From a virus, in the IMG/VR virus record IMGVR_UViG_3300030090_001937, positions 1 to 39,502 of that record: 39,502 nucleotides of DNA; one strand, written 5' to 3'. Both the position numbers and the translations under genes were made by a program. Below, piece after piece: positions 1 to 39,502 of the stretch. The notes under the pieces were generated by a model. The model was not told the DNA's origin and searched no databases. It saw nothing but the letters and a program-made list of their open reading frames with translations. Each line of letters begins with the position of its first letter. The stretch's first letter is position 1.

Positions 1-1
1 A

Positions 2-1906
2 ACATTTGATAATCAAGAAATAAATACAGATATTACATTTGTGTATGGAGCTAGTGATACAGTTGTAAGTGCTGCTACTACACAAAGTCCTGAATGTCTT
101 AATCTTAATGAACAAGGTCTTATAGGCATAGAAGATATGGATTGTTTTGCTAGTGAGTACTTTGGTAATGACAGATATCAACTAGGTATAAGAGGTAGTT
201 CAGACAATCTTACTATTGCATTTCCAAACGAACCTTACGAAGTAGGTTTTAATTATGGTGCTGTAGACCAAGAAGGTGGCGTATCAGGTGTTGTATATTA
301 TGACAATGGTGCATCAGAAAACTTTACAATAGATGTAAATACAGATATGACAGTAGCAGGTAGCAAAGTATTTGCAGTAGCAGAAGGTGTAGATACATTC
401 ATTACAGAGATAGTAATAGAAGGAATTACAGATTGGTGGCTTATAGACAATGTATACTATAAATATGATTTACCTAATAACACGCCTCCTAGTACGACAA
501 CAACAACTACCACCACAACAACGACTACTACCACGACTACAACACTTCCTCCATCAGAAAATGTGGTTGAAGATAACATTACTACCTACCTTGCATGGGA
601 TGAATATGGTTGCGAACATCCGAACAACCCTTTATCGTATAAGCAATATTTGGAGGCGATAGAAAGTGGAGTTTGGTATGGCTATCAAAATGGGGATTGC
701 TCTGATGTACCTGATATTATTACTATTATTATCGCAGAAGAAGAGGAGATAGATGAAGATGAGATACTTGAAGAAGATATGGAACTTGATGGACTTGATG
801 ATTTGGAATTACCAAAGGAAGAAGTCATTGAGGAACTTAGTGAAGAAGAGATAGCTGCTATTGAAGAAGAAATTAGAGCTGAAGAAGAACGACTAATTCA
901 AGAACAATTAGATGCTGAAGAAGAACTATTAATACTAGAAGAACTAGAAGATAGTGTAATTATTTTAGAGGGCTTGTCAGAAGAGGAACTAGAAGAGTTT
1001 GTAGATGTTATACAAGAGATAGAAGATACTATTGAACTAATAGAAATAGTAGAAGAAATTATAGAGTTAGATATACCTGAAGATATAATTGTAATAGAAA
1101 TAGAGGAAGATGAGGTCATAGAAGATGACATTGTTATTGTGGTGGAAGATGAAGAAGTTGATGAGAAAGTTCTGGTTGAGCCAATACAGGAAGATGTTGA
1201 GGAGAAACCTACAGAAGAACTTTCTGAAGAAGAGGTCATTGAAGAACTTGTTGAAGTTGAAGAGGTCATTGAAGAACTTATAACAGTAGAGATAGTAGAA
1301 ATATCTGAAGAGGAATTAGAAGAGTTAACTGAAGAGGAGTTAGTTGAATATGAAGAAGCAAAAGAAGAAGCTATACAAGAGTTTGTACAAGAACTTACCA
1401 ACGAAGAAGTAGTAGAAGTTCTTGAAGAAGTACAAGATGTTGGTGTACAGAATTTAGAACAAGTATCGGAAGAAGTACAAGAGGTTGTACAAGCAGTAGT
1501 AGAGGAAGCTATTGATAATGTTGAAGAACTTACAGAAGAACAAGTTGAAGTTGTTGCTGAAGTATTACAAGTTGAAACTGAGGATGTTGCTATCGTTGCA
1601 GAGGCGATTAAATCAGATGAAGTAGTAGCTGAAGCAGTAGAAGAATATGTAGAGAGAGCAGTAGAGAACGCTAATGTAGAGGATTACACACTTGCTGATG
1701 TTGTTACAGAGGTACAGTATGAGGCATTCTTAGAAAATCCAATAGAAGTATTAGTGGATTTTGACAACATAACAGAAATAAATCTAACAAACATTGGTGA
1801 TGACCTCACACAAGACCAAAAGGAAAAAGCACAAGAAGTTGTAGTGCCTGTTATTTTGACTAGAATAGCTACTATGGCATCTTTTATGTTTAGGAAAACA
1901 TTATGA
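2..1906 (+). CDS. Thr-linker / acidic repeat protein, 5' end outside window
   Basis: The reading frame is open from base 2 with no stop, so the start lies outside the window; the GTG at 41 is only the first start-like codon inside it. Order seen: an N-terminal beta-rich domain of about 150 residues; a linker with 17 consecutive threonines bounded by prolines; about 60 residues containing two cysteines; then about 400 residues dominated by Glu, Val, Ile and Leu, probably helical or coiled. The threonine run uses all four Thr codons, so it is not a simple triplet slippage product. The C-terminus (VILTRIATMASFMFRK) is amphipathic or membrane-active-looking. It ends by a 4-base overlap with a membrane protein, next to the lysis genes. 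A secreted or virion surface protein is plausible; no family is recognised. Confidence 0.8.
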   Translation, partial: TFDNQEINTDITFVYGASDTVVSAATTQSPECLNLNEQGLIGIEDMDCFASEYFGNDRYQLGIRGSSDNLTIAFPNEPYEVGFNYGAVDQEGGVSGVVYYDNGASENFTIDVNTDMTVAGSKVFAVAEGVDTFITEIVIEGITDWWLIDNVYYKYDLPNNTPPSTTTTTTTTTTTTTTTTTLPPSENVVEDNITTYLAWDEYGCEHPNNPLSYKQYLEAIESGVWYGYQNGDCSDVPDIITIIIAEEEEIDEDEILEEDMELDGLDDLELPKEEVIEELSEEEIAAIEEEIRAEEERLIQEQLDAEEELLILEELEDSVIILEGLSEEELEEFVDVIQEIEDTIELIEIVEEIIELDIPEDIIVIEIEEDEVIEDDIVIVVEDEEVDEKVLVEPIQEDVEEKPTEELSEEEVIEELVEVEEVIEELITVEIVEISEEELEELTEEELVEYEEAKEEAIQEFVQELTNEEVVEVLEEVQDVGVQNLEQVSEEVQEVVQAVVEEAIDNVEELTEEQVEVVAEVLQVETEDVAIVAEAIKSDEVVAEAVEEYVERAVENANVEDYTLADVVTEVQYEAFLENPIEVLVDFDNITEINLTNIGDDLTQDQKEKAQEVVVPVILTRIATMASFMFRKTL

Positions 1907-2121
1907 TTAAAAAAATTTGGAATTGGTTTATAGAAATAATTAAAGAAACATTAAACCTTTCGTGGACATTAGTTGGGCTAGTGATTGCGACACTTACTTT
2001 GACAGGAAGCGCACAACAAATTACAGGTTTAGCCACAGTAATAACACTTGCTGTGTGGTTATTAACAATAGGTTTTAGAAAAGAAAAAAAAGATAAAGAT
2101 AAGAAAGAGAGAAGCAGATAA
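1903..2121 (+). CDS. Small membrane protein, holin-like or lysis accessory
   Basis: 72 residues. It starts MIKKIWNWFIEIIKETLNLSW, has one clear hydrophobic stretch (about 20-35) and a second (about 45-58), then a highly charged Lys/Glu/Asp tail. Short length, one or two membrane spans and a charged C-terminus are typical of holins or their partners. The ATG overlaps the stop of the upstream acidic protein, and the endolysin-like gene and another holin-like gene follow within 1 kb, supporting a lysis role. The true topology and the division of labour with the 93-residue r1t-like protein at 2821 are unknown. Confidence 0.6.
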   Translation: MIKKIWNWFIEIIKETLNLSWTLVGLVIATLTLTGSAQQITGLATVITLAVWLLTIGFRKEKKDKDKKERSR

Positions 2122-2159
2122 TGGATTGTTGTGGTGGTGGATGCTGTGGCGGTAAATAA
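2121..2159 (+). CDS. 12-residue Cys-Gly micro-peptide MDCCGGGCCGGK
   Basis: A TAATG junction couples this ATG to the stop of the preceding membrane protein. The frame reads MDCCGGGCCGGK and stops: four cysteines in two CC pairs separated by three glycines. Overlapping start/stop coupling is the rule for neighbouring genes here, which favours translation. Paired cysteines could bind a metal ion or be redox active; this is inference. Such a short frame could also be chance, so confidence is modest. Confidence 0.4.
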   Translation: MDCCGGGCCGGK

Positions 2160-2230
2160 ATACTGCACATCATACATTAATGATAAAGGAACTCATATAA
2201 ATATCTGTAATTGTAAGAATGGAGGAACAG

Positions 2231-2821
2231 GTGAAATTAACTGTAGTTAGAACACAATTTGGTAAAGATGCAACTAATGGAATGTTGTTTATTGATGGAA
2301 TATTTGAGTGTTTTACTTTAGAGGACCAATATCAAGAGGTCAAAGTCATGCACGAAACTTGTATTGATGATGGTGAATACGAAATAAAATTTAAAAAATG
2401 GGGTGGCTTTCACGATAAATATAAGGTGCGTTATGGTGCAGACCACTATGGTATGTTGCATGTACAAAATGTGCCAAATTTTTCGGACATACTTATCCAC
2501 ACAGGCAATACAGATGAGCATACATCAGGTTGTTTATTGCTAGGTGAAACACAACAAGACTTAGACATGGGTAAAGATGGTTTCATTGGTTCAAGTAAAA
2601 ACGCATATTTAAAGGCATACAAAAAAATAGCTAAAGAATTATTAATAGGCACAGAAGTTCTCATAGAATACACAACTATTAATAAGTTATTTCAAAAACC
2701 ATTAGAAGTTTCTTCTTCACAAGATATTGGTGTAGCAAAAGAAGTTATGGAAAAACTAGAGGAAATAAATGGTGGTGTTATACAGACACAAGCTATGTTG
2801 AGAGGTAGAATAATAAGATAA
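2231..2821 (+). CDS. DUF5675-family protein, candidate cell-wall-active enzyme
   Basis: About 196 residues from a GTG start preceded by GGAGG with 5-base spacing. An ATG four codons earlier (2219) lies inside or upstream of that ribosome site and is less likely; the protein then begins MKLTVVRTQFGKDATNG, which matches how DUF5675 proteins usually begin. The region around residues 88-104 (ILIHTGNTDEHTSGCLLLG) has a His then a Ser-Gly-Cys, reminiscent of L,D-transpeptidase-like active sites (His plus S/T-x-G-C). The C-terminal 60 residues look helical. Lying between two holin-like genes, it may be a lysin or wall-modifying protein. Family assignment is fairly good; biochemical activity is unproven. 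Confidence 0.65.
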   Translation: MKLTVVRTQFGKDATNGMLFIDGIFECFTLEDQYQEVKVMHETCIDDGEYEIKFKKWGGFHDKYKVRYGADHYGMLHVQNVPNFSDILIHTGNTDEHTSGCLLLGETQQDLDMGKDGFIGSSKNAYLKAYKKIAKELLIGTEVLIEYTTINKLFQKPLEVSSSQDIGVAKEVMEKLEEINGGVIQTQAMLRGRIIR

Positions 2822-3102
2822 TGTTAGATAAATTTAAAAGAGCAAGAAATAAAGAGGGGAAGTTTAAGAAAGACTTGTGGTGGACACCTTGGAATGAAGC
2901 ATGGGAGTACAAAATGAGTGATGACCTTAAAGATATGTTAGAGCGTACCGCTTGGACATTTATCGAGGCGTTCATTGGCGCATTAACAGTTGCACCATTA
3001 GTTGGTGTAGAAGCTGAAACACTACAGTTAGCTGCATTAGCAGGTGGTGGTGCTGCTTTAGCTGTAATTAAAACATACGCTAAAAAACAAATTACTAAGT
3101 AA
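2821..3102 (+). CDS. Holin, r1t-like
   Basis: 93 residues, coupled by TAATG to the DUF5675 gene. The N-terminal third is basic and tryptophan-rich (WWTPWNEAWEYK). From about residue 31 (MSDDLKDMLERTAWTFIEAFIGAL) two hydrophobic helices follow: about 43-60 and about 68-85, rich in Ala, Gly and Val, then a basic end (KTYAKKQITK). This arrangement resembles the r1t holin family common in phages of Gram-positive hosts. The internal ATG at residue 31 is where typical family members begin, so the first 30 residues may be an extension or a second start site could exist. Confidence 0.65.
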   Translation: MLDKFKRARNKEGKFKKDLWWTPWNEAWEYKMSDDLKDMLERTAWTFIEAFIGALTVAPLVGVEAETLQLAALAGGGAALAVIKTYAKKQITK

Positions 3103-3161
3103 ATACCTTATTTGTCACATATCTACTGTAAAATAGATATTGACAACAGAGGAGGGTATTT
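3103..3161 (+). promoter_or_regulatory. Intergenic leader with 7-bp dyad and strong ribosome site
   Basis: After the holin stop there is a TTGTCA hexamer (3112), then an inverted repeat ATATCTA (3119-3125) / TAGATAT (3134-3140) with an 8-base loop, and then AGAGGAGGG (3149-3156), one of the strongest Shine-Dalgarno sequences in the window. A weak sigma70-type promoter (TTGTCA, 16 bases, TAGATA) can be read. The dyad could be an operator or an RNA hairpin. The ribosome site fixes translation start of the next gene near 3160 although no ATG is there. Confidence 0.35.
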
Positions 3162-4343
3162 ATCACTAAAAAAAAAGGTATACCTGCAGAAAATAGTAAC
3201 AATTATTTTAAAGCAGGTTGGAAACCTACAGTAGACTTTGACCACACAACAGGTGTAGGTGAAATAACACATGTAGGAACAGACCCAAACTACGAAAGCA
3301 AAACAGATGAGATACTTCGTAGTTGGGGATTTGACCCAAAACTATACGAAATTGATGGAATACTAAAGGTATCATCATGGAACGCACAACTTAAAGGCGG
3401 TATAGTTGAAACATTCTACGCTTTCAAAGGCAGTGTAAGAAGAAAGTCTGCAAATCGTGACAAATACTTTAACTCACTGTTTAAACATGCTGTAAAGAAG
3501 CCGCCATTACCTAAACATAAATTATTTGGTGGTGATACTGCCTTCTTTTTCTTTATGTCTGATTGGCAATTAGGCAAAGATGACTTTGGTGTAGAGAATA
3601 CAATCAAAAGATATGACATAGCATTGCAAGATGCACTTGCTTTGTTAAAAAACTACAGGAAGATAGGTTATCAAATAGATGAAATATACTTAGTAGGAAT
3701 GGGTGACCTCACAGAAAACTGTACAAAATTTTTCTACGACAGCCAACCCTACAATGTTTCGTTAAATCTTATGGAACAATACAGCCTAGCTAGGGCAATG
3801 ATGTTTAAAACTGTAGAAACATTCCTACCTCATGCAGACAAAATTGTGCTGACAGGTGTTCCAGGTAATCATGGTGAAATGACAAGAAGTGCAAAAGGTC
3901 AAGTATCAACAAGCAGGTTAGATAACTCAGACACCATGCACATAGAAATTATGAAAGAAATCTTTGATGCAAATCCTGATAGATTTAAAAAAGTTGAGGT
4001 AATAATACCTGATGATTATCATCTTACGCTTGTGGTCAAAGAAAAGCAGATGTCTTTTACACATGGACACATGACAGGTGGCGGTGGAAATGCAGAAGCA
4101 AAAATAGAAAAGTGGTGGAAAGGTCAGATGTATGGGTTTCTTCCTAGTGCAAACTCAAACATACTCGTGACTGCACACTATCATCACTTTCGTGCAAAAC
4201 AACAAGGCGATAGACAGTGGTTTCAATGTCCAAGTTTAGATAAGAGTTTAGATTTTACAGCTAGAACAGGCTTGTGGTCACACCCTGGCGTATTAACACT
4301 ACTTGTTAATGACAGGGGTGCATCATTCCCTGTCATTGTTTAA
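3162..4343 (+). CDS. Calcineurin-like metallophosphoesterase, non-canonical start
   Basis: The frame is open from 3144 and clearly coding long before its first ATG (3555): about 130 extra residues include WKPTVDF, LRSWGFDPKLYEI and LKVSSWNAQLKGG, a segment I associate with actinophage phosphoesterases. No ATG, GTG or TTG occurs in frame there; the codon at the right distance from GGAGGG is ATC at 3162. Metal-binding motifs, numbered from there: SDWQLGK (133-139), GDLTEN (181-186), GNHGE (235-239), THGH (300-303), AHYHH (338-342), i.e. the full calcineurin-like set. Likely a nucleic-acid phosphodiesterase or nuclease; substrate unknown. Its stop codon lies inside a TGTTTAAACA palindrome, and its last 21 bases overlap the convergent gene. 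Confidence 0.75.
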   Translation: MTKKKGIPAENSNNYFKAGWKPTVDFDHTTGVGEITHVGTDPNYESKTDEILRSWGFDPKLYEIDGILKVSSWNAQLKGGIVETFYAFKGSVRRKSANRDKYFNSLFKHAVKKPPLPKHKLFGGDTAFFFFMSDWQLGKDDFGVENTIKRYDIALQDALALLKNYRKIGYQIDEIYLVGMGDLTENCTKFFYDSQPYNVSLNLMEQYSLARAMMFKTVETFLPHADKIVLTGVPGNHGEMTRSAKGQVSTSRLDNSDTMHIEIMKEIFDANPDRFKKVEVIIPDDYHLTLVVKEKQMSFTHGHMTGGGGNAEAKIEKWWKGQMYGFLPSANSNILVTAHYHHFRAKQQGDRQWFQCPSLDKSLDFTARTGLWSHPGVLTLLVNDRGASFPVIV

Positions 4344-4712
4344 ACAAGCTGTAGCCAATTCTTCTATAGGTAGTAATATGCCTTTAGAATTATTGTCATC
4401 ACCACCGACAACATCTCTGTCTGTGCCTACATACTTTCTACATAGGTCTTTTAATACAGCCACAGGGATAATGTAAGTCATCACAGGTTCATCATCTTTC
4501 ACTAACATCAAAGCCCAATACTCTGCTTCGGTTACAGATAAGCCACTCTTTGTACCTTTGTATTCGTATTCAACAAAATGATTACCTGTCTTTTCCCACA
4601 GGTGTCGTTCACTCTTGACTTCAATCTTAGTGCCTGTAAAGAACTCACTTAATCTTTGTTCCATTTCTAAACCTTTTGCTAGGTCTAAATCAAACTTTTT
4701 ATTACTGCTCAT
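4323..4712 (-). CDS. Conserved phage protein, possible PD-(D/E)XK-type nuclease fold
   Basis: I start at MSSNKKFDLDL (4712), preceded by AAGGA with 8-base spacing; an upstream in-frame ATG (4751) would add a hydrophobic 13-residue extension overlapping the neighbour. 129 residues. The core IEVKSERHLWEKTGNHFVEY followed by SGLSVTEAEYWALML has the E-x-K pattern and following strand/helix arrangement seen in small PD-(D/E)XK nuclease-like phage proteins. This is a motif reading only. The C-terminus (ACLNNDRE) is partly encoded by a TGTTTAAACA palindrome, and the gene is the last of the leftward block, overlapping the convergent phosphoesterase by 21 bases. Confidence 0.55.
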   Translation of the reverse strand: MSSNKKFDLDLAKGLEMEQRLSEFFTGTKIEVKSERHLWEKTGNHFVEYEYKGTKSGLSVTEAEYWALMLVKDDEPVMTYIIPVAVLKDLCRKYVGTDRDVVGGDDNNSKGILLPIEELATACLNNDRE

Positions 4713-5118
4713 ACCAACAATCCTTACTACTATTCCAATGATGAGAACCACTGTTGTAATATAACCAACTTGCAGTTTTGATATTCACGCTTGGGGTCTT
4801 ACGATTACCCTCAATATTTAATTTATTTTTTAACCATAGCCAAGTGTTATCCCAAAATTGAAACAACCCAACATCAGTTGTGTTATCTCTATTTGTATTA
4901 ACAGCATTTGTTCTGCCACTGCTTTCACAAAAAATAATTAATAGTGCTTCTCTTACATCTGCCTCTTTAAAATGAAAACTTACCATTTCCTCCCACTCAA
5001 TTACATGTAAAATCTTTTCATTGTTGTTTAAACAAGAGGCATAAACCTTTATTTCATTTAGTGTTTCATGTGTTGGCGTTGCACACAGTATCAACGAACT
5101 TAATACAACGCCATACAT
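4702..5118 (-). CDS. Lysozyme / lytic-transglycosylase-like protein with possible signal peptide
   Basis: 138 residues. The N-terminus (VVLSSLILCATPTHE) is a short hydrophobic segment compatible with a signal peptide or lipoprotein-like signal. The catalytic-looking motif is ALLIIFCESSGR (about 59-69, Glu65), followed by a TDVGLFQFWDNTW segment (about 81-93), typical of goose-type or SLT lysozyme folds in which G-L-F-Q-F follows the Glu. It ends WNSSKDCW, like small actinobacterial transglycosylases. It would cleave peptidoglycan. Unusually it lies in the leftward early-type block, 2 kb from the rightward lysis genes. TAATG coupling links it to the upstream gene. Confidence 0.65.
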   Translation of the reverse strand: MYGVVLSSLILCATPTHETLNEIKVYASCLNNNEKILHVIEWEEMVSFHFKEADVREALLIIFCESSGRTNAVNTNRDNTTDVGLFQFWDNTWLWLKNKLNIEGNRKTPSVNIKTASWLYYNSGSHHWNSSKDCWYEQ

Positions 5119-5507
5119 TAGAACTCCTTACCGCTACTATCTTCGCTTTTAAATGTTTCTTTAAGTAAGTTTCTAAGTCTATTTACTTCATTCAATCTCT
5201 GTGTTTCAAGTTTCTTTATTATCTCGTGTAACTCACCTAACATAACTGTAGCCTCAAACTTGTTCTCACTATTGACAAAAGTTAAATCAACCTTGTATAA
5301 ATCTTTCCAACTAAGATATATCTCACCATAAACAAGAGGCAATGTAAAAGACATACCGCCTCTTTCTTTGTCTAATCTTTTAGCTATCCAATCACTGCTA
5401 TCAATATCTAGTTTAATAAAAATTTGAACCAAACCTTTGTACCCATAATCACTTTCAACACTAGCTACTGTTTTTTTAGAATGGGATTTCTTCTTGATTT
5501 CTTCCAT
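5118..5507 (-). CDS. Hypothetical protein with C-terminal coiled coil
   Basis: The start is chosen at MEEIKKKSHSKK (5507), preceded by AAAGGAAATACA; a start 12 codons earlier (5543) would lie deep inside the upstream gene and has no ribosome site. 129 residues. A mixed alpha/beta middle (GLVQIFIKLDIDSSDW, VYGEIYLSWKDLYKVDL) is followed by a helix from about residue 90 (ATVMLGELHEIIKKLETQRLNEV) that looks like a coiled coil. No family recognised. Translationally coupled to both neighbours; its position just downstream of the Rad52-like gene suggests a role in DNA metabolism, but nothing in the sequence proves it. Confidence 0.6.
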   Translation of the reverse strand: MEEIKKKSHSKKTVASVESDYGYKGLVQIFIKLDIDSSDWIAKRLDKERGGMSFTLPLVYGEIYLSWKDLYKVDLTFVNSENKFEATVMLGELHEIIKKLETQRLNEVNRLRNLLKETFKSEDSSGKEF

Positions 5508-5790
5508 TGTATTTCCTTTCCTCTGCAGTAGTGATGATTGCATTGCACCTCACATCTGCCTTGTAATGTGTCTTTTCATCTATCTGTTTAAACAAGTAGA
5601 CACACATTTCATTATCTTGCGTGTCGATTACCAAAGGTCTTTCACTTTGCTTTGGGCATTGCATACCCTCGACAACTAACTTACATCTTCTATCTAAAGG
5701 CGCAGGTTTATCAAAATCATATTCAGGATAACGCGCCTTTAGTTTTTCTTTTAGTCTTTCTATGTTGATACTTGTATGCTCTAAAGTCAT
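5476..5790 (-). CDS. Hypothetical protein with cysteine pairs
   Basis: 104 residues, directly after the Rad52-like gene. It contains RRCKLVVEGMQCPKQSERP and later ADVRCNAIITT, so three cysteines near basic residues might bind a metal, though the spacing (C-x7-C) is not a standard zinc motif. A TGTTTAAACA palindrome lies in frame and encodes part of YLFKQIDEK. The start has no clear Shine-Dalgarno; only two bases separate it from the upstream stop, so coupling is likely. Its end overlaps the next gene by 32 bases. No function can be assigned. Confidence 0.6.
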   Translation of the reverse strand: MTLEHTSINIERLKEKLKARYPEYDFDKPAPLDRRCKLVVEGMQCPKQSERPLVIDTQDNEMCVYLFKQIDEKTHYKADVRCNAIITTAEERKYNGRNQEEIPF

Positions 5791-5792
5791 AA

Positions 5793-6725
5793 TTAATTAT
5801 TTTTTAATGACCATGTTGTTGTATCAATCCAATCAAATATATTTGATTTAGTTAATTTACCGCTACTCAGTGCCTGTTTAGCTTTAGAAGCTAACTCATC
5901 ATCACCATTATCAATAGCTTTCTTAACACAATCATTGAATATCTTTAATTGTTTTTCGCTAGGTGGTTCGCCCTCCCATTTGCCACTAGGTATATCTGTC
6001 ATATCACCCCCTACTTCTACATCACCAAAAACATCTTTTACAATATCTTCAGTAAGTTTGTCTGTGTCTTCTTTGTTTTTGTCTTGTGCTTGTACTTGAT
6101 AAAACAAATCTAAAAATTTATCTAACTCAAAACTTGACCACTTACCCATGTTTGTTTCATGTGTTTGTTTAAACAAGTTCCATGCCTCTAGCTTGTACTT
6201 ACCTCTAAGTTCACTATCTTTTTCTGCATGTTCTAATTCGTTAGTAATTCTTGCTAAATAATCTTCTTTTGTTGTTTCCTTAACAACTTCTTTTGAAGAA
6301 TTATCTAATTGTTTTATGACTTTCTTTGCTTCTTCTTCGGCATAATGTTCTTCTTCTGTGCTTTCACCCACCCATAGATGAAGCCCAAGTCCAAACCTCA
6401 TGCAACATCTTTTTATGCTGTCGCTTACTGCAAGTTTAAGAACTTCGCTTTCGGTATTGTTCTCAAGTTGATACTTACTTACATCACCAACTTCTTCTAC
6501 AACACCTAAGCCCTCTATTTCAAGTCTGCCTTTAGCACCGACAATGGCATTGTCTTTGCCTCGTACTTCCTCAAAAGTAAAGTTGTATTTGCCACCAATG
6601 ACTTCTACTAATCTCTTAGTGTATAAGTGGTGAGGAACATACTCGCCATATTTTCCCTTTGGCGCAGGTCTTATATCTTTCTTATTAAAGTCTTTTATTA
6701 ATTTCTTGTGTGTTTCTTTATCCAT
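5793..6725 (-). CDS. Rad52-family single-strand annealing protein
   Basis: 310 residues. The first ~125 residues carry the pattern of phage Rad52/22 (Sak-like) annealing proteins: DIRPAPKGKYGEYVPHHLY, then RLVEVIGGKYNFTFEEV, VGAKGRLEIEGLGVVEEVGD and VLKLAVSDSIKRCCMRFGLG, ending LHLWVG. These proteins bind single-stranded DNA and anneal complementary strands during recombination-dependent replication. The middle is acidic and low-complexity; the C-terminal 60 residues (PPSEKQLKIFNDCVKKA) look like a separate small helical domain, a common place for SSB or partner binding. A TGTTTAAACA copy lies inside the gene. It is the only recognisable DNA-replication or recombination protein in the window. 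Confidence 0.8.
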   Translation of the reverse strand: MDKETHKKLIKDFNKKDIRPAPKGKYGEYVPHHLYTKRLVEVIGGKYNFTFEEVRGKDNAIVGAKGRLEIEGLGVVEEVGDVSKYQLENNTESEVLKLAVSDSIKRCCMRFGLGLHLWVGESTEEEHYAEEEAKKVIKQLDNSSKEVVKETTKEDYLARITNELEHAEKDSELRGKYKLEAWNLFKQTHETNMGKWSSFELDKFLDLFYQVQAQDKNKEDTDKLTEDIVKDVFGDVEVGGDMTDIPSGKWEGEPPSEKQLKIFNDCVKKAIDNGDDELASKAKQALSSGKLTKSNIFDWIDTTTWSLKNN

Positions 6726-6927
6726 TTACTTTATCCTTTTCTATAATTTTGTATACCCTTTGTCTACTTAGTTGTAAAACATTCGCAATTTCCTGTACGC
6801 TAAACCCACTGTTTAAACAGACAGCAATAGCCTTGCTACGATTTCTAATACAAACATCTAAGTTTGCTTTGCTTCTGTTGTACAATTCTTGTGATTGCTT
6901 TAACACTCTAATTTCTTTGTGTGACAT
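6718..6927 (-). CDS. Small helix-turn-helix DNA-binding protein
   Basis: 69 residues, overlapping the Rad52-like gene by 8 bases and coupled by TAATG to the small gene before it. The C-terminal half, FSVQEIANVLQLSRQRVYKII (about 42-62), is a classical helix-turn-helix with the recognition helix SRQRVYKIIE, resembling sigma-region-4 or resolvase-type HTHs. The N-terminal half is basic and helical. It is the best visible candidate for a phage-encoded transcription regulator, and therefore one candidate to bind the TGTTTAAACA palindromes. One palindrome (CTGTTTAAACAG, 6809-6820) lies within its own gene just before the HTH coding region. That link is inference. Confidence 0.7.
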   Translation of the reverse strand: MSHKEIRVLKQSQELYNRSKANLDVCIRNRSKAIAVCLNSGFSVQEIANVLQLSRQRVYKIIEKDKVNG

Positions 6928-7079
6928 TATTCTTTCACCTCCTCGTATTGTGATGATAAAACTTTATGTCCTTTCATATTGTTTATATATGCAATTATAA
7001 AACTTACTGCACCCTCGCCTTGTCTTACCAAGTTCTTAGTGTCAATCTCTATGCCCAAAGTTAATTTAATCTTTGGCAA
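6927..7079 (-). CDS. Small hypothetical protein, TTG start
   Basis: 50 residues beginning MPKIKLTLGIEIDTKN, read from a TTG at 7079; a stop codon (TAG) lies just upstream in this frame and the only alternatives are an internal TTG or ATG. It overlaps the end of the 99-residue gene by 14 bases, and its stop overlaps the ATG of the HTH gene (TAATG), so it fills the gap exactly. The beta-strand-like start, then GEGAVSFIIAYINNMKG, indicates a compact domain. The GAGGAGGTG near its end (about 6936-6943) is the ribosome site for the HTH gene. No known family. Confidence 0.55.
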   Translation of the reverse strand: MPKIKLTLGIEIDTKNLVRQGEGAVSFIIAYINNMKGHKVLSSQYEEVKE

Positions 7080-7365
7080 TGTTAATTCTTTCTTGATGCA
7101 CTTCTACAGGCAATGATGTTTCGTATGCCGAAACTTGTAAGCTAGGCAATACTTTTTTATATGTAATAAGTTTTGTAGTTGTATTATTAAAAACTTCTAG
7201 TTGTTGAAACTGTGCCTTTGCAATGTCATTAATTTCTATACTGATAGGATTTTCATCTATAATCTTATCTTCATTAGCGTTGTATTTATACAGAAACGAT
7301 ATAAGACTTCCTACTTCTAAATTATGAAACCCTCTAGCGTTCTTTCCTGCTTTTCCTACTGCCAT
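7066..7365 (-). CDS. Hypothetical protein
   Basis: 99 residues, MAVGKAGKNARGFHNLEVGSL, with a mixed alpha/beta composition and no membrane segment. Translation is coupled to the preceding 67-residue gene by TAATG-type overlap, with GAGGAATA just before its ATG. I recognise no family. It sits in the run of small genes upstream of the HTH and Rad52-like genes, so it probably shares their transcript. One could guess a single-stranded DNA or host-takeover protein from position, but there is no motif to support it. Confidence 0.6.
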   Translation of the reverse strand: MAVGKAGKNARGFHNLEVGSLISFLYKYNANEDKIIDENPISIEINDIAKAQFQQLEVFNNTTTKLITYKKVLPSLQVSAYETSLPVEVHQERINIAKD

Positions 7366-7568
7366 TATTCCTCCTCGTATAATTCTTTAGCAACTTTTAA
7401 TGTATTTTCGTTATGGTCTTTTACAAACTCATCTAACAATTCTTTAATTCTATTTGGATTTGATTTTTTAAGGTGAATTGTTTTTTCTACTACTTGTCCA
7501 CCACAAGCGTTGGCTAACTTGATAGCCCATGCTTTAAGTAGCTTTGGCTCATCAAATATATTAGGCAT
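7365..7568 (-). CDS. Hypothetical helical protein
   Basis: 67 residues, MPNIFDEPKLLKAWAIKLANACGG. It appears mostly helical and acidic toward the end (KELLDEFVKDHNENTLKVAKELYEEE). A good ribosome site (GGGAGGAAAAAAT) precedes the ATG. One cysteine, no metal motif. It is the first of a tightly coupled subgroup of genes (7568 down to 4323) without gaps larger than a few bases, so it likely marks the start of a translational unit. Function unknown. Confidence 0.6.
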   Translation of the reverse strand: MPNIFDEPKLLKAWAIKLANACGGQVVEKTIHLKKSNPNRIKELLDEFVKDHNENTLKVAKELYEEE

Positions 7569-7598
7569 ATTTTTTCCTCCCTTTACCTATTGTTGTGT

Positions 7599-7760
7599 TT
7601 AACTGTTTATTGGTTCTAATTCGTATAAAGAAACAATAAAGTAGTTAGAACCTGTATCTTTTAGCTCTCTAACTTTCCTACCTGCTTCCTCTTTGGTTGC
7701 GAACCTCCAAGAGTAAACACTGCTGTCAAAGATTGATACACTCTTAACTAAGTATTTCAT
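7599..7760 (-). CDS. Small hypothetical protein, 53 residues
   Basis: The frame reads MKYLVKSVSIFDSSVYSWRFATKEEAGRKVRELKDTGSNYFIVSLYELEP. A strand, a helix (KEEAGRKVRELKDT) and a strand (NYFIVSLYEL) give a small alpha/beta fold, similar in layout to short phage proteins that modulate enzymes. No clear ribosome site is seen before the ATG, which lowers confidence, but codon choice and amino-acid pattern are convincing and it fills an otherwise empty gap in the leftward block. No family recognised. Confidence 0.5.
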   Translation of the reverse strand: MKYLVKSVSIFDSSVYSWRFATKEEAGRKVRELKDTGSNYFIVSLYELEPINS

Positions 7761-7820
7761 ACTACTATGGTAACAGGTATTGAATTTTAAACAAGTATTT
7801 ACTACGCTTTCACTGTTTGT

Positions 7821-8042
7821 TTAAACAGCCTCCTCTATAACATTGGTTTCTACATACCACTTGTTTAATTTAATTTGCTGTTCTTCATTTAACATATCAA
7901 CTACAAAATTATATCTGTTAGTCATTATGTTATGTAGTCTGTACTGTTCCTTGTATGCTTTTCTTAGTGCGTATCTGTCTGCTAACAATCCACTCCAAAT
8001 CCATGCTACAAGTACAACTGCTAATATTAAATATGTTTCCAT
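7821..8042 (-). CDS. Single-span membrane protein
   Basis: 73 residues. The N-terminus METYLILAVVLVAWIWSGLLA (1-21) is one membrane helix, followed by a positively charged helix (DRYALRKAYKEQYRLHN) and a soluble tail. A GGAGGAATA ribosome site precedes the ATG. The stop codon is part of a TGTTTAAACA palindrome (7819-7828). Single-span proteins with a cytoplasmic helix are common in phage early regions and often act on the host membrane or in superinfection exclusion; that is only a suggestion here. Confidence 0.6.
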   Translation of the reverse strand: METYLILAVVLVAWIWSGLLADRYALRKAYKEQYRLHNIMTNRYNFVVDMLNEEQQIKLNKWYVETNVIEEAV

Positions 8043-8055
8043 TATTCCTCCTTGT

Positions 8056-8256
8056 TTAAACAGCTTGTCTATCTTGTTCTTGTTTTATAAACTTATCAAT
8101 TAACTTTATAAAACTTTGTACTGCGCTTAACTCTACATCAAGCTCTTTTGTTTCACTATCCATTTGATGTTGTTGACTAGCAACAATCTTTCTAAAACCA
8201 ATTAATTCTGCCTCCCATTTTTTTACTGCTACTCTTAAAACCTTTAGCATTGTCAT
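8056..8256 (-). CDS. Small coiled-coil protein
   Basis: 66 residues, MTMLKVLRVAVKKWEAELIGFRK, with a heptad-like pattern through most of its length (LIGFRKIVASQQHQMDSETK, ELSAVQSFIKLIDKF), so probably one long helix or a helical hairpin. A strong ribosome site (AGGAGGTGGAAAG) precedes ATG 8256. Its stop codon again lies inside a TGTTTAAACA palindrome (8053-8062), as for the neighbouring 73- and 55-residue genes. Its start overlaps the 48-residue membrane frame upstream. Function unknown. Confidence 0.6.
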   Translation of the reverse strand: MTMLKVLRVAVKKWEAELIGFRKIVASQQHQMDSETKELDVELSAVQSFIKLIDKFIKQEQDRQAV

Positions 8257-8338
8257 CTTTCCACCTCCTATTAATTAATGACCATGAAAGCCCTGTTAGG
8301 ATTACCACTAAGATAATCCAATACCACCCATAATTCAT
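8192..8338 (-). CDS. Candidate 48-residue membrane protein
   Basis: The frame MNYGWYWIILVVILTGLSWS begins with a hydrophobic, tryptophan-rich segment that would span a membrane once, then a basic stretch (NRRWKDDNAKGFKSSSKK). The spread of hydrophobic residues followed at once by Arg/Lys is what a real membrane mini-protein looks like. It overlaps the first 65 bases of the coiled-coil gene in another frame and has no obvious ribosome site, so it may be non-functional. No family. Confidence 0.35.
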   Translation of the reverse strand: MNYGWYWIILVVILTGLSWSLINRRWKDDNAKGFKSSSKKMGGRINWF

Positions 8339-8357
8339 TTACAGTTAGTCATTCTTT

Positions 8358-8525
8358 TTATATTGCTGTCTTAGGTTGTAATTTATATGTTGTAACAAGT
8401 TCAAGGTTGTGTTGACAAGAGTTACAAAATTCTAACCTTTTTATTTTTTTAAAATAAGAACTGTATCTATTTAATCTTTTTTGTATTGATTTGTGTTTTA
8501 AACAACCCTCACAATAACTCATCAT
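8358..8525 (-). CDS. Mini-protein with two cysteine pairs (putative zinc binder)
   Basis: 55 residues (or 54 from the second ATG at 8522). Cysteines occur as C-x2-C near the N-terminus (SYCEGCLKH) and C-x2-C about 26 residues later (EFCNSCQHN), the spacing of a small zinc ribbon or treble clef. The rest is strongly basic (KSIQKRLNRYSSYFKKIKR), suggesting nucleic-acid contact. AAAGGA lies 6-7 bases before ATG 8525. It is immediately downstream of the structured RNA region. Whether it binds that RNA is speculation. Confidence 0.55.
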   Translation of the reverse strand: MMSYCEGCLKHKSIQKRLNRYSSYFKKIKRLEFCNSCQHNLELVTTYKLQPKTAI

Positions 8526-8718
8526 TATTTATCCTTTCTATAAAAGTTGCAATACCCAATAAAATTAGGTTATTGACTATGGGCATTAGTGCCATTCATA
8601 TTTTTTGAATGGCGCTAATCGCTTTAAAATGCCCTGTTGGTTTTTAATTATGCTGTATTGTGTACAGCTACCACTATAATTGTAGATATTTATTTTATCA
8701 ATAGATATTTACCATAAT

Positions 8719-8740
8719 GGTAGCTGTTTAAACAACTACC
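8719..8740. repeat. 22-bp near-perfect palindrome centred on TGTTTAAACA
   Basis: GGTAG and CTACC arms flank the core at one mismatched pair (C8724 with A8735), which would be a G-U pair in minus-strand RNA. The left arm can instead pair with CAGCTACC at 8665-8672, so two exclusive helices are possible. Confidence 0.6.
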
Positions 8741-8789
8741 TACTTTCAGGCGGTCAGCAACAGGGCTGTATTTAGCTTACCTCCTACTC

Positions 8790-8920
8790 ATAGATAGCTT
8801 GAAACACACGCAACATATACATTCTAAGGCGTTTCCAACATCCTACCTTAGACTTACGATATTCTAGGATGCTACTGTTGTCATCATTGTCGACTTGTGC
8901 CTGTGTTTCAAGCTACCTAC
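8790..8920 (-). ncRNA. Long hairpin unit R1 with internal pseudoknot potential
   Basis: Thirteen perfect pairs join TAGCTTGAAACAC (8795-8807) to GTGTTTCAAGCTA (8903-8915). The helix extends to 18 pairs (8790-8807 with 8903-8920) if G-U pairs of the minus strand are allowed. Inside, on the minus strand, CATCCTA pairs with TAGGATG while CTAAGG pairs with CCTTAG in interleaved order, which is an H-type pseudoknot arrangement. The first 12 bases (ATAGATAGCTTG) recur at 8958 and 9043. Confidence 0.65.
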
Positions 8921-8961
8921 TGAACCATTCTTGGCTATGCCTATTGCTAGAGTTCATATAG

Positions 8962-9037
8962 ATAGCTTGTAACACACAGATACGAGTATCTCACTAAGTT
9001 CCGATACTGTTGAATTACACTATGTGCTACAAGCTAT
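8962..9037 (-). ncRNA. Long hairpin unit R2
   Basis: TAGCTTGTAACACACAG (8963-8979) pairs with CTATGTGCTACAAGCTA (9020-9036): 17 positions, of which two are G-U on the minus strand and none is a true mismatch there. Relative to R1, one A-T pair is replaced by T-A, a compensatory change. An inner AGTATC/GATACT helix can form on the minus strand. Confidence 0.65.
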
Positions 9038-9042
9038 TTACT

Positions 9043-9119
9043 ATAGATAGCTTGTAACACACAAAGAAGTCTGCTTGTTTATGGTATACCTAGACTATTA
9101 TGTGCTACAAGCTACCTAC
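9043..9119 (-). ncRNA. Long hairpin unit R3
   Basis: TAGCTTGTAACACACAA (9048-9064) pairs with TTATGTGCTACAAGCTA (9098-9114), and on the minus strand the helix continues outward to 9043/9119, about 22 pairs with four G-U. An inner AGTCT/AGACT helix encloses a loop containing GGTATACC. The outer end overlaps the extended palindrome around TGTTTAAACA at 9121, so the two cannot both be fully paired. Confidence 0.65.
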
Positions 9120-9137
9120 CTGTTTAAACAAGTAGGT
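9114..9137. repeat. 24-bp palindrome with one mismatch around TGTTTAAACA
   Basis: ACCTAC and GTAGGT arms flank the 10-base core; the single mismatch (C9120 with A9131) is a G-U pair on the minus strand. The core carries the stop codon of the 55-residue gene. Confidence 0.65.
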
Positions 9138-9291
9138 CATCATTTTGTGTCAAGTACATGTAATGGCATAAACCTTGTTGACATGTGTACTCAATTTTAT
9201 TTTTTTCTTCATTAAGTATTCTTATGTAAACATGATTTTTAATTTGCCATTCTGTAATTGTTTGCTCACAAAATGAACATTGTATTTCCAT
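9124..9291 (-). CDS. Mini-protein with two cysteine pairs, between two structured RNAs
   Basis: 55 residues: MEIQCSFCEQTITEWQIKNHV, later IEYTCQQGLCHYMYLTQ. C-x2-C and C-x4-C about 30 residues apart, with a histidine next to the last cysteine, suggest a small zinc-binding fold. AGGAGGG with about 6-base spacing precedes the ATG. The stop (GTT TAA) is inside TGTTTAAACA. The gene lies exactly between the ~290-nt closed RNA element (upstream on the transcript) and the three-hairpin array (downstream), so the former is its 5' leader. A link between this protein and the RNAs is attractive but unproven. Confidence 0.6.
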   Translation of the reverse strand: MEIQCSFCEQTITEWQIKNHVYIRILNEEKNKIEYTCQQGLCHYMYLTQNDDLLV

Positions 9292-9654
9292 TTATACCCT
9301 CCTAAATAGCTCTCGGCTAGATAGTGTTATATGTACCTAAAGCATTAGATAGATGTTGCCACCTAGTTAAGTCCACTACAAAATTATTATTACGAAGTGA
9401 AAGCGTACATCACAGTTGTAGTCTGCTTGGGATAGCATATCCTCTGTAGCAATTCACTCTTATCTTCGGTATCTCTAAACAATTTCTAGGCTAATGCAAC
9501 ACGCTTGTTGCAAGACCATTGTTTAGGTTAGTGTACTAACAAACGCTAGAACGCTTGTTGTATACCCTAATCTTCTACCTAGCCGAGAACTATCTGTTTA
9601 AACAACGCGAAGGGGATAGTCGAGGCACCAACTATCCCAATCGCTATACATTAA
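9292..9654 (-). ncRNA. ~290-nt structured element closed by a 19-21 bp helix
   Basis: No gene is visible. TCTCGGCTAG (9311-9320) pairs perfectly with CTAGCCGAGA (9579-9588); allowing minus-strand G-U pairs the helix runs from 9304-9324 with 9575-9595. Inside on the minus strand I see AACAAGCG/CGTTTGTT, GTTAG/CTAAC, TGCAAC/GTTGCA, GGATA/TATCC and CTACAA/TTGTAG helices. A TGTTTAAACA copy sits at its 5' edge (9595-9604) and the ribosome site of the 55-residue gene follows its 3' edge. It could be a cis-acting leader (riboswitch-like) or a processed RNA. Confidence 0.6.
9613..9638 (-). terminator. Stem-loop after the DUF5049 gene
   Basis: GGGATAGT (9613-9620) and ACTATCCC (9631-9638) form a perfect 8-bp stem with a 10-base loop just past the stop of the 71-residue gene on the minus strand. 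No U-run follows, so it may be a processing or stability hairpin rather than a full intrinsic terminator. Confidence 0.5.
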
Positions 9655-9870
9655 TTATGTGTTTTGACTTTCAGGCACAAAACCAAAGAAGAAACCTTCC
9701 ATGTAGATTTCTTTGTTGTCTTGTAGCCAACTAGCAACATCACTAGGAACTAATTCTAGTAATTGTTTGAAACTAGCCATGTTGATTACGCCACTCTCTC
9801 TAACACGAGATATTGCCTTAAACACATTGTCAGGGATAACTAACTTACCCTCTGCAGATTTGGTAGCCAT
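9655..9870 (-). CDS. DUF5049-like small phage protein
   Basis: 71 residues, MATKSAEGKLVIPDNVFKAI. The pattern (a short N-terminal strand, a helix with the sequence RVRESGVINMASFKQLLEL, and a W-L-x-x-N-x-x-x-Y-x-E-G-F-F-F-G-F segment at 53-69) resembles the DUF5049 family of phage proteins, whose role is unknown. A strong ribosome site (AAGGAGGACAA) precedes the ATG. It lies downstream of the perfect 24-bp palindrome at 9896-9919 and is followed by a stem-loop and another palindrome copy, so it is framed by them. Confidence 0.6.
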   Translation of the reverse strand: MATKSAEGKLVIPDNVFKAISRVRESGVINMASFKQLLELVPSDVASWLQDNKEIYMEGFFFGFVPESQNT

Positions 9871-9895
9871 TTGTCCTCCTTTATAGTTACCACAA

Positions 9896-9919
9896 TGCTG
9901 TCTGTTTAAACAGACAGCA
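9896..9919. repeat. Perfect 24-bp palindrome containing TGTTTAAACA
   Basis: Arms TGCTGTC and GACAGCA continue the core symmetry without any mismatch. It lies between the 136-residue gene stop (9934) and the 71-residue gene start (9870). It would form a hairpin in RNA, or a fully symmetric operator in DNA. Confidence 0.75.
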
Positions 9920-9933
9920 CTAGCTAATTACAA

Positions 9934-10344
9934 TTAGAATGGCGGTTTGTTTTTACTGTCATACTTAGTTGTACTATCAGTATTCACAAACAACTCTGCA
10001 TAATCTAGCTTGGATAGTGTGCGCTTTGCTTCTTCCATAGTTAGAAAGTGCTTGTCTTTTGGATTACCGCAATCGGTATCTTCCATAGACACGCCAAAGT
10101 TATGATTAGATACAGTTGAACTGTTAGCTAGTCTTATATCTCTAAAGAATAAGTCATCAGTCAATCCTGCTCTTTGAACTTTGATACTGTCCTCTATGTA
10201 TCTAGTGTCTACATTGATACCTAGTTTGCCATTGAGTGAGCGCCATTGCTGTAACGCATGGTCATTACTCTCTGCCGAAACTATATGAACATCAATAAAC
10301 TTACTAAATACACATTTAGCTTGAACTACATATTGTTCTACCAT
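9934..10344 (-). CDS. Hypothetical protein
   Basis: 136 residues, MVEQYVVQAKCVFSKFIDVHIVSAESNDHALQQW. The first 45 residues have the beta-beta-alpha look of small proteins that read a parameter by position (strand, strand, then SNDHALQQWRSL helix). No catalytic motif, and the two cysteines are not arranged as a metal site. Its ATG is preceded by AAGGAGGCATTAA. The leader upstream contains two mutually exclusive hairpins and a TGTTTAAACA copy, so its expression may be controlled separately from the protease gene before it. Confidence 0.55.
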   Translation of the reverse strand: MVEQYVVQAKCVFSKFIDVHIVSAESNDHALQQWRSLNGKLGINVDTRYIEDSIKVQRAGLTDDLFFRDIRLANSSTVSNHNFGVSMEDTDCGNPKDKHFLTMEEAKRTLSKLDYAELFVNTDSTTKYDSKNKPPF

Positions 10345-10369
10345 TTAATGCCTCCTTAATATTGTGTGA

Positions 10370-10434
10370 ATATTTATCTGTTGATAAATATCGTTGAACG
10401 CTCATTGTTTAAACAAGCGCTCTACGATATTTAT
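10370..10434 (-). promoter_or_regulatory. Leader with two mutually exclusive hairpins
   Basis: Helix A pairs ATAAATATCGT (10384-10394) with ACGATATTTAT (10424-10434), 11 bp, and encloses the TGTTTAAACA copy at 10406. Helix B pairs ATATTTATC (10370-10378) with GATAAATAT (10383-10391), 9 bp with a 4-base loop. Both use 10384-10391, so only one can form. On the minus strand, helix A forms first and helix B later, nearer the ribosome site of the 136-residue gene: the geometry of an attenuator or thermosensor-like switch. Function is inferred. Confidence 0.5.
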
Positions 10435-11141
10435 TGGTAATCTTTACGCAATTTTAGCGGTAAGTCTACAACTGTAGAAGAACCACAAGCCATGCAACGA
10501 AAGTTATCGCCAACTTTCTTATACACTGCCATAGATACTCGACTGATTAAGCCGAAACCCTGCGCAATAGATTTGTCACTAGCACCGACACACGCCTCTG
10601 CACCTGTACATTTAACCGCAACTGTAGTTGAACCTGCGCCCTCTCGTTGCTTGATAGCATAATGAGGAAGTAAGCCTAACTCCTTGATGAAGTCCTGTAT
10701 AAGTAGAGTAAACTGCGCACCTGCAACTGTTGCTGTAGGAATACCCTCCGCACCTAGATAATCCATAATGATTTTCTTAAAGCGGTTGTTATGTCCTGTA
10801 CCAACAGGCAATATTGCATGAGTTACCTCATGGGCAACAATCTGCGCTGTTTCGATACTTTGGGCAAGTGAAGTGCCTGTACGAGTAGGGCATATAAAGA
10901 TTTCTCTAACATCACCCTCGCTGTGTTCTTCGTAATGACATACGCCAATAGCTTTGGCATTACCTTTTGGCATAAAGCCCATAGATAATTTGATGACATC
11001 ACGCTCAACTTCGCATACAAACTCTTTGCTTATCTCATCATAGATAAAATCTGCAACCTTGTTAAGCCACTCTTCACGATTACCCTCGAAGAACTTAATT
11101 TCTTCTTGTGTATCTGTACTAGATTTTTGTTTAGTTTCCAT
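10431..11141 (-). CDS. SprT-like zinc metalloprotease domain protein
   Basis: 236 residues, first gene of the leftward block. The zinc-protease motif AHEVTHAILP has HExxH at 104-108, with a GH at 116-117 in the following GTGHNNRFKKIIM segment, the usual SprT arrangement (HExxH then downstream His). The C-terminal part has cysteines at about 178, 184, 216 and 219 (VKCTGAEACVGAS, FRCMACGSS), a probable zinc ribbon. SprT-like proteins act on DNA-bound proteins in bacteria and eukaryotes; phage versions are uncharacterised. AGGAGG precedes ATG. It is served by the promoter with the 27-bp dyad at 11167-11193. Confidence 0.7.
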   Translation of the reverse strand: METKQKSSTDTQEEIKFFEGNREEWLNKVADFIYDEISKEFVCEVERDVIKLSMGFMPKGNAKAIGVCHYEEHSEGDVREIFICPTRTGTSLAQSIETAQIVAHEVTHAILPVGTGHNNRFKKIIMDYLGAEGIPTATVAGAQFTLLIQDFIKELGLLPHYAIKQREGAGSTTVAVKCTGAEACVGASDKSIAQGFGLISRVSMAVYKKVGDNFRCMACGSSTVVDLPLKLRKDYQ

Positions 11142-11166
11142 TGTGTTTGCCTCCTATATATTTAGT

Positions 11167-11218
11167 ATACACTTACAAAAATTATAAGTGTATTTCTTAT
11201 TGCTCATTGTTTAAACAA
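11167..11218 (-). promoter_or_regulatory. Leftward promoter with operator-like dyad and TGTTTAAACA at about -39
   Basis: On the minus strand a perfect TATAAT (11186 to 11181) lies about 40 bases before the protease ATG. A perfect 9-bp inverted repeat, ATACACTTA (11167-11175) and TAAGTGTAT (11185-11193), straddles the -10 and the expected start near 11174. The TTGTTTAAACAA copy at 11207-11218 is centred about 39 bases upstream of the start, where a -35 element or a class II activator would sit; no TTGACA-like -35 is visible. I infer a regulated early promoter. Confidence 0.55.
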
Positions 11219-11422
11219 GCAATAAAAAATATAAGGCATAAATAGAATATGCGAACAGCTAGTAATGGTATAAGGTCTGTCATCCGCCAATCTAAATCAA
11301 TAATGTTGGTTTTTTCGCTAGTGTTGTTGTTTTATGCCTCTCGACCAATCTTCGTTAGAAGTAAGGTTTTTTCGGATTACACTCCGACTTTCCTTATGGG
11401 ATTTAGCGCCTGTATTTAGTAT
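11219..11422 (-). ncRNA. Structured stretch upstream of the leftward promoter
   Basis: No gene. AGGCATAAA (11234-11242) pairs with TTTATGCCT (11331-11339), closing about 100 bases that also contain GCGAA (11251-11255) / TTCGC (11314-11318). Next come CTTC-GTTA-GAAG and a nested stem TAAGG...TCGGA-TTACAC-TCCGA...CCTTA (about 11363-11397). The stretch lies between a 24-residue leader-type ORF and the protease promoter. Transcribed leftward, it would resemble an attenuated leader; direction is not proved. Confidence 0.4.
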
Positions 11423-11497
11423 TTAATTGAACAGCGCCTCATCTGTACTTGCCTCGAACACTTTCTTAGGCTTTTTTAAGTAGATGTCTAAGTCCAT
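11423..11497 (-). CDS. Possible 24-residue leader peptide
   Basis: The frame MDLDIYLKKPKKVFEASTDEALFN is well-composed for a protein (amphipathic, basic then acidic) and precedes the hairpin-rich stretch 11219-11422 on the same strand. No strong ribosome site is seen. It may be a leader peptide, a very small protein or the remnant of a longer one. Listed because its codons and amino-acid pattern stand out from the surrounding non-coding sequence. Confidence 0.3.
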   Translation of the reverse strand: MDLDIYLKKPKKVFEASTDEALFN

Positions 11498-12198
11498 CTC
11501 TATTGTGTTACTACTAACTTTAGGGGGATTAAAAACTTATGCCAACTTATGTTGTCATATTTAATAAAAAATATATTTAGTGAAAGCCTATAAACATTGA
11601 CTATTTCAGGTGCATGAAAAATTATTTATTTTTTTTTCTAATAATCTTCAATTTTCGGTGTCATTTCTTAGGCGTAACTTTCCGCGCCTAAGATTTTGTT
11701 TGGTGTTCCTGTTCAAACAATGAGAATAATTATTTTGCCGAATGCAATGTTAGTGTACCCCCTTACTGTTACTGTTTAAACAACTACCAATCTTTACCAA
11801 ACTGTACCTACTACATGTTGTATGTACTATATATAGTGTGCATACCTAGACAACACAATATATGGTAATACAGCCTATAAACACAAGATATAGGGGTAGG
11901 GTTTAATGTGGGGGTGGTCGTTATTTATGTGTGTGTACTCTTAAAATATGCTGTTAACTAGGCAGTAAAATAGCACTCTAAAGTGCTTGTTTAAACACTT
12001 AGAGTTATTATCTTAAATAAGTAGATAGTAGATACAACTAACCCTGTGTCATCCCTCCCAACCGATAACAAATCTGTTTATGACTTATTGTAAATATATG
12101 AAGTAATAGCCTCTAACGCTAGTTACTATGGTCAGGCAAGTCCACTTTATTGATGTTTTTATCTGATAAATCTTTTCTAGTGCCTGAAATCTATCATG
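11498..12198. other. Divergent intergenic region, possible replication origin
   Basis: About 700 bases with no credible gene. Contents: very AT-rich tracts (11556-11640); a perfect 9-bp stem TCTTAGGCG (11666-11674) / CGCCTAAGA (11685-11693) followed by TTTTGTTTGG; TGTTTAAACA at 11773 and 11988; a 12-bp palindrome ACTATATATAGT (11826-11837); a G-rich run (11893-11917) unusual for this genome; a stem ACTCTAA..GTG / CACTTAGAGT around 11988; a stem AGTAATAGC (12102-12110) / GCTAGTTACT (12118-12127); and TCAGGCA (12132-12138) / TGCCTGA (12181-12187). Position between divergent transcripts, AT-rich tracts and iterated palindromes would suit an origin, but no DnaA-box cluster is evident. Confidence 0.35.
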
Positions 12199-12598
12199 TT
12201 TGTTTTTCTACTATACCATAAAATTATTTTATGTGGGGATTTCTTTACAAAGTAAAGGAGGAAACCCAAGTAAAAAAATCCCTATCTTATTTTACAGATA
12301 TGTTATAGTGGATGTTAGGAATATTCATTTTCCTTTCAAGGACATGTTTAGCCCTTTCTATTGTGTATACAATGGGTGTGACAGGCAACTGCTGCACCCA
12401 TTAGTATTGTTAAAAAAAAATTTTTTTACACCTATATTCTGTTATAATAAATATGCTTTTAGAAAGTCTAAAAGTATCGTGTATGAGGATATACGATTAG
12501 AAAAGAAAGTATGCTTTTCATCATATAGCATTTGTGATTATGTGATTGAGTAAGTTTATTTCTTTTTTCTTTCACAGAGTAGAGTAGGTGCGAGGACC
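12199..12598 (+). other. Non-coding region with nested hairpins and terminator-like element
   Basis: GGGATTT (12236-12242) pairs with AAATCCC (12276-12282) around a second stem CTTTAC-AAA-GTAAAG (12243-12257) that is directly followed by GGAGGAAA, a perfect ribosome site with no start codon behind it. AATGGGTG (12371-12378) pairs with CACCCATT (12395-12402), followed 10 bases later by nine A and seven T. An extended -10 (TGTTATAAT, 12440-12448) is present. The 117-codon frame over this stretch has poor composition and is not accepted as a gene. Confidence 0.4.
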
Positions 12599-12683
12599 TT
12601 TAACTAAGGACACAACTGCCTATAATACTCGTAACAGTAATGGACATACTGTACAACAGAACTCCACTTCGGTGGAGTTTTGT
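12599..12683 (+). ncRNA. Promoter plus short hairpin transcript ending in a UUCG stem
   Basis: TTTAAC (12599-12604), 16 bases, TATAAT (12621-12626) reads as a sigma70-type promoter. The predicted RNA would contain ACAGTA (12634-12639) / TACTGT (12647-12652) and then a strong stem AACTCCAC / GTGGAGTT (12660-12667 / 12672-12679) with a TTCG tetraloop. The stem extends outward to 12 pairs including one G-U. It may be an intrinsic terminator giving a ~50-nt RNA, or an insulator ahead of the late genes. Confidence 0.5.
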
Positions 12684-12698
12684 GTTATAGTTGTTTTT
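12683..12698 (+). promoter_or_regulatory. Extended -10 promoter for a leaderless start
   Basis: TGTTATAGT (12683-12691) is a TGn extended -10 element. The gap to the ATG at 12699 is 7 bases, so transcription would start at or next to the A of ATG. No ribosome site precedes that ATG, consistent with leaderless translation. Confidence 0.4.
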
Positions 12699-12758
12699 AT
12701 GAAACATAAGAAAAAGAAAAAAACAGTTAAGGGTAGAAAAAAAAGAATGGGCTACTAA
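12699..12758 (+). CDS. 19-residue lysine-rich peptide
   Basis: MKHKKKKKTVKGRKKRMGY: 12 of 19 residues are Lys or Arg. The stop overlaps the next ATG (TAATG). It heads a run of nine very small coupled genes. Extremely basic mini-proteins before the terminase occur in several marine phage genomes and may bind nucleic acid; there is no direct evidence. The start is set by the leaderless-type promoter at 12683. Confidence 0.45.
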   Translation: MKHKKKKKTVKGRKKRMGY

Positions 12759-12880
12759 TGCCTTTCAAAGATTACTCCCCTAAACAAAAAAAGTTAGCTA
12801 GGGTCGCACCACCATTTGATAAAATAACAGGTGCTGATTTTAAAAAACTTAGAGATAGCAAAAGAAGAAAAAAACAATAA
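12758..12880 (+). CDS. Conserved 40-residue marine-phage mini-protein
   Basis: MPFKDYSPKQKKLARVAPPF, then DKITGADFKKLRDSKRRKKQ. The phrase PPxDKITGADFKxLR recurs in small pre-terminase proteins of marine podoviruses that I recognise, which supports it as real despite its size. Basic C-terminus. Coupled on both sides by TAATG. Role unknown; possibly DNA packaging or a virion-associated peptide. Confidence 0.6.
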   Translation: MPFKDYSPKQKKLARVAPPFDKITGADFKKLRDSKRRKKQ

Positions 12881-13053
12881 TGAAGGTAAAAGGTGTTGAT
12901 GTATCTAAGTTGACCAAAAGTCAACAGAATGCTATGAAAAAACATTCAAAGCATCATACAAAAAAACACATGCAATACATGTACAACTCTATGCGTAGAG
13001 GTACTAGCTTTAATAAAGCACATGTAAACGCACAAAAAAAAGTTGGTAAGTAA
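12880..13053 (+). CDS. Conserved 57-residue basic histidine-rich protein
   Basis: MKVKGVDVSKLTKSQQNAMKKHSKHHTKKHMQYMYNSM and on to a basic end. Rich in Lys and His, predicted helical. The motif LTxxQQxAMKxHSKHHTxKH is one I associate with marine phages (including SAR11 phages), where it lies in the same mini-gene run. No enzymatic motif. Coupled by TAATG to both neighbours. Confidence 0.65.
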   Translation: MKVKGVDVSKLTKSQQNAMKKHSKHHTKKHMQYMYNSMRRGTSFNKAHVNAQKKVGK

Positions 13054-13310
13054 TGGCAACCTACCAAGGAAAAACAGTTACGCTCAATAAACCTTCTAGG
13101 ATTACTAAAGGTGAACCTGGTCATGGTAGAAAAAAATTTAAGGTTTATGTTAAGGATGGTAAGAAAGTAAAAAAGGTTATGTTTGGTGACCCTAACATGG
13201 AGATACGAAAAGATAACCCTGAAGCTAGAAAATCATTTAGAGCAAGACATAAATGTGATACAGCAACAGATAAAACATCTGCAAGATATTGGTCTTGCAA
13301 GATGTGGTAA
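13053..13310 (+). CDS. Conserved 85-residue protein with FGDPNMEIRKD motif
   Basis: MATYQGKTVTLNKPSRITKG, then KKFKVYVKDGKKVKKVMFGDPNMEIRKDN, then RKSFRARHKCDTATDKTSARYWSCKMW. The combination FGDPNMEIR, SFRARHxCD and a C-terminal YWSCKMW is highly characteristic of a conserved phage family in marine tailed phages, usually adjacent to packaging genes. The two cysteines and the histidine near the end may bind metal. Function not established, sometimes annotated only as a domain of unknown function. Confidence 0.7.
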   Translation: MATYQGKTVTLNKPSRITKGEPGHGRKKFKVYVKDGKKVKKVMFGDPNMEIRKDNPEARKSFRARHKCDTATDKTSARYWSCKMW

Positions 13311-13320
13311 AGGAGATAAA

Positions 13321-13563
13321 ATGGCAAAAAAACCTGCAAGAAAACCTATTAATGCAAAAACCAAAAAGGCTTTACAAGAGAAAGCCGCAAAAAGCAAATA
13401 TACCTATGGGCAATTAGCACAAGTATATAGGCGTGGACAAGGTGCATATTTATCTAGTGGTAGTAAATCAGCTAGTATGGCAGCTTGGGCTATGGGTAGA
13501 GTAAATAGTTTTATAAGAGGTGGACATTCACAAGATAATGACATTAAAAGAAAAAAGAAATAA
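13321..13563 (+). CDS. DUF5824-like small protein
   Basis: I start at MAKKPARKPINAKTK (13321), preceded by AAAGGAGATAAA; the longer in-frame start at 13183 would overlap the preceding gene almost entirely and has no ribosome site. 80 residues. The central motif KYTYGQLAQVYRRGQGAYLSSGS followed by SMAAWAMGRVNSF matches the small phage family DUF5824. Function unknown. The end couples to the next gene (TAATG). Confidence 0.65.
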   Translation: MAKKPARKPINAKTKKALQEKAAKSKYTYGQLAQVYRRGQGAYLSSGSKSASMAAWAMGRVNSFIRGGHSQDNDIKRKKK

Positions 13564-13745
13564 TGCCAAAAAGAAAAGTAAAATATGAAAAAGGAGTACC
13601 TGCTAAATACTTACAGAATAAAAAAAATTCAAAGACTTCTGTTGCTCGTGAGATTAAGGCGACTGCAAAAGCTTATAAAGAAGGTAGATACATAGATTTA
13701 AAAGCTGTACAGAAATCAAGAGCTGTTAAGAAAAAGCGTAAGTAA
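13563..13745 (+). CDS. Small basic protein, 60 residues
   Basis: MPKRKVKYEKGVPAKYLQNK, strongly basic throughout (about 35 percent Lys or Arg). The start PKxKVKYxKGVPAKYL is similar to small proteins in marine phage pre-terminase runs. Likely one or two helices. Coupled to both neighbours. It could condense DNA or act as a virion minor protein; no proof. Confidence 0.55.
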   Translation: MPKRKVKYEKGVPAKYLQNKKNSKTSVAREIKATAKAYKEGRYIDLKAVQKSRAVKKKRK

Positions 13746-13798
13746 TGGATAAAGAAAAAGAGTATGCAGGTAATCCAAATTGGGCAGGAGATGATTGA
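13745..13798 (+). CDS. 17-residue acidic peptide
   Basis: MDKEKEYAGNPNWAGDD, coupled by TAATG behind the basic 60-residue gene and by TGATG before the next. It is acidic, unlike its basic neighbours. Very short; translation is supported only by the exact start/stop overlaps on both sides. Confidence 0.35.
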   Translation: MDKEKEYAGNPNWAGDD

Positions 13799-13920
13799 TG
13801 GCTAGACAAGTTAGTTGGATGTGGGGTGGTAAAAGACATTATGGTACTCTCATAAGAGAAACCAAAACTCATAAATTTGCTAGAACTAAAAATGGCAAAA
13901 TTAAAAAAATAAAAAAGTAA
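13798..13920 (+). CDS. 40-residue basic protein
   Basis: MARQVSWMWGGKRHYGTLIR, then ETKTHKFARTKNGKIKKIKK. Aromatic and basic, strand-rich (HYGTLIRETKTHKFARTKNGK), reminiscent of a small nucleic-acid-binding hairpin. Coupled by TGATG to the peptide before it. No family recognised; the run of small basic genes continues here. Confidence 0.5.
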   Translation: MARQVSWMWGGKRHYGTLIRETKTHKFARTKNGKIKKIKK

Positions 13921-14019
13921 TTGAAGATAACCTGTCCTGTTTGTCAGGAATACTTACAGGTGGTCAAACTTAAATTAAAATGTAAAAATAAGAAATGCAA
14001 AAATTATGACAAAAACTAA
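13921..14019 (+). CDS. 32-residue zinc-ribbon-like peptide, TTG start
   Basis: Read from the TTG directly after the preceding stop: MKITCPVCQEYLQVVKLKLKCKNKKCKNY. Cysteines C-P-V-C and C-x4-C make a minimal zinc ribbon of the type seen in small phage and archaeal proteins. It overlaps the terminase start by 14 bases, typical of coupling. The TTG start is inferred because no other start fits. Confidence 0.5.
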   Translation: MKITCPVCQEYLQVVKLKLKCKNKKCKNYDKN

Positions 14020-15922
14020 ACTCTGTTTCGCAAAAGGTTGTCATAATATTTTACGACCACCAAAGAAAAAATTTTGTTCTTCTACATGTTCTAAGAGCTA
14101 TCACAACGCTGTATATCATGCTAAGAAAAAAGGTGCTGTATATGAAATTGACCATGATGGTAAACCTGTAGCAGAGGGCAATGTACAAAAACGCAGAGGC
14201 AAAGTTTACGAACAGTTAATAGAAAAAAATCTAGGACCTTTAATTTTAAAAGGTGACATGCTAAAACAAGATGCTGCTGCTCTACTAGGTTGTACAAAAG
14301 CCGCACTAAGTTATGCTTACGCTGCTTGGGTAGAGGACATGGAAACAAAAGCAAAAGCAGAAAATTGGACTATACCTGCAAAAGCAGAAAAGTCACTAAA
14401 TGATTTTAAACAATTTAGAGATAGATATTTTTTAACAGAAACAGGAGAACCCTACGAAACACCTGAATTTCACATTAGGTGGATAAAATCTATTTTAGAA
14501 GCTATCGAACATGGCGACCAACAGATGATACTGTCACCACCTAGACATGGTAAAACAGATTTGCTTATACATTTTGCTGTGTGGTTAATTATAAAAAATC
14601 CTAATGTTCGTATTCTATGGGTAGGCGGTAACGAAGAAATTGCTAAAAATGCAGTAAGCTCTGTAATTGACCAACTAGAAAATAACGAAAAACTTATAGA
14701 AGAATTATGTCCTCCTGGAAAAACTTTTAAACCTACAAGTCGTACAGGTAAAGCATGGTCACAAAATGGTTTTACTGTTGGCACTAGAACAGTTACAGGT
14801 ATCAAATCACCTACTATGGTAGGTATTGGTCGTGGTGGTAAAATATTATCAAGAGATTGCGACATTATTATTGGTGATGACTTAGAGGACCATTCATCTA
14901 CTATGCAACCTGCATCAAGAGAAAATACTAGAAATTGGTGGACTACAACATTGTCAAGTCGTAAAGAGGAACATACAGCAATAATCGTAATTGGTTCTAG
15001 GCAACATTATGATGACTTGTATTCTCATTTGTTAGATAACGAAAGTTGGAAAACATTAGTCGAAGAAGCACACGACACATCATGCAACATTGCAGATTGG
15101 GATGAAGAAGCACATACAGAGTGTATGTTGTGGACAGGTAAGCGTACTTATAAGTGGTTGATGGACAGAAAACGAGCAGCAGAAACTACAGGTGGTAGAG
15201 CAATATACGAAATGGTATATCTTAATGTAGCTATGCCTGATGGACTTGCTTTGTTTGAGCGTGAAGAAATAGAACAGTGTCGTGACCAAAGTAGAGCAAT
15301 AGGTGACATACCAATCAATGTAAGACTTATAGCAGGACTTGACCCTGCATCTACAGGCTATCAAGCTGCAGTATTGTGGGGTTACAATACTGAAACAGGC
15401 ACATTGTTTTTAATAGACATAGAAAACAATTTAGGTGGTGGAATACCACAAGCATTACAAATAATTAAAAAATGGTGGACAGAGTACAACTGTAGTCATT
15501 GGGTTATAGAAGAAAATGGTTTTCAAAAAGCTATACGACAAGATGTATCTATAAAAGATTTTGCAAATAGACATGGCGTATTTTTAGAAGGACACGAAAC
15601 ACGAAATCAAAAGTTTGACCCATTGTTTGGTGTGACAGCTATGCGACCAATGTTTGCTGATAAACTAATAAATTTACCTTATAGTGGATTTGAAGCACAA
15701 GAAAAGATAAACTTATATACAAGTCAGTTGGTTTATTTTAGTTCTGCTAGAAACAAAAGCAAAAGCGTAGGAACTAAAACAGATATTGTTATGGCTAGTT
15801 GGTTTCCAATGAGAGCAATTAGGCGTATGCAAAAAGAACGCTTTGCAGAACTTGGATATGATTACAATCCTAGTTTTTCTGACTATAATCCTAGTAATAT
15901 AGATTATGATAATTGGAGATAA
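14006..15922 (+). CDS. terL: Terminase large subunit with N-terminal zinc/HTH extension
   Basis: 638 residues. Residues 170-300 carry the packaging ATPase: Walker A SPPRHGKT (177-184) and Walker B CDIIIGDD (285-292) with the acidic pair following. The C-terminal nuclease shows LDPAS (445-449, first metal-binding Asp) and VIEENGF (500-506). Before the ATPase lies an unusual 120-residue extension with CFAKGC (7-12) and FCSSTC (23-28), then a helix-turn-helix-like stretch (DAAALLGCTKAALSYAYAAW). The motor cuts and translocates DNA into the prohead through the portal encoded next. No separate small terminase is visible, so the extension may supply DNA recognition. Confidence 0.9.
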   Translation: MTKTKLCFAKGCHNILRPPKKKFCSSTCSKSYHNAVYHAKKKGAVYEIDHDGKPVAEGNVQKRRGKVYEQLIEKNLGPLILKGDMLKQDAAALLGCTKAALSYAYAAWVEDMETKAKAENWTIPAKAEKSLNDFKQFRDRYFLTETGEPYETPEFHIRWIKSILEAIEHGDQQMILSPPRHGKTDLLIHFAVWLIIKNPNVRILWVGGNEEIAKNAVSSVIDQLENNEKLIEELCPPGKTFKPTSRTGKAWSQNGFTVGTRTVTGIKSPTMVGIGRGGKILSRDCDIIIGDDLEDHSSTMQPASRENTRNWWTTTLSSRKEEHTAIIVIGSRQHYDDLYSHLLDNESWKTLVEEAHDTSCNIADWDEEAHTECMLWTGKRTYKWLMDRKRAAETTGGRAIYEMVYLNVAMPDGLALFEREEIEQCRDQSRAIGDIPINVRLIAGLDPASTGYQAAVLWGYNTETGTLFLIDIENNLGGGIPQALQIIKKWWTEYNCSHWVIEENGFQKAIRQDVSIKDFANRHGVFLEGHETRNQKFDPLFGVTAMRPMFADKLINLPYSGFEAQEKINLYTSQLVYFSSARNKSKSVGTKTDIVMASWFPMRAIRRMQKERFAELGYDYNPSFSDYNPSNIDYDNWR

Positions 15923-17689
15923 ATGCCTTTAGATAGCAAAAAATTGTACGACCAAATAGATTACCTTAGAGTAATAAATCAAGACCAAATGATTGATAGA
16001 AGTCGTATTCGTGACATTATGAATGGTGGAGAAGCTGCAGTCAAAGCATTGCTAGGCAATCAAGTAAATGTAGAATATCACGAGTTACCTGCTCCTAATT
16101 TATTTTTGACAGCACTAGAAAGATTTGCACAAAAATTAGGCAGAAGTCCTGACATCAAAGTAGATATAATAAATGAAAAGGACAGTGAAAGAGCAAGAAA
16201 AAAATCTGAAAAACTAGAGCGTATAGTTGTAAGTTATGACAAATATCAAAAGCTAAACAAACAATTACCACAAGTTGGTAGATGGCTTCCTGGATATGGT
16301 TTTGTTGTGTGGACAATAGGACACAAAAGAGATAAAAATGGTTCTCCATATCCTTACGCAGAACTTCGTGACCCTTTTACTTGTTACCCTGGAACTTTTG
16401 GCAATGACCAACAACCAAAAGAATTAGCAATAATTAGTCGTGTACCACACACTATATTGGCTGAACAATATCCTGAAGCAAAACAATTTATCTATGCGCA
16501 AGAAGAAAACGACAGTGGTTTTCAAAATCCATACTCTGCTTTATACGATAGTTCAGATAGAGCAGGTAGTTGGGCTAACTCAACAGGACATGGAAAAGTA
16601 GTTGTTGAGTATAGAGATAATGAAGGAACATATATCTTTCTACCTGAAAACAAAAAGATTATAGACTTTATGCCAAATATACTTAAATCAGGTCCTTGTT
16701 TTGTAGTAGCAAAAAGATATTCATTTGACCAAATGCAATCACAGTTTCAACACATAACAGGTCTTATGGCAAACATGGCAAAGATAAACATACTTGGAAC
16801 TATTGCTATGGAAGATGCAGTGTTTACAGAAACAAACATTGTTGGTGAAATAGAAAGCGGTAAATATCGTAAAGGTAGATTTGCAGTTAACTATTTGACA
16901 CCTGGTTCACAAGTATCAAAGCCTGTAAACAATTTACCTTATCAATTATTTCAACAAGTAGATAGATTAGAAAGACACCTTAGACTTGGTGCAGCTTATC
17001 CTGTATCTGATGATGGACAATCGCCTAATGCTTTTGTCACAGGTAGAGGATTAGAGGAACTAGGTCAATCTGCATCACTGCATGTAAGAGAGTATCAAAC
17101 TGTATTAGGAGATGCTCTTGAAGAATTAGATGCTAAAAGACTAGAGTATGATGAAGCAATGTTTGGTGCAACAAGAAAACCACTTGCAGGATTTCATAAA
17201 GGAACATCTTACAAAGAAACTTACACGCCTAACTCTGATATATCTGAAGTGTACACAACACGCAGAGTGTATGGTGTTATGGCAGGTTTTGATGAACCAC
17301 AGAAAATAATTACAGGTTTACAACTTTATCAACAGGGAATTATCGACAAGCAGACATTGCAAGAAAATATGGATGGATTAGAAAATATATCAAAGATACA
17401 AAATCGTGTCAATAAAGAAAGAGCTGAAACTGTATTGTTTGAAACTCTTATGGCACAAGCAGCACAAGGTGACCAAAAAGCATTAATTGCTGCTATAGAG
17501 ATAAGAAAAAATCCGCAGAGAATGTCTGAAATATTAGACAAATACTATACTGCAGAAGGTGAAGAACCTAGTGAAGAAGAATTAGCTTTACTTAATGCAC
17601 AAGCACAACAAGCAGGTGCTATACCGCAAGGACCACCACCTGGATTAGCACAGGTGTTATCACAGGTAGCACAACAGGGAGGACAATAA
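15923..17689 (+). CDS. Portal protein
   Basis: 588 residues, starting directly after the terminase stop. The N-terminal third (DQMIDRSRIRDIMNGGEAAV, ELPAPNLFLTALERFAQKLG, FVVWTIGHKRDKNG) and the segment with YPGTFGNDQQPKELAIISRV match portal proteins of actinophages, i.e. the dodecameric ring at the packaging vertex through which DNA enters and leaves. Residues 320-380 (FQQVDRLERHLRLGAAYPVSDDGQSPNAFVTGRGLEEL region) are the usual clip/stem-to-wing part. The C-terminal 60 residues are Gln/Ala/Pro-rich. Position next to TerL is standard. Confidence 0.85.
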   Translation: MPLDSKKLYDQIDYLRVINQDQMIDRSRIRDIMNGGEAAVKALLGNQVNVEYHELPAPNLFLTALERFAQKLGRSPDIKVDIINEKDSERARKKSEKLERIVVSYDKYQKLNKQLPQVGRWLPGYGFVVWTIGHKRDKNGSPYPYAELRDPFTCYPGTFGNDQQPKELAIISRVPHTILAEQYPEAKQFIYAQEENDSGFQNPYSALYDSSDRAGSWANSTGHGKVVVEYRDNEGTYIFLPENKKIIDFMPNILKSGPCFVVAKRYSFDQMQSQFQHITGLMANMAKINILGTIAMEDAVFTETNIVGEIESGKYRKGRFAVNYLTPGSQVSKPVNNLPYQLFQQVDRLERHLRLGAAYPVSDDGQSPNAFVTGRGLEELGQSASLHVREYQTVLGDALEELDAKRLEYDEAMFGATRKPLAGFHKGTSYKETYTPNSDISEVYTTRRVYGVMAGFDEPQKIITGLQLYQQGIIDKQTLQENMDGLENISKIQNRVNKERAETVLFETLMAQAAQGDQKALIAAIEIRKNPQRMSEILDKYYTAEGEEPSEEELALLNAQAQQAGAIPQGPPPGLAQVLSQVAQQGGQ

Positions 17690-17961
17690 TGCCTGAACCA
17701 TCAGACAAAATGCGTGAAACTAATGTTAAATTTTATGACATTATAAATTCTGAAGATTGGAATTTTGACAATATAGAAGAAGAACCAAAAATAGATGATA
17801 GTTTTACACCTCCGATTATGCAGTATTGGATGCCTACACCACATCCTAAAGTATTTATTCGTGTAGATTTTACTATTGAAGATGCTGCAGAAAACGAAAG
17901 ACTAAGAGATTTTTTAGGAGGACTTGATGATTTCTTTAATGATGAGGGATATTATGGTTAG
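17689..17961 (+). CDS. Small hypothetical acidic protein
   Basis: 90 residues, MPEPSDKMRETNVKFYDIIN, coupled by TAATG to the portal. Acidic overall, with Phe, Tyr and Trp spread along it (PPIMQYWMPTPHPKVFIRVDF) and a predicted strand then helix. No family recognised. Small acidic proteins next to portal genes can be head-completion or portal-associated factors; here only position suggests that. Confidence 0.55.
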   Translation: MPEPSDKMRETNVKFYDIINSEDWNFDNIEEEPKIDDSFTPPIMQYWMPTPHPKVFIRVDFTIEDAAENERLRDFLGGLDDFFNDEGYYG

Positions 17962-18379
17962 AAAACCTAAAGCATTAAAACAAGTTACTGATGGCAAACC
18001 TGACCCTGCTTTTCAAGATTTATACATACCAAGACAAAAAGGCGACCCAACAGGACAATCTAAAATAATTAACGACCAAGAAGATGCTCTTAATTATGAA
18101 CTGCCTACAGTAGCAGGAGAACAAGTACAACAAAATGCAACTAGAACAGCTAGTCCTATATCATTAGGGCAACCTACAAGGTTTCAAAGTGAGCCAAATA
18201 CAGCAGGAATATCACAAGGACCTGGCGTAGGAAGAGTAGGAACAAGTCCTATGGCAACAGATTTAGATGCTTATTTACAAGGATTATTTAGCAAATTCAA
18301 TGACCCTGTAATTTTAGAGTTGATAGAGCAAAAAAATGCTGTGCCTGTACAGGAGAAGCCACAAACTAGGTTAAGATAA
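17954..18379 (+). CDS. Proline/glutamine-rich hypothetical protein
   Basis: I start at MVRKPKALKQVTDGK (17954), preceded by GAGGGATATT; the longer start (17924) would lie inside the upstream gene without a ribosome site. About 141 residues. Low-complexity, disordered-looking composition: QVQQNATRTASPISLGQPTRFQ, then a short helical end (LDAYLQGLFSKFNDP). Could be a linker or assembly protein between portal and the giant virion protein. No family. Confidence 0.5.
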   Translation: MVRKPKALKQVTDGKPDPAFQDLYIPRQKGDPTGQSKIINDQEDALNYELPTVAGEQVQQNATRTASPISLGQPTRFQSEPNTAGISQGPGVGRVGTSPMATDLDAYLQGLFSKFNDPVILELIEQKNAVPVQEKPQTRLR

Positions 18380-21300
18380 TGCGTAGATATTCTTTGCGTT
18401 ATTCTTTAGATGATTTAAAAAGACAGGCTGCACAAGAAACATTTAATCGTGCAAGTTCTTTTGACAAAGGTGTTAGAGAAACAAATCCTGATTTAGTTCA
18501 AAGTATTTCTAATCTTACAAAAGCATATCCTACAATTCCTAAAGAAATTTTGCCTTATATGGCATTAAGTGGCACTACTGCAGAAGATGAAATTGCTTTG
18601 CAGGTAGCAAATAGAGCAGCATCCATTATAGCAAACAAAAACACACAAGACCTTGTAACAGATGTGAACTTTTTTAAACGAGGTGTACAAATGGGTTTTT
18701 TAGGGTTAGATGCTGTATTTCAAAATATATCAAGGGGTTTTAAGTCTGCAGTTGTAGCAGCACAAAAAACAGGAAAGTTTGTACCTGGAGTTGTAGCTAA
18801 TGCAACATTAGGAGGATTGTATGAAACATTTAGACCACAAGTAGAAGGTGAGGAAGGTAGCACTACAGCTAGATACTTAAATAACATTTATGGCGGTGGT
18901 GTAGGGGATGTGTTTAAACAGACACGAGATAAGTATGGAAAGAATGAGTTTCGTTTAGCTTTAGAACAAACTAGAGATGGTAAACCATTAAATTTAGGAA
19001 AAGGATTTTTACCTAACTCACTAGACCCTAAAGAAACACAGGTCTATTTAGATATGATAAGAGCAGGTAAAACTGAGAAAGAAGCATTGACTAGAGCTAT
19101 AGAAGTTTATGGACTTCCTGTCACACAGTTGTACGACATAAGAGAAGATGCTTTTCAATACGAAGCCAAAGATGGCACAAAAGTAAATATATCACCAGGT
19201 CGAATAGCAGCAGTGCAAGTTTTTGAACCTGGTTCTGCAGGATTTAATGTTGTATCAGGAGTTATTGATGGTGTATTTAGACTTGCAGGTGACCCAACAA
19301 ACTTAGCGTTGATGTATGGAGCAGGTGTAAAGACAGCAATGAGAACTATGGTACAAGCCAATAAACAATCTAAAAATGCTGCTACATTCTTTAAATCTTT
19401 TGCTCCTGGAAAAACAGGAAAATTTAATCGTGCTGCTTTTTATGGAAGGACAGTAGATGATGTAAGAAACACAGGTTGGGGTCAAAAGTTTGGTGAAGCT
19501 ATTGCAAAATTAAAAGGTGATGAAGGAATGGCTTTTCTTAATGACATTAAAGAATTTGACAAAGTTCCTGCATCTGTAAAAGAAGTATTGCTACATGTTG
19601 ATGATGCTGATGATGTATGGAACATATTAGACATAGTTGCTAAGAATGGTAATTTAACAGGCAAAGAGTTTGACAACATGTTTAATTTAATTAAAAAATA
19701 TGTAAATGATGATGTTGCTGCAAACCTAGACAGAGTTAGAGAAGCAAGTGTAGAAAACATTGCTTTTGGTTTAAATAACATTCCTGCAAGACCTACAGCT
19801 ATGGGTGAACTATTTAATTATGCTAACAAACTTATGATAGGTTCAAGTACAGATGTTGCACCTATGAGAAAGTTTGCAGGTTTATTATTATCTAAAGATG
19901 ACCCTGCAAGAGGATTGTTAGGCACAGGCACACAAATAGCTAGAAGTCAATATTTTCCACGACATGTAAAAAGAGCAATGCAACTTAGACCTGAAACAAC
20001 AATGGTTATAGATGATTTAGAAGCAGCATCAAGAAATGCTAATGATATGCTTAAATTATCTTTTTCTAGTGCTAAAGAAAGAGGTTATTACTCTCGATTA
20101 GTTTTGACTGCTACATCTCAAAAAGATTTAGAAGAGATTGCATATCAAATAAACCAAGCAATAGCTAAAAATGTTGCAGACTATAATCCTAATTTAAAAA
20201 TAGATGTAGAGGATATAATAAAACAACAAGAAAGTTATAACGCAGCAATGAATGAGTTAAGAGATTTTTTTGGTAACTCTGCAGGTGGTTCTATTGCTTT
20301 TAATGGAACACAAATAAAAAAAAGATACAAAAAATTAATTAAAGATGTAGAAGAACATTTTAAAGCTACAGGTGTTGAAGTTAATCCTGATGATGTAGAA
20401 AAATATATATTTGAAGCAGTGCCAAGTATGCACCTATTATCACAGGCATCTAAATCTTATATGGCACAACTTATAGACCCAAGAGATGTAATACAAGCTA
20501 CAAGAGCGCATCAAACATTAGTTGGTCCTGCAGATAGCAGACTTAAAGCATTTATTACAAATCTTATAGAAAATCCAAAAGATTTAAAATGGGCAGATAG
20601 ATTAAAGATACCTAGGTCTGCAGTTACAGGTGGTTCATCAACAAGCAGACTTACATTAAAACCAAAAACACTATTAGATACAATACTTGATGAAACACAG
20701 AATAAAATATTAAAACCTGCGTGGATGTTTAGATTAGCACTTCTTATGCGTATTGCACCTGAAGAAGCAGCTAGAGCGGCATTTGGTGGATATGTCAATG
20801 CGTGGTCACATCCATTACAAAGATTAGCTATGGTATCTAATAAATATTTAAACTTTGTTGGTGATGTAAAGCGTGAAGATAAGATATTTCAATTACGAAA
20901 CAACTTAGGTGAAATTGTATTTTCATCAGGCATGGGTACAGATGACTATAAAAAATTAGCAGAATTGATAGATGAAAAAACACTTAAAAATTTTTTAGCT
21001 ATTGAATATCCACAAATAGAAAAAATATTGAAATCTTATATGTTAGAAACAAATTATACAGGTCAAGTATCTGATTACATGATTAATGCTGCAATTAACA
21101 ATGTCAATCTAAAAACATTTGTTAGAGAAGCAGTCCAAGAAGGTAAATTGTCTATAGGCAGTAAACAAATAAATGCTAAAGCAAAAGGAACAGTAATTGG
21201 ATTTGATAATAAAACAGAGTACGCATCTATGGGTGAAGCGTTAGTAGAAGGTGGAGGTTTTAGCATTGATTTAGATGTAGCAAAATTCGTTGACATGAAA

Positions 21301-24300
21301 AAAAGAGCGCCTTCTGATGCAGAAGTTTTTGTTTCTCCATATAAAGAATTTGAATTTCCTTTAGGAACTGCGGCTGAAGTACAAGAAAAAGCAGCTAAAG
21401 TTAACATGACACCAATAGAGTGGGTAGATAGTCAAATAGATAATTTGTTTTTTACAGATGAAACTATAGGTTTATTGAGCAAAGATGGTCATGTTTTAGG
21501 TGCGTACATAGATGATGATGGTATTTTAATGTTAGATGTTTCTGTAGGATTAAGTGGAGAGAACGCTATAGACAACGCAGTGTTCATGGGTATCAATGCT
21601 TTTCAAGAAAGCATTTTTGTTGGTCAATCAGGCAGACAAGCTGCTACACAAGCAGGGTATGGCAATGTAATGACATCTGATGGTTTTATAAATCTTTATA
21701 GAAAAAAAGCAAAAGATGGAGAAATACTTACAGGTGGTGCTGCTGCAATAAATTATGACAGTGTTATAGCAAAAGAAGTATTAGAAGTTTTATATAAAAA
21801 TAATTTTGATGCCTTATCCCTAACAATAGATGATGTTAAAGGTGCAGGTAGAGGTCTGCCTAATGGTAGTTTATTTAGCGCTGATGAGGGATATAGAGCT
21901 GCAATGGGCGAACAAAATATTACAGAAGGTTTATTAGGAGGTAAAAGAAAAGATTTAGTAGAAAATTTGTTTATTAGAACAGACAAAAGATTAGCTAATG
22001 GCAATATAAATCCTTATTATTGGGAAGGCTTATGGACAGAAATTGGTGAACTTCTTTCGCCTGACCCTATAACAGTAAGGTTGTTAAATCTAGGAATTGA
22101 TGACATGATGGAGTATTTACGCACTAATCCTACAGGAAAAAACTTAATTAAAGAATTTGTAGAAAGAAGTCACAATGCAGATGATATAGCATTCTTAACT
22201 GATGATGCCGCATTACGAAGTTATTTAGAAAGTATAGAATACCGAGTAGGTATCGCAGTTGGTAATCCTACTGCTAAAATGCGACATCCTATTGCAGGAT
22301 ATGAACTAAGTCCTGAAAACACAAGTCAAGTGTATTGGGTAAATAAACAAAAAGTATATCCTAAATTTGAAGTAGATTTGTCTGTTACTGCTAATACTAA
22401 ATTATTTCAATTTATTAAAAGCGGTGGTTTTATGGAAGGCACAGATTGGGTTCGTTGGAAAAATCATATCAATACTCTTGACAGAAAACAAAGAGGCAAA
22501 GCTAATCAAGATTTTTACAAACAATTTATAAAACTATTTACAAAAGAAGTAGATGGTGCAGATTTAGGTCCACAAACTATCGCAAGAAGATTTGATTTAA
22601 AAAACAGAATTAACAATGATGGCACAATAATACATGGAGAACAAATTGTAGCTGCAGGTGCTATGGATGATTTGCGTTTGACAGGAGCCATAGCAAGTTA
22701 TGATAGATTATTGGAAACAGGTTACAATACACTAATATCAAAACCATCTAATTATCTAAATCGTGACCCTTTGTTTAGGCGTTCTTTTTATACAACAGCA
22801 GTAGAAGTTATGGCATATATGGATGATGCAACTACAGCAGAGTTTATGAAAGGTGCAAAAGTTTGGATAGATGGCACAGACATGTGGGATGATTTAGTCA
22901 AAGCATCTAAACAACCTAAAATAGAAAATACTATAACAAGTTTAGAACAAGCAGAAACTTTACTTAAACACAAAGCAATGGAAGATGTCAAAAATTTGTT
23001 TTACTCAACATCTCAACGACATGTAGCATCAGATTTATTTTCTAAATACATTCCTTTTCCTGAGATATGGGCAGAGGTATTTAAAACATGGGGTGGATTA
23101 ATTGTAGACAATCCACATAAGTTTAATGCTACAAGAATAGCTGTAGACAATGGTACAGGTGCTACTCCATGGAATGATGAAAATGGTTTTTTGTCAGAAG
23201 ACCCAAGAACAGGAAAGTTAATGTTTAACTATGTAGATGCTTTTAATGTATTAACATTAGGTGCTTTCAAAGGTCTAGGTAAAGTTGCAGAGATGTCAGG
23301 ACTTAGAGATGCTTTGCCTGATGTTGTAACATCACCATTTCAAACAACAGTATTTGGTGAAGATTTACAAGATGAAGGTGTAAGAGTTACTGCACCTGGA
23401 TTTGCTGCAGGTCTTAACTTAGTTGCACAAAATGGTTTTGCACCTGGTTTTGGTCCTGCTGTGCAATTGCCTATGAAATTTTTTATAGACAAGTTTGGTA
23501 GCACAAAAGCATTTCGTAAATTCTTTTTAGGTGAATATGAAAGTTCAGGACAAATTAAAGACATTATACAACCTGCATGGTTAAAAAAGTTTAGATTGTT
23601 CCTGACAGGAGAAAACATTGCAGACAAAGATATGCAGAGAACATTTGCATCTTCTGCTATGGATTTGTACACAGCTTATGTAATAGCAGGTATTATAGAC
23701 CAATCAGACCCACAAAGCGTAAGAGAAGGTGTAGAAAGAGCAACAGAACAAGCTAGAGCGGTTTTTGGTTTTAGAGCAGCAGCACAGTTTGCATTGCCTA
23801 CTGCTGTACAACCTAGAATAGAAATAGAAGATAAAGATGGTCAATGGTGGGGTGTACAGACATTAGTAAATAAATATCAAGAAATGTTAATTAAAAATGG
23901 TTATGACCATTTTACAACTCAACAAGAATTTATAACTAAATTTGGAGTAAATCCTATACCGCTCAAACAACCTGGAAGTTATAGGGTTGGTAAACAACCT
24001 ATCAAAGAAAATTCTTTTATATGGTGGCAAAGAGATGAAAACAAGGAGTTGTTAAGACAAAACAATTTACCCAACACTGCATATTACATTTATCCTGACA
24101 AAATAGAAGATGAGTTGTTTTATCCTGCTTACTACGAAACAAGAGCGCAGAATATAACTACAGGAGAGTTTGCATCATTTATGCGACATACACAAGCTAT
24201 ATTTGAATACGAAAAGGGTAAAGCAGATATAAGAGATAATGGCAAAACTATAGGAGAACAGAACAAAGAAATATCAGATTTAAAAAATCAAATAAATGAT

Positions 24301-24777
24301 GAGTATCAAATTGATATGTTTAACTTTCAAGGTAAACCTAATGCTGTTACTACTACCGAATTAATGTTTGAGTTACGAAGATGGAATGATTTTGAGCAAA
24401 CAAAAAATAGTCCTGAAAACAAATATGTACAAGAGTATTTAGATAAGCGTGATGAGTTAATAGATGTAATGCTAAATGGCGGAACATTTACATTTAATGA
24501 TTTGACTATAGAAGTTGAAAACAGAGATGATAAAATTTACTATACTTATGATGAAGTAGATGAGTTTGGTATGACAGTATCAGTGACAAGGTTAAGTCAA
24601 AAAAGTTCAAGAACTTTAAATGGTACTTCACAACTAACGATTGATGCAAGAGAGATTATGAAAGCAATTTGGGATGATTTAATAGTCAAAGGTAAGGACA
24701 CTAACTTTCCACAATTAGCTAATGAAGTTTTATATTACGAAATAAGTCCAACAAATAGTCAGAATGAGAGTAGTTAA
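18379..24777 (+). CDS. Giant virion protein (2,132 residues), candidate ejected internal protein
   Basis: The longest gene in the window, in one unbroken frame coupled to both neighbours. I see no lysozyme or polymerase catalytic motif. Most of it is helical and mixed, with segments such as AWMFRLALLMRIAPEEAARAAFGG (about 785-808) and YIPFPEIWAEVFKTWGG that look amphipathic. A proline/glycine-rich aromatic stretch lies in the last 300 residues. Size, position between portal and capsid, and absence of a tape measure fit an internal virion protein ejected with DNA (compare T7 gp16, or the very large internal proteins of N4-type phages), but sequence alone does not show this. One TGTTTAAACA copy lies within it (18911). 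Confidence 0.6.
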   Translation: MRRYSLRYSLDDLKRQAAQETFNRASSFDKGVRETNPDLVQSISNLTKAYPTIPKEILPYMALSGTTAEDEIALQVANRAASIIANKNTQDLVTDVNFFKRGVQMGFLGLDAVFQNISRGFKSAVVAAQKTGKFVPGVVANATLGGLYETFRPQVEGEEGSTTARYLNNIYGGGVGDVFKQTRDKYGKNEFRLALEQTRDGKPLNLGKGFLPNSLDPKETQVYLDMIRAGKTEKEALTRAIEVYGLPVTQLYDIREDAFQYEAKDGTKVNISPGRIAAVQVFEPGSAGFNVVSGVIDGVFRLAGDPTNLALMYGAGVKTAMRTMVQANKQSKNAATFFKSFAPGKTGKFNRAAFYGRTVDDVRNTGWGQKFGEAIAKLKGDEGMAFLNDIKEFDKVPASVKEVLLHVDDADDVWNILDIVAKNGNLTGKEFDNMFNLIKKYVNDDVAANLDRVREASVENIAFGLNNIPARPTAMGELFNYANKLMIGSSTDVAPMRKFAGLLLSKDDPARGLLGTGTQIARSQYFPRHVKRAMQLRPETTMVIDDLEAASRNANDMLKLSFSSAKERGYYSRLVLTATSQKDLEEIAYQINQAIAKNVADYNPNLKIDVEDIIKQQESYNAAMNELRDFFGNSAGGSIAFNGTQIKKRYKKLIKDVEEHFKATGVEVNPDDVEKYIFEAVPSMHLLSQASKSYMAQLIDPRDVIQATRAHQTLVGPADSRLKAFITNLIENPKDLKWADRLKIPRSAVTGGSSTSRLTLKPKTLLDTILDETQNKILKPAWMFRLALLMRIAPEEAARAAFGGYVNAWSHPLQRLAMVSNKYLNFVGDVKREDKIFQLRNNLGEIVFSSGMGTDDYKKLAELIDEKTLKNFLAIEYPQIEKILKSYMLETNYTGQVSDYMINAAINNVNLKTFVREAVQEGKLSIGSKQINAKAKGTVIGFDNKTEYASMGEALVEGGGFSIDLDVAKFVDMKKRAPSDAEVFVSPYKEFEFPLGTAAEVQEKAAKVNMTPIEWVDSQIDNLFFTDETIGLLSKDGHVLGAYIDDDGILMLDVSVGLSGENAIDNAVFMGINAFQESIFVGQSGRQAATQAGYGNVMTSDGFINLYRKKAKDGEILTGGAAAINYDSVIAKEVLEVLYKNNFDALSLTIDDVKGAGRGLPNGSLFSADEGYRAAMGEQNITEGLLGGKRKDLVENLFIRTDKRLANGNINPYYWEGLWTEIGELLSPDPITVRLLNLGIDDMMEYLRTNPTGKNLIKEFVERSHNADDIAFLTDDAALRSYLESIEYRVGIAVGNPTAKMRHPIAGYELSPENTSQVYWVNKQKVYPKFEVDLSVTANTKLFQFIKSGGFMEGTDWVRWKNHINTLDRKQRGKANQDFYKQFIKLFTKEVDGADLGPQTIARRFDLKNRINNDGTIIHGEQIVAAGAMDDLRLTGAIASYDRLLETGYNTLISKPSNYLNRDPLFRRSFYTTAVEVMAYMDDATTAEFMKGAKVWIDGTDMWDDLVKASKQPKIENTITSLEQAETLLKHKAMEDVKNLFYSTSQRHVASDLFSKYIPFPEIWAEVFKTWGGLIVDNPHKFNATRIAVDNGTGATPWNDENGFLSEDPRTGKLMFNYVDAFNVLTLGAFKGLGKVAEMSGLRDALPDVVTSPFQTTVFGEDLQDEGVRVTAPGFAAGLNLVAQNGFAPGFGPAVQLPMKFFIDKFGSTKAFRKFFLGEYESSGQIKDIIQPAWLKKFRLFLTGENIADKDMQRTFASSAMDLYTAYVIAGIIDQSDPQSVREGVERATEQARAVFGFRAAAQFALPTAVQPRIEIEDKDGQWWGVQTLVNKYQEMLIKNGYDHFTTQQEFITKFGVNPIPLKQPGSYRVGKQPIKENSFIWWQRDENKELLRQNNLPNTAYYIYPDKIEDELFYPAYYETRAQNITTGEFASFMRHTQAIFEYEKGKADIRDNGKTIGEQNKEISDLKNQINDEYQIDMFNFQGKPNAVTTTELMFELRRWNDFEQTKNSPENKYVQEYLDKRDELIDVMLNGGTFTFNDLTIEVENRDDKIYYTYDEVDEFGMTVSVTRLSQKSSRTLNGTSQLTIDAREIMKAIWDDLIVKGKDTNFPQLANEVLYYEISPTNSQNESS
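18911..18920. repeat. TGTTTAAACA copy inside the giant virion gene
   Basis: An exact copy of the palindrome found in the early block, here encoding part of DVFKQTR. One of only three copies outside the 3.4-12.0 kb cluster. Confidence 0.6.
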
Positions 24778-26297
24778 TGAGTGAACATGATGATGTAGTT
24801 GATGAGTTATTAGGAGATGACACTGTAGAAGAAACAGAAGATGTTTCTGAAAAAGAAGTAACACGACTTACTGCTAACAGCGTATATAGCTATGTAGAAA
24901 ACATTGTTAATATGCCTGTTTTCTTTTTTAATTTTGGTGACCCTACTGTAGCTGCAGGTGCAAGAGGTATGGTATTAGAAGGCTATATACCTTCAGAAGA
25001 TAGTGGTTTTTTTTCATTAAAACAATTAATGACTAAACCTGAATTTTTACAAATACTGCCTAGACAATTTGAAAGTAGATATAGAAATATTACAAATTTT
25101 GGATTGGCAGAGGAAAATTTAGAAGAAGAATTACAAGATTTACTAAGTGATATAAATGAGTATTTTACCGAAAATGTAGAAACAAAAGTTGGTAATGAGA
25201 TTGTTGCTTATGACAAAGAACTTACAGATAGAGGTAGTGTTCCAACAACAATTAATTTATATGGGGAAAATACAGGTGAACGAACATCATTTAAAGATTT
25301 TTTGGCAACTATTGATGGTACAAATGTACCAACAATAAAAGAAAAAGCAGAGGCTTTTGTAACGCAAGTTGAACAAGAGGCAGAACTTGCCACCTCACAA
25401 CAAATACAAAACAATAAAGATAGCTACTCTACATCAGGTAATGCGTGGGGTATAACTACTACACAAGAAGGTCTTATAGCTAATCCTGAAAAGCCTACTG
25501 AATTTATGACAGCACCTTTTATTAAAGGTGATGAGTACAGAGATTTTGTTGATATGAGCGAAGCAGAGATATTTAAGTTACAAAAACAAATGGTGGCTGC
25601 AGGTATGTCGCCACCATCAATAGATGAATTTGGACAGTGGACAGCAAGAGAAGCTAACTTTATGGTTGGAATATTTGTTCAAGCTACAGATAGTGGAACA
25701 TGGTTTCAAGATAGTCAAAATAGAGTGCCAATGTGGACAACTGCTTTGGCGAATGTTACAGCAAATTTTAAAGAGAGAGAAGATTTTACTAACCTACTAA
25801 GGTCAGAGGGCTATGGTGTACCTGCGCCAAATCCTACAACTTCACAAATTAAATCATTACTAGATGGTGCAGCAGCCGCAAATGGTGTTGTTCTAAGCCA
25901 AAGTGATTATGTAAATTTTGCAAATGTCGTTATAAAAGCAATGCAACAATCAGAGCAATCTCAAAGAGATAGTGATAACGCAACAGTTACAGATAGAGAT
26001 TTAATATTTAAGACAAACTTTCGTGATGCTAGAAGCGTACAAAAAGGTGAGTACGCTAGATTTTTAGATGGTTCTCCATTACCACTTGTATTGCCTAGTT
26101 ATGAATTTTTGACACAAGAAGCAGGTTATCAACCGCCTGTATTATCTACTGAAGAAATATTGAATGATGAAATTAAAAAATTAAAAAGTAAACAAATAGA
26201 AGGTAATCAAGATTTGGCACAAATAAAATACGCCACTAACCTTTTTGAAACAGCAATGGGTAAACTAACTTATGGTGGTGCAGAAAAGGATAATTAA
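24777..26297 (+). CDS. Virion-block protein (506 residues), unknown
   Basis: TAATGA overlaps the end of the giant protein. The N-terminal 30 residues are acidic (EHDDVVDELLGDDTVEETED). The core alternates helices with a Gly/Phe stretch (VYSYVENIVNMPVFFFNFGDPTVAAGARG) and ends in a helix (QDLAQIKYATNLFETAMG). No known motif. It belongs to a row of five large proteins between portal and capsid that share transcription and spacing; I infer a structural or ejected role only from this context. Confidence 0.55.
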   Translation: MSEHDDVVDELLGDDTVEETEDVSEKEVTRLTANSVYSYVENIVNMPVFFFNFGDPTVAAGARGMVLEGYIPSEDSGFFSLKQLMTKPEFLQILPRQFESRYRNITNFGLAEENLEEELQDLLSDINEYFTENVETKVGNEIVAYDKELTDRGSVPTTINLYGENTGERTSFKDFLATIDGTNVPTIKEKAEAFVTQVEQEAELATSQQIQNNKDSYSTSGNAWGITTTQEGLIANPEKPTEFMTAPFIKGDEYRDFVDMSEAEIFKLQKQMVAAGMSPPSIDEFGQWTAREANFMVGIFVQATDSGTWFQDSQNRVPMWTTALANVTANFKEREDFTNLLRSEGYGVPAPNPTTSQIKSLLDGAAAANGVVLSQSDYVNFANVVIKAMQQSEQSQRDSDNATVTDRDLIFKTNFRDARSVQKGEYARFLDGSPLPLVLPSYEFLTQEAGYQPPVLSTEEILNDEIKKLKSKQIEGNQDLAQIKYATNLFETAMGKLTYGGAEKDN

Positions 26298-26632
26298 TGG
26301 AAGAAGATAATGTAGTACAAGACCCACCTAATACAAGGTTTGAAAGAAGCCCACAGGCAATGGCTAATGCCTCGTTGTTTAAACAACCTGCAAGAAACTA
26401 TTATAAACTGCTTAAATTATTGACTATGGTTGGTGAGGGTCTAGCTAGTACAGGTGATTTTCTAGGTAGTGCTGCAAGAGGACCTGCAAAATTTATTGAA
26501 AAAATCAAATCAGAAACACAAGAATTAATCGACAGAGATAATCAGTTTTTTCAAGAAACACAAACAAACAATGTACCTTTACAAGAAATAATCGAAAGAT
26601 TGCAAGATTTTAGAGGTGACAATGATAATTAA
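26297..26632 (+). CDS. Small helical protein in virion block
   Basis: 111 residues. MEEDNVVQDPPNTRFERSPQAMANASLFKQP; the LFKQ is encoded within a 14-bp palindrome (26374-26387, GTTGTTTAAACAAC). The rest looks helical (NYYKLLKLLTMVGEGLASTGDFLG, KFIEKIKSETQELIDRDNQFF). No family. Probably a small accessory of the large virion proteins around it. Confidence 0.5.
   Translation: MEEDNVVQDPPNTRFERSPQAMANASLFKQPARNYYKLLKLLTMVGEGLASTGDFLGSAARGPAKFIEKIKSETQELIDRDNQFFQETQTNNVPLQEIIERLQDFRGDNDN
26374..26387. repeat. 14-bp palindrome GTTGTTTAAACAAC
   Basis: Core TGTTTAAACA extended by two symmetric bases on each side. It lies within the 111-residue gene; a TATAAA lies 15 bases downstream, so a weak internal promoter is possible but unproven. 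Confidence 0.55.
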
Positions 26633-26747
26633 ATATCCTGTAGGAGATTACAGAGAATTACCTGAAGATTTACAAAAATCTTTTAAAGAAGCAAGAGAAC
26701 AAATAGATAAAACATTTAATGAGCAAATAGCAACAGACAGGAAATAA
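26622..26747 (+). CDS. 41-residue hypothetical protein
   Basis: MIIKYPVGDYRELPEDLQKS and then a helical, charged tail (FKEAREQIDKTFNEQIATDRK). It begins 11 bases before the end of the previous gene and stops 3 bases before the next start, so it fits the packing of this operon exactly. No family recognised. Confidence 0.5.
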   Translation: MIIKYPVGDYRELPEDLQKSFKEAREQIDKTFNEQIATDRK

Positions 26748-26750
26748 AAC

Positions 26751-29090
26751 ATGGGTTATTCTCCTGAAAGTTCAAAAATATTAACAAAACTTCATAGCGA
26801 ATTAGTACAAAAAATGTTACAAAGTTTTCCTGATGAAGAAATGTCTATTCTTCAATTTAGAAGGGAAGTATTTTTTGATTTGCTACAAAATAATTCAGAT
26901 ACATATCGTACACATTCAGGTGTATTTTCTGATTTAGTAGATGAGGCTTTAGCGCCTAGAAAACTTAATCCGCTACCACTAACAGATATAACAAATTATT
27001 TAAAAACTACTCTAAACATGTATTTAGATAATTCTGGAGAAAGACCAGGGTTAGTATTGTATGACTTAATACATGATAGTGATAATAATGTGCTTGAATT
27101 TGCACACAATGTATTACTTCCTCTTATGGAAGAACTTGGAATAGAAAATTTACCTGAAAGAGAACCTATGGTTGATTTTGGTGATGGAAGTGATGTTCAA
27201 TTTCCTATCGCTGAAAGAATAATAGTTGAAGGCAATGTTAAATTTGGTACTGAAACTGAAACAGAAAGAGCATTGTTAAGAGGAATATACGACAAATTTG
27301 ATGAGTTTGCAAAAGCAAATCCTAATATGAAAGTAAATGATTTGAAGTTATTAGTAAGTGATGCAGATACATATACAAACTTAGTTCGTTTTTTAAATCA
27401 AGAAGTTAAAATGCTTGAATTTGGCAATATGTATGCTGCTGTGCCAGGAACAGAAGGTGTACGCACTAATGTACACATTGCACAAACTTTGTTAGATAGT
27501 ATTGATGAGATAGCACCTTCTTTATCTGGAAATCAAATTAATGAATTATCTCAATTAATTGATGAATTTGATATGCAAGATTTTATTGGACATCAACAAG
27601 CTTTAGAACAAGATTTTGGAAAAACTAAATTAAAAATATCAGACTATGTAGATGTTACAGACACACCTGCTGTTGATAAAACTAAGCGTATACAATTTAT
27701 AAAAGACAAACTTGCACAATATGTAGATGATTTTGTTGAACAAGCAAATGCTTACCTTACTAGCAGTGATGATTTAATACCAACAGGATTTTCAGAAGTA
27801 ACTTACAGAAGAGGAATGGATGCAAAACAATTTAGAGAAACTTTTAAAGTAGGATTTGTTGAAAGTGGTATTGTAGATATAGAAATATTATTAAAAAACT
27901 CTGCAGACCCTGTAGGTTTTTTACATTCTTTGCATGATGCACATGCTGCAGGAAATGTAACTTTGGGTTTTCCTCCCTTTGTTTCTGAAAAATTATTAGC
28001 ATCATTAAACAAAAAATTTGGTTTAAATACTGCAGGTATGTTAAATACGAGTAAGTTTTTAGCACAATATTTTGAGGGTCTAACTATTGCAGAATTAGCT
28101 GCAGAAGTATTTGATTATCCTAACAGACCTGACTTTGCAAATATAACACCAATTTTTAATAAATTAGAAAAGTATGATAATTTAATTGATGAAACAGGAA
28201 GCATAGAGGGTTTTGACACACCTACAAATGTAGATGGCAATTTAACTGAATATGCTGTAGATGATGTTACTAGAAAACAAGATATGCAAGTTCCTGAAGA
28301 AGCATTTGGAAAAGGTTTTAAAACTGTAGATGTACCAGGACCAAAAAAAGTGGCAACTTTAGAAATAGATGGCATCTTACATGCAAGACCTATAGGTAGA
28401 TTAGGAAGGATATTACAAAATTCACCTGAAAATTTGTATTTAATGACACCTGATGGATTAGTAGAAGCAAATACATTAAATGTTCTAAAATTAGGCAAAG
28501 GACCTTTTGAAGTTTTTACTTACGACCTCGCTGATGCACCAACAGCATTTCAATATTTAGAAGAAAATGCAGGTCTGTTTTACACAGATGATGTAGCTTT
28601 AGATGAAGTTAGTATGAGTGTTAAAAAACCTTTCAATCCTAGAGGTGTAGAATTTGGTCCTGTTGATGAATTAGATAAAGCTATCACAAGTTCAGATGGT
28701 GTAGAAAACTTAAATAAAGCAAAAGCTGTAATAAGAAACAACCCTGGTGTATTTAGAAAAGTATTAAATGTTGTAGAAAAACTAGATATAGGTGACCAAG
28801 TAGTACAACAAGTATTGAAACGAGCATTTCCTAGAATAGGTTTGTCTGCACTTGCAGGACCTGTAGGTATAGCTTATGCTTTGTATGAAACAGCTTTGTT
28901 GCTATCTGATGTAGGTAATGCAGTTTATCAACAACAAACAACAGATGAAAGTTTTTGGGAAAATTTTGGTGAGGTATCAGACAAATACTCTATAGCTTAC
29001 AAAATAGGTAAACCTGTTTATGATACATTATTTGAGGCAGTAAAAGCAGACTTAGAAGATGATGATACGCTATACTTGTTAGGAAGATAA
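26751..29090 (+). CDS. Large virion-block protein (779 residues), unknown
   Basis: Begins MGYSPESSKILTKLHSELVQ. Mixed helical protein with an internal beta-like segment (KKVATLEIDGILHARPIGRLGRIL) and near the C-terminus a hydrophobic stretch with small residues (AGPVGIAYALYETALLLSDVG, about 720-742) that could insert in a membrane. Such a segment in a candidate ejected protein would fit trans-envelope channel formation, but this is inference. Coupled to the 392-residue gene. Confidence 0.55.
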   Translation: MGYSPESSKILTKLHSELVQKMLQSFPDEEMSILQFRREVFFDLLQNNSDTYRTHSGVFSDLVDEALAPRKLNPLPLTDITNYLKTTLNMYLDNSGERPGLVLYDLIHDSDNNVLEFAHNVLLPLMEELGIENLPEREPMVDFGDGSDVQFPIAERIIVEGNVKFGTETETERALLRGIYDKFDEFAKANPNMKVNDLKLLVSDADTYTNLVRFLNQEVKMLEFGNMYAAVPGTEGVRTNVHIAQTLLDSIDEIAPSLSGNQINELSQLIDEFDMQDFIGHQQALEQDFGKTKLKISDYVDVTDTPAVDKTKRIQFIKDKLAQYVDDFVEQANAYLTSSDDLIPTGFSEVTYRRGMDAKQFRETFKVGFVESGIVDIEILLKNSADPVGFLHSLHDAHAAGNVTLGFPPFVSEKLLASLNKKFGLNTAGMLNTSKFLAQYFEGLTIAELAAEVFDYPNRPDFANITPIFNKLEKYDNLIDETGSIEGFDTPTNVDGNLTEYAVDDVTRKQDMQVPEEAFGKGFKTVDVPGPKKVATLEIDGILHARPIGRLGRILQNSPENLYLMTPDGLVEANTLNVLKLGKGPFEVFTYDLADAPTAFQYLEENAGLFYTDDVALDEVSMSVKKPFNPRGVEFGPVDELDKAITSSDGVENLNKAKAVIRNNPGVFRKVLNVVEKLDIGDQVVQQVLKRAFPRIGLSALAGPVGIAYALYETALLLSDVGNAVYQQQTTDESFWENFGEVSDKYSIAYKIGKPVYDTLFEAVKADLEDDDTLYLLGR

Positions 29091-30268
29091 TGCTTACAGA
29101 CCAATTTCAATTTCAACCAAAAGAGTTCATCAGAATAGATGGCAAAATATACGCTGTATTTTTTGATACAGAAGAAGATTTAGGTGATTTTCCTATACTT
29201 GCTTTAGTTGATAGTGAAAATTTTGTCAAAGCAGGTACAACTGTTATTGATTTAGATGCAGATAGTTTTGTAGATAAATATAAATATGTATTTAGAGGAC
29301 ACGAAGATTTACTTGTATCAGACATTCTTACAATTACTGATGGTGATGATGCACAAAATTATCGTACAATTATGGACATAGAGGAAAAGAAATTAAACGA
29401 TAGAGCAATGGAAGATGGTATGAAATGGTTGTTAGATAGAGATGTGCAAACAGTATTTTTATCTGCAATACTTACAGGACAACCTGTGTCAATAGATGAT
29501 TTGTCTAAAACAAATTGGTTTAACAGTTCTACACCTGAACAAAGAAACTTTATGGCTGAATATTATAGCGACCCAAATGGAATAGAAAACAAAGTATCGA
29601 CAAACATACAAGACATTAGAACAAAAATGTTTGAGATGGGATTTAAGGGAGATATATCTAGGCTGTCTGAAGTGTTGGCGTATGGTGTTGTGTCAAATCA
29701 ATACACACCTGAACAAGTAGATATGTATCTTGATTACATTGGTGATGAAACTTACATGAATATTGCAGGAGGAATACAAGTATTGCCTGAAGAATTACAG
29801 CCATTTGCAGAACAATTTGAAACTACAGTTGGTGAAGCATCTGCTAGAGCTTATATCAAACAATATGTAGGACCTGATGTTTTAGCAACCTATGAACAAG
29901 ATGGAACTCTTCTTCGTTACGCAGGAATGATAAGAAATAATCAAACACAAACAGTATTAGATGAATTACAAAAATTACATGATGTTATGTACCCTTCATT
30001 TGAAGGTTCAAAATACAACACATGGAATACACATTTTGCTAATAGGGCATCAAAAACTATAAATGGTACAACAGGAAGTCAAATTGTAGATTTAACTAAA
30101 AACCAACAAGCTACAGTAAATGATTTAATTGTCGAAGCAAAAGGTGATTATCAAGAGTTTGATAGGTTGGTAAGAAAAAATTACAAAAACTCACCTGGAA
30201 TTAAAAATGCTATAAAAAGTGATATGTTAAGTCTTATACCACAAGCAGTGTCAGGAGTATTTAGATAA
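29090..30268 (+). CDS. Virion-block protein (392 residues), unknown
   Basis: MLTDQFQFQPKEFIRIDGKIYAVFFDTEEDL: the first 80 residues are beta-rich, the rest helical (QQATVNDLIVEAKGDYQEFDR, KNYKNSPGIKNAIKSDMLSL). TAATG coupling on both sides. Layout is similar to the 384-residue neighbour: short N-terminal strand region, then long helical body. They may be paralogous or functionally paired, though I did not align them. No named family. Confidence 0.5.
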   Translation: MLTDQFQFQPKEFIRIDGKIYAVFFDTEEDLGDFPILALVDSENFVKAGTTVIDLDADSFVDKYKYVFRGHEDLLVSDILTITDGDDAQNYRTIMDIEEKKLNDRAMEDGMKWLLDRDVQTVFLSAILTGQPVSIDDLSKTNWFNSSTPEQRNFMAEYYSDPNGIENKVSTNIQDIRTKMFEMGFKGDISRLSEVLAYGVVSNQYTPEQVDMYLDYIGDETYMNIAGGIQVLPEELQPFAEQFETTVGEASARAYIKQYVGPDVLATYEQDGTLLRYAGMIRNNQTQTVLDELQKLHDVMYPSFEGSKYNTWNTHFANRASKTINGTTGSQIVDLTKNQQATVNDLIVEAKGDYQEFDRLVRKNYKNSPGIKNAIKSDMLSLIPQAVSGVFR

Positions 30269-31422
30269 TGGCTATATCATCTGAAATATTATCACAGTAT
30301 TCTATATCAAGAGGAATAACCGAAGTAGATGCAGAAGGTAAAGTAACAAAAGTATTTTTATTTAATCCTGATACAAATAGTTATGATGAGGTTACAACTG
30401 ATGAAGATTTAATAACTTATTTTTCTAATAATCCTGCAGGTAGAGCAATATCACAAGAATTACATTCTAATCAATCCTATTCGTTAGATACACAAAGCGC
30501 TATGGCAGAGCTTAGAAGGGCAGAGTTAGGCGCTGAAAATTTAATAAATGAATTTTTAAGACAATCTAGAGATTTAGGATTATACAACGCACCTACAGCA
30601 ACAGAAGTTTTTGATGAAGAAGAAGTAGAGGAAGTGCCTACATCACAAGAATTAAAAGCACTATACCCATGGATGACAGATGGTTTATTGAACATACTGC
30701 TTGATGGCGAGGGAGGCTATGTAGAAACAGGAAAGATGAATGTTGCGTTAGCAAGTATGAGAGCATCAGATGAATATGCAAAAACTTTTCCTGGAATTGC
30801 AAGAGAAGATGGCTCTATAAGAATGACAGAAAGTCAATATTATGAAACAGTTGATGTTATGAAAGATACCTTAAGAGATTTTAATCTTAATCCTGAAATA
30901 TTCCAAAACGACATAGTATCTGCTATAGGAGGAGATGTAAGTGCTAAAGAGTTTTCTGACAGATTACAATTTGGATATTCACAAGTTATAAATAATATAC
31001 CGCAAGTAAAAGAAGTTTATTTTAGAGAGTATGGTTTAGATTTATCAGATGAAGCATTGTTTGCAATGTTTGTATCTCCTGATATAGCTGATAGTGTATT
31101 GCAAAATCAAATACTTGTTAGTTCAATTATTGCAGAAGCAGAGAATGCAGGTGCATCAATTACAAAAGAAAGTGCAATGTCTTTTGCACAAGCAGGTATA
31201 ACACAGACACAGGCAAGAGAAGTATTTGGTCAAGCAGTAAGCATAGCACCTGGATTATCAAATATGACTACAACAGCAGTAGCGAGAGGCATAGCAGGTT
31301 TAGACCCTGAAGCATTGGCAAACATTCGTAGAGGACAAGCGATTAGAGCCTCTGCATCTTCACCTCAAACAGGTGCAGCACAGACACAAACAGGAGAAGT
31401 AGTAGGTTTAACCGAAGGATAA
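30268..31422 (+). CDS. Virion-block protein (384 residues), unknown
   Basis: MAISSEILSQYSISRGITEVD; the N-terminal part is beta-rich with an acidic connector (EVFDEEEVEEVPTSQE). A conserved-looking segment DEYAKTFPGIAREDGSIRMTESQYYE (about 170-195) resembles one I associate with virion proteins of marine phages. The C-terminus is Ala/Gln/Gly-rich. It is the last gene before a 216-base gap that holds the capsid promoter. Confidence 0.5.
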   Translation: MAISSEILSQYSISRGITEVDAEGKVTKVFLFNPDTNSYDEVTTDEDLITYFSNNPAGRAISQELHSNQSYSLDTQSAMAELRRAELGAENLINEFLRQSRDLGLYNAPTATEVFDEEEVEEVPTSQELKALYPWMTDGLLNILLDGEGGYVETGKMNVALASMRASDEYAKTFPGIAREDGSIRMTESQYYETVDVMKDTLRDFNLNPEIFQNDIVSAIGGDVSAKEFSDRLQFGYSQVINNIPQVKEVYFREYGLDLSDEALFAMFVSPDIADSVLQNQILVSSIIAEAENAGASITKESAMSFAQAGITQTQAREVFGQAVSIAPGLSNMTTTAVARGIAGLDPEALANIRRGQAIRASASSPQTGAAQTQTGEVVGLTEG

Positions 31423-31427
31423 ACTCC

Positions 31428-31474
31428 TTGTTTAAACAACTTGCACATTAAAAATTTATGATATAATAGCTTTA
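31428..31474 (+). promoter_or_regulatory. Capsid-operon promoter with TGTTTAAACA at -40
   Basis: TTGTTTAAACAA (31428-31439), then TTGCAC (31441-31446), 15 bases, then TGA-TATAAT (31459-31467), an extended -10. Taking the start at about 31474, the palindrome is centred near -40, close to the classical class II activator position, and nearly the same as at the leftward promoter (11167-11218). AATAGC-TTTA-GCTATT (31465-31480) forms a small dyad over the -10 and start. Confidence 0.6.
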
Positions 31475-31638
31475 GCTATTTTGTACTAAGGTCCGAAATA
31501 AAAACTAGACCTAGATTTTGTAATCGGTCTTGATGCCTACTGACAAGACCTGTCAAATAAAAACAGTAGTGTAAAAATGCAGTGGTTACTCATACACCAC
31601 TTGTAAAAATATCGTGTGAAGTAAAGGACAATTAAATA
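31475..31638 (+). promoter_or_regulatory. Structured 5' leader of the scaffold/capsid mRNA
   Basis: About 165 bases without a gene. Stems: AGGTC (31489-31493) / GACCT (31508-31512); GGTCTTG (31526-31532) / CAAGACC (31544-31550), perfect; AGTGGT (31581-31586) / ACCACT (31596-31601). The ribosome site (AAAGGA) for the scaffold-like gene follows. Stable leaders are usual for highly expressed capsid genes. Confidence 0.45.
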
Positions 31639-32097
31639 ATGACAGAAGAACAAAACAATTCTGACACAGCCGATAAGAACGAAAAAAATTGGAAAGAGAT
31701 GCGAGAAAAACTCGAACTCTACGAAGGAAAAATCGCAGAATTTGAAGCTAAAGAAAGAAGCACTGTTTTTAACCAAGCAGGACTTGATACTTCTAAAGGT
31801 GTCGGAAAAGCAGTTGAGATGATGTTTGAAGGTGAACTTACTGTAGACAATATCAGGCAATATGCTACTGAAGAATTTGGTGTTGATTTTGGGCAAGAAG
31901 GCGGATTACAAGATACTGTACAAGAAGCAGAGAAAAGTCAAGAACGCTTAGACAATATTCAAAAAAATTCAGTCGTAGATTTATACGATACTGATGTTAT
32001 ATCGCAAGTTCGTGAGATTGAAAAATCAGGAAATATCAGGAACTCAATCGCTGCTAAGTTATCTGTTATAGAGGAAGCAAAGAAAAACTCTAAGTAG
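31639..32097 (+). CDS. Scaffold-like protein
   Basis: 152 residues, directly upstream of the capsid. MTEEQNNSDTADKNEKNWKEMREKLELYEGKIAEFEAKE: highly charged, coiled-coil N-terminal half, then a short conserved middle (VGKAVEMMFEGELTVDNIRQY), then acidic helix. Position, length and coiled-coil character match scaffolding proteins that guide prohead assembly. There is no protease motif. A small C-terminal basic helix (EEAKKNSK) would contact the shell in scaffolds of this type. Confidence 0.65.
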   Translation: MTEEQNNSDTADKNEKNWKEMREKLELYEGKIAEFEAKERSTVFNQAGLDTSKGVGKAVEMMFEGELTVDNIRQYATEEFGVDFGQEGGLQDTVQEAEKSQERLDNIQKNSVVDLYDTDVISQVREIEKSGNIRNSIAAKLSVIEEAKKNSK

Positions 32098-32154
32098 ATT
32101 TCTAAACTTCTTCAAAAGACAATTAAAACAATTAACTTATAGGAGAAGATAAAA

Positions 32155-33273
32155 ATGGCAGAAATATCGTTAACTAATAACACGATTTATGCACAAAATA
32201 TTAATAACTTTAGTGGTGAATTGTTTAAAGTTGGTGGTCAAAGAACACCTTTATTGTCAGCAGTTGGTGGTTTGAATGGTGGTAAAGTATTAAATTCTAC
32301 ATATTGGCAAGTCCAAGTGGAAGATAATGCAACCATTTCTTCAGAGCCAACAAAAGGACAAGAAGGTTCTAGCCCTACAGAATATCTTGGTAGAGATAGA
32401 GCAGCATATACTTATGTAACTCAAATCTTCCATAAGGGTGTACAAATGACTTATACCGCTTTAGCATCAACAGGTAATCAAAACCCTTTTGATTTATCAG
32501 CAAACATTGTTAACTCATCAGATGGTGATGGAACAACAACAGCCGCAGATAAACTAGGATTTTTTGGTGGTAATCCTGTAAATGATGAATTTGCCCTTCA
32601 GCTTGAAAAAGCAATGGAAAAAGTAGCAAGAGAAGTTGAGTGGTTTGCATTCAATGGTTCTTTCTCTGATGGTGCTAATACCACTCCAGGGTCAGGAACT
32701 AGAGAAATGTATGGTCTTGATGTATGGATTACATTAAACAAGAACGCCAACAACTCTGCAGCAGTAAATCCACTAGGTGGTAACTGTTTCTACAATGATG
32801 TAGATGGTGATGGAACAGGTGCTGCACAAGTAATTAGTTTCAAAACTATTTCAGGTGCGTTAAAGAGGATGTATGATAATCATGCACCAATGAAACAACC
32901 TGTACTTTGTGTAACACCACAGCAATTACTAGACCTTAACAACGAGCTTGTTAAAGGAACAGTTGATATAGCAGGAGCAATCATTCCTAGAGATAGAAAT
33001 GTTGCAGGAATTGACATTGATACAGTCATTACACCATTTGGTTCAATCGGACTAATGGTTATTGACCCTAATATCATGCCAACAGGAACTGCTTTCATCT
33101 TAGACCTAGCTTACATACAACCTGTATTTACCAATATCCCAGGATTTGGCACAGTGTTTGTTCGTGACTTAGACCAAGATGCTAACGCTAGAATTGGTAA
33201 AGCAATTTATATGGAGATGGGATTTGAATTTGGTCCTCCTTCATACCATTGTAAAATTCAAGCAGTAGCTTAA
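32155..33273 (+). CDS. Major capsid protein, SU10/DUF5309-like
   Basis: 372 residues, preceded by TAGGAGAAG. It begins MAEISLTNNTIYAQNINNFS. The segment with RTPLLSAVGGLNGGK, FHKGVQMTYTALAS and EKVAREVEWFAFNG, together with the glycine/asparagine-rich loop around residue 220 and a C-terminal half ending VFVRDLDQDANARIGKAIYMEMG, matches the SU10 major capsid / DUF5309 group of HK97-fold shells. No N-terminal delta domain is seen, consistent with the separate scaffold upstream. Terminator follows. Confidence 0.8.
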   Translation: MAEISLTNNTIYAQNINNFSGELFKVGGQRTPLLSAVGGLNGGKVLNSTYWQVQVEDNATISSEPTKGQEGSSPTEYLGRDRAAYTYVTQIFHKGVQMTYTALASTGNQNPFDLSANIVNSSDGDGTTTAADKLGFFGGNPVNDEFALQLEKAMEKVAREVEWFAFNGSFSDGANTTPGSGTREMYGLDVWITLNKNANNSAAVNPLGGNCFYNDVDGDGTGAAQVISFKTISGALKRMYDNHAPMKQPVLCVTPQQLLDLNNELVKGTVDIAGAIIPRDRNVAGIDIDTVITPFGSIGLMVIDPNIMPTGTAFILDLAYIQPVFTNIPGFGTVFVRDLDQDANARIGKAIYMEMGFEFGPPSYHCKIQAVA

Positions 33274-33290
33274 ATTAAAATTGAAGATTA

Positions 33291-33316
33291 GGGTGGATTT
33301 CCACCTCCACCCTTTT
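33291..33316 (+). terminator. Intrinsic terminator after the capsid gene
   Basis: GGGTGG (33291-33296) and CCACCC (33307-33312) form a GC-rich stem with a 10-base loop, followed by TTTTCTT. A shorter GGTGG/CCACC pairing (33292-33296 with 33301-33305) is an alternative. Good match to an intrinsic terminator, placing a high-expression boundary after the capsid. Confidence 0.65.
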
Positions 33317-33338
33317 CTTCTGCTATAGTAAGGAAGAT

Positions 33339-33671
33339 ATGATTAGTTCAAAAACAGCTTTAATAGATGTATCTGCAGACAACAGTAATTCATTAGGAGT
33401 AAAAACAGAAGGTATGTTACTTTGTGGTATACAATTTCCTTCAGCAATGACAGGCACTTCTGTAACATTTGACTTTGCATTAGACAACAGCACATGGGTA
33501 GATGTTTTAGAAACAGATGGCTCTGCAGTTAGTTATTCAATTTCAGCAGGAGATGTTGTAAGAGTTGACCCTAGTGGTTGGGCTTTTGCAAGTAATGGTT
33601 ACATTCGTTTAACATCAAATGGTAGTGAAGCAGCAGATAGAAAAATAATATTACATTTTAGACATAGTTAG
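33339..33671 (+). CDS. Small beta-rich head or adaptor protein
   Basis: 110 residues, MISSKTALIDVSADNSNSLG, with regularly spaced strands (GMLLCGIQFPSAMTGTSVTFDF, ISAGDVVRVDPSGW, YIRLTSNG, RKIILHFRHS). An immunoglobulin-like or beta-sandwich fold is likely, as in head decoration proteins. Ribosome site AAGGAAGAT. It follows the capsid terminator and may be transcribed by read-through or its own weak promoter. No sequence family recognised. Confidence 0.55.
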   Translation: MISSKTALIDVSADNSNSLGVKTEGMLLCGIQFPSAMTGTSVTFDFALDNSTWVDVLETDGSAVSYSISAGDVVRVDPSGWAFASNGYIRLTSNGSEAADRKIILHFRHS

Positions 33672-33680
33672 GAGATACAA

Positions 33681-33866
33681 ATGGGTATGCTCTTAATACT
33701 AAAAGAAGGTAGAAATCTTAATATAGAGAATATACCTGACCAACCTTTAGAGCCTTCATTTCCTATTGTTGACCCTAATGACAATGCAAATGATGGTTGG
33801 TTTGGATTAGGTGCATTCGGACAAGCAATATTTGCTGCAGAATTAGTTGAAGAAGGTGCTGCATAA
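33681..33866 (+). CDS. Small protein between head genes
   Basis: 61 residues, MGMLLILKEGRNLNIENIPDQ, with a Pro-rich acidic middle and an aromatic/Gly end (DGWFGLGAFGQAIFAAEL). Ribosome site GGAGATACAA. Couples to the 338-residue gene. Too short for a family call; may join head and connector proteins. Confidence 0.5.
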   Translation: MGMLLILKEGRNLNIENIPDQPLEPSFPIVDPNDNANDGWFGLGAFGQAIFAAELVEEGAA

Positions 33867-34882
33867 TGAGTACAGATATAAAAGGATTAGTGGATAGAGT
33901 TTACAGAGAATATCTTGAACCTATGGATGACCTAACTTCCTATACAACATTAAATAATGGTGGTACATTAAGCAATTCGGCAACAACTATACCATTCAAT
34001 GGTGACTTGTTAACACAAGAAGAAGAAGATGCAATGGATGCAGGAACTATTATTGAATGTGAAAGTGAACTAATGCGTTGCGTATCTCTTGATACAGTAA
34101 ACAATCAAGTGACTGTAGTTAGAGGTGTAAGAGGAACAGATGCGGTTACACATGCAGATGGAAGTCTTATTAAAATTGCACCTCCATTTCCAAGACAAGT
34201 AGTTTTTGATGCTGTTGTAGACCAAATAAATAATTTGTTTCCTACTTTATTCGCTGTGGAAACACAAAGTGTTACAGTTAGCACAGGCTACACACTTCTA
34301 GGAACATTTGATAGTCCTGGAACTAATAATTATTTAGTATCAATATTAAATGCGATATCTCAATACACAGATTTTTCTGTAGGTTCAGATACAACAGGTG
34401 TTAATTTTTCACCTGTAGTTTGTAGTTTAGTAGAACTACCTAATCCTTTTACTTATACAGATAGTGATGGAACATCACGAACAATAACTTACTCTTCAGG
34501 ACCAAGTGTTGTTCACGCAATACAATTTAGTGGTATTGCACAAGGACACACTGCACATGTTACATTTAAGAAAAAATTTATAGAACCTACTGCTGAAGAT
34601 ACAACTTTAGCCACTGTAGGTTTAGAACAAGAGTACGAACCAATTATTATGGCAGGTGTAGCTGCACAGTTAATATCAGGAAAAGACATACCTGCAGCAA
34701 CTACAGATTACATTTCTGACCAATTATCTGTACAAACATTTCCTGTGGGAAGTGCTAATAGTGTAAGAAATTCTTTGTTGCAATATCAACAATTATTGAT
34801 AAATCAAGCAAGAAAATATTTAAGAGCAAAATATCCTGAAGCTGTTTCTGTAGATGGTAAGGTATTTGGAATACAGGCATAA
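33866..34882 (+). CDS. Head-tail connector / adaptor-like protein
   Basis: 338 residues. MSTDIKGLVDRVYREYLEPMDDLTSYTTLNNGGTL: N-terminal helix with a beta-rich domain (ECESELMRCVSLDTVNNQVTVVRGVRGTDAVTHADG), then an Ig-like insert and a C-terminal helical part (YQQLLINQARKYLRAKYPEA). The phrase V(N)xxVxVxRGxxGTxAxxH is frequent in connector proteins of actinophages and marine phages, where it lies between capsid and tail genes, as here. Likely closes the head and docks the tail. Confidence 0.6.
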   Translation: MSTDIKGLVDRVYREYLEPMDDLTSYTTLNNGGTLSNSATTIPFNGDLLTQEEEDAMDAGTIIECESELMRCVSLDTVNNQVTVVRGVRGTDAVTHADGSLIKIAPPFPRQVVFDAVVDQINNLFPTLFAVETQSVTVSTGYTLLGTFDSPGTNNYLVSILNAISQYTDFSVGSDTTGVNFSPVVCSLVELPNPFTYTDSDGTSRTITYSSGPSVVHAIQFSGIAQGHTAHVTFKKKFIEPTAEDTTLATVGLEQEYEPIIMAGVAAQLISGKDIPAATTDYISDQLSVQTFPVGSANSVRNSLLQYQQLLINQARKYLRAKYPEAVSVDGKVFGIQA

Positions 34883-36813
34883 TGCCAAGACTTACAACAC
34901 AAGCAGAAGAAAGCAATCCTAAAAGAAAAGGATATGATTTTCGTATAGACAATCAGTTATATAGAAGCGCTGTTGCACCTAACAGAGAGATGACTATACA
35001 ATCATCTGATGTAAATGAACAAGGTGTAAATGTAAGACAAAATCCTGAAGATTTTACATCAAACTTAGGTCGTATATATTCAAGAAATGATTTTAGTGGT
35101 GGTTCTAATTTAGACAATGCACACAGAGCTAGTGGCACACCGCAAGACACAACAAGGTTTTGGGATAGTCAAGGCGTAGATGTGTTCAATAGTGATTTAG
35201 GTAAAGGTTACAATGTGCAACTTTTACACACTACAGAAAAAGAACAAGCATTAGCTTCCACAGATAATGACAACCACATGGCGGTGGTAGGTACAAAGTT
35301 GTATGTTTCAGATGATGCTACTTTGTATGTATCTACTGATGGTGGTGATAATTGGTCAACACAATCTACCAACCTTACAGCAGGTTATCACATCAAAGGA
35401 CTAGCAGTTCATGGTACAGATTTATACATAACAGCTAATAATGGTTCTGCAGGTGAAATAGAAAAACTACCTGATGGCGGTTCATCTTCACAACTTTTAT
35501 CTGCTGCAGTATATGACAAAATATTTGCAGTAAAAAATAAATTTTTAGTAACAATAGGCAACGCTATTCACCAATATGATGGTGCTTCTACAGTAAGCTC
35601 TGCAATCGTAACACTTCCTACAGGACAGACTTTTACAGATGTAACAGATGCAGGTGCAGTATTATTAGCAACAGCAACAGATGGAAAGATATATTCTATA
35701 AAAGATATATCAGGCACTTTTACATTAAAAGGAGAAACAGAAATTGCAGGAGAACAACCAACATGTGTTGTTCAATCACAAGGAATTATATTTTATGGCA
35801 CTAAAGATGTGCAAATAACAGGTAGCAAAGTAATTGGTAGATTGTATCGTGCAGATTTAGTAGTGGCTGATGACTTGTATGTATTAGCAAATAATAGATT
35901 AATTAAACAATGGGATGTTGATGGCATAGATAACTCACCAAATGCTTTGTTGACAACTAGAGATAGTGTTTATACAGGCATCAAAGAAACAGGAAGCACG
36001 AGTTTTTTATGGAGATATTACTTACCTACTGCAGGTATTGCTAGATATTACAAAGCAAGTGCAGGTGGAACTGTGCATAATATAGAAATAGTAGATGAAA
36101 AGTTTTTATTTACAGTTAGTGGTGATGGTGTGTATCAACAAACATCTAACTTTGAAACAGAAGGTTTTTTAATATCATCACCTGCAGATTTTTTTACTGC
36201 AGAAAATAAACAATTTGTAGAAGCAAGTGTAGAAGTAGAAGAACTTGCTAGTGGTGAAAGTGTAGAATTACATTTGTCTAACAAATATGAAGCTATAAAT
36301 GATAGCAATGACAGCACATGGGATTTAGAAGTAAATGCAACATCAGGAGTAGGTGAACAATCAGTACAGTTGTCACGAGTAGCTAGGTATATAGCTGTAA
36401 AAGCAGTTTTAAAATCTGCTAATCAAACTACAAGTCCTAAATTTAAAGCGTTTCAAGTTCGTGCATTAGCAAGACCTGAATTAGTTGTAGTACAAATACC
36501 TGTAAATATATCAGACAGAGTAGAAAGACCATATAGAAAACCTGTGTTAGTAAAAAATCTAGGCGAAACTATATATCAATCTTTAAAAGATAAAGAGGGT
36601 GCTGCAGTAACACTTGAATTGTATGACCCTGCAGAAATAATTAGAGGTGTTGTAGAAAATATAACATATCCTATAATTAGTAATCCAAACATTGGCAGCG
36701 TAACGCAGTATGCTATACTAACTGTCAGAGGAACAAGACAGCAAACCTTTAGCCAAATCACTTCAGGTGATATTTTGGGTGTAAAAGGTTTTGCTACAAT
36801 GAGATTTGGATAA
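34882..36813 (+). CDS. Beta-propeller-like tail protein
   Basis: 643 residues. After a short N-terminal segment (NRE, SNLGRIYSRNDFSGG) come repeated blade-like units: HMAVVGTKLYVSDDATLYVSTDGGDNWST, AGYHIKGLAVHGTDLYITANNG, YDKIFAVKNKFLVTIGNAIHQYDG, PTCVVQSQGIIFYGTK. Roughly 40-residue repeats with aromatic/Gly turns are typical of seven-bladed or BNR-type propellers in tail hub or host-binding parts. The C-terminal 180 residues are beta-sandwich-like. Likely tail nozzle or receptor-binding hub. A promoter-like TATAAT follows at 36824. Confidence 0.6.
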   Translation: MPRLTTQAEESNPKRKGYDFRIDNQLYRSAVAPNREMTIQSSDVNEQGVNVRQNPEDFTSNLGRIYSRNDFSGGSNLDNAHRASGTPQDTTRFWDSQGVDVFNSDLGKGYNVQLLHTTEKEQALASTDNDNHMAVVGTKLYVSDDATLYVSTDGGDNWSTQSTNLTAGYHIKGLAVHGTDLYITANNGSAGEIEKLPDGGSSSQLLSAAVYDKIFAVKNKFLVTIGNAIHQYDGASTVSSAIVTLPTGQTFTDVTDAGAVLLATATDGKIYSIKDISGTFTLKGETEIAGEQPTCVVQSQGIIFYGTKDVQITGSKVIGRLYRADLVVADDLYVLANNRLIKQWDVDGIDNSPNALLTTRDSVYTGIKETGSTSFLWRYYLPTAGIARYYKASAGGTVHNIEIVDEKFLFTVSGDGVYQQTSNFETEGFLISSPADFFTAENKQFVEASVEVEELASGESVELHLSNKYEAINDSNDSTWDLEVNATSGVGEQSVQLSRVARYIAVKAVLKSANQTTSPKFKAFQVRALARPELVVVQIPVNISDRVERPYRKPVLVKNLGETIYQSLKDKEGAAVTLELYDPAEIIRGVVENITYPIISNPNIGSVTQYAILTVRGTRQQTFSQITSGDILGVKGFATMRFG

Positions 36814-36823
36814 AAAAATAGTA

Positions 36824-36837
36824 TATAATGGAGAAAT
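36824..36837 (+). promoter_or_regulatory. -10 element and ribosome site before the fibre gene
   Basis: TATAAT (36824-36829) is followed 8 bases later by the ATG at 36838. GGAG (36830-36833) lies between, so the site may be promoter and Shine-Dalgarno at once. With initiation 7-8 bases after the -10 the mRNA would be nearly leaderless. Confidence 0.4.
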
Positions 36838-38118
36838 ATGGTAGCTAGAGAAACCAACATAGTAAACGCTTTTGAAACCACATTAGCTGCACAGTTAGCA
36901 CAAGGTGGTACATCAATGAATTTAACAGCAGACCCTGGAGTAGATAGTCCTGCGTATTTTGTAATTGACCCTGATAATGACAGCAACAGAGAAGTTGTAT
37001 TATGGGGTTCAGGAACAAACCACGCATCTGCCTCTGTTACAAGAGATATGGATGGTAAGCATGGTACAGCAGAAGATGCTTCTACTGCACCAACACATGC
37101 TGCAGGAACAAAAGTAAGATTAGCTGTAGTTAAACAACACATAGAAGAAGCACATGATGCTATTCAACAAGGTTTTATATTAGAAGATGGTGATGGCACA
37201 GAGGTTACAATTAACCCTGCTGTTGCATCAGGAGTTTATACAGCTAGAGAAATTAAGTTTGTAGAAGGTGGAGGTATCGATATTGATTGGACAGATACAG
37301 ACAATGGTACAGATGCTGACCCTTATGATTTAACATTTACAGTTAATGTAGATACTGCACAGATTGCAGCAGATGCAATAACAGAAGCAAAGATTGCAGA
37401 TGATGCTGTAGAGAGTGAACATCTTAATGACAATGTTATATCAGGTCAAACAGATTTAGCTTCAGGACTTGCATTAACAGATGAACTTTTAATATCAGAT
37501 GCAGGAACTATTAAAAAAGGTGATATATCTTTAATAGCAGATGCTATTGATGGTGCAGGATTAGATGCTTCTGCAGGTACATTAGTAAACGCAGCTATAG
37601 GTAAACAATCAATATGGGTACCTGCTGCAGCTATGTACCCTACAGCTACTGCAGGTTGTGCAGATATAGCTTCAGCAGAAACTACAGCAGGTAGACCTGA
37701 CATGAAAGTTTTAGATTTTGATGCTTCATCAGATGAGAATGCACAGTTTTCTATAGCTATGCCTTCATATTGGAATGAAGGAACAATTACATATCAAGTT
37801 TATTGGACAACTACTGCAACAGATACAGATGGAGTAGCATGGTCACTATCAGGTGTATGCGTATCAGATAACGATACAATAGATGTAGCATTTGGAACTG
37901 CAGTAGTAGTAACAGATGATGCACTAGGTGCTGCTGAAGATTTATGTGTAACAGCAGAGAGTGGTTCAGTAACATTAGGTGGCTCACCTGCTGCAGGAGA
38001 TTTAGCTTTTTTTAATATTGAAAGAGATGTATCTGATGCTAATGATGATATGGCAGAAGATGCAAGACTTATAGGAATTAAAATATTCTATACAGTAGAT
38101 GATGTCCACGAGGCGTAA
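36838..38118 (+). CDS. Tail fibre-like protein, marine-phage type C-terminus
   Basis: 426 residues. N-terminal domain MVARETNIVNAFETTLAAQL, then linkers of Ala/Asp/Gly repeats with an EAKIADDAVESEHLNDNV segment common in phage fibre shafts. The C-terminal ~170 residues (IWVPAAAMYPTATAGCADIAS, RPDMKVLDFDASSDENAQFSI, DTDGVAWSLSGVCVSDND) form a jelly-roll-like domain that I recognise from tail fibres of marine phages. It is probably involved in attachment. The N-terminal 80 residues would bind the tail hub. Confidence 0.65.
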   Translation: MVARETNIVNAFETTLAAQLAQGGTSMNLTADPGVDSPAYFVIDPDNDSNREVVLWGSGTNHASASVTRDMDGKHGTAEDASTAPTHAAGTKVRLAVVKQHIEEAHDAIQQGFILEDGDGTEVTINPAVASGVYTAREIKFVEGGGIDIDWTDTDNGTDADPYDLTFTVNVDTAQIAADAITEAKIADDAVESEHLNDNVISGQTDLASGLALTDELLISDAGTIKKGDISLIADAIDGAGLDASAGTLVNAAIGKQSIWVPAAAMYPTATAGCADIASAETTAGRPDMKVLDFDASSDENAQFSIAMPSYWNEGTITYQVYWTTTATDTDGVAWSLSGVCVSDNDTIDVAFGTAVVVTDDALGAAEDLCVTAESGSVTLGGSPAAGDLAFFNIERDVSDANDDMAEDARLIGIKIFYTVDDVHEA

Positions 38119-38121
38119 GCC

Positions 38122-38994
38122 ATGGTAGGACCTTCATCATTTGGTTATCAAGTATCAGGTTTCGGAGCAGGTTCATCTGCTAGTGTTTTAGAAGCCACAG
38201 GTGGTAATGCTATAAACACATACACCGAAGGTGGTGTTAATTACAAAGCACATGTATTTACAGCTTCAGGTAATTTTGTTATATCTAGTTTAGGAGATGG
38301 TGCTACTCAAATACTTCTTGTTGCAGGTGGAGGTAGTGCAGGTGGTGGTGTCAGTGGTAATTCAGGCGGTGGCGGTGGTGCAGGTGCTTATCTTATAGAT
38401 ACTTTAACTTTTTCTTCAATAGGAACATATCCAATAGTAATTGGTGCAGGTGGTGCGCAAGTTTCTCATGGAAATAATGGTAATCAAGGTAATGCTAGTC
38501 AAATACAAGCCATTGGTGGAGGTTCAAATTTAAAACAAGGTAAAGGTGGAGGGCGTGGTGCAACACCAAACAGTGCAGGTGGTACTTCAAGTGACCCTAA
38601 TGGTGGTTCAGCAGGTGGTTCTGCAGGTTCTAACCAAACTTCTTCTGCAGGTGGTTCTTTAGGTAACAATGGTGGTGGTTCAGATGGTGGCGACAGAGCA
38701 GGTGGAGGTGGTGGTGCAGGTGAAGCAGGTAACACTGATGGTCAAAGTGCAGGTGGTGATGGTTCTTCAAACACTTATAAAGATGGTTCAAGCGATACAT
38801 ACGCAGGTGGTGGTGGCGGTGGTCGTGATGGTAACTCTGCAGGTGGTGAAGGTGGTGGCGGTGGCGGTCGTGATGATGAAAGTCCAATTGCAGGAACAGC
38901 TAATACAGGTGGTGGCGGTGGCGGTGCTAAACAAGAACATGTTGGTAGAGCAGGTGGTTCAGGAATAGTTGTTATAAGGTATGCGGTAGGATAA
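38122..38994 (+). CDS. Glycine-rich tail adhesin
   Basis: 290 residues. The first ~80 are beta-rich (YKAHVFTASGNFVISSLGDGATQILLVAGGG). From about residue 70 to the end runs of glycine dominate (motifs such as SGGGGGAGAYL and AGGGGGAGEAG), with an IVVIRYAVG end. This is the layout of glycine-rich domains in phage adhesins, where polyglycine helices form a sandwich that displays host-range loops, as in S16 gp38. The repeats are GGT/GGA-rich at DNA level, so recombination-driven variation is plausible. GAGG precedes the ATG at 8 bases. Confidence 0.65.
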   Translation: MVGPSSFGYQVSGFGAGSSASVLEATGGNAINTYTEGGVNYKAHVFTASGNFVISSLGDGATQILLVAGGGSAGGGVSGNSGGGGGAGAYLIDTLTFSSIGTYPIVIGAGGAQVSHGNNGNQGNASQIQAIGGGSNLKQGKGGGRGATPNSAGGTSSDPNGGSAGGSAGSNQTSSAGGSLGNNGGGSDGGDRAGGGGGAGEAGNTDGQSAGGDGSSNTYKDGSSDTYAGGGGGGRDGNSAGGEGGGGGGRDDESPIAGTANTGGGGGGAKQEHVGRAGGSGIVVIRYAVG

Positions 38995-39326
38995 TGGCAC
39001 ACTTTGCAAAGATAGAAGAAGGTTTAGTTACAGAAGTTATTGTCGTAGATAATTCTGATATAACAGATGGTAATGGAGATGAACAAGAAAGTTTAGGAAT
39101 AAATTTTATAAACAACACACTAAATCAAAGTGGTACTTGGAAACAAACAAGTTACAATACATTTGGTAATGCACACGAAAATAGTGGAACACCTTTAAGA
39201 GGAAACTATGCAGGTATAGGTTATACATACGATAGTGCTAATGATGTATTTTATGGACCTGACCCTTCTACAGAGGCACAATCTTATACACTTAATACCT
39301 CAACATGGTTATGGGAAAAAGACTAA
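38994..39326 (+). CDS. Conserved MAHFAKI tail-associated protein
   Basis: 110 residues. MAHFAKIEEGLVTEVIVVDNSDI and the later WKQTSYNTFGNAH, NYAGIGYTYDSANDVFYGP, STWLWEKD match a small protein family widespread in marine cyanophages and podoviruses and found next to tail fibres. It is thought to be a virion or fibre-associated accessory, but its exact job is not established. It couples to the glycine-rich protein by TAATG. Confidence 0.75.
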   Translation: MAHFAKIEEGLVTEVIVVDNSDITDGNGDEQESLGINFINNTLNQSGTWKQTSYNTFGNAHENSGTPLRGNYAGIGYTYDSANDVFYGPDPSTEAQSYTLNTSTWLWEKD

Positions 39327-39331
39327 TCATC

Positions 39332-39347
39332 TGATATAATCCGATTT
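39332..39347 (+). promoter_or_regulatory. Extended -10 promoter giving a leaderless mRNA
   Basis: TGATATAAT (39332-39340) is a TGn extended -10 directly after the previous gene. The next ATG is at 39348, 7 bases beyond the -10, so the transcript would begin at the start codon. No ribosome site is visible. Confidence 0.45.
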
Positions 39348-39502
39348 ATGGATTTACTCATAAACTTATTTTTAATTGTTTTAGTTATAGAAAACTATGG
39401 TAATCTATATAAATTTTTAACAGGTAAATCACAGAAAGCACCTTACTATCATAAGAAAAAAGACCCTTGGAATTGGCAAGATGATTGGAATACAGATGAC
39501 AT
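39348..39502 (+). CDS. Membrane-anchored protein, 3' end outside window
   Basis: MDLLINLFLIVLVIENYGNLYKF: one hydrophobic helix (2-14), then a positively charged stretch (TGKSQKAPYYHKKKD) and an acidic/aromatic end (PWNWQDDWNTDD). The frame is still open at the window edge (52 codons seen). It is served by an apparent leaderless promoter. If the molecule is circular, this frame continues without interruption into the Thr-linker/acidic gene at base 2. Otherwise it is a small membrane protein of the lysis or tail region. Confidence 0.5.
   Translation, partial: MDLLINLFLIVLVIENYGNLYKFLTGKSQKAPYYHKKKDPWNWQDDWNTDD

Follow-up and report, generated by a model that had tools for sequence, protein, structure and literature searches.

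The locus analyzed here raises the question of what is encoded by the long interval between the portal and capsid genes of a viral genome. The window is the whole 39,502-nucleotide stretch of IMG/VR record IMGVR_UViG_3300030090_001937. Its portal-to-capsid interval (18379-31422) is filled by ORFs of 2132, 506, 111, 779, 392, and 384 residues, all on the plus strand, and this block occupies 13,044 of the 39,502 bases, about one third of the genome. A first-pass annotation suggested that these large uncharacterised genes may specify an ejected internal-protein apparatus. We favor, at a probability of roughly 0.65, a role in cell entry (ejection): a very short-tailed podovirus related to the Streptomyces cluster BF phages would use the block as a cassette built around a giant core protein and including one hypervariable slot.

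Organization of the block and its borders

The block ORFs are real genes because members of their families recur in relatives. A giant-family protein lies 3' of the portal in 39 of 40 relatives (the stretch of the fortieth, L159, ends on the wrong side, and several stretches are near-duplicates), and the 384-type gene is also present in 38. The 392-type profile matches 26 of the 40 and the 506-type profile 18; the capsid gene itself was detected by profile in only 25 of these stretches. The inventory of large genes in the first-pass annotation was thus confirmed. The features are collected in Table 1. The co-varying unit begins upstream of the annotated block, at the 151-residue gene. The portal is the left, conserved-side border of the cassette.

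Table 1. Features of the window that bear on the cassette.
Feature	Coordinates	Strand	Evidence or remark
Stand-alone lysozyme-like (SLT) gene, outside the cassette	4702..5118	-	PF01464 E 1e-7, over cut-off
Portal protein	15923..17689	+	phrog_104 E 0.0013; tblastn to Streptomyces BF portals, best E 1e-20
90-aa gene 3' of portal	17689..17961	+	Profile matches in 23/43 loci
151-aa cassette gene	17924..18379	+	Homologue of BF gp7; true start may be an internal ATG
2132-aa giant, 239 kDa	18379..24777	+	Homologue of BF gp9
Optional middle module of giant, residues ~950-1130	21226..21768	+	Alignment of 44 relatives
Conserved C-terminal core of giant, residues ~1432-2117	22672..24729	+	Aligned to FlowerPower gp9 965-1582
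506-aa protein, slot 4	24777..26297	+	No known family (PHROGs, Pfam)
111-aa protein, slot 5	26297..26632	+	Without lysozyme domain
41-codon ORF	26622..26747	+	Read by eye from the sequence
779-aa protein, hypervariable slot 6	26751..29090	+	No usable PHROGs or Pfam family
392-aa protein	29090..30268	+	Region after ~residue 110 common to BF gp11 and gp12
384-aa protein, last cassette gene	30268..31422	+	BF gp13 homologue
152-aa gene, scaffold position	31639..32097	+	Right border; hhalign prob 92.7 to the BF gene there
Major capsid protein	32155..33273	+	phrog_1328 E 8.5e-28
Candidate tail gene	33866-34882		phrog_7578 (function unknown), E 3.9e-30

Searches of PHROGs and Pfam identified no tape-measure or long-tail gene among the window proteins scanned, and neither a tape-measure fold nor long-tail genes were found in the block. 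The first-pass annotation also saw no tube protein; this part needs qualification, since the product of 33866-34882, downstream of the block, weakly matches a PHROG 'tail protein' (E 0.0017) and has a relative in Streptomyces phage Kumquat annotated 'tail tube protein' (E 2e-4). By these matches, it may be a tail gene.

The 2132-, 506-, 111-, and 779-residue proteins have no usable family assignment in PHROGs or Pfam. The 392-residue protein matches phrog_6654 (6.3e-7) and the 384-residue protein phrog_8424 (E 5.9e-20), both of unknown function, and the latter also matches Pfam DUF3528 below the cut-off (6.8e-4). No wall hydrolase was recognised by Pfam in the window's own cassette proteins. 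The stand-alone SLT gene has a second match, to PF18896, under the cut-off (E 1.3e-6).

The giant was described in the first-pass annotation as having no familiar catalytic site, and this holds at the level of the PHROGs, Pfam, PDB sequence, and fold searches. Three giants (from the window, L155, and L135) gave no tblastn match at E 0.01 against 50,697 phage records, and there was no noteworthy match to PDB sequences. A PHROGs search over 18 giants returned two matches, both weak and from a single member; one of these was named restriction endonuclease (0.009). Structure models were made of the two halves of the protein (940 and 1198 residues), which are too long and have a shallow alignment, and both are weak (pLDDT 66 and 62). 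A PDB fold search with these models gave no significant match. The models are of low confidence, and therefore the missing fold match is no proof of a new fold. Three entries of a viral structure library matched at E < 0.001; two of them are nameless, and the third is an 'uncharacterized protein' from an uncultured phage. The first two VIA rows for the C-terminal half were the cyanophage A4 pre-ejectosome (Z 5.6, rmsd 4.4, 75 aligned) and E1004 core proteins (Z 5.6, rmsd 34.2, 116 aligned), both under the tool's noise level. No ejection or core protein was among the structure matches listed for the N-terminal half. A lytic transglycosylase, for which the first-pass annotation advised a search, and other known folds were dropped as candidates for the giant on the basis of these family, PDB-sequence, and weak-model fold results.

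Relation to the Streptomyces cluster BF podoviruses

The sequence comparisons indicate that the nearest cultured relatives with this gene layout are the Streptomyces cluster BF podoviruses (subfamily Beephvirinae), which include FlowerPower, Immanuel3, WRightOn, Manuel, and Abafar. These phages have no identifiable tape measure. They are short-tailed by electron microscopy, and the tail of Destructrice is 16 nm. The BF phages and the window share one gene order: terminase, portal, small genes, giant, mid-size genes, gp13, scaffold-position gene, and capsid. The BF-type layout, a giant and a gp13-type gene in order between the portal and the scaffold-position and capsid genes, is therefore present in the window.

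Homology was detected for the terminase, portal, 151-residue, giant core, 392-, 384-, 152-, and 338-residue genes. The giant aligns to BF gp9 by hhalign (prob 99.1, E 6e-19; prob 0.3 for the reversed control) and its core to ct2KA10 (prob 97.2). This link is visible by profile comparison only, and the A4 subgroup of giants on its own gives only prob 20% to BF. The 384-residue protein matches BF gp13 (prob 98.6, E 7e-16), and the 392-residue protein matches BF gp12 and gp11 (prob 95.9 and 81.2, respectively). The hhalign probability of the 151-residue gene to BF gp7 is 64.6, and hmmsearch gave E 2.4e-4 to FlowerPower gp7 and 5e-11 to ct2KA10.

There are also clear differences. The BF giants have 1635-1648 residues, compared to 2132 in the window. 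BF gp11 carries an NlpC/P60 domain (1.7e-29) and gp12 an SLT domain (3.6e-5), both N-terminal to the region in common with the 392-residue protein; thus, BF has two hydrolase-bearing members of this family, whereas the window has one without a recognised hydrolase. The BF phages lack a slot-6 gene, and the profiles of the 506-, 111-, and 779-residue proteins had no BF match over 20% by hhalign. BF and the window also differ by an endolysin gene between the terminase and portal and by a tRNA array ahead of the scaffold-position gene. The capsid families differ, as the window capsid profile matches no FlowerPower or ct2KA10 protein.

The host is probably a marine member of the Actinomycetota, because of the portal and capsid matches and because capsid relatives occur on two contigs of one Actinomycetota MAG, although the binning of phage contigs is weak evidence. 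Portal matches by tblastn are to Streptomyces in 29 of 31 records. Capsid matches are actinobacterial by organism name in 23 of 25 records, and none of the 25 is Streptomyces. Besides the two MAG contigs, a third capsid locus gave a short, weak match (31%, Bradyrhizobium). Terminase matches are broader (573 records, including Microbacterium 159, Pseudomonas 108, and Streptomyces 31). WhiB, used as an Actinomycetota marker, was found in 0 of 25 records and does not support the host assignment.

Variation within the cassette

The giants range from 1721 to 3597 residues across relatives and vary by whole modules. In the alignment of 44 relatives, some of them fragments, just 9-17 have more than 10 aligned residues per 50-residue bin of the middle module. 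The stretch common to the A3 and A4 giants is residues 1517-2123. The largest giant (L145, 3597 residues) contains DUF7831 (1.2e-28) and also matches cpYpsA SLOG in part (4.4e-12, 39/145 positions).

Slot 4 of the relatives encodes 314-567 residues at the same place. The slot-5 protein of the window lacks the N-terminal lysozyme domain of its distant relatives along with most of the next domain. Of 35 records, 13 have a slot-5 lysozyme (SLT_3, Phage_lysozyme, or Phage_lysozyme2), which passes the curated cut-off in 7 of them; 5 have a stand-alone SLT gene, and none has NLPC_P60. Some relatives have an ORF of 58-60 residues at the place of the 41-codon ORF.

Slot 6 is hypervariable: its proteins vary by whole modules and range from absent to 2512 residues. 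The 779-residue protein has an insertion point near residue 494 and a C-terminal region (~residues 654-763) that is retained in part of the relatives. This region was detected in 12 of 29 slot-6 proteins at the first single-sequence pass and in 19 after iteration, the added members being less certain; it was not seen in 10, and a slot-6 gene is missing altogether from 11 of 40 loci. This tally includes the window, counts the two ORFs of L144 as one, and assigns the L140 and L141 ORFs (2067 and 1995 residues) to slot 6. Polyvalent or ADP-ribosyltransferase domains were considered for two regions and dropped: Pfam gave nothing for the middle module of the giant and no credible match for the slot-6 insert, and none of 35 records had ART-PolyVal.

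The cassette genes co-vary with each other (rho 0.54-0.88) in pairs with portal identity of 74-92%, but in the same pairs they track neither the capsid gene nor the gene in scaffold position (rho -0.31 to 0.04). The identities of the 392- and 384-residue genes are uncoupled from downstream g643 and g426 (rho -0.02 to 0.05), which are presumed tail genes only, and weakly track g338 (rho 0.27 and 0.31). One scan found 225 stretches that encode a capsid relative, and capsid identity is 81-98% across the 80 loci kept. From these comparisons, the cassette seems to pass between related phages as a whole, with little change in the capsid, and we infer exchange rather than fast joint divergence.

Models for the function of the cassette

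In the favored entry-cassette model, the giant would be the main structural element through its conserved C-terminal core, and the 151-, 506-, 392-, and 384-residue proteins would be its partners, some of which, in relatives, carry cell-wall hydrolases fused to other domains. The 779-residue slot would be an optional, fast-changing part, perhaps delivered cargo. The cassette proteins would be packaged within the head close to the portal, exit ahead of or together with the DNA, and assist in opening or bridging the cell wall, presumably by forming a channel. The ejected apparatus proposed in the first-pass annotation thus gains from the BF homology and synteny, the hydrolases of relatives, and the co-variation of the block, but not from homology to T7 or N4: the cassette had no hhalign match of at least 10% to T7 gp12-gp16 or the N4 virion proteins, used as single-sequence targets.

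The main rival is an external, phi29-like tail-knob or tail-tip machine that digests the wall from outside with nothing ejected. We consider it unlikely. The hydrolase domains of BF gp11 and gp12 and of slot 5 in relatives would suit tail-tip lysins, and the inferred hosts fit as well: a review describes ejection proteins as a frequent feature of podoviruses that infect Gram-negatives and Mycobacteria and as lacking in phi29-like phages of Gram-positives. The window cassette proteins also lack strongly hydrophobic segments by a crude test (no 19-residue mean hydropathy over 1.5; highest 1.45, in the 779-residue protein). Such a machine is harder to reconcile with the uncoupling of the 392- and 384-residue genes from g643 and g426, and a protein of 1700-3600 residues seems large compared to the 16-nm tail of Destructrice. 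Another reading, which we judge quite improbable, holds that the giant and the 779-residue protein are mainly 'polyvalent' effectors delivered against host defence rather than entry machinery. The whole-module differences among giants and slot-6 proteins and the domains of the L145 giant point in this direction, and PMC5512222 places such proteins near virion genes as likely packaged. However, a giant that is present in 39 of 40 relatives and has a C-terminal core in common with BF suits a structural role, and Pfam gave no credible match to a known effector domain in the window giant or the 779-residue protein. That the giant is a virion RNA polymerase as in phage N4 is hardly credible. Its size is suggestive and the Abafar capsid is annotated as N4-type, but BF capsids reach only 12% against N4 gp56, and the giant scored below 10% by hhalign against the N-terminal 2342 residues of N4 gp50. 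The rows for a DNA polymerase alpha (Foldseek E 1.8; Z 4.9 over 54 residues) and a viral 'RNA polymerase' (E 0.034, prob 0.13) were not significant; neither weak half-model had a significant polymerase match, and there was no family match.

Extending the entry-cassette reading, we tentatively suggest, with the odds against it, that the cassette of podoviruses infecting marine Actinomycetota is an interchangeable delivery module comprising a giant core, exchangeable wall hydrolases, and the slot. The changing N-terminal modules and often retained C-terminal region of the slot, a possible packaging or exit signal, would make it a port through which phage effectors are delivered as proteins, and it would be exchanged between phages independently of both the capsid and the presumed tail genes downstream. 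Literature titles and abstract openings yielded no account of how Actinomycetota podoviruses enter the cell. If the cassette is ejected, it would be a distinct entry machine, and the phage group that has it is represented by many public contigs. The cassette also gives a clear case of an entry module whose genes vary together beside an almost invariant capsid. Because BF phages are in culture, the ejection claim is directly testable.

The window block differs from the T7 internal core in its location between portal and capsid and in having one protein of 1721-3597 residues among relatives. T7 gp14 is of a hydrophobic type according to the review, whereas no gp14-like hydrophobic protein was found in the window cassette. 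Polyvalent proteins, as described in PMC5512222, are likewise large multi-module proteins beside virion genes; unlike them, the giants have a common C-terminal core, and no defining polyvalent domain was found in the window. The review also reports domain swapping between ejection proteins. The cassette resembles the T7 ejectosome (gp14, gp15, gp16) in that a presumably short-tailed phage encodes a set of several divergent proteins, and one of these carries a wall hydrolase in some members.

The gene block between portal and capsid

The genes that the first-pass annotation had listed between the portal and the capsid are all present where it placed them in the gene calls of the window, a 39,502-base virus record from IMG/VR. 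The 2132-aa protein (the giant) and the 506-, 111-, and 779-aa proteins gave no usable family in PHROGs or Pfam. The PHROG families matched by the 392- and 384-aa proteins have no assigned function.

The 2132-aa query against viral contigs identified 14 loci, eight at 92–96% identity and six at 24%. The capsid query identified 225 confirmed stretches, and the best 80 of the 225 were retained. The portal is present in 47/50 records picked from the giant and capsid scans. Forty stretches were fetched around the portal, and a giant-family protein follows it in 39, all except L159, which was cut on the wrong side. The 384-type gene is found in 38/40, the 392-type in 26/40 by profile, and the 506-type in 18/40, counts that overstate the independent cases because several stretches are near-duplicates. 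Loci missed by the profile usually have an ORF of similar size at that place. Two of the loci from the capsid scan, L046 and L053, are one contig of 52,898 bases with the capsid gene present twice, possibly a concatemer or a misassembly.

Unsplit giants range from 1721 to 3597 aa. The longest, in L145, carries an insert that matches DUF7831 (E 1.2e-28) and, over part of its length, cpYpsA SLOG (E 4.4e-12). The L142 giant is found as three ORFs (469, 323, and 1393 aa), possibly a real split, an intervening element, or an assembly error. Structure prediction, suggested in the first-pass annotation, was run on the window giant in two parts using 43 and 37 sequences. The models are weak and mostly helical (mean pLDDT 65.9 and 61.9; pTM 0.38 and 0.45), and Foldseek found no PDB match under E 0.001 for either of these low-confidence parts. 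The top two rows of a second structure comparison with the C-terminal part are phage pre-ejectosome and core proteins at Z 5.6, which is within the noise of the tool, one with an rmsd of 34; PHA synthase (Z 5.0) and DNA polymerase alpha (Z 4.9) follow. The apparent likeness of this model to pre-ejectosome and core proteins carries little weight.

Coordinates of features in the window and in related loci
Feature	Source	Positions	Strand	Remark
DUF5675 gene	window	2219-2821	+	
Stand-alone SLT-like lysozyme gene	window	4702-5118	-	~11 kb before portal, outside cassette
Rad52-like gene	window	5793-6725	-	
SprT-like gene	window	10431-11141	-	below cut-off
Portal	window	15923-17689		left of block
151-aa gene	window	17924-18379		
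Giant	window	18379-24777	+	2132 aa
Right-border gap	window	31423-31638		~215 bases
152-aa gene	window	31639-32097	+	scaffold position
Capsid	window	32155-33273		right of block
Giant	L142 (G037)	2287-9022		three ORFs
Giant	L145 (G031)	2298-13091		3597 aa
Slot-6 protein	L161	5181-8840	-	HPr-like match
tRNA genes	FlowerPower (L096)	15986-18057		21 genes in this span, the right-border gap

Variable slots and cell-wall hydrolases

The order 3' of the giant is slot 4 (314–567 aa; 506 aa in the window), slot 5 (111–464 aa), in some loci a 58–60 aa ORF, slot 6, and the 392- and 384-type genes. No slot-5 gene was called in L140 or L141. Slot 6 is absent in 11/40 loci, window counted, and elsewhere encodes 400–2512 aa, as two ORFs in L144. 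Close relatives of the 779-aa slot-6 protein have an extra block near its residue 494, of ~500 residues in L148 and ~365 in L168, between flanks of 78–93% identity; this block has homologs in L149 and L146, among others. The slot-6 C-terminal region was detected in 12/29 proteins in the first pass and 19/29 after iteration. Pfam matches in single slot-6 members are GNAT and methyltransferase below the cut-off and, in L161, HPr over the cut-off (PF00381, E 3.9e-5, residues 934–994), which hint at enzymes.

Slot 5 matches SLT_3 in 6/35 records (2 over cut-off), Phage_lysozyme in 5/35 (all over cut-off), and Phage_lysozyme2 in 2/35 (none over cut-off), the lysozyme matches being assigned to the slot by hand from coordinates. 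Therefore, different hydrolase families occur at one slot. NlpC/P60 was found in 0/35 records. Profile comparison adds SLT_3-type slot-5 proteins in L129 and L130 (E 8e-50) and, less surely, L131 (prob 89). A lysozyme-like domain precedes a second domain in L133 and L160, and slot 5 of L148, L149, L132, and L167 begins at this second domain. The window protein is missing the lysozyme-like domain and most of the second domain as well, and keeps the C-terminal part.

A stand-alone SLT gene lies outside the cassette in 5/35 records (the window, G001, G034, G049, and G050). Pfam detected no lysozyme in any of the four slot-5 proteins read from these records, those of the window, L148 (G001), L149 (G050), and L132 (G049). 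Conversely, no stand-alone match for the same families occurs in the 13 records whose slot 5 has a lysozyme, and 17 records have neither. The start of the stand-alone protein resembles a signal sequence by eye. The enzyme may be a substitute for the lost slot-5 domain or a lysis enzyme.

Co-variation of the cassette genes

The window and the related locus L150 share 85% identity in the portal, 95% in the capsid, and 76% in the 152-aa gene versus 24% in the 151-aa gene, 14% in the 392-aa gene, and 28% in the 384-aa gene. The giants are 15% identical, a value too low for a trustworthy alignment outside the C-terminal core; it shows only that they differ greatly. There are 61 pairs with portal identity of at least 80% and giant identity below 25%. 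Among pairs with 74–92% portal identity, the 151-, 2132-, 392-, and 384-aa genes are correlated in identity with one another (rho 0.54–0.88) but not with the 152-aa gene and capsid (rho -0.31 to 0.04). Rho values are given without probabilities because the pairs are not independent.

The capsid-centered set of 81 loci, window included, gave rho -0.02 to 0.05 for the 392- and 384-aa genes against the downstream genes g643 and g426. Correlations of these two genes were weak with g338 (rho 0.27 and 0.31) and capsid (0.14 and 0.17). Those with the 152-aa gene were 0.67 and 0.57, which is put down to portal groups. The simplest reading of these comparisons is that the cassette would be swapped between phages as a whole unit; fast joint divergence of its genes, instead of exchange, is the alternative.

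Relation to Streptomyces cluster BF podoviruses

Judged by the portal, Streptomyces phages are the nearest cultured relatives, accounting for 29/31 records matched. They also head the terminase matches, yet that list of 573 records spans many hosts. The window layout recurs in FlowerPower and in four other BF records: portal, small genes, a 1635–1648-aa giant, a 271–280-aa gene, a 'peptidase', a 'glycosylase' (so annotated in 4/5 records), gp13, a tRNA array, the scaffold-position gene, and capsid. In FlowerPower, the array puts 21 tRNA genes into the right-border gap, and the other four have arrays like it; the window gap has no called + strand gene of 60 aa or more.

Profile comparison of window-type giants (45 sequences) with BF giants (5) gave prob 99.1 (E 6e-19, 558 columns) versus 0.3 in the reversed-alignment control, and the aligned part of the window giant is residues 1432–2117. 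A related giant is encoded by ct2KA10, an unannotated record (97.2). The A4 subgroup of giants matches the A3 subgroup over 528 columns (E 4e-29) and alone reaches only 20% against BF. Probabilities for the other genes are 98.6 for the 384-aa gene with gp13, 95.9 and 81.2 for the 392-aa gene with gp12 and gp11, 92.7 for the 152-aa gene with its BF counterpart, and 64.6 for the 151-aa gene with gp7 (hmmsearch 2.4e-4). No BF match over 20% was obtained with the profiles of the 506-, 111-, and 779-aa proteins. BF gp11 contains NlpC/P60 (1.7e-29) and gp12 contains SLT (3.6e-5), and the two share a C-terminal region (285 columns, E 1.7e-62). The homologous region of the window 392-aa protein sits behind a different N terminus.

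The window is like BF podoviruses in its terminase, its portal, and part of its cassette, whereas its capsid is similar to capsids from Mycobacterium, Propionibacterium, and other phages. One phage with a similar capsid, Mendokysei, has an annotated tape measure. By these affinities, the window head is a mosaic. Related capsids (86% and 70%; L169 and L170) lie on two contigs of one Actinomycetota MAG (RS345), a weak pointer to an Actinomycetota host.

The titles and abstract openings covered, with subscription papers mostly outside this scope, contain no account of the cassette. Polyvalent proteins and viral SLOG domains are covered by PMC5512222 and PMC9503650, and PMC7771536 reports further phages of Ca. 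Actinomarinales, of which some have WhiB. The points of specialist interest are the conserved core of the giant, the joint variation of the cassette genes, the slot that takes different hydrolases, and the slot that is hypervariable. Electron microscopy identified FlowerPower and four relatives as podoviruses (PMC9753666), Abafar is described as podoviral (PMC11536984), and for the BF phage Destructrice a tail of 16 nm is reported, with no tape measure identifiable (PMC13097060). It is mainly because of this BF podovirus morphology that the block is read as short-tail entry machinery. That the block is an entry cassette of a podovirus is well supported, and its predicted mode of action is most likely ejection from the head.
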